In this document: positions 1 through 25,316 of the stretch, piece by piece
Numbering within the stretch: the stretch's first letter is position 1
How the letters are laid out: every line of letters begins with the position of its first letter
From: a virus
DNA: 25,316 bases
IMG/VR virus record: IMGVR_UViG_3300028559_001775
Location: 1-25,316 of that record
Direction: 5' to 3' (one strand)
Made by a program: the position numbers and the translations under genes
Notes under the pieces: model-generated
The model's input: the letters and a program-made list of their open reading frames with translations, nothing else
What the model was told of the DNA's origin: nothing
Database searches by the model: none

Positions 1-1064
1 TGTTGTTGTTGAGTTTGCTGTTGATTATTAAGTGTAAGGGAAGATGGTGTACTAGTTCCGCCCTGCATTGCAAGATTACCTGCAGATGTAAGAGGGGCTT
101 CCTGTAAAATAGATCCTATAAAAGTATCAAATAAATTTAAACTTGCATTAACTGTTTGTTGATTTTCTTGACTTTGTCCAGAAAGAACTTTATTTAACAA
201 ATACTTGTAGTACTCCCCGGTTAAAATAGCAATAGTCATTAATTTATTTGATGTTAAATCGTCGACTGCAGATTGAAAATCTCCTGAAATTTTCTTTTGC
301 CACCCACCATACAAGCCTGCTAACAAATTACCGGGGGTACTTGATACAAAGCTTTTATAACTATAAAAAAGCGGTTGTATTAATGTTCTACTAAAAGGTC
401 TTTTTAATCCTTTTAAATGGGAAATACGGTTTACTACACTAGTTCTTTTTGCAACAATTTTTTCAACAGCAACCAACACGCTATCTTTATGTAATTCTGC
501 TATGGCAGTTTTGCTTAATAGATCAACTTGATTGTCTAAAACCCCTTTTGCTTTACCAAGAGCTGCGTTAATTGGCACATAAGATTCTTCATTTGCATCT
601 TGGGTTTTTTTGATTTGATCTATTACTTGTTTAAAGTGTTGAGCTGCAAGTGTAGGATCTGCTATTAAATTTTGCTTTATTGTTTCAAAGTCTGCTTTTG
701 GGTTGCTTGTGCGAATTTGTGCTAAATATAGTAAGAAACCATCAAAAATAGGTATAAAGGTATACCCTCCAGCAGTTTCAAGAGTTTTACCTGCAAAATA
801 ACCAGGGGCACACACTGACTGCAAAAAAGATTCAGCTGCTGAAGGATCTATATTACTTTTAAATTTAGTATTATAAGCAGCAATAAGATTATCAAATTCA
901 CTATTGGGGTTACTGTATAGAGTCTTTAATAAAGACTGGTTGTTACTACCAGTCTGTTGCTGAGATGATGCATTAGGATTATTAGGGCTAGGGGTACCTT
1001 GCTGTGTAGCCCCTGGTTGTTGTTCTAATAAAACATTAGATACTATACCTGTAAAATCAAACAT
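1..1064 (-). CDS. Gln/Asn-rich putative virion-associated protein, C-terminus outside window
   Basis: The frame is open from an ATG at 1064 to the window edge, giving 354 visible residues, so the 3' end is missing. I do not recognise the family. The N-terminus (MFDFTGIVSNVLLEQ) is a short hydrophobic/amphipathic segment ending in L-L-E, like the (L/I)xE capsid-targeting peptides of T4 internal head proteins. A Pro/Gln/Asn/Ser-rich linker follows at about residues 15-45, then a mixed alpha-type body at about 45-320. The sequence becomes Gln/Thr/Asn-rich again near the window edge. I see no transmembrane helix or catalytic motif. A perfect T4-type late promoter (TATAAATA) lies 13 bases upstream of the ATG, inside an inverted repeat. 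Late timing, low-complexity linkers and the N-terminal signature suggest a structural or internal virion protein, but that is inference. Confidence 0.7.
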   Translation of the reverse strand, partial: MFDFTGIVSNVLLEQQPGATQQGTPSPNNPNASSQQQTGSNNQSLLKTLYSNPNSEFDNLIAAYNTKFKSNIDPSAAESFLQSVCAPGYFAGKTLETAGGYTFIPIFDGFLLYLAQIRTSNPKADFETIKQNLIADPTLAAQHFKQVIDQIKKTQDANEESYVPINAALGKAKGVLDNQVDLLSKTAIAELHKDSVLVAVEKIVAKRTSVVNRISHLKGLKRPFSRTLIQPLFYSYKSFVSSTPGNLLAGLYGGWQKKISGDFQSAVDDLTSNKLMTIAILTGEYYKYLLNKVLSGQSQENQQTVNASLNLFDTFIGSILQEAPLTSAGNLAMQGGTSTPSSLTLNNQQQTQQQ

Positions 1065-1093
1065 AAATTCGTATTATTATTTATACGAATTTA
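1064..1093. repeat. 11-bp perfect inverted repeat around a late promoter
   Basis: The arms at 1064-1074 and 1083-1093 are exact reverse complements, separated by 8 bases. The repeat covers the last base of the start codon of the leftward gene, the late promoter TATAAATA, and the stop codon of the kinase gene. It could be an operator, a weak hairpin at the end of the upstream transcript, or an mRNA 5' structure. Confidence 0.6.
1078..1085 (-). promoter_or_regulatory. T4-type late promoter TATAAATA
   Basis: The minus strand reads TATAAATA exactly, the consensus recognised by the T4 gp55/gp33-modified RNA polymerase. The motif ends 13 bases before the ATG at 1064. A gp55 gene is present in this window, which makes this kind of promoter expected. 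Confidence 0.65.
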
Positions 1094-1723
1094 CATATTG
1101 GCTAACAGAGATCCATCATTTTCATCAAAGAACTTACCAGAAGGCTTAATATACATAGGTATTTGTTCAATACGTAGATCAGGAGGTCCTTCAAGAGTTA
1201 TAACTGCAGGACAGTCTTCTTTAGGAAAGAAAATTCCCTGACTCTTCTCCTGTGTACCTACTACAGCTCTGAATAAGTTATCAATTTCTTCTCGGTATAC
1301 CGGGTCAAGATCTCTACCTTTTTTAGGTACAATCTTAATTTCCTCTCTTAAAGGTAGATAAAAGATAATATCAAATACCCGAACAGCCTCAAAAGCTATA
1401 CGCTTTGTATCCATAATAAATTCATCGGACACTTTACCTTTTTCATTTAACCAAAGGGAATAAACAATATTATCTATAACACAGCGATCAAAAACTAAAA
1501 AATCACCATCTTTTGCAATAGCGTTTTGAGTATCATCAATAATAGCGTTTAAAATAGCTTTTTGAGACTCTGCAGTACCCTCCTGATTATTAGTGATTTT
1601 GCCTGTTTTTATTAAGTTTCTATATGAAGACTTAACCTCCTTGTACATAGGCCATCTTTTAATAAATTCTTTAATTAGTGTACTCTTTCCGTTACACTGT
1701 GTACCCATGAATGCAATTTTCAT
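1091..1723 (-). CDS. NadR-like P-loop kinase/ATPase
   Basis: A 210-residue single-domain P-loop protein. The Walker A motif is GTQCNGKST (residues 7-15), and an acidic FDRC segment at about 78-81 sits where kinases of this group carry the catalytic/lid Asp. The overall form resembles the AAA_28 or NadR C-terminal (ribosylnicotinamide kinase-like) domain. It lies directly downstream of queE (12-base gap) and is probably co-transcribed. A separate HxGH adenylyltransferase-like gene at 4163-4777 would supply the other half of a NadR-type activity. A NAD salvage role is therefore possible but not shown; deoxynucleoside or other small-molecule kinase activity is an equally valid alternative. The P-loop assignment is firm, the substrate is not. 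Confidence 0.75.
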   Translation of the reverse strand: MKIAFMGTQCNGKSTLIKEFIKRWPMYKEVKSSYRNLIKTGKITNNQEGTAESQKAILNAIIDDTQNAIAKDGDFLVFDRCVIDNIVYSLWLNEKGKVSDEFIMDTKRIAFEAVRVFDIIFYLPLREEIKIVPKKGRDLDPVYREEIDNLFRAVVGTQEKSQGIFFPKEDCPAVITLEGPPDLRIEQIPMYIKPSGKFFDENDGSLLANM

Positions 1724-1735
1724 ATAAATAACTTA

Positions 1736-2488
1736 TTAAACCCGCAGTGCTTTATCCCACAAAATTAATTGTAAACGAGGTGAAAAATTAAAACCACACT
1801 CTTTACAAAGTTCTGCTACATAAGCAGCATTTTCAATATGTTCTTTTCTAGAACCGGCACAAACCATAAGCCAAATAAGATGCTTAGGCACTTTTACTTT
1901 ATCAGAAGTAATATACTTTCTAAAAAGTTCTTCAACATCTTTTTCACCTGTAACAACAAATTTAAAGCATGAATTTTGTTTTATATGCCAGTTTAGAACT
2001 TCTGGAACATAAGTTTTTTCTTCAGGGTCTCCGTTACTAGACATCTTTGGAGATGTTGTAAATGTAGCTTTATACTTTTTGACCCAAATTTCTTCGAACA
2101 TTAAAGTAGCATTAGTTTCAAAATCTATACGAGGTAAAAAACCATACTTTTCAATAAATGCATCAATAAATTTAATAAGAGGTTTTTGTCTTAAGCTTGG
2201 CTCACCACCAGTCAATTTCCAAACATCCCCTCTATTTAATTTTTCTATAAAGCCGTTTTCTTCATAGAAATTAAACACATCTTCAAAAGTCCATTTATTC
2301 TTTTTTGACCAGGAGACAAATGAGTCACATCCCCAAGGCGAGTCAGGAGAAGCCCACCCCTTACAGGTTAAGTTACAGCCAAACAAACGCAAAAATATGC
2401 TCGGTGTACCGATTAATCTACCCTCTCCCTCAATAGTGCTAAAGCCGGGACCGTCATCTGAAATTAAAAGATAATCATTTTCACTCAT
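1736..2488 (-). CDS. queE: 7-carboxy-7-deazaguanine synthase (QueE), radical SAM
   Basis: QueE converts 6-carboxytetrahydropterin to 7-carboxy-7-deazaguanine, on the route to preQ0 used for queuosine or for deazaguanine DNA. The protein has the STIEGEG substrate segment (residues 17-23), FLRLFGCNLTC with cluster cysteines C38 and C42, a third Cys C54 in WGCDS, the TGGEP SAM-binding motif (93-97), and a C-terminal RLQLILW segment. The cysteine spacing is CX3CX11C instead of CX3CX2C, because about nine residues are inserted before the last cysteine. I chose the ATG at 2488 (250 residues) over an in-frame TTG at 2524: conservation begins just after it, and a -10-like element lies between the two. 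The kinase gene follows downstream, and queD is at 3400-3846. Confidence 0.85.
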   Translation of the reverse strand: MSENDYLLISDDGPGFSTIEGEGRLIGTPSIFLRLFGCNLTCKGWASPDSPWGCDSFVSWSKKNKWTFEDVFNFYEENGFIEKLNRGDVWKLTGGEPSLRQKPLIKFIDAFIEKYGFLPRIDFETNATLMFEEIWVKKYKATFTTSPKMSSNGDPEEKTYVPEVLNWHIKQNSCFKFVVTGEKDVEELFRKYITSDKVKVPKHLIWLMVCAGSRKEHIENAAYVAELCKECGFNFSPRLQLILWDKALRV

Positions 2489-2496
2489 ACCTATAA

Positions 2497-2524
2497 AGTA
2501 TAGTATAAACTTATTTTTAATCAA
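2497..2524 (-). promoter_or_regulatory. sigma70-like promoter for queE
   Basis: On the minus strand, TTGATT (2524-2519) and TATACT (2502-2497) are separated by 16 bases. The -10 element ends only 8 bases before the ATG at 2488, which predicts a leaderless or nearly leaderless transcript. AT-rich sequence makes chance matches common, so this is tentative. Confidence 0.35.
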
Positions 2525-2548
2525 TATTTAATTTAAAAACCTTAGCAT

Positions 2549-2556
2549 GTTAAATA
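2549..2556 (+). promoter_or_regulatory. late-type promoter GTTAAATA for the homing endonuclease
   Basis: GTTAAATA lies 9 bases upstream of the ATG at 2566 and matches the TTAAATA elements placed before several minus-strand genes here. Its private position on the opposite strand fits a self-contained mobile gene. Confidence 0.4.
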
Positions 2557-2565
2557 AATATTAAT

Positions 2566-3222
2566 ATGACATATATAGGTTTTGTTTATATTTGGTATGA
2601 TAAATTAAGAAAACTGTATTACATTGGCTCTCATAAGGGGAATGTAAATGATAGATATATTTGTTCGTCATCAAGAATGTTAAAAGCATACAAAAAACGA
2701 CCTCAAGATTTTAAAAGACGAATTATAAAGTTTACAAACAACCTAATTAAAGAAGAACAAAAGTATTTAGATATGATTAAAAACGAAGAATTGTTATACG
2801 GTAAAAAACCGAAATATTATAATGTAAAAAGATTTGCAGCAGGAGGAGACACATTAGCAAACTTACCAAACAAAACGTCTCTTATAAAGAAACGTTACGG
2901 TAAAAAACACAGTGATGCCATAAAAAAATCTATTAAAAATAGAACTACTGAACAAAAACAACTACATCAAGAAAGACGGAAAGCATCTCTTAAGAAGACT
3001 TTTAATAATTTAGATTATAAAAATTATCAAGATCATACTTTTAAGGTTTATAAAAATAATGAATTACTAGGTTTATTTCGCAATAAAAACCATTTTAGTA
3101 ATACTTACAAAATAGATCGAAGTTGTGTATATAAGTTTTTGCAAAATAAAACATGGACTGTTAAACAACGACGCAAACATCCTTTTGTGCCAGGAGATGT
3201 TTTAAAATTTGTTTATGTTTAA
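2566..3222 (+). CDS. GIY-YIG homing endonuclease
   Basis: A 218-residue basic protein. The N-terminal GIY-YIG nuclease domain shows V-Y-I at about 7-9, Y-Y-I-G-S at 18-22, and a conserved Glu region (KEEQKYLDMI, about 62-71) where the metal-binding Glu sits. Residues around 110-145 (KKHSDAIKKSIKNRT and following) resemble NUMOD3-type DNA-binding repeats. The C-terminal part from about 155 looks like a NUMOD1/helix-turn-helix DNA-binding unit (NHFSNTYKIDRSCVYKFL). It is the only plus-strand gene in the left third of the window and is convergent with the membrane-protein gene, the two stops overlapping at 3219-3222. That layout is typical of a free-standing Seg-type mobile gene inserted between phage genes. 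Confidence 0.85.
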   Translation: MTYIGFVYIWYDKLRKLYYIGSHKGNVNDRYICSSSRMLKAYKKRPQDFKRRIIKFTNNLIKEEQKYLDMIKNEELLYGKKPKYYNVKRFAAGGDTLANLPNKTSLIKKRYGKKHSDAIKKSIKNRTTEQKQLHQERRKASLKKTFNNLDYKNYQDHTFKVYKNNELLGLFRNKNHFSNTYKIDRSCVYKFLQNKTWTVKQRRKHPFVPGDVLKFVYV

Positions 3223-3416
3223 GCACCAATAATAAATTTAAAAAGTAATGAACAGATTACAATAGCAACCCACCCAATAGGATTAAACAATAATAGATAA
3301 AGTAAGGCAAAAATCAAGACAGACACTAAAGATAAAAATTCCCAAAAACCTATCTTACGGTCTTTAGGCCATACTTGTTCAAATTTAGCTGTAATTACTT
3401 CAAGATCTTTTTTCAT
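3219..3416 (-). CDS. small membrane protein, two predicted TM helices
   Basis: A 65-residue protein from the ATG at 3416. A GTG three codons upstream (3425) is possible but less likely, because the late-type element ACTAAATA lies just before. The N-terminal 25 residues are charged. Two hydrophobic segments follow, at about 27-42 (LSLVSVLIFALLYLLLF) and 45-61 (IGWVAIVICSLLFKFII), with a short N-P-I-G turn between them, so a hairpin in the inner membrane is likely. It starts inside the 3' end of queD (17-base overlap). I do not recognise the family. A holin-like or membrane-remodelling role cannot be excluded, but no evidence favours it. Confidence 0.6.
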   Translation of the reverse strand: MKKDLEVITAKFEQVWPKDRKIGFWEFLSLVSVLIFALLYLLLFNPIGWVAIVICSLLFKFIIGA

Positions 3417-3846
3417 ATATTGCACTATTTAGTTCATGTTCCCACACTTCAACTCTATTAAGCCAGCAACGACCTACAGACATGCTTCTTATCATAGGAT
3501 CTACAGTTTTAAAGCACCATTCAGCCGTCTTTTCAATACCTACCCCATCCATAATACGAAGCTGACATCCCCCATTATCTGCTAATTGAACAAAACTAGG
3601 TAGTAATGGGTCATCTTGAGCAATACAAAGCGTGTGATCAAATTGATCTTGTAATACCTTTTTAACCTCTTTTAATCCTCCAAAATTAATAACCCAATTC
3701 TTATCATCTAGTCCCTGACAACCAAACCAGAATTTAGCCTTAAGCTGATAGCCATGTACATATTTACAATGAGTACCTTCTGCTCGCCATTGCCTGAATG
3801 CACAAGAGCCAAGTTCTATAATCTTTGTTGACTGAAATCTAACCAT
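3400..3846 (-). CDS. queD: QueD-like 6-carboxytetrahydropterin synthase homologue
   Basis: A 148-residue protein with the tunnelling-fold pattern of QueD/PTPS: C27 and H31-G32 in HCKYVHGYQ, then INFGGLKEVKK (residues 53-63), FDHTL with D70-H71, and a C-terminal VEVWEHE (132-138). Positions 27, 31, 70 and 71 match E. coli QueD numbering. Two of the three usual zinc histidines are not conserved: the AAH motif is replaced by FRQW, and HGH is HGY. I recall similar FRQW/HGY sequences in other phage QueD-like proteins, so this is probably a real phage subfamily and not decay. With QueE in the same window it suggests part of the preQ0 route; QueC and FolE are not here. The changed metal site leaves the exact reaction open. 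Confidence 0.75.
   Translation of the reverse strand: MVRFQSTKIIELGSCAFRQWRAEGTHCKYVHGYQLKAKFWFGCQGLDDKNWVINFGGLKEVKKVLQDQFDHTLCIAQDDPLLPSFVQLADNGGCQLRIMDGVGIEKTAEWCFKTVDPMIRSMSVGRCWLNRVEVWEHELNSAIYEKRS
3426..3433 (-). promoter_or_regulatory. late-type element ACTAAATA upstream of the small membrane protein
   Basis: The minus strand reads ACTAAATA, ending 9 bases before the ATG at 3416. It matches six of eight positions of TATAAATA and has the same spacing as other late-type elements here. It lies inside the queD coding sequence. Confidence 0.3.
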
Positions 3847-3847
3847 T

Positions 3848-4135
3848 TTAAGCTTGCTGTAAAGGTACTATATTTAAATTATCTCTAAAAAAGTTAAATA
3901 CGTCTTGAGACCATTTATCTTCGTAATTTTCTTCTTCGTAAAATACAATATGATCTAGTTTAGTAGAGCCATTTAATTGCTGTTTAAGTTTCTTAGATAG
4001 AGTAACCATTTTATTAATATCTCTTTCAGACCAATTTGCTCCAACATTAATGGAGGATGCAAATAATAAAGCTTCAAGCAATGTATTAGCTTCCTCCTGT
4101 TTAAGATCTAAGGTTACGGTACTACTAGTTTTCAT
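3848..4135 (-). CDS. hypothetical 95-residue acidic protein
   Basis: First gene of the queD transcript, ending one base before the queD start codon. The sequence is helical-looking, with a Leu/Ala-rich stretch at about 16-30 (EEANTLLEALLFASSI) and an acidic Glu/Asp/Tyr-rich C-terminal third. It has no cysteine, transmembrane segment or recognised motif. A good sigma70-like promoter lies directly upstream, which suggests early or middle expression, unlike the late-type genes to its right. Function unknown. Confidence 0.6.
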   Translation of the reverse strand: MKTSSTVTLDLKQEEANTLLEALLFASSINVGANWSERDINKMVTLSKKLKQQLNGSTKLDHIVFYEEENYEDKWSQDVFNFFRDNLNIVPLQQA

Positions 4136-4137
4136 AT

Positions 4138-4157
4138 AGAGGTATTATACTACCTCT
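4138..4157. repeat. 7-bp inverted repeat over the -10 element
   Basis: AGAGGTA (4138-4144) and TACCTCT (4151-4157) are reverse complements separated by 6 bases. The repeat spans the -10 box of the promoter for 4135-3848 and could be an operator site. Confidence 0.4.
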
Positions 4158-4171
4158 GGAACTTATTTCAA
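4144..4171 (-). promoter_or_regulatory. sigma70-like promoter, TTGAAA-16-TATAAT
   Basis: On the minus strand, TTGAAA (4171-4166) and a perfect TATAAT (4149-4144) are 16 bases apart. The -10 box ends 8 bases before the ATG at 4135. This is the best host-type promoter in the window and would drive the 95-residue protein, queD and the membrane protein. Confidence 0.55.
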
Positions 4172-4777
4172 CTTTTTATTAAACAAGTTATAAATACCGT
4201 CATCAAATTTTCCGTAAAGGTCTACAATAATTTGTTTTCTTTCTGGCTCTGAAACATGCTTGTACATATCTCTAATTTGTGTGGCCCCAGTTACCGTTTT
4301 ACCGAGTATTTTAAAAGGGAATGTTTTACCAACTTTGACATATCCTTTCTCCCCCATAGGTAAAAGTTCATTCACATTTTCTAACTTTTGTAAATAGGGC
4401 ATTGTTCCATCTTTTTTTGGCTTATAGGAAAAACGATCAGCGTCTTTTTGAGAGACAACATATATAAGATGGTCTTTTTGTTCATTGTACTTCGAGGAAA
4501 TCTCTTTGGCTACGTAGGTATTGACTACTTGTACTATTTTATCTCCAGGAACACCTGCTTTTTCCAACAAAAATTTACGTTCTTGAAAATTAAAAGGAGA
4601 ATCCTCTTTAACAACATTTGATGTAGCCACCCATACATCTGCCTCTGGATACTCCTGCACGAGGGCATTATAAGCCATAGCGTGACCTTTATGGGCAGGC
4701 TGAAAGCGACCTGAGTAAATAATTACAAGTTTACCGTCTCTAGTTTGTTCTGTAAAAAAATTGCTAAAAGATCTCAT
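4163..4777 (-). CDS. HxGH-family nucleotidyltransferase (NMNAT/cytidylyltransferase-like), putatively packaged
   Basis: A 204-residue protein of the nucleotidylyl transferase (HIGH) superfamily. GRFQPAHKGH at 23-32 contains the HxGH motif (H29, H32), and TGATQIRDMY at 163-172 is the second signature, equivalent to ISSTxxR. The fold class attaches AMP or CMP to a phosphate; NMN adenylyltransferase is the closest style, but the substrate is not determined. The first eleven residues (MRSFSNFFTEQ) lie ahead of the domain and look like a T4 capsid-targeting peptide. It is the last gene of a three-gene operon, its start overlapping the stop of the ligase-like gene by four bases (ATGA). A split NadR-like pair with the kinase at 1091-1723 is conceivable. 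Confidence 0.8.
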   Translation of the reverse strand: MRSFSNFFTEQTRDGKLVIIYSGRFQPAHKGHAMAYNALVQEYPEADVWVATSNVVKEDSPFNFQERKFLLEKAGVPGDKIVQVVNTYVAKEISSKYNEQKDHLIYVVSQKDADRFSYKPKKDGTMPYLQKLENVNELLPMGEKGYVKVGKTFPFKILGKTVTGATQIRDMYKHVSEPERKQIIVDLYGKFDDGIYNLFNKKLK

Positions 4778-5715
4778 ACATCAAATTTGGATTTCATAAA
4801 CTCAGGGTTATTAGCTTTAAAAGTTATATCCCCCGCCTTAATAACATAACCTTCTATATCTCCCAAAATACCTTCTGTTTTAACAAGATTAGAAACAATC
4901 TTATTATACATTTCTTTTTGTATAGGTAATCTTAGAGCTGCAAGTTGTTGCTCAAGCTCTTTACGTTTTGCTATTGCTTCTCTCTTTCTATTACCTTTAA
5001 GTTGCTCTATTTGCTCTGGTAACTTCGAAGATTCAATTTTATTAATAGACACTTCCGCATCTCTTACTTCTTTAGAGAGATCTATAGATGTAAACATCTC
5101 AACATTAGGGAGTATAAATTTAACTTCATCATTACTCAATTTGAGCATTTTTGATTTTATTTCGTTAGCATCTATCTCTTGACAATTAATATTTAAAATA
5201 ACAAAAGTCGACCAAGTGCCGAGCTTACTTGTCTTGTAACCAGATACTACAAAAGAAACCATACCTGGTCTTTCATTAATTTTAGTAGCGTTTGGAGAGT
5301 ACAACCACTCAAGCTGTATTGTGCACGGCGAGTTGCCTATGATAGGTTTAATCATACTTTTTATACGATCAAAACTACTCATAAATGCTTGCTGAGCGGG
5401 TGGAAATTTAACAGCAGTTAAAAATTCTCGAGGTTCATATACCTTACCAGAATAGCTAGATTGAACATAAAATTTACCTTGCTCATCATTACCAACCTTT
5501 AAGGCCATACCGTCAACTTTTTCAGATACAGTTGAATTAGTAGGATCAATTTTACCACCGTTTTGCTTAAGATATTTTATAAACTTCTTAAATGTTAAAA
5601 AATCCATTGAATATAATTCTGGTTTATTCAATGAGTATAGATGAGATATACCAACTCTATCCCCCTCTTTAGCTTCATCTATAGTGTATTTAAAATATTT
5701 TTTAAATGAAATCAT
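4774..5715 (-). CDS. ligase-like covalent nucleotidyltransferase, putatively packaged
   Basis: A 313-residue protein with the motifs of the DNA/RNA ligase and capping-enzyme superfamily. Motif I is EKVDG (65-69, nucleophile K66). An acidic QLEWLY segment at 134-139 fits motif III/IIIa, EGYVIK at 288-293 is motif IV, and TFK with K300 is motif V. Residues about 220-270 form a charged, probably coiled-coil insertion (KIESSKLPEQIEQLKGNRKR and following). There is no obvious C-terminal OB domain, so it is shorter than typical DNA ligases and may be an RNA-ligase-like enzyme. The N-terminus MISFKKYFKYTIDEA carries an I-D-E signature like capsid-targeting peptides. Start and stop both overlap the neighbouring genes by four bases, so it is translationally coupled to the other two nucleotidyltransferases. 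Confidence 0.75.
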   Translation of the reverse strand: MISFKKYFKYTIDEAKEGDRVGISHLYSLNKPELYSMDFLTFKKFIKYLKQNGGKIDPTNSTVSEKVDGMALKVGNDEQGKFYVQSSYSGKVYEPREFLTAVKFPPAQQAFMSSFDRIKSMIKPIIGNSPCTIQLEWLYSPNATKINERPGMVSFVVSGYKTSKLGTWSTFVILNINCQEIDANEIKSKMLKLSNDEVKFILPNVEMFTSIDLSKEVRDAEVSINKIESSKLPEQIEQLKGNRKREAIAKRKELEQQLAALRLPIQKEMYNKIVSNLVKTEGILGDIEGYVIKAGDITFKANNPEFMKSKFDV

Positions 5716-6413
5716 AAAATATTAATTCCTATTGTTTTTTCTGCTTCTTGCACCATTGCTTTTATTTCTTCTTCAGAATAATGCTTTCTTAAATAACTAA
5801 TAATAGAAGGAAGGTTAAATAGGTCTTTTTGAGTAGCATCTTCTCCTAGAATTTTTTTTGCCATCTCATCTGGTTTTCTAGTAATAATTTGTTTTGTTTC
5901 CCTATCTGCAAGCCCCTTCATTGATAAAGAGTAACCTTTAGTTTTAGCTATAGATGCCAGAGTTATATTTCTATGAGCACCCCTATATGGAGGTGTTTCA
6001 TTATTGGCATAATAAAATTTTAAGTAACCAGGATCATCATGGTACATGAAATCTATTTGAACAAAATCCCCAGTCTCTTCGCCATTAGCCGTATATATCG
6101 GAGATTTGTAGGCAACCTCAATACCTGTTTTTTTAAGATGGGATGGATCAACACCTTTAGATATGAGATGTTTAATAAATTCGTCTTTGTTTGTTTTATT
6201 GCTATCCACAACTACATCTAAATCTCCTGATGTTTCTGTCTTCCCGGTTGATCCGAGTGTATTATCAAGTAATGATAAACCAGTAAGTTCTTGAGCTTTT
6301 TTGAGCGTGGGCATAACCTCAGACTTATTAATCCGGCGACTTGAAAATATATTCCCCCCTTCCGATAAGAGAGTAGATGTTTTAAAAAAGTCACTAAATG
6401 ACAGCTCGTACAT
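5712..6413 (-). CDS. DNA polymerase beta-type nucleotidyltransferase, putatively packaged
   Basis: A 233-residue protein. The pol-beta signature is LGSTGKTETSGDLDVVVD (53-70), with G54-S55 and the metal aspartates D64 and D66; the third Asp is D121 in FVQIDFMY. The rest (about 140-230) is helical, with no recognised accessory domain. This pattern is shared with nucleotidyltransferases I recall from marine T4-like phages, whose substrate is unknown. The N-terminus MYELSFSDFFKTSTLLSEG ends in L-S-E, matching the capsid-targeting style. It is the first gene of the three-enzyme operon, with the late-type element GATAAATA just upstream. tRNA or RNA end processing is possible but not proven. Confidence 0.8.
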   Translation of the reverse strand: MYELSFSDFFKTSTLLSEGGNIFSSRRINKSEVMPTLKKAQELTGLSLLDNTLGSTGKTETSGDLDVVVDSNKTNKDEFIKHLISKGVDPSHLKKTGIEVAYKSPIYTANGEETGDFVQIDFMYHDDPGYLKFYYANNETPPYRGAHRNITLASIAKTKGYSLSMKGLADRETKQIITRKPDEMAKKILGEDATQKDLFNLPSIISYLRKHYSEEEIKAMVQEAEKTIGINIL

Positions 6414-6419
6414 ATTAGA

Positions 6420-6427
6420 TATTTATC
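6420..6427 (-). promoter_or_regulatory. late-type promoter GATAAATA for the nucleotidyltransferase operon
   Basis: The minus strand reads GATAAATA, one mismatch from TATAAATA, ending 6 bases before the ATG at 6413. The position matches the late-type elements at 7073, 8246 and 9032. Confidence 0.45.
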
Positions 6428-6449
6428 TATTTTAAATGTAAAAGCTTAA

Positions 6450-6818
6450 CTATTTAAGTGTTAAGAGATAGCGTAGTTTATTAATAACAGCTAATATTTC
6501 ATCTCTAATATTGAGACAATCGGTATCTTTTACAGGGTCATGCATCTCATTGAATGGACCAGATAGGTAATCATTCAATTGAATTAAAATATCCTCAAGA
6601 TCTATTTCATCTTGATTAACTAAACCTAAATCGATAGGGGTTTCAAAGGTTAATCTTCCGTATTTGCCTTGATGAACTTCTACTAAACTATCAATCAATT
6701 CATCAAGGCTTTCGTATGCTTTACCTAAAGCTTTGTGAGCAGCATAAGAAAGAGTCTGCCAGTGCAGTATTCTTAACTGGTTCTGTATTTTAATTAAATT
6801 GACAATTACTTTGTCCAT
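6450..6818 (-). CDS. Dps/ferritin-like four-helix protein
   Basis: A 122-residue protein with a Dps-like ligand arrangement in the N-terminal half. LHWQT contains H19, then come H28, D43 (LIDSL) and E47 (VEVHQGKYG). H28-to-D43 and D43-to-E47 match the E. coli Dps spacing of 15 and 4 residues, while the first gap is 9 instead of 12. Predicted helices at about 2-25, 28-50, 74-90 and 100-120 fit a four-helix bundle. It is shorter than Dps (about 165 residues), so it may be a minimal ferritin-like protein with an altered metal site. Start and stop codons overlap with the upstream gene (TAATG). Confidence 0.5.
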   Translation of the reverse strand: MDKVIVNLIKIQNQLRILHWQTLSYAAHKALGKAYESLDELIDSLVEVHQGKYGRLTFETPIDLGLVNQDEIDLEDILIQLNDYLSGPFNEMHDPVKDTDCLNIRDEILAVINKLRYLLTLK

Positions 6819-7066
6819 TAGACAGCTGGCTGTTGATTTGGAGCAGGTTGTTGGCTGGGTTTAGCAGCTTGTAATGCTTGCATTTTTTGTAGAGCTATTT
6901 GAACCTGTTGTTCTGTTTTAGCAGCAATTAGCTCTTGTACAATCTTTGGATCAATAGGAGGCTGCTGGGCAGCTGCTGCACTAGGTGCAGGTTTTGGTTG
7001 AGGCTGTCCAGGTGTAACAGGCAGCATTTCTTCTATTCTTTTAAAAACGGCATCAAATTTACTCAT
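6818..7066 (-). CDS. small Pro/Ala/Gln-rich protein, putative virion component
   Basis: An 82-residue protein. The N-terminal segment MSKFDAVFKRIEEM is amphipathic with an I-E-E site, resembling a capsid-targeting peptide. It is followed by a Pro/Gln/Ala linker (about 15-40), a helical Gln/Ala stretch (about 40-68) and a second Pro/Gln tail. There is no catalytic motif. The ATTAAATA element 6 bases upstream points to late expression. The composition suits a head-internal or assembly protein. Function unknown. Confidence 0.55.
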   Translation of the reverse strand: MSKFDAVFKRIEEMLPVTPGQPQPKPAPSAAAAQQPPIDPKIVQELIAAKTEQQVQIALQKMQALQAAKPSQQPAPNQQPAV

Positions 7067-7072
7067 ATGTAT

Positions 7073-7080
7073 TATTTAAT
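7073..7080 (-). promoter_or_regulatory. late-type promoter ATTAAATA
   Basis: The minus strand reads ATTAAATA followed by ATAC and ATATG, ending 6 bases before the ATG at 7066. The extended form TTAAATAATAC is repeated at 8246-8253. Confidence 0.45.
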
Positions 7081-7138
7081 CGGGAACTATATATTTCTAG
7101 AATCTAATTGGCGAAGTCCCAATCTTCCATACATGCAA

Positions 7139-7627
7139 TTAATCTTTTGCTTCGGGTAAATCCACTGATCCTAAAGAAAAAGTTTTAGATTTTTTATTTT
7201 TCTTTTGAAAATTGTAGAGGGCATTTCTATTCAGAAACTTTTCTAACTTAGAGCTCACCAGACGATTTACATTAAGAACTCGAGTTAGAGCCATTTCTGC
7301 ATCTGCAGAATCAAATGAACTGACCTTGACCCAGGGAACAGGTAATACCTTCAAAATCGTTTGAAAGTGTTTATCCGTAAAACCTACATTTTTAGGTAAG
7401 GGATATATAACAAACGCTTTAGGGTACTTTGAATCACATTTTTTGTATCCGTAACAGAGCTTTTCTAAGCAATAATGATAAAAGAATTTTTGTATATCTT
7501 TATTTTTAAAGCTGTAAGGGATCTTATATTTTTTACAAAAAGCATAAGATTCTTTAAGAGCATCGATAAAGTAAGGGTAATAATCAATCCCACACACTCT
7601 TGATTTAGGATATTCTATAAAATGCAT
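7139..7627 (-). CDS. hypothetical 162-residue protein
   Basis: I do not recognise this family. It is rich in Tyr, Phe, Lys and Cys in its first half (CGIDYYPYFIDAL, then a YHYCLEKLCYGYKKC region at about 51-65), which could hold a metal or simply be a buried aromatic core. A middle VIYPLPKNVGF segment (about 73-83) looks like a beta strand and turn. The C-terminal 60 residues are basic and helical. Its start codon lies within an 18-bp palindrome joining it to the upstream zinc-knuckle gene, two bases after that gene's stop, so the two are probably translated together. Confidence 0.55.
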   Translation of the reverse strand: MHFIEYPKSRVCGIDYYPYFIDALKESYAFCKKYKIPYSFKNKDIQKFFYHYCLEKLCYGYKKCDSKYPKAFVIYPLPKNVGFTDKHFQTILKVLPVPWVKVSSFDSADAEMALTRVLNVNRLVSSKLEKFLNRNALYNFQKKNKKSKTFSLGSVDLPEAKD

Positions 7628-7641
7628 TATTATAATAATGC
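7624..7641. repeat. 18-bp perfect palindrome at a stop/start junction
   Basis: GCATTATTATAATAATGC reads the same on both strands. It contains the stop of 8238-7630 and the start of 7627-7139. It may serve as a coupling hairpin or a protein-binding site. Confidence 0.5.
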
Positions 7642-8238
7642 TTGAACCTGCTCGATACTCAAGCCTTCTTTTAGAGCCTCTTCTGCTGTTTCGTAAAGCT
7701 CAGCAATAATATTATTAATCTTTTCTTCGTAACGTAAGACTGTTTTATGATTTTCTTTATTGTAGTTCAGTTTGGAGGCTGATTCAAGAATAGCGGTTTG
7801 ATTTATGAGATCTAGTTTAGAACCTAAATATTTTTTAACTTTGAGAATAGTTTTTGTTTCTGGTGAGTAAGCAGCTTGTTCTTGTTCAGTCACAGGCTCT
7901 TTAATCTTATCACCGTTACTGTTTATTATACCTAATTTATAAGCTTCAAACTCTTTGTAGTCTTTGTTAAGTGTAGAGAGTAGAAACTTGTTTTTCATAG
8001 ATTCATTGAACATCTTATTGTAGTCAATACCATGAAGATGGATATCTGAAAATGGATTTAACTTACAGCCTTTACCATAAGAAGTAGAGCCGCAATAGGA
8101 GCACCTTTTAGGGTCTTGAGGATGAAAGTGAACACCCTTGGGCGCAAATCTACACCCCTTACCATAAGAGGTTGAATTACAGTATAGACACCTCGAAACA
8201 GGCTTAAACACAGATACTTTTTCACTAACTGGAGTCAT
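7630..8238 (-). CDS. protein with duplicated Cys/His zinc-knuckle repeat
   Basis: A 202-residue protein. Two near-identical units sit at the N-terminus: C17-x2-C20-x8-C29-x7-H37-x-H39 and C46-x2-C49-x8-C58-x8-H67-x-H69, each containing STSYGKGC. Each unit has enough Cys/His for one zinc ion. Residues about 75-202 are helical and charged, with no further cysteines and a C-terminal LSIEQVQALL. The repeat resembles short C-YC-ST-YG-GC motifs I have seen in phage and bacterial proteins of unknown role. Late-type promoter CTTAAATA is 7 bases upstream. It may bind nucleic acid or act in protein assembly; no function is assigned. Confidence 0.65.
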   Translation of the reverse strand: MTPVSEKVSVFKPVSRCLYCNSTSYGKGCRFAPKGVHFHPQDPKRCSYCGSTSYGKGCKLNPFSDIHLHGIDYNKMFNESMKNKFLLSTLNKDYKEFEAYKLGIINSNGDKIKEPVTEQEQAAYSPETKTILKVKKYLGSKLDLINQTAILESASKLNYNKENHKTVLRYEEKINNIIAELYETAEEALKEGLSIEQVQALL

Positions 8239-8244
8239 TGTGTA

Positions 8245-8658
8245 TTATTTAAGGAGACTCTTAGGAGGAGTCCCGATACGCACATTAATAATTCCGTTGT
8301 AATAGTCATTCCTGCGGAGCACATCTCGAGCTATCTGTTCTTTAATCTCTTCATACCCGAGCTCCCATTTTGATCCGCATATTTTAAGAATACGAAACTC
8401 GAAGCTATCTTTACCGTATTTTTGAATATCTTCGTTTAGTTCGCTCGAAGAAGATGTGTAGGTTTTCCAATCTGATTCTTTATGATCAATCCTATTGCGG
8501 GTCTTACCCTTAAGTGGTTTGCGTCTTATCTTACGCACACACTGTTTTTTACCAATATATTTTTTGCCGTTAACTTTGTTAGTTATTTCATAAATGAAAC
8601 CAAACATGTTTTCAAAAATGTAAACATCTTCATTTAACAACCAATGACCAGTATCCAT
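8245..8658 (-). CDS. GIY-YIG family protein, conserved T4-like phage type
   Basis: A 137-residue protein with a single GIY-YIG domain. GFIYEITN is at 20-27 and KKYIGKK at 32-38, with basic and Tyr/Ser residues in the middle (DWKTYTSSS, 63-71), a KYGKDSF segment (80-86), and the expected Glu and Gln near 104-108. The C-terminus ends NGIINVRIG. No separate DNA-binding domain follows, unlike the homing endonuclease at 2566-3222. The type resembles a conserved T4-like phage family often labelled endonuclease, which may be resident and not mobile. I keep the ATG at 8658, because similar phage proteins have about 15-20 residues before the GIY strand. The gap to the upstream gene is 2 bases. Confidence 0.75.
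   Translation of the reverse strand: MDTGHWLLNEDVYIFENMFGFIYEITNKVNGKKYIGKKQCVRKIRRKPLKGKTRNRIDHKESDWKTYTSSSSELNEDIQKYGKDSFEFRILKICGSKWELGYEEIKEQIARDVLRRNDYYNGIINVRIGTPPKSLLK
8246..8253 (-). promoter_or_regulatory. late-type promoter CTTAAATA
   Basis: The minus strand reads CTTAAATAATAC, ending 7 bases before the ATG at 8238 when counted from CTTAAATA. It overlaps the 3' end of the GIY-YIG gene. Confidence 0.45.
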
Positions 8659-8660
8659 TA

Positions 8661-8888
8661 TTAACTTTTACGCTTCTTTTTACGCTTCTTTCTGCGCTTA
8701 ATTAAGCCTCCACGAGTAACAATACCACCGTATAGACTCTTAGGTACCCGGGCATCCCCAGGGGCGTAATTATCTCCAGAAAACTGAGTAGCTGTTGCTT
8801 GCACACCGGGACCGAATGCTGAACCGGCACCACCAGCCATATTCTCTTCTTTTAAAACATCTAATATTATTTTTTCTAAGCTAATCAT
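8661..8888 (-). CDS. small Gly-rich protein with basic tail, putative virion component
   Basis: A 75-residue protein from the ATG at 8888, which overlaps the stop of the upstream gene as ATGA. An ATG six codons further upstream is open but would ignore this coupling. The N-terminus MISLEKIILDVLKEE is amphipathic with an L-K-E site. It is followed by a Gly/Ala-rich stretch (GGAGSAFGPG) and a C-terminus of almost pure Arg/Lys (about 63-74). The layout of targeting-like peptide, flexible linker and polybasic tail suits a head-internal, DNA-binding protein. That role is inferred. Confidence 0.6.
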   Translation of the reverse strand: MISLEKIILDVLKEENMAGGAGSAFGPGVQATATQFSGDNYAPGDARVPKSLYGGIVTRGGLIKRRKKRKKKRKS

Positions 8889-9025
8889 TTGTTTACCTTT
8901 ATACACTTATTTACTCTAGTACCATCTTTAAGTTTAGTACCAGATTTGCGATAACCTTTCCAACATTTTGGATCTAATCTACGTTTTTCTTCTTTTTCTA
9001 AAAGATACTGCTTAAAGGTTTGCAT
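8885..9025 (-). CDS. small protein with CW-GY-GTK motif, 46 residues
   Basis: A short gene read directly from the sequence. The ATG is at 9025 and the TGA at 8885-8887. The N-terminus MQTFKQYLLEKEEK is an almost textbook capsid-targeting-like segment (L-L-E). The rest contains DPKCWKGYRKSGTK, then a short basic stretch with a second Cys, a combination I associate with small or C-terminal modules in T4-like marine phages. It has two cysteines (C21, C41). Late-type promoter CTTAAATA is 6 bases upstream, and the gene is coupled by ATGA overlap to the next one. Function unknown; a packaged internal protein is likely. Confidence 0.65.
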   Translation of the reverse strand: MQTFKQYLLEKEEKRRLDPKCWKGYRKSGTKLKDGTRVNKCIKVNK

Positions 9026-9031
9026 ATAGAT

Positions 9032-9039
9032 TATTTAAG
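9032..9039 (-). promoter_or_regulatory. late-type promoter CTTAAATA
   Basis: The minus strand reads CTTAAATAATC, 6 bases before the ATG at 9025. It stands back-to-back with a host-type promoter for the plus-strand operon, so this gap separates leftward late genes from rightward replication genes. Confidence 0.45.
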
Positions 9040-9067
9040 TTGTTTACTCTCTAAAAGTTACTATTAT
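9040..9067 (+). promoter_or_regulatory. sigma70-like promoter for uvsY-uvsW-55-47
   Basis: TTGTTT (9040-9045) and TATTAT (9062-9067) are separated by 16 bases; an overlapping TATATT at 9065-9070 is an alternative -10. The uvsY ATG follows at 9082. It is the only gap upstream of a tightly packed four-gene run. Confidence 0.4.
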
Positions 9068-9081
9068 ATTAGGTAATAGTT

Positions 9082-9501
9082 ATGGAAGAACAAGAACAAA
9101 CACCAATTTTATTAATAGCAAAATATAGTGAAGAGATCAAACAATATGTATCTGTTAATGAGTTTAACATGAAACAGATCCAAATGGATTTGCCAGCTAC
9201 GCGTCACTACTGGGTTGGTCGTCTTATGTACCACAAACAAGAAATTTTAAAATTAAAAAGACTTAGAAAAGAAGCTCAGAAAAAAATTGCTGATAAACTT
9301 GAGCATGAATCCCCTGTTGGTCTTAACCCTAAAACTTTAGAACAAGCTCAACAACATCACCCTTTAGTGGGTAAGATCGACAGTCAAATTGCTGAACATG
9401 AACTTGTTGTTGAGTATCTAGGAAAGATTGAAGCTAACTTTAGATCTATCTCGTTCGATATTAAAAACCTTATTGAGATAGTTAAGCTTGAAACTACATA
9501 A
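9082..9501 (+). CDS. uvsY: UvsY recombination mediator
   Basis: A 139-residue protein, close to T4 UvsY (137). It is mostly helical and highly charged. From memory, its RKEAQKKIADKLEHESPVG segment (about 62-80) parallels the IEAQKK region of T4 UvsY, and the C-terminal FDIKNLIEIVKLE parallels its C-terminal helix. UvsY loads the UvsX recombinase onto gp32-coated ssDNA during recombination-dependent replication and repair. The next gene, overlapping by one base (TAATG), is uvsW, as in T4 where the two are neighbours. The synteny makes the call stronger than the sequence alone. Confidence 0.75.
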   Translation: MEEQEQTPILLIAKYSEEIKQYVSVNEFNMKQIQMDLPATRHYWVGRLMYHKQEILKLKRLRKEAQKKIADKLEHESPVGLNPKTLEQAQQHHPLVGKIDSQIAEHELVVEYLGKIEANFRSISFDIKNLIEIVKLETT

Positions 9502-10946
9502 TGGTACAAATAACTCTTGATTACGACTCTACTCGAAAGAAAGGTATAATAGTCTCAGATTACTTACCGAATATTAGAGAGCATTTTTCGGTTGAAGACA
9601 AACAGCAAGTCTTTAAGCGCCGTTACGCTATAGGTTATAGACCTCAGACCAGACTTTATGCTATAACCCCTCAAGGTAGGTTTGAGCCTCGTTTGATATT
9701 TTCTATTTTAGAATTTTTACAAAACCAAGATATTCAATTCAATATTGAATTAACAGACAAGTTTAAAGATATAATTTTTATACCTGAATTAAAAGAGAAT
9801 TTAACAAAACTAAATCTTGATCTTAGAGATTATCAAGAAGAGTCGGTTAAGTTAGCTTTAAAAAACAAATCAGGGGTTATTATTTTACCTACCTCAGCAG
9901 GTAAAACTCTTGTTATTGCTACTTTAGTTAAATCTATCCAGGATCAACACGACTTTAAGGCTCTAATACTTGTTCCTGATATACAGCTTGTTGCGCAAAC
10001 GTACTCTGACTTTATTGACTACGGAATACCGGAATCCGAAATTACTAAGTGGACTGGCTCTACAGAACCAGATAAGAATGCTAAGATAGTAATCTCAAAT
10101 GCACAAATTTTACTCTCTGAAAAACAAGATCTATCTTTACTAAAAGATATTAAATTGCTTGTTATTGACGAGGTACACAAACTAAAATATGGAAACAAAA
10201 TTAACAAAGTTGTTGAGCAAATTCCTGCACTTTTTCGCTACGGATTTACAGGAACTCTGCCAGACTATAAAATCGACCAATGGAACATTTTCGGGAAGAT
10301 AGGTAGAGTTATCTATTTTAAAGAATCAATAGATTTGAGAGATCAAAATTATATTTCTCAAGTTCATGTAGCTGCTTTAAAATTAACCTATAAAAACATC
10401 CCTCAATTTACTACACCATCTATGCATAATCCAACTGCAGGTTATGAAGAGGAGATAACCTGGTTACAAACTAACCCGTATAGAAACGCAATCATTATAA
10501 AATTAGTTAATAAGTCAGATAAAAATACTCTTATTATGGTAGATAGAATTGCTCATGGGGAAGAGTTATTAAGGGTATTACGGGAAAGTACCAATAAGCA
10601 AGTACACTTTGTACATGGTGCTATTGAAATTGAAGAACGAGAAATGATTCGTAAGCTTATGGAAGAACACGATAATGTAGCTTGTATTGCTATCTCTAAG
10701 ATATTCTCTACAGGTATTAATATTAAGAACCTTCATAATATTATTTTTGCTGCTATTGGCAAAGCACGTATTAAAATTATTCAGTCTATTGGCAGAAGTT
10801 TAAGAAAACATTCCAGTAAGAAATTAGCTACAATTTTTGATATTTGGGATAACCTTCGTTACGGTAACAAACATATGGTAGAAAGATTAGCTCTATACGA
10901 TAGAGAACAAATACCTTATTCTGTCACTGAATTAACAGAGAGTTGA
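9501..10946 (+). CDS. uvsW: UvsW SF2 helicase
   Basis: A 481-residue superfamily 2 helicase, slightly shorter than T4 UvsW. The N-terminal 100 residues are the UvsW substrate-binding region. Motif I is LPTSAGKT (129-136), motif II is DEVH (223-226), motif III is FTGT (249-252), and motif VI is QSIGRSLRK near 430. In T4, UvsW unwinds R-loops and branched intermediates and drives the switch from origin- to recombination-dependent replication. All core catalytic motifs are intact. It sits between uvsY and gene 55 in one transcript. Confidence 0.93.
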   Translation: MVQITLDYDSTRKKGIIVSDYLPNIREHFSVEDKQQVFKRRYAIGYRPQTRLYAITPQGRFEPRLIFSILEFLQNQDIQFNIELTDKFKDIIFIPELKENLTKLNLDLRDYQEESVKLALKNKSGVIILPTSAGKTLVIATLVKSIQDQHDFKALILVPDIQLVAQTYSDFIDYGIPESEITKWTGSTEPDKNAKIVISNAQILLSEKQDLSLLKDIKLLVIDEVHKLKYGNKINKVVEQIPALFRYGFTGTLPDYKIDQWNIFGKIGRVIYFKESIDLRDQNYISQVHVAALKLTYKNIPQFTTPSMHNPTAGYEEEITWLQTNPYRNAIIIKLVNKSDKNTLIMVDRIAHGEELLRVLRESTNKQVHFVHGAIEIEEREMIRKLMEEHDNVACIAISKIFSTGINIKNLHNIIFAAIGKARIKIIQSIGRSLRKHSSKKLATIFDIWDNLRYGNKHMVERLALYDREQIPYSVTELTES

Positions 10947-10959
10947 TTTATTGTCAATT

Positions 10960-10965
10960 TATAAT
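10960..10965 (+). promoter_or_regulatory. -10-like TATAAT before gene 55
   Basis: A perfect TATAAT sits in the 32-base gap between the uvsW stop and the ATG at 10979. I see no convincing -35 box at 16-18 bases, so activity would need an activator (a middle-type promoter) or may be absent. Confidence 0.25.
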
Positions 10966-10978
10966 AGACTTACTTATT

Positions 10979-11548
10979 ATGCCGTTTCCTCGTAAAAGAA
11001 AAATAAAAGATGAAGAATTTGTTAATGATCCGAATGAGGAGGACTTTACTTCTTTATGGGATTCTGAACCAAAGAAAAAAAAGAAACGTGTAAGGAGAAC
11101 TAAAGAGGAGTTAAAACCTAATTACGTCGATCCTATCGAGATGGAAAATTTTATTATCCAGTATTACGAACAGGGAGGTAAAGATATACCTTCTGAATTA
11201 GCTGACATGATTCAAAAGATTGCTACCCGTCTTGGTTATGCCCAGAATTTTATTAACTATTCTTATAAAGAAGAAATGATCGGAGATGCTATTATAAAGA
11301 TGATAACAGCAGTAACCCGTCAGCGCTTTAAGTGTAAGTCTGGTTATAACCCTTTCTCTTATTTTACAAAGGTAGCTTATAGAGCTTTTCAGAATCGTAT
11401 TAAAAAAGAAAAGAAAGAGCATGACACTATTCATCGTTATCAAACTGAGGTATATACCCTTTTAACTGAGTCAGGTCAAATCCCTTCTCAGAAAAATACA
11501 AAGTTTGATAGTGATTATGACGATTCGTACCGTCAAGAGAACGCCTGA
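10979..11548 (+). CDS. 55: late transcription sigma factor gp55
   Basis: A 189-residue protein from the ATG at 10979; an upstream in-frame TTG (10943) is less likely. The core aligns by eye with T4 gp55. An LADMIQKIATRLGY helix is followed by YKEEMIGDAIIKMI and then NPFSYFTKVAYRAFQNRIKKEKKE, the reduced sigma region 2 that binds the core polymerase and reads the late -10 element. The N-terminal 45 residues are an added basic, low-complexity stretch (KKKKKRVRRTKEE) not needed in T4. It directs transcription from TATAAATA-type promoters, which occur repeatedly in this window. It is followed by gene 47 with a one-base overlap (TGATG). Confidence 0.85.
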   Translation: MPFPRKRKIKDEEFVNDPNEEDFTSLWDSEPKKKKKRVRRTKEELKPNYVDPIEMENFIIQYYEQGGKDIPSELADMIQKIATRLGYAQNFINYSYKEEMIGDAIIKMITAVTRQRFKCKSGYNPFSYFTKVAYRAFQNRIKKEKKEHDTIHRYQTEVYTLLTESGQIPSQKNTKFDSDYDDSYRQENA

Positions 11549-12609
11549 TGCATTTTAGTTCGAACAAAGTAGCTTGTATTTCTGATATACACTTAGGCGT
11601 GCATCAGAACGCTCATACTTGGCATGAAATAGCTTTAGACTTTGCTCGATGGCTTGATCAAGAGTTAAAGCTTAGATATATCAAGGATATTATTATAGCT
11701 GGAGATATTTTTCACAATCGTCATGAGATTGGAGTTAATACTATTCATTGTGCTCGTAAATTCTTTGATATACTTTCTAACTACAACATTGTAACTATAA
11801 CTGGTAATCATGACTGTTATTACAAAGATAAGTCAGATATTAACTCAATATCTATTCTTAATGGGTATAAAAATGTCACTGTGTATCAAGAATTAGTTGC
11901 ACAAACAATAAACAACAAAAAATTTGTATTCTGTCCTTGGGGAATAGATTTACAAGAGATTCCTTTATGTGATATTATTGTAGGTCATTTTGAGATTCTT
12001 AATTTTAAAATGAGCTCTCACAAAGTATGTGATCATGGGTTTGAGAGTGAGTCGTTATTGGATAAATCCAAGCTTGTTATTACCGGGCATTTTCATTGCC
12101 GAGACCATAGAAAGTATACAAATGGTAAATCAATTATCTATCTCGGTTCACCTTATGAATTAGATTTTGGAGATAGAGAACAAACAAAAGGTTTTACTAT
12201 TTTAGATACTGATAACCTTTCACTTGAGCTAGTAGAGAATCATACAACACCAAAACATAAAAAAATTAAAATATCAGATCTTCTTGATAATAAAATTAAC
12301 TTAGAAAACGTTTCTGATGAATTACAAAATAACTTTGTGAGTCTTTGTATTGATAGAAATGTTAACGAGCAGGTTTTAAATTTAATGCTTTCTAAGTTTA
12401 ATCAGTATAAACCCCGACATGTTCGAACTGATTTTAATATTTTCGAATCTGTACAGTTATCTGCTACTGAGCTTAACGAAGTATCTATAGATATTGATAC
12501 TGCCTTGCATGAGTTTGTTAATCTTTTAGATACACCAGTGCCTAAGAAAGATATTCTGAATAAATGTATTGATCTTTATAGAATTTCTCAAACTGTAAAT
12601 GAGCACTAA
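11548..12609 (+). CDS. 47: recombination endonuclease subunit gp47 (Mre11/SbcD-like)
   Basis: A 353-residue calcineurin-type phosphoesterase with all metal motifs: SDIHLG (D13, H15), AGDIFHNR (D53), TGNHD (N87, H88, D89), VGHFE, and TGHFHCRDH with the final histidines. T4 gp47 has about 339 residues. It forms a complex with gp46 that resects DNA ends for recombination-dependent replication and degrades host DNA. Here gene 46 does not follow: the next gene is a glycosyltransferase starting inside the last 11 bases of 47, and 46 is 10 kb downstream. The catalytic domain looks intact. Confidence 0.93.
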   Translation: MHFSSNKVACISDIHLGVHQNAHTWHEIALDFARWLDQELKLRYIKDIIIAGDIFHNRHEIGVNTIHCARKFFDILSNYNIVTITGNHDCYYKDKSDINSISILNGYKNVTVYQELVAQTINNKKFVFCPWGIDLQEIPLCDIIVGHFEILNFKMSSHKVCDHGFESESLLDKSKLVITGHFHCRDHRKYTNGKSIIYLGSPYELDFGDREQTKGFTILDTDNLSLELVENHTTPKHKKIKISDLLDNKINLENVSDELQNNFVSLCIDRNVNEQVLNLMLSKFNQYKPRHVRTDFNIFESVQLSATELNEVSIDIDTALHEFVNLLDTPVPKKDILNKCIDLYRISQTVNEH

Positions 12610-13384
12610 AATTGGAATAGGTATTATTACGTGTGATAGACCTGATTATCTTAAAAAATTAATCAAGTCTCTTGTTGGAATTTCTACGAGTAATATTGTT
12701 ATTGTTAACGATGGAGAAAAACAATTAGACGGAGGTAAGTTTTTTGTACATAACAATACTCCCTCGAAACAGGGTGTTGGTAAGGCAAAAAACCAAGCAC
12801 TAAATCTACTTAAAGATAATGACTATATTTTTCTTTTAGAGGATGATATTATTATAAAGGATAAAATAGTTTTTGAAAAATATATAAACGCTTCAAAGTT
12901 ATCAGGTATTCAGCATTTCAATTTTGCGTTTCACGGTGTAGATAACTATAAACCCGACGGTACACCTGCAATTCGTTTAAAAATTGACTATTCACCAAAT
13001 GTGTCTATATGTTTATATCCCAACGTATATGGGGCTTTTTCAATGTATACAAAAAAATGTATTGAAGAAATAGGTTTAATGGATGAATTTTATTATAATG
13101 CTATGGAACATGTTGATCATACAGCTGCTATCATTAAAGCGGGTATGCATCCCCCGTTTCGTTGGTTTGCTGACATTGCAGATAGTAGCAATTATATAGA
13201 AGAAATAGATAAAGGTCATTCTGGTAGTGAAATTCGTAAAGATCAAAAATGGATTGAAAATTTTCATAAAGCAGCAGATCACTTTGCTAAAAAATTTGGT
13301 TTTGACGTCCGGAATCCTCACGCTATAACATCTACAAAAGAAGAAACTATGATTTATCTAAAAAAAATAAAACCAAAATTATGA
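12599..13384 (+). CDS. GT-A glycosyltransferase (family 2-like), copy A
   Basis: A 261-residue soluble protein. The N-terminus IGIGIITCDRPDYLKKLI is a typical GT2 start, and LLEDD at 79-83 supplies the DxD-like metal/sugar-nucleotide site (E81, D82, D83). A C-terminal PPFRWFADI block (about 181-189) is shared with the glycosyltransferase at 14055-14828, so the two are paralogues separated by one methyltransferase. There are no transmembrane helices or signal peptide, so it acts in the cytoplasm. It starts 11 bases before the end of gene 47 and opens the cassette. Donor and acceptor are unknown. Confidence 0.8.
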   Translation: MSTKIGIGIITCDRPDYLKKLIKSLVGISTSNIVIVNDGEKQLDGGKFFVHNNTPSKQGVGKAKNQALNLLKDNDYIFLLEDDIIIKDKIVFEKYINASKLSGIQHFNFAFHGVDNYKPDGTPAIRLKIDYSPNVSICLYPNVYGAFSMYTKKCIEEIGLMDEFYYNAMEHVDHTAAIIKAGMHPPFRWFADIADSSNYIEEIDKGHSGSEIRKDQKWIENFHKAADHFAKKFGFDVRNPHAITSTKEETMIYLKKIKPKL

Positions 13385-14058
13385 ACAAAATAAATGTACA
13401 AACAGTTTATAATATACATCAACAAAATTTAAACTTTTGTAAAGAGTTTGATTTTAATTTTGTTAAAAACAAAATAACAGATTTAAATTTTTGGAAAAAT
13501 AAAGACGCAGCTCGGCTGCCTGCTACCTTTTATTTTTCACAATACGTAAAGCAATTTAATTTAACATCAAAAAAATTATTAAGCTTTGGTGGTTTATATG
13601 ATCCAGAATGTAAAATGTTCCCTAAAGATAAATGGGTTGACTGCGATTATTGGATTAATGATAAACATGATATAGAAAATTTACATGATAGTAATTTAGA
13701 TAAAGATTTTGATTTTTGCTTTGCAAATCAAATTTTTGAACACTTAATGGAAATTGAAGAATCTATTAAAAATATTAAAAAACATTTAATAACCGGTGGT
13801 TATTTTTATAGTAACTTTCCAGTAATAAACATACCTCACGGTGAGCCCTTTTATTTTTTCACTGGTATTACAGTGCAGTATATTATATACTTACTAATTA
13901 AAAACAATTTTAAGATATTGGTTTCAGGGCAATGGGGCAATGAAGATTATATTAAACATATATATACATATTTGTCCTGGCCTGATTATACACAAATAAA
14001 ACTTAACAATGACATAAACCGACCATGTATAGGTTGGGTTTTAGCCCAAAAACAATGA
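13381..14058 (+). CDS. class I SAM methyltransferase
   Basis: A 225-residue protein. A short N-terminal helical region is followed by a degenerate motif I (LLSFGGLYDPEC, 66-77), an acidic turn, and FDFCFANQIFEHL (110-122), the usual motif before the EHL of Methyltransf_11-type small-molecule methylases. LITGGYFY (137-144) follows. The unusual motif I (FGG in place of GxGxG) may affect SAM binding. It overlaps both neighbouring glycosyltransferase genes by four bases, so it is coupled to them. A sugar O-methylase role fits the context but is not shown. Confidence 0.7.
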   Translation: MNKINVQTVYNIHQQNLNFCKEFDFNFVKNKITDLNFWKNKDAARLPATFYFSQYVKQFNLTSKKLLSFGGLYDPECKMFPKDKWVDCDYWINDKHDIENLHDSNLDKDFDFCFANQIFEHLMEIEESIKNIKKHLITGGYFYSNFPVINIPHGEPFYFFTGITVQYIIYLLIKNNFKILVSGQWGNEDYIKHIYTYLSWPDYTQIKLNNDINRPCIGWVLAQKQ

Positions 14059-14828
14059 AAGAAAAAATTGGCGTAGGTATAGTTACCTATAATTCAGAAT
14101 CCTATTACAAAAAATTACACGAAACACTACCGTTCAATAAAATTAATACACTTGTTACTGTTAACGGTGGAAACAAATATATAGAAAATTACAACGGTAA
14201 TTGGATACAACATACTGAAAACGTCTATCCATCTGTTTGTAGAAATGACTGTATTAACTTTTTACTTCAAAGAAACTGCGAACATATTTTTATCATCGAA
14301 GATGATATGTTACTAAAATCACCAGATATTTTTGAGAAATACATTCTAGCTTCAAAAGAATCAGGGTTAAAATATTTTTCTTTTGTTTCTACTTCTTGGG
14401 AATCAGGTGAGCCTGGTAAACGTACGCCCCGTCTAACTGTTGAATATAAAAACGATATCAGTGTATCTTTTTATAAAAATATGTGCAATGAGTTTACCTA
14501 TCACCACAAAACTTGTTATGAAAAGACCGGTCTGTATGATACAAATTTTAGAGATCCTTTTGATATTGATTTAGCTTATAGAGAGTCCCGACAAGACTAT
14601 GCAGCACCTTTTTGGTGGTTTGCTGATATTACAGGTTCAGATGAACTAATAATGAATAATCCGAATGCTGTCTCAAGACTTCAGGGCGATCGTCCAGATG
14701 GATCTCGGGAACAAAGAATCCAAAAAGAATGGGAATATTTTGTGAAAAAGCACGGTGTAATGGTCAATCAAATACCAGACGTTAATAAAGATTGGGTTAT
14801 AACTAAACTTAAAAAATTTAAGTCATGA
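14055..14828 (+). CDS. GT-A glycosyltransferase (family 2-like), copy B
   Basis: A 257-residue protein. I chose the ATG at 14055 because it overlaps the previous stop as ATGA; an upstream ATG ten codons earlier is open but lies in the preceding gene. It shares with copy A the opening IGVGIVTYNSESYYKKL, the IFIIEDDMLLK acidic site (E82, D83, D84), an IFEKYILASKESGLKYFSF segment, and PFWWFADI near 190. It differs in the acceptor-side middle part, as expected for duplicated enzymes with different acceptors. Soluble. It overlaps the following gene by four bases. Confidence 0.8.
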   Translation: MKEKIGVGIVTYNSESYYKKLHETLPFNKINTLVTVNGGNKYIENYNGNWIQHTENVYPSVCRNDCINFLLQRNCEHIFIIEDDMLLKSPDIFEKYILASKESGLKYFSFVSTSWESGEPGKRTPRLTVEYKNDISVSFYKNMCNEFTYHHKTCYEKTGLYDTNFRDPFDIDLAYRESRQDYAAPFWWFADITGSDELIMNNPNAVSRLQGDRPDGSREQRIQKEWEYFVKKHGVMVNQIPDVNKDWVITKLKKFKS

Positions 14829-16486
14829 AAATTGCTATTGGTATAAATGGTTTTAAAAAATATGAAGATCTCGTAAAGAGAGAGCGTTTTTGTATTGAAA
14901 GTCTTTTAAAGATTAAAAGCAAAAACCCTAATATTCAACTATACAATATATGCTTTAATACTGAAAATATAAAGTACGATAATTTCACTACACTTAATAA
15001 GTTAACTATTAAGTCTAATACACTTATACATAATTACTTTCAGCACGAAGGTTTAAAAATAGAATATAACTTAAAGAAAAGAGAAATTGACAACAATCAA
15101 AAAGAGTTACCATCAGTAAAAGAAATATTTGATGTTTTGTCTCAAACTGATTGTGACTATTTCTTATTTTTAAATAATGATATTATTTTATCTGATCGCG
15201 TATTAAAAATACTTGAAGATGGGGTAGAGTGTTACCCCATCACTAGAATGCATATTGAAGATATAGATTCCCTATCTCAAGAACCTGTATTAGAATCGTA
15301 CTCTGTTCATGGTTTTGATGCTTTTTTAGTTAAAAAAGAAACCTGGTTACAGGTGCGCAATAATTTTGAAGATTTAATCTTAGGCAGCTTTTACTGGGAT
15401 ACATATTTCTTTACAATGTTTAACTTATTATGTAAGTGTAAAAATATTAATAAACTCCCCCCGGTCTGCTTCCATATCGAACATCAAAGTGTATCAAGTC
15501 AAGATTCCGTGGAAAATTATTACAATCAAGATGTATTTAAACGTAATATTATCATAGGACATCTTTGGTTTAACTATGTACAAAACATTTTACTTAAACG
15601 CTCTACAGTTAATAATTGTAAATGGTATCAACCATTTAATAATGAAGAAGAAATAGAAAAACAATACTTTGGTAGTTTTAAAACATTACCCAAACTGTAT
15701 AATAAAGATTATGTTAAAAATAAAGTAACAGATAATACCAATTACGATTTGTTTATACCTGTAGCAGAAAAAGATGAACTTAAACTAAAATATGTTATAG
15801 AGTATGCTTTAAACAATTTAGATTCAAAAAATATATTTGTATGTTCACCTCATAGCATTAAAAACAAGGTAAGTGATAGTAAGATAATTTATATAAATGA
15901 CAGAGACGTATTAGATGTACCAGATAAATCGTTTATATCTTTTAGACCTAATTGGACTTATCAGCAATTCTTAAAAATGTTTTTTGAGCAATGTATATCA
16001 GAATACTATTTTGCTTTAGACAGTGATACTATTATTTTAAAAAAAATAAACCTATTTATAAATGAAAAACCTATTTGGTACTACGGATGGAAACAAAACC
16101 ATTTTCCATATTTTCATTTTAATAAAAATACATTTAATCTTAATAAATCTCTTACCCATACCGGTATTGGGGATTTAGGACTTTTTAATAAAAATATTAC
16201 AAAAAGCTTTTTAAGTCGTACGGGATGTACTACAGCTAAAGATCTTTTACTAAAAATAGGCACTAGACTTAATGCAGTATACCATTTTTCAGAATATGAA
16301 ACATATGCTAATTATGTAAACGAATTTTACCCTAATTTGTATACGTTTAAACATCTTGAACAAATTAATGACGGTAGAGACCTCAATCAAGGACAAGATT
16401 GGAACGATGTAGATATTAAAAACACAATTGCAAATGCATGCAAAACAGATAAATCTATACTATCTATACACTCTTGGAAAATTTAA
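14825..16486 (+). CDS. two-domain glycosyltransferase
   Basis: At 553 residues this is the largest cassette protein. The N-terminal domain (about 1-260) is GT-A-like, with DYFLFLNNDIIL (111-122) as the acidic site and SVHGFDAFLVK (160-170). The C-terminal domain (about 300-553) begins with DLFIPVAEKDELKL and contains YFALDSDTIILKK with D399 and D401. It resembles DUF6492-type glycosyltransferases. Two separate acidic sites suggest a bifunctional enzyme adding two sugars, or a fusion of two genes. No membrane segments. It overlaps the preceding gene by four bases and is followed by a gene with a non-ATG start. Confidence 0.75.
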   Translation: MKIAIGINGFKKYEDLVKRERFCIESLLKIKSKNPNIQLYNICFNTENIKYDNFTTLNKLTIKSNTLIHNYFQHEGLKIEYNLKKREIDNNQKELPSVKEIFDVLSQTDCDYFLFLNNDIILSDRVLKILEDGVECYPITRMHIEDIDSLSQEPVLESYSVHGFDAFLVKKETWLQVRNNFEDLILGSFYWDTYFFTMFNLLCKCKNINKLPPVCFHIEHQSVSSQDSVENYYNQDVFKRNIIIGHLWFNYVQNILLKRSTVNNCKWYQPFNNEEEIEKQYFGSFKTLPKLYNKDYVKNKVTDNTNYDLFIPVAEKDELKLKYVIEYALNNLDSKNIFVCSPHSIKNKVSDSKIIYINDRDVLDVPDKSFISFRPNWTYQQFLKMFFEQCISEYYFALDSDTIILKKINLFINEKPIWYYGWKQNHFPYFHFNKNTFNLNKSLTHTGIGDLGLFNKNITKSFLSRTGCTTAKDLLLKIGTRLNAVYHFSEYETYANYVNEFYPNLYTFKHLEQINDGRDLNQGQDWNDVDIKNTIANACKTDKSILSIHSWKI

Positions 16487-16488
16487 CT

Positions 16489-17355
16489 TTGAAAGCTATA
16501 TACGTACATATTGACTATAAAAAATTACCATATGGTCACGAATTTACTCCTAATCAATGGGTATTTGAACAAATACCTCCCTATGCTCAGATAAGCATAG
16601 ATCAAACAAAAAAATACCTGAATACCGAGCCTATTATTTTATCTAATGATTATATCAACAATTATATAAGAGAAGAATCAATTGAATTTTATAGAAAGTG
16701 TAAAGAGTATTATACACCTCTTGTTTGGTGTCCGTTCTGGTATACTTCTCTTTTTAGATTGTTTGTACTCTATACATATTGTAGAGATAATAATATTGAG
16801 AAGTTTATTCACTTGGAGTATGACAATCTAGTATACTCTGATTTTAAGCATTTAGACAGTTTACCCCCTTCAATTTATTTTACACGGGTCGGATATCAGA
16901 TAGCCTCAGCTGGTTTTGTTTATTGTAATAGTTTAGAGTATTTTACGAAATTTAATAAATGTTTAGATCAGTTATTAACAAAAAGTTACAGTCATGTAAT
17001 GCAGGCAACAAAGTATCCCCATTTATCAGAGATGCAATTAATTGATATCATATACAATTATAAGCCTGGCACAATTGATTATTTACCTACTTTGCCGTTT
17101 GAACCTAGCAATGATAATTTTGATAAAACTGGTACACTATTTGATGGAGCGTCTTACGGCCAGCATTTAGGTGGTACAAACCATAATCAACCACCTGGTT
17201 ATGCCGATGAGGTTCATTATTCAGGAGCTGCAATTATTCACAATAAAATTAAAGTTATTTTTGATAAAGTTCCATACGTTATATATAACGATAACAAGAT
17301 ACCTATATGCAATTTGCATATACATTCTAAAAAATTAGAAAATTTTATATGTTGA
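16489..17355 (+). CDS. putative GT-A glycosyltransferase
   Basis: A 288-residue protein starting at TTG 16489, just after the preceding stop. An in-frame TTG at 16474 is the alternative, and there is no ATG nearby. KFIHLEYDNLVY (105-116) is the acidic site (E110, D112) expected of sugar-nucleotide-dependent GT-A enzymes. LFDGASYGQHLGGT near 219-232 resembles a late DGA-GQ-LGG block I have seen in other uncharacterised glycosyltransferases. The C-terminus NLHIHSK may supply the metal-binding His. Soluble. The family is probable, the specificity unknown. Confidence 0.65.
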   Translation: MKAIYVHIDYKKLPYGHEFTPNQWVFEQIPPYAQISIDQTKKYLNTEPIILSNDYINNYIREESIEFYRKCKEYYTPLVWCPFWYTSLFRLFVLYTYCRDNNIEKFIHLEYDNLVYSDFKHLDSLPPSIYFTRVGYQIASAGFVYCNSLEYFTKFNKCLDQLLTKSYSHVMQATKYPHLSEMQLIDIIYNYKPGTIDYLPTLPFEPSNDNFDKTGTLFDGASYGQHLGGTNHNQPPGYADEVHYSGAAIIHNKIKVIFDKVPYVIYNDNKIPICNLHIHSKKLENFIC

Positions 17356-17385
17356 AATACATTATATAAAATATAAAATATTATT

Positions 17386-17988
17386 ATGTATAATGTTAAT
17401 CAATCTATTCGAAAAAGACCTTATACTTTTCTTAAAAAAGCTTTAAGTTTTCTTACAGTAAAAGAGCCTATTATTGTTGAGATAGGGTCGATGAGAAAAC
17501 CATGCGATCATCCATTAGATGAATACAATTATGAATGCTGTAATGATGGTCATAGTTCTTTACTTTTAGCTCGATCGGCTAAAGAGTTTCATACTATTGA
17601 TATCGATATTGAATGTTCTAAGTTAACATTAAAAGAACTTAAAAAGTATAATTTAAATAAGCAGTCTAACGTTTATAATGGAGATGGTATAAAATTTTTA
17701 AAAGATTTTACTTCTAAAATTGATTTTTTATATCTAGATGCATGGGATGTTGAATTACCTAATCATGCCGAAAAACATCTTGAAGCGTTTGAAGTTGCTG
17801 AAAATAAACTTAATGACGATGCTATTATTTTAATTGACGATACTGATGTAGGTTTTACTTTTGAAAAAGGTTTTCACAATGATGAGGAATCTCTAGGAGG
17901 TAAAGGTAAATTACTAATACCTTTTCTTCTAGAAAAGAAGTATAAATTACTATTTAAAGGCAGACAAACATGTTTTATTAAACAATAA
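17386..17988 (+). CDS. class I SAM methyltransferase (Methyltransf_24-like)
   Basis: A 200-residue protein with IIVEIGS (29-35) as motif I, an IDID acidic loop (71-74) for SAM ribose, FLYLDAWD (114-121) as motif IV, and IILIDDTD (147-154). The DAWD and DD aspartates resemble metal-dependent O-methyltransferases that act on sugars. A Cys-rich stretch (C40, C51, C52) precedes the SAM loop. It is preceded by a 30-base AT-rich gap with weak promoter-like sequence and followed by the GT11-like gene 2 bases later. Confidence 0.75.
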   Translation: MYNVNQSIRKRPYTFLKKALSFLTVKEPIIVEIGSMRKPCDHPLDEYNYECCNDGHSSLLLARSAKEFHTIDIDIECSKLTLKELKKYNLNKQSNVYNGDGIKFLKDFTSKIDFLYLDAWDVELPNHAEKHLEAFEVAENKLNDDAIILIDDTDVGFTFEKGFHNDEESLGGKGKLLIPFLLEKKYKLLFKGRQTCFIKQ

Positions 17989-17990
17989 AA

Positions 17991-18677
17991 ATGTTAAGAT
18001 TAATTCAAACTCAAGGTGCCCGTTTAGGTAATCACATATTTCAAAATGTTGGTTTAGCTTTATTAGCAAAAAAATACAATTATAAAGTACATCAATACTT
18101 TAGTACTGAAGAATGTAAAGTTCTTAACTTTAATTTTTATTCTGGTACGAAGATAAATGAGACATATGTTTATTATAATGATGAACATCTCATGCCGCTA
18201 CTTCAATATAATAATGAGCTGAATCACGGTATTTTATACGAAGGATTCTTTCAAAATATAGATTTTATAAAAACATATAAACAAGATATTAAATCTTTGT
18301 TTAATTTAGATAAACATGAAAATAACGATCTGTTTATTCATGTAAGATTAGATGACGCTGAGCGTTTTAACCCGGGTATAGATTATTACAGAGAGTGTAT
18401 ATCTAAAATAAAATATGATAAAATCTTTATTTCAAGTGATTCACCTACTAGTAATTTTATACAGACATTAGTTAAAGAGTATAATATGAGCATATACGAA
18501 GATACTGCAATTAACACAATTAATTTTGGTAGAAAATGTAATAATATTATCATTAGTAATGGTACATTTAGTTGGTGGATTGCATTTTTAAGTAATGCTA
18601 AAAATATTTTTTATCCCACTAAGCACTGTACAAGTTTTCATCCGTTTATATATTTACCAGAATGGAACGGAATATAG
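17991..18677 (+). CDS. GT11-like (alpha-1,2-fucosyltransferase family) glycosyltransferase
   Basis: A 228-residue protein with the GT11 hallmarks in order: GARLGNHIFQNVGLALLAKKY (9-29, compare G-LGNQMFQ), YEGFFQN (83-89), FIHVRLDD (115-122, the HxR donor motif), and IIISNGTFSWWIAFL (186-200, compare NSTFSWW). It is shorter than typical bacterial fucosyltransferases (about 290), but all core motifs are present. It would transfer fucose or a related sugar from a GDP-sugar; no GDP-fucose synthesis genes are in the window, so the donor would come from the host. It overlaps the next gene by 16 bases. Confidence 0.75.
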   Translation: MLRLIQTQGARLGNHIFQNVGLALLAKKYNYKVHQYFSTEECKVLNFNFYSGTKINETYVYYNDEHLMPLLQYNNELNHGILYEGFFQNIDFIKTYKQDIKSLFNLDKHENNDLFIHVRLDDAERFNPGIDYYRECISKIKYDKIFISSDSPTSNFIQTLVKEYNMSIYEDTAINTINFGRKCNNIIISNGTFSWWIAFLSNAKNIFYPTKHCTSFHPFIYLPEWNGI

Positions 18678-19387
18678 TTATATATCAACCCTGGGGAGGT
18701 TTAGGAGATAATTTAGCACACTCCATCATACCAGAGTTATGCTCTCAAAATAACATAAAATGTTATCTATCTAAACACAATGCTTATAGAAACGAGGACA
18801 TTAATAATTTTGTATGGGAATTAAATCCGTATATTGAAAAAGAAAAAATAGATTTTACAGACTTATCGTGGTTAGATAGATGCAGACAATTTGAAAATAA
18901 TTCTGTTAATCACATACAAGTTTTACAAAAAGTGTACGGGTTTGATACAGATTATGAATATCCTAAAATTTATTATACACCAAGGTATATTGAAGAATAT
19001 AAAGATAAAGTTTTAATTAATTTTACAGCACACAGTATTCAGCACGAATATGATCTTCAAAAAATAGAAAACTCTATAGCAAGCCTTGGCATTAAAAAAC
19101 AAGACATAGTTTATATTACTAATTCTAAAATAGGCTACAGTAAAGATTTTTGTAAAAATGAAAATATATCTACAATAGATATTAATGATTTAAAAACATA
19201 TTCAGACGTTATAGCATCTGCTAAACAATTTGTAGCTCTGTTTTCAGGTCAATCAGTTTTAGCATCAACAATAAAATATCAAACGGATAGTGATGTTAAA
19301 ATAGATATTATTACACCTACAAGATATTTGCCACATATAAACAATACATACACATTCTCAAATACAAATTACATTGAAATAAAATAA
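18662..19387 (+). CDS. putative GT-B glycosyltransferase
   Basis: A 241-residue protein. The Gly-rich start (YQPWGGLGDNLAHS, 8-21) and a C-terminal FVALFSGQSVLAS block (190-202) are the two features common to GT-B enzymes of GT9/heptosyltransferase style, where the second contacts the nucleotide sugar. The rest is not familiar. It could also be a non-catalytic or related sugar-binding homologue. Soluble, with no membrane segment. Placement between the GT11-like gene and a methyltransferase supports a glycan role. Confidence 0.55.
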   Translation: MERNIVIYQPWGGLGDNLAHSIIPELCSQNNIKCYLSKHNAYRNEDINNFVWELNPYIEKEKIDFTDLSWLDRCRQFENNSVNHIQVLQKVYGFDTDYEYPKIYYTPRYIEEYKDKVLINFTAHSIQHEYDLQKIENSIASLGIKKQDIVYITNSKIGYSKDFCKNENISTIDINDLKTYSDVIASAKQFVALFSGQSVLASTIKYQTDSDVKIDIITPTRYLPHINNTYTFSNTNYIEIK

Positions 19388-19388
19388 T

Positions 19389-19416
19389 TTGATTTGTTAT
19401 GATAGTATCATATAAT
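19389..19416 (+). promoter_or_regulatory. sigma70-like promoter inside the cassette
   Basis: TTGATT (19389-19394) and a perfect TATAAT (19411-19416) are 16 bases apart in a 37-base gap. The -10 box ends 8 bases before the ATG at 19425, again predicting an almost leaderless mRNA. A 7-bp inverted repeat overlaps it. Confidence 0.45.
19398..19412. repeat. 15-bp operator-like inverted repeat
   Basis: TATGATA and TATCATA flank a single G and are exact reverse complements. The repeat lies in the spacer and -10 box of the internal cassette promoter, where a repressor could act. Confidence 0.4.
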
Positions 19417-19424
19417 ACTCTTTT

Positions 19425-20039
19425 ATGCTAGATAATTATAAAATAGATGAATGTGGTGTTATTCATCAACTAAATTTTAATACTATTACCTATGATGCGG
19501 ATTATATTAAAAATAGTTATTATAAGTATCCTAAATCCCTTAGTATGGGCTATCTTAGACTAGGATACCTAATAGGTAGTATAGGCCATATCCCTACATC
19601 TATTTTAGATGTAGGATACGGCTCAGGAGATTTTTTAAAAGTATGTAAAGAAATTATACCTGAGTGCTATGGATACGACATTACAACACTCCCTCCACCC
19701 GAAGGTACTAAACAAGTAACATCTTTAACAGACAAACACTACGACGTTGTTACATTTTTTGACGTGTTAGAACATTTTAAAGATATTTACGAAATATGTA
19801 ATATTAAATGTAATTACATCTACATAAGTTTACCCTGGTGTCACTACCATTCAGATGAATGGTTCACTAATTGGAAACACAGACGACCGAATGAACATTT
19901 ACATCATTTTAATGATAAATCTTTAATATCTTTCTTTAAAAAAATAGGTTTTAGTTGTTTAAATTTTACTGAAATTGAAGATACTATACGTAAAGGTGAA
20001 AATAAAAATATATTAACAGCAGTGTTTAAAAAGCAATAA
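19425..20039 (+). CDS. class I SAM methyltransferase (Methyltransf_23-like)
   Basis: A 204-residue protein. ILDVGYGSGDFL (60-71) is a canonical GxGxG motif I, VVTFFDVLEHFKD (108-120) is motif IV, and YISLP follows in the next strand. A NEHLHHF segment later in the protein is common in Methyltransf_23 sugar and small-molecule methylases. It is the clearest methyltransferase in the cassette. It has its own promoter-like sequence upstream and precedes a second, distinct methyltransferase by 6 bases. Confidence 0.8.
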   Translation: MLDNYKIDECGVIHQLNFNTITYDADYIKNSYYKYPKSLSMGYLRLGYLIGSIGHIPTSILDVGYGSGDFLKVCKEIIPECYGYDITTLPPPEGTKQVTSLTDKHYDVVTFFDVLEHFKDIYEICNIKCNYIYISLPWCHYHSDEWFTNWKHRRPNEHLHHFNDKSLISFFKKIGFSCLNFTEIEDTIRKGENKNILTAVFKKQ

Positions 20040-20045
20040 ATTATT

Positions 20046-20537
20046 ATGAACAAAAATATATTTAAATATAACAATAATCTTTATCCCTCTTATATTAAGA
20101 AAGGAAATGCATGCTCGTTTATACTACCTTATGCCCAACACTTTTGTACCGGTGAAGGATTAGATATAGGTGGTTTTAATAGGTGGACACTACCTGGTGC
20201 TAAGCCAATCAATATTGTTATTGACGATGAATATGATGCGTTCAATCTACCCCCCAAAAAATACGATTACATTTTTAGTAGTCACACTCTTGAACATTTA
20301 GCGGATTATGTCGGAGCTTTAGAATATTGGAAAAAGCATCTTAAAAAAGACGGGGTTTTATTTTTATATCTACCGCACCCTGATATGGAATATTGGAACC
20401 CGCAAAATAATAGAAAGCATTATCATTTATTTTTTCCGTCTCATATTAAAGATGTTTTACATAAATTAAAATATAAAGACATTATTCATAGCGAAAGAGA
20501 TTTATATTGGGCTTTTTCTGTTGTAGCTTTTAATTAA
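20046..20537 (+). CDS. small SAM-dependent methyltransferase
   Basis: A 163-residue protein. Motif I is compressed (GLDIGGFNRW, 38-47), with the acidic residue in NIVIDDEYD (56-64), and FSSHTLEHL (77-85) is motif IV, followed by FLYLPHPDMEYW. This is the Methyltransf_11 pattern found in glycan-cluster methylases. It is shorter than its neighbours and lacks an N-terminal extension, so it may be a minimal enzyme. It is followed after 3 bases by the exostosin-like gene. Confidence 0.7.
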   Translation: MNKNIFKYNNNLYPSYIKKGNACSFILPYAQHFCTGEGLDIGGFNRWTLPGAKPINIVIDDEYDAFNLPPKKYDYIFSSHTLEHLADYVGALEYWKKHLKKDGVLFLYLPHPDMEYWNPQNNRKHYHLFFPSHIKDVLHKLKYKDIIHSERDLYWAFSVVAFN

Positions 20538-20540
20538 AAA

Positions 20541-21374
20541 ATGAATATCATATCAGGTGAAGAGTTTCAAAATTTAACTGAAGTAAGTTTTTTTGCTGAA
20601 AGCAATTGGATTATTGAAAATCAGCTTAGACATAAAGGACAAAAACTTTTACGTATAGCAGATACTCCCGTTGAAGAGGTTAAACAGTATAAAACAATTT
20701 TTATCTACTCTCACTTTGTTCATGATTTTATGAACAAATTTTTATTACATTTACAGCCAGGCACTATTATTGTCACCCATAATTCAGATGATGGTATTAA
20801 TGAGCAACATTTAAAATATATTGAATCTTCTAATATTAAAAAATGGTTTTGTCAAAACAGATACATAAATCACCCTAAATTACATTCATTACCAATAGGT
20901 ATTGCCAATAGTCAGTGGCCTCACGGCAATCAACAGCTCATCAGCAATATTCGTAGTGAAAATAATATTAAAAATAATTTAGTATTTAAAAATTTTGATT
21001 CAGGTACGAATTTTTCTAAGCGTATTATTTGTGATCAAATCACAAGTAAAAATGGTATTTTTATGTGGGGTAAAAAGCCTAACGATGAGTATTGGAGAGA
21101 TATATCTAAGAGCTATTTTACTATTTGCCCGCACGGTAATGGTGTAGATAGTCATAGAATATGGGAGTGTTTGTATTTACGTTCTGTACCTATAGTTGAA
21201 GATCATGAATGCTTTAGGCAGTTCGCCCATTTACCTATTGTATTTTGTAAAGATTGGAATAATATTACAATTGAATATTTGAATAGACAAATAGACAAAT
21301 GTAATAAGGTAGATTGGAACGTACTTGATCTTTATATAGAGAGTTGGAAGAAACGTTTTACAGATTCAGATTAA
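20541..21374 (+). CDS. exostosin-like (GT47-type) glycosyltransferase
   Basis: A 277-residue protein. The key block is FTICPHGNGVDSHRIWECLYLRSVPIV (193-219), matching the nucleotide-sugar-binding region of exostosin/GT47 proteins (C-P-GNG-D-HR-WE-L---PIV). The N-terminal half has a Rossmann-like pattern ending in GTIIVTHNSDD (74-84). It is soluble and lacks the N-terminal membrane anchor of eukaryotic exostosins. It is the last glycosyltransferase of the cassette before two methyltransferases, and is followed by a 128-base non-coding gap. Confidence 0.7.
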   Translation: MNIISGEEFQNLTEVSFFAESNWIIENQLRHKGQKLLRIADTPVEEVKQYKTIFIYSHFVHDFMNKFLLHLQPGTIIVTHNSDDGINEQHLKYIESSNIKKWFCQNRYINHPKLHSLPIGIANSQWPHGNQQLISNIRSENNIKNNLVFKNFDSGTNFSKRIICDQITSKNGIFMWGKKPNDEYWRDISKSYFTICPHGNGVDSHRIWECLYLRSVPIVEDHECFRQFAHLPIVFCKDWNNITIEYLNRQIDKCNKVDWNVLDLYIESWKKRFTDSD

Positions 21375-21502
21375 AGCTTATTAAGTTAAGAATATTAAAC
21401 AATGACATGTAAAGTAGCATTTTTACTTAAGAAACGATAAAGTATGAGATGTCTCTTCCTACATTGAAAAGTTTAACAAAAACAATATTATAATTTTACA
21501 AC
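21375..21502 (+). pseudogene. possible gene remnant in a 128-base gap
   Basis: An ATG at 21402 opens a 12-codon frame (MTCKVAFLLKKR, stop at 21440). In another frame, from 21448 onward, the DNA reads DVSSYIEKFNKNNIIILQH, which has protein-like composition and runs into the next gene's start region. Together they look like the two ends of a decayed or frameshifted gene, but the pieces are short and could be chance. Confidence 0.2.
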
Positions 21503-22117
21503 ATGCAACTACAAGAAATAGAACAAATATATAAAGAAATTGCACAAATTAATGAGTTATCAGATTTGCATTTTCTTGCTGACGAAAAACACAGACACGA
21601 TGTGCAATATTTTGCATATTATACCCACGTACCTTTTTTATTTAAAAAATGTACTGAACTTTGTAAACAGTCGACTGCTCGTATATTAGAGCTAGGTATG
21701 GGTAAGGGTAGCAGTGCTATTTTATCTTATTTTGCAAAAAATAATCAAAACATTCTCATTGATAGCATTGAAACAGATAAAGTATGGTCAGATCAATGCT
21801 TCCCTCTCTATTATAAAGATGTACAAAATGTTAAACCATACTATATGTCAAGTTATGACTCCAAATACGATATGGAAGATTTTAAACACAACTACGATTT
21901 AATTTTTGTTGATCAAGGAGATTGGTCAGACAGAAATAAAAGTTTAAATCACTTTAAAAAACAGACCAAATGTTTTATTGTACATGATTATGACTATTTA
22001 CAACGCACCTGGCCAGATACACATAACATGCTATGGGAAGAATTTAATACTGAGTGGGATGAAAATTGGAAACAGTATCGAATTACCGATCCGCCTACTT
22101 TAGTTTGTACATTGTAA
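21503..22117 (+). CDS. class I SAM methyltransferase
   Basis: A 204-residue protein. ARILELGMGKGSSAIL (59-74) is motif I with GxGxG. SIETD (88-92) ends in the acidic residue, YDLIFVDQGDW (131-141) is motif IV, and CFIVHDYDY follows. The VDQGD and HDYD aspartates recall metal-dependent methyltransferases of the TylF/Methyltransf_24 kind, which methylate sugar hydroxyls. About 55 helical N-terminal residues form a cap. It is 4 bases from the next gene and probably co-transcribed with it. Confidence 0.72.
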   Translation: MQLQEIEQIYKEIAQINELSDLHFLADEKHRHDVQYFAYYTHVPFLFKKCTELCKQSTARILELGMGKGSSAILSYFAKNNQNILIDSIETDKVWSDQCFPLYYKDVQNVKPYYMSSYDSKYDMEDFKHNYDLIFVDQGDWSDRNKSLNHFKKQTKCFIVHDYDYLQRTWPDTHNMLWEEFNTEWDENWKQYRITDPPTLVCTL

Positions 22118-22121
22118 ATGT

Positions 22122-22691
22122 ATGAATATAGTTCAAATTGGCTGTTGTAAAGGACAGGATCATGTTCAAGCATTTATAACAGAACATTACAGTGTTATTC
22201 AAAAAGCAATACTTATCGATGGGAATAAAAAATACGTCGAACTGTGTAGAGAAGCATATAATGACTTACCTAAAGTAAAAGTACTTCATTATGCCATTGT
22301 AACTGATGATAGAGCTACTGTTACCTTTTATGTATCTGAAACAACTCCTGAAGAGTGCACTACATCTATTGATTTTATCAACAGTTCATGTTTTAAAAGC
22401 ACATATACCGCTATTGAAACCCCTGCAATTAATTTAACCGCACTCTTTAAACAACACGAACTCATACATATTGATCGGCTTTACATTGACGCTGAAGGTA
22501 TGGATGTTGATATTGTTAATAGTATTGACTTTAATAAAGTTCAAATACAGTATTTATACTTTGAACATTTACATGCTGAAGGAACTCGATTTACCGGGCA
22601 TGGAACAAAGCTTCAAAACTGTATTAATAAATTAACTGATCTAGGCTATCAAGTCCAAACTATTGGATGGGATATTGTTGCTACTAAATAA
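22122..22691 (+). CDS. FkbM-family methyltransferase
   Basis: A 189-residue protein. VQIGCCKGQDH (4-14) is motif I, and AILIDGN (29-35) gives the acidic ribose contact. The FkbM signature IDRLYIDAEGMDVDIV (117-132) is clear, with D123, E125 and D128. FkbM enzymes usually methylate sugar or polyketide hydroxyls. It is a little shorter than typical (200-250). It is the last gene of the cassette; gene 46 starts 40 bases later with its own promoter-like sequence. Confidence 0.8.
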   Translation: MNIVQIGCCKGQDHVQAFITEHYSVIQKAILIDGNKKYVELCREAYNDLPKVKVLHYAIVTDDRATVTFYVSETTPEECTTSIDFINSSCFKSTYTAIETPAINLTALFKQHELIHIDRLYIDAEGMDVDIVNSIDFNKVQIQYLYFEHLHAEGTRFTGHGTKLQNCINKLTDLGYQVQTIGWDIVATK

Positions 22692-22696
22692 AGTAG

Positions 22697-22724
22697 TTTA
22701 AAATATTTAAATTGTATCTATACT
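22697..22724 (+). promoter_or_regulatory. weak sigma70-like promoter before gene 46
   Basis: TTTAAA (22697-22702) and TATACT (22719-22724) are 16 bases apart. The -10 box ends 7 bases before the GTG start of gene 46. A purine-rich AAGGAG at 22727-22732 overlaps the start codon and is too close to serve as a normal ribosome binding site. Confidence 0.3.
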
Positions 22725-22731
22725 ATAAGGA

Positions 22732-24528
22732 GTGCGTTTAGTAAATTTTAAATCTCTTACTATTAAGAACTTTCTCTCTGTCGGAGAATCACCAGTAACT
22801 ATTAATTTTCAAACTGGGGTTAATGTTATAACAGGTATTAACTATGACAAAGAGGACTCTAAGAATGGTGTTGGCAAATCAACTATTGCTGATGCACTGT
22901 ACTTTGCATTGTTTGGTACTACAATTCGGGAACTCCCAAAAGACCTTATTGTAAACTCTTTTACTAAGAAAAAATGTGAAGTAATCTTAGACTTTGACAT
23001 TGAAAACGGTAACGGTTTATCTCAATATTGTATTATTCGTACTATTGGTCCCACTAAATGTCATATGACAAAAAACGGGGAAGATATAACCCGTTCCACT
23101 ATGGCTAAGACAAACGAGTATATTCAAAGACTCGTTATGTCCAATGGTAAAATATTTCAAAACTCAGTCATAATGACTATCAATACTACTGTACCTTTTA
23201 TGGCACAGTCTAAAATTGATAAGAGAAAGTTTATCGAGAGTATTCTTAGTCTTGAAGTCTTTTCAGATATGCTTTCGAAAGCTAGAGAAGAGCATAACAT
23301 ACTTAAAAAAGATTATGAAGTGCTATTTACTAAAGTAGAGGGCATTGAAAAGGGATACAAATTTAATAAAGAACAGCTTGATGCTTTTGAAGAAACAAAA
23401 AAATTAAAGATTGAAACTTTAACAAAACGTATTGAAGAGAGTAAAGTTAAAATTGATGAATTAAAAAAGAGTATTAAAGTTCTTCCTGATGACGTCATAG
23501 AAAAGCTTGATATCAAACTTGAGCAATGCAATGAAGAACTACAAGAGTCGCAAAAACTTTATAAAACCGCTTATCAAGTTTTAGCTGATGTTAAAAGTAA
23601 AATTAGTCATATTAAAGATCAGCTAAATGAAATTGAAAAGATTGGAGCTATTTGTACAACCTGTAAGAGAGCGTACTCTGACGATGATCTTAAACATAAA
23701 GAATCTAATAAAAAAGAGCTTAATAATAAATTAAAAGTTCTAACAAAAGAGCTTAGTATTGCTCAAAAGTCCCTTGATGAAGTAAACACCTTTCAGGCTA
23801 AAAAAGAAAAAGAGATAAATGATATCCAAAATAATAAAAATATTGTAAAAGATATCTTAAACAATAATAAAAATACTGAAACTAAGATCAGTCTTATCAA
23901 CGAAAATATTCAAGAAATATTAAAAGAAATTGAAGAGGTTAAAGGACAAACAAATGAAGCTTTAGAAAATGTTGTAAAAGAGCTCGAACAAAAGCTTAAA
24001 ACTGGAAAGGCTGATCTAGAAAAATTAGATCATGAATGTAATGTTCTCGAGTGTGTTAAGTTTGTAGTATCTGAAGAGGGCGTTAAGTCATACATTGTTA
24101 AAAAGATCTTAGCCGTTCTTAATGGAAGAATGGCATACTATCTCGAGAAACTTCATGCTAACTGTTTGTGTCAATTCGATGAGTTTTTTGATGAGCAAAT
24201 TACTGATGAAAAAGGAGAACATAAATCCTACTTTAACTTCTCTGGTGGGGAGCGTAAGAGAATTGATTTAGCTTGTTTGTTCTCATTCTTAGATATTCGT
24301 AGAATGCAAGGGGATGTACACTTCTCGACTATTTTTTATGACGAACTTTTAGATTCTTCTTTAGATGATAAAGGGGTAGAATTAGTTTTAGACGTTCTTC
24401 GAGAAAGAGCTTTAAAGCATAACGAAAATTGCTACATTATCACTCATCGAGGTACAGCTATTACAGAGAAAATTGATAACACAATATTTCTGGAAAAACG
24501 TAATAACTTTACCTATTTATTATCATAG
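22732..24528 (+). CDS. 46: recombination endonuclease subunit gp46 (Rad50/SbcC-like ATPase)
   Basis: A 598-residue SMC-type ATPase starting at GTG. The N-terminus LTIKNFLSVGESPVTINF leads to Walker A NGVGKST (45-51). Long coiled coils at about 180-300 and 320-430 flank a zinc hook CTTC (308-311). The C-terminal half has the ABC signature FSGGERKRIDLACLF, Walker B TIFYDELLDSS and the ITHR switch His. T4 gp46 is 560 residues. It pairs with gp47 to process DNA ends for recombination-dependent replication. It is intact although its partner gene lies 10 kb upstream. Confidence 0.93.
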   Translation: MRLVNFKSLTIKNFLSVGESPVTINFQTGVNVITGINYDKEDSKNGVGKSTIADALYFALFGTTIRELPKDLIVNSFTKKKCEVILDFDIENGNGLSQYCIIRTIGPTKCHMTKNGEDITRSTMAKTNEYIQRLVMSNGKIFQNSVIMTINTTVPFMAQSKIDKRKFIESILSLEVFSDMLSKAREEHNILKKDYEVLFTKVEGIEKGYKFNKEQLDAFEETKKLKIETLTKRIEESKVKIDELKKSIKVLPDDVIEKLDIKLEQCNEELQESQKLYKTAYQVLADVKSKISHIKDQLNEIEKIGAICTTCKRAYSDDDLKHKESNKKELNNKLKVLTKELSIAQKSLDEVNTFQAKKEKEINDIQNNKNIVKDILNNNKNTETKISLINENIQEILKEIEEVKGQTNEALENVVKELEQKLKTGKADLEKLDHECNVLECVKFVVSEEGVKSYIVKKILAVLNGRMAYYLEKLHANCLCQFDEFFDEQITDEKGEHKSYFNFSGGERKRIDLACLFSFLDIRRMQGDVHFSTIFYDELLDSSLDDKGVELVLDVLRERALKHNENCYIITHRGTAITEKIDNTIFLEKRNNFTYLLS

Positions 24529-24532
24529 CTTT

Positions 24533-25316
24533 ATGTCTCAATTCATTATCCAGCAATCTGGTATTTCTAATAATATGGGTGCACCTATCGGTTTACCACC
24601 TTTTATACCCTCTACTACTCAAGTGCTTCATGCTAGACCTAATGGAGATTTACCACCACCTGAAATACCAGGACAAGGGTTATCAAGAGCTATTAACTAT
24701 CTTGCAGATTACGGCGGATGTTCTTGGTATCGCTGTATGGCTCCTAATCTAATGCTGAATCTTTATCAGAAGGCAGTTCTTTTAGAACTAACTACAATGG
24801 TGCTCGATCCGAGATTTTATGCTGGAGTAAAAGCAGTTAAAATTCAGCGTCAGGCTACACCTATACAAAGAGACTTTGTTAAGATGCTTAAAGAGATATC
24901 TCGTCAAATGCCAGACGGCGGGTTTAAAATTATCTATGAAATTGACGATATTGTTTTTAGAGAAGATATTCCTGACTTTAATAGAAATAAAGATGCTTTT
25001 GTTGCAGATGAGATTCGTAATTCTATTTTAGAAATTCTCGATATGTGTGATGAGGTTACAGTTACTTGTGATTTTATGAAAGATTATTTTGACGAAAAGA
25101 TGGGTGTCAAAAAATCCACTGTAATACCCAATTACCTACTTAAATGGTGGTTTGATCGGTATTATAATCTCGGAGAATTGGTTAAAAATTTCGAAAAGAA
25201 TAAAAAGAAACCTGTTGTATCTATTTTTGCTTCAGGTACTCACGTTGATGTCACAAACAGAACTGGACAGAAGGATGACTTTGAAATGGTGGTACCTGCT
25301 ATTATTAAGACAAGAA
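24533..25316 (+). CDS. GT-B (GT4-like) glycosyltransferase, C-terminus outside window
   Basis: The frame is open from the ATG at 24533 to the window end, 261 residues visible. SRAINYLADYGGCSWYR (51-67) is an N-terminal GT-B type loop. KIIYEIDDIVF (132-142) is the acidic EIDD seen in GT4-type enzymes, and CDEVTVTCDFMKDYF (172-186) followed by TVIPNYL (196-202) is the standard inter-domain pattern. The second Rossmann domain begins at VVSIFASGT (228-236) and is cut off. It starts 5 bases after gene 46, so it is on the same transcript. It resembles glycosyltransferases I recall in marine T4-like phages and is unrelated in fold to the GT-A members of the cassette. Confidence 0.7.
   Translation, partial: MSQFIIQQSGISNNMGAPIGLPPFIPSTTQVLHARPNGDLPPPEIPGQGLSRAINYLADYGGCSWYRCMAPNLMLNLYQKAVLLELTTMVLDPRFYAGVKAVKIQRQATPIQRDFVKMLKEISRQMPDGGFKIIYEIDDIVFREDIPDFNRNKDAFVADEIRNSILEILDMCDEVTVTCDFMKDYFDEKMGVKKSTVIPNYLLKWWFDRYYNLGELVKNFEKNKKKPVVSIFASGTHVDVTNRTGQKDDFEMVVPAIIKTR

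Follow-up and report, generated by a model that had tools for sequence, protein, structure and literature searches.

A conserved and often fused trio of phage nucleotidyltransferases with leaders resembling capsid-targeting sequences: a possible packaged repair kit

Three neighbouring genes in the IMG/VR virus record IMGVR_UViG_3300028559_001775 (positions 1 to 25,316; this whole stretch of 25,316 nucleotides is called the window here) raise the question of why a phage should combine three nucleotidyltransferases. A preliminary description of the DNA had claimed overlapping genes with three different chemistries, and the ORFs, the overlaps, and all catalytic residues that it named were indeed present. 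The genes lie on the minus strand and encode a family X DNA polymerase-like protein (POLB, 233 aa, 5712..6413), a ligase-type covalent nucleotidyltransferase (LIG, 313 aa, 4774..5715), and an NMNAT-like HxGH nucleotidylyltransferase (HxGH, 204 aa, 4163..4777). According to the ORF list, neighbours share 4 nt as ATGA start/stop overlaps on the minus strand (POLB/LIG at 5712..5715, LIG/HxGH at 4774..4777), which suggests translational coupling; the fixed stoichiometry that had been read from these overlaps is not demonstrated by them. The trio is under purifying selection in all nine pairs compared, with dN/dS values of 0.03-0.12 that are rough because dS was saturated (1.3-4.1). A single late-type promoter had also been assumed upstream of POLB. 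The only candidate there was GATAAATA at 6427-6420, with its end 6 bases before the ATG, and we rejected it, as TATAAATA-like sites with at most one mismatch were found 137 times against 137.3 expected by chance. No tRNA genes were found within the window.

The co-occurrence of the three families, which had been an expectation, was borne out by neighbourhood scans. With the LIG profile, we obtained 52 environmental loci, 50 of which had POLB either adjacent (17) or in the same ORF (33), and 51 of which had an HxGH gene downstream. The exceptions were at contig ends, with 93 and 2 bases left upstream where POLB was missing and 54 downstream where HxGH was missing. A scan starting from POLB covered 80 loci. 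In 22 of these, the same ORF also encoded a ligase-type protein (LIG or DUF6267), in 42 such a gene was within 200 bp, and in 9 within 1500 bp; none was present in the examined flanks of 6 loci, besides one locus cut at the contig edge. One ORF, in locus L076, contained HxGH, POLB, and DUF6267 parts and ran off the contig. The three genes are thus a real conserved module that is often fused, and a repair-type function, as had been proposed, is the most reasonable reading of it. Fusions of this kind had not been part of the preliminary description, and neither had the leaders, the cleavage-like sites, and the exchange of POLB and LIG for a single DUF6267 gene described below. We found no paper on the combination of all three enzymes in titles and abstract openings.

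For POLB, the catalytic motif G54-S55...D64-x-D66 (6216..6254, minus strand) was evident from the alignment of members. G54, D64, D66, and D121 were invariant in 39/39 aligned members including that of the window, and S55 was either S or T, so that the GS...DxD pattern and the third Asp of the Pol-beta palm, which we required for family X, are both present. The AlphaFold2 model had a pLDDT of 91.5, and all 50 Foldseek matches listed were pol lambda, pol beta, TdT, or PolX (best E 1.2e-6). VIA superimposed model residues 10-202 with a Z of 10.9 and an rmsd of 3.7 over 173 aligned residues, covering palm and thumb as in Pol lambda, Pol beta, and PolX. At the level of sequence, the thumb was weak (PF14791, E 0.031) and detected in 3/39 members. 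None of the 39 members matched PHROGs at E 0.01, and the PDB sequence search with the POLB profile gave matches judged to be chance only, as did the single sequence apart from a weak pol lambda match at E 0.98. The model thus indicates that POLB folds like a family X polymerase, and it is predicted to add nucleotides in a template-directed manner as these enzymes do. The preliminary interpretation changes in this respect, as the resemblance to family X, thumb included, makes a polymerase that fills gaps more probable than an adder of the CCA type. A pattern search for POLB in genomes of bacteria and archaea gave 37 matches, none of which was confirmed, and hence no sign of a cellular source.

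LIG was assigned to an Rnl2/Rnl5-like type by its AlphaFold2 model, Foldseek, VIA, and PF09414 matches in relatives. Its motif I, KVDG with K66, is at 5509..5520 on the minus strand; KxDG was invariant in the alignments, including 31/31 aligned DUF6267 members. E65-K66-x-D68-G69, E136, E288-G289, and K300 were invariant in 7/7 aligned LIG members, and by our own assignment E136, E288-G289, and K300 are candidates for motifs III, IV, and V. The predicted structures had been expected to match the proposed folds, which was clear for POLB and weakest for LIG: the LIG model was moderate (pLDDT 76.9), the best Foldseek match was T4 Rnl2 at E 8.6e-3 with none at E 1e-3 or below, and VIA gave a Z of 8.7 and an rmsd of 3.8 over 175 residues aligned to the Naegleria RNA ligase, with only 13 chains reaching a Z of at least 8. 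PF09414 was matched by 3/7 LIG-family members at E 0.1 or below (best 1e-4), and the LIG of the window was unmatched. In PDB sequence searches, the profiles of LIG and DUF6267 gave only matches judged to be chance, and the single LIG sequence gave none. Taken as a model, the Rnl2/Rnl5-type ligase fold of LIG is moderately supported. The view that the trio comprises three different nucleotidyltransferase chemistries is supported.

LIG is also a distant homologue of DUF6267, as judged by the comparison of hhalign profiles (76%, E 2.3e-5); a MAFFT alignment put motif I in the wrong place. The PF19782 (DUF6267) profile did not match the window LIG at E 1, and the same held for 7/7 LIG members among the families listed. 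Close relatives of the window have one DUF6267 gene in place of POLB and LIG, and DUF6267 relatives occurred in 466 of the 50,697 phage records searched. Pfam describes no function for DUF6267, and we found no paper naming it. The ligase-like parts in Mel-JY01, Phosso, and PA5oct were assigned by KxDG motif and alignment, and in Pfam only that of Phosso matched RNA_ligase, weakly (E 0.085).

As LIG is closest to RNA ligases, the three proteins could serve RNA or tRNA repair after injection, with the ligase rejoining tRNAs that anticodon nucleases of the host have cleaved, and with POLB restoring lost nucleotides in the manner of RlaP. A Pol-beta-type nucleotidyltransferase (RlaP) beside RNA ligases has already been proposed for jumbo phages (PMC7824862), which is a pairing like that of POLB and LIG. 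However, we had to reject POLB as an RlaP, because PF10127 was matched by 0/39 members at E 0.1 and Atu_ph07 has its RlaP elsewhere; POLB is instead family-X-like and accompanied by an HxGH enzyme and capsid-type leaders. In addition, its family X thumb is typical of template-directed gap filling, and on inspection without profiles, no polynucleotide kinase-phosphatase or 2H gene was noticed beside the trio; a P-loop kinase of the AAA_28 type is encoded 2.4 kb away. We therefore regard RNA or tRNA repair as rather unlikely.

The HxGH protein matched PF01467 (E 3e-7), and its best PDB matches by sequence were NMNATs (E 0.008). The motif H29-K-G-H32 is at 4682..4693 on the minus strand according to translation and alignments. 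Catalytic residues had been expected to be conserved, which was the case for POLB and LIG and partly for HxGH: G23, P27, H32, and R169 were invariant in 12/12 aligned partners, whereas position 29 was H, T, or F, and H29 was not conserved outside close relatives of the window protein. The NadM-type signature of NMNATs (GRFQPxHxGH and a late Arg) was present in the window protein and seven aligned relatives with 75-89% identity. The earlier idea of an NMNAT-like enzyme hence applies to the window protein, which is NMNAT-like by sequence. It does not extend to all trios: because the HxGH partner spans several subfamilies, NMN specificity, to judge by the alignments, is not its conserved property.

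A gene at 1091-1723, 2.4 kb from the trio, encodes a P-loop kinase with an AAA_28 match (E 7.5e-14), a family to which the NadR kinases presumably belong, and it was kept beside the HxGH gene in 10/10 relatives with 82-95% identity. This kinase keeps an NAD+ role open. HxGH and the AAA_28 protein, acting as a nicotinamide riboside kinase, could rebuild NAD+ like a split NadR, with POLB and LIG as a separate pair; NadR itself combines a nucleotidyltransferase with a P-loop kinase (PMC9503650), and the window protein is closest to NMNATs. But the HxGH partner switches subfamily between trios and loses its first His, and linkage and fusions bind its gene to the ligase and the polymerase, so we consider NAD+ restoration highly improbable.

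All three window proteins begin with leaders that resemble the capsid-targeting sequence of T4. The POLB leader comprises residues 1-18 (6360..6413, minus strand), ends with LLSE, and is followed by GGNIF, with a pLDDT below 50 for residues 1-4 and 11-19. That of LIG comprises residues 1-14 (5674..5715, minus strand) and ends with TIDE, and residues 1-21 had a pLDDT below 50. The HxGH leader (residues 1-10, 4748..4777, minus strand) ends with FFTE, and in an alignment of 12 partners, 14-89% identical to the window protein, its F4 and F7 reached a conservation of 90% or more. In T4, residues 4 and 7 serve targeting, residues 8 and 10 serve processing, and the cut is after L/I-X-E (PMC9026906). 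A hydrophobic or aromatic pair is found at the targeting positions of HxGH (F4, F7) and LIG (F4, Y7) and, in a register shifted by +2, of POLB (F6, F9). LSE of POLB and IDE of LIG conform to the T4 site, whereas HxGH has FTE instead.

The computed motif counts support leaders as an N-terminal feature of all three proteins. As the motifs were chosen after the leaders of the window were known, the counts have to be read with this in mind: the strict motif was found in the three trio genes and one ORF with a doubtful TTG start among 35 ORFs taken as genes, against 43/7164 internal positions as background. The regular expression for the leader core matched ipII and ipIII of T4, whereas the 25 further T4 genes tested gave no match. 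Among relatives, the core was present in 27/28 POLB, 10/12 separate LIG, and only 19/29 HxGH partners (background 32/830). E stood directly before GG in 36/38 non-redundant POLB relatives and, in a second count, in 28/28. This E could instead be structural, although it was missing in the two others of the 38 and in jumbo-phage homologues. Homologues that lack the leader begin with M-GG or M-SG at the very position expected for its end.

Fusion affected the two halves of the signal differently. In internal, fused LIG, the leader core was absent in 16/17 cases and present in one, and a cleavage-like site of the form [LIVFM]-x-E/small upstream of the ligase core was present in 18/18 fused LIG and 11/11 DUF6267 in fusions (background 65/887), counts that are not independent because fused genes share ancestry. 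By our own count, the stricter T4 form L/I-x-E was present in 13/18 LIG and 11/11 DUF6267; in locus L100 the site is N-terminal because DUF6267 comes first. In fusions, the half of a T4-type signal that serves cleavage thus seems to be retained and the half that serves targeting to be lost, a natural separation of both. The leaders could alternatively hold the three enzymes on a common partner without capsid packaging, as one leader type is common to all three and fusion strips it from LIG. Such docking would leave the junction glutamate, the cleavage-like sites kept in fusions, and the match to T4 internal proteins unexplained, which makes it very unlikely in our view.

A protease of the T4 gp21 type (Peptidase_S77) was encoded in 12/14 long trio contigs. 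No match was found in G001, the window's twin of 31.6 kb, or in the 112 kb contig of L025; these two, like the record of the window, may be fragments. For the PA5oct homologue of POLB, EST35_0231, the record states 'structural protein, ESI-MS/MS', so it is in the virion though it lacks such a leader; its ligase-like neighbour is not marked as MS-detected. Virion proteomics was not found for the phage of the window or for any phage with long leaders. From their sequences, the three proteins are predicted to be packaged into the head and cleaved there.

The leaders would also fit action in the producing cell, where the enzymes could serve maturation or packaging of progeny DNA while the leaders merely tether them to the head scaffold. 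Proteins with such leaders are predicted to touch the prohead core (PMC9026906), and in Phosso, Atu_ph07, S-CRM01, P-SSM4, and ACG-2014j, primase/helicase genes lie close to POLB or DUF6267. However, T4 proteins carrying leaders of this type end up within the mature head, and many of them are ejected into the host cell (PMC9026906), and the PA5oct homologue is in virions according to its record. We hence judge late action to be quite unlikely.

We consider it somewhat probable that the trio is a packaged, protease-matured gap-and-nick repair kit that is injected with the phage genome. The N-terminal leaders would direct the three proteins into the head, a T4 gp21-type prohead protease would remove the leaders after the glutamate, and where the proteins are fused, this protease would also separate the parts of the polyprotein within the prohead. 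After injection alongside the genome and before phage gene expression, the family-X-like POLB would fill short gaps or extend broken duplex ends, and the Rnl2/Rnl5-like LIG would seal the remaining nick. HxGH might supply or recycle a nucleotide cofactor (NAD+ or ATP) or nucleotidylate an end. The likeliest substrate would be the phage DNA that enters the cell, which might contain patches of ribonucleotides, given that Rnl2-type ligases seal 3'-ribonucleotide ends. Substrate, HxGH role, and timing of action are what we infer here, and the results fit DNA and RNA substrates alike. More tentatively, and with somewhat less than even confidence, we propose that the heads of T4-like phages are loaded with a polymerase, a ligase, and a nucleotidylyltransferase in the form of precursors or polyproteins with capsid-targeting signals. 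These would be matured by the prohead protease and injected, so that incoming DNA damaged, for example, by sunlight or nuclease would be gap-filled and sealed before phage genes are expressed.

Polymerase and ligase act together on duplex breaks or gaps also in bacterial LigD end joining and in African swine fever virus with its PolX and ligase. LigD has another polymerase fold, and both systems use DNA ligases and are not known to have an HxGH partner. The closest parallel for the leaders is with the T4 internal proteins IPI-III and Alt, which share the aromatics at positions 4 and 7 and the glutamate at the processing site. The IPs are restriction-enzyme inhibitors and Alt is an ADP-ribosyltransferase (PMC12373910, PMC9026906), whereas the trio consists of linked, often fused nucleotidyltransferases. 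We found no paper linking a capsid targeting sequence with a phage nucleotidyltransferase. If the proposal is true, phages deliver working nucleic-acid repair enzymes with their DNA, beyond inhibitors or modifiers.

In T4-like cyanophages, the gene of a KxDG protein (DUF6267/phrog_455) likewise precedes one of the HxGH type (a 'cytidyltransferase'), but unlike in the trio, no POLB was seen in these regions. A literature search under 'cytitidyltransferase' found no paper. The proposal, if true, would provide a likely enzyme class for DUF6267 and would place the 'cytidyltransferase' beside it in marine cyanophages in a context. Upstream of POLB, some relatives carry a fourth gene that is nuclease-like; genes of this kind form two families with 23 and 12 members, and none of the eight such proteins tried had a trusted Pfam match.

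The window, 25,316 bases of a virus record with a G+C content of 31%, carries on its minus strand three ORFs joined by ATGA overlaps, namely POLB (family-X-like polymerase, 5712-6413), LIG (ligase-like, 4774-5715), and the HxGH gene (NMNAT-like, 4163-4777). Every catalytic residue that the preliminary description had assigned to these nucleotidyltransferases was found in the sequence. D64, D66, and D121 of POLB did not vary in 39/39 aligned members, nor did K66xDG, E136, E288-G289, and K300 of LIG in 7/7, and dN/dS was 0.03-0.12 in nine of nine pairwise comparisons, with dS saturated.

The AlphaFold2 model of POLB (pLDDT 91.5, <50 at residues 1-4 and 11-19) gave a list of 50 Foldseek matches with pol lambda, pol beta, TdT, and Thermus PolX (best E 1.2e-6), and structure comparison yielded a VIA Z of 10.9 (rmsd 3.7, 173 residues aligned). 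Sequence evidence for POLB is weak, as the PF14791 thumb was matched at E 0.031 and by 3/39 members. The HxGH gene matched PF01467 (E 3e-7), its top PDB matches being NMNATs. For the LIG model (pLDDT 76.9, residues 1-21 <50), T4 RNA ligase 2 (Rnl2) was the top Foldseek match (E 8.6e-3), and nearly all of the matches listed were DNA or RNA ligases. VIA gave Z ≥ 8 for only 13 chains, with values of 8.7 for Naegleria RNA ligase (rmsd 3.8, 175 aligned), 8.5 for the trypanosome editing ligase (rmsd 4.2, 193 aligned), and 7.4 for Rnl2 (rmsd 4.0, 176 aligned). PF09414 (RNA_ligase) was matched by three of the seven LIG family members and, at E 9.8e-4, under the curated cut-off, by a gene adjoining POLB in Agrobacterium phage Atu_ph07. 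RNA repair by the trio is a serious rival explanation, and nucleotidyltransferases acting alongside RNA ligases are described in passages of PMC7824862. We favor duplex DNA as the substrate of POLB and LIG, because POLB resembles gap-filling polymerases with a thumb and because primase/helicase genes lie near POLB or DUF6267, a family distantly related to LIG, in five named phages (Phosso, Atu_ph07, S-CRM01, P-SSM4, and ACG-2014j). Ribonucleotide patches would fit an Rnl2-like ligase.

In a 12-locus set that contains the window's own sequence twice, the HxGH gene is 75-89% identical in all ten other loci (L007-L016, with one phage represented more than once). A single gene of 415-422 aa stands there in place of POLB and LIG in 10/10, and the three replacement proteins tested all matched DUF6267 (PF19782, E 6e-83 or better), a KxDG family whose profile aligned with that of LIG, including motif I (76%, E 2.3e-5). 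A POLB profile scan of IMG/VR gave at least 599 candidates, at least 453 of them confirmed, and 80 loci were kept. A ligase-type gene (LIG or DUF6267) shared the ORF with POLB in 22, lay at most 200 bp away in 42 and at most 1500 bp away in 9, and was not seen in 7, of which L030 ends 7 bases past POLB and three others hold at most 2.1 kb downstream. A search covering only relatives of the window's HxGH protein found one in 14 of these 80 loci. A LIG profile scan yielded 52 loci, a count that takes in near-identical contigs as well as the two contigs of the window itself, L117 and L118. POLB shared the ORF with LIG in 33 of them, was its direct neighbor in 17, and was unseen in 2, whose contigs end 93 and 2 bases upstream; the HxGH gene followed downstream in 51, the sole miss having 54 bases left. 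One ORF running off its contig (L076) holds HxGH, POLB, and DUF6267 parts, with Pfam confirming the DUF6267 part (E 3e-26) and only hinting at the HxGH part (E 0.035). The order is DUF6267-POLB in L100, and the HxGH protein of Microcystis phage Mel-JY01 has a KxDG in its C-terminal part, which we read as putatively ligase-type.

POLB matches were also present in Sinorhizobium phage Phosso, Atu_ph07 (2 records), 11 Pseudomonas records, and, at 22% identity, 4 Flavobacterium immuto records; in the immuto record examined, the neighboring gene is annotated as NMN adenylyltransferase. DUF6267 relatives occurred in 466/50,697 phage records, for the most part cyanophages. A 'cytidyltransferase' directly follows DUF6267 in the P-SSM4 and ACG-2014j regions and not in that of S-CRM01, the third cyanophage region. 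The Pseudomonas phage Paride, which kills dormant cells, has a POLB locus of the type found in phage PA5oct (L113).

As a smaller rival, the HxGH enzyme could synthesize NAD+ together with the product of window gene 1091-1723 (minus strand), a P-loop kinase-like protein (AAA_28, E 7.5e-14) and possibly a nicotinamide riboside kinase. This gene lies beside the HxGH gene in 10/10 relatives, and given the match and the retained position, the pair could therefore act like a split NadR.

We consider a packed, cut, and injected POLB-LIG-HxGH repair set the most likely working mode. The proteins would be packed into the phage head, freed by cutting of a leader or polyprotein, and injected together with the DNA; POLB would fill or extend, LIG would seal, and the HxGH enzyme may provide nucleotide supply or recycling, or end activation. 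In the T4 internal protein IPIII, targeting depends on residues 4 and 7 and processing on 8 and 10, and the prohead protease gp21 cleaves after L/I-X-E (passages of PMC9026906). The window proteins start (↓, predicted cut) with MRSFSNFFTE↓Q (HxGH), MISFKKYFKYTIDE↓A (LIG), and MYELSFSDFFKTSTLLSE↓G (POLB). Leader patterns were picked post hoc from these three leaders; among the 35 window ORFs taken as genes, the strict motif occurs in the trio and in one ORF with a doubtful TTG start, against 43/7164 internal background positions. In a control with 27 T4 genes, only ipII and ipIII matched the core pattern; ipI was among the 25 that did not. The non-redundant sets contained the core in 27/28 POLB, 10/12 separate LIG, and 19/29 HxGH proteins (background windows, 32/830), and F4 and F7 were at least 90% conserved over 12 HxGH partners sharing 14-89% identity with the window protein. 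E immediately precedes GG in 36/38 and 28/28 POLB relatives (overlapping sets); the two exceptions of the 38, as well as the jumbo-phage and Flavobacterium homologues, start at this point with M-GG or M-SG.

Where LIG follows POLB in one ORF, its leader core was lost in 16/17, and a [LIVFM]-x-E↓small site was located at most 26 residues from the LIG core in 18/18 (L/I-x-E form in 13/18). Such a site also stood ahead of fused DUF6267 in 11/11, being the N-terminus in L100, and was found in 12/13 separate LIG, 13/18 separate DUF6267, and 6/6 DUF6267 without POLB (background, 65/887). Shared ancestry limits the independence of these counts. Evolution thus seems, judging from these sequences, to have dropped the targeting half of the internal leaders and kept the cleavage half, the pattern predicted by a protease-matured packaged polyprotein.

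A Peptidase_S77 (gp21-type) gene was present in 12/14 long trio contigs, picked for length and partly near-duplicates; a mixed set of 22 records had it in 7, among them each of the set's four named phages, and none was found in the 112-kb contig of L025. The POLB homologue of PA5oct is annotated 'structural protein, ESI-MS/MS', an annotation that the nearby ligase-like gene does not carry. Both the injection of capsid-targeted proteins and repair by a polymerase with a ligase are known on their own, and published work describes the packaging of multidomain proteins along with phage DNA (PMC5512222) and T4 injected proteins countering host defence (PMC12373910). Listings and passages of the open-access literature contained no capsid-targeted polymerase-ligase union, no fusions, and no DUF6267 exchange.

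Several further genes accompany POLB. In two loci (L034:5139-6269, L037:3332-4288), POLB and DUF6267 flank a second protein whose GS...D-x-D and VQ-(I/V)-D pattern is Pol-beta-like. Often a gene of ~340-560 aa directly precedes POLB (L099:2746-4005, L025:2502-3974, L017:3647-4666); these belong mainly to two families of 23 and 12 members, whose D...K patterns resemble those of nucleases, and the eight proteins tried had no trusted Pfam domain. In 35/116 loci, copies counted, a small protein of ~90-130 aa stands immediately before POLB (e.g., L033:1490-1807), and by our reading Phosso and Atu_ph07 have a similar gene upstream.

Elsewhere in the window, a QueD-like gene (3400-3846, minus; phrog_2389, E 4.5e-35) and a nearby gene read as QueE-like (1736-2524, minus; no Pfam match) possibly belong to a 7-deazaguanine pathway. 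The protein of 8245-8658 (minus) matches several homing-endonuclease PHROGs, and the 'NAD synthetase' label of its best match, phrog_447, looks wrong. Between genes that we read as T4 gp47-like (11548-12609, Metallophos) and gp46-like (22732-24528, AAA_23 and SMC_N), ~10 kb of the plus strand (12599-22691) hold glycosyltransferase- and methyltransferase-like genes, with Pfam matches in six of the seven tested (e.g., Glycos_transf_2, Glyco_transf_11, RXYLT1_C, and methyltransferases).
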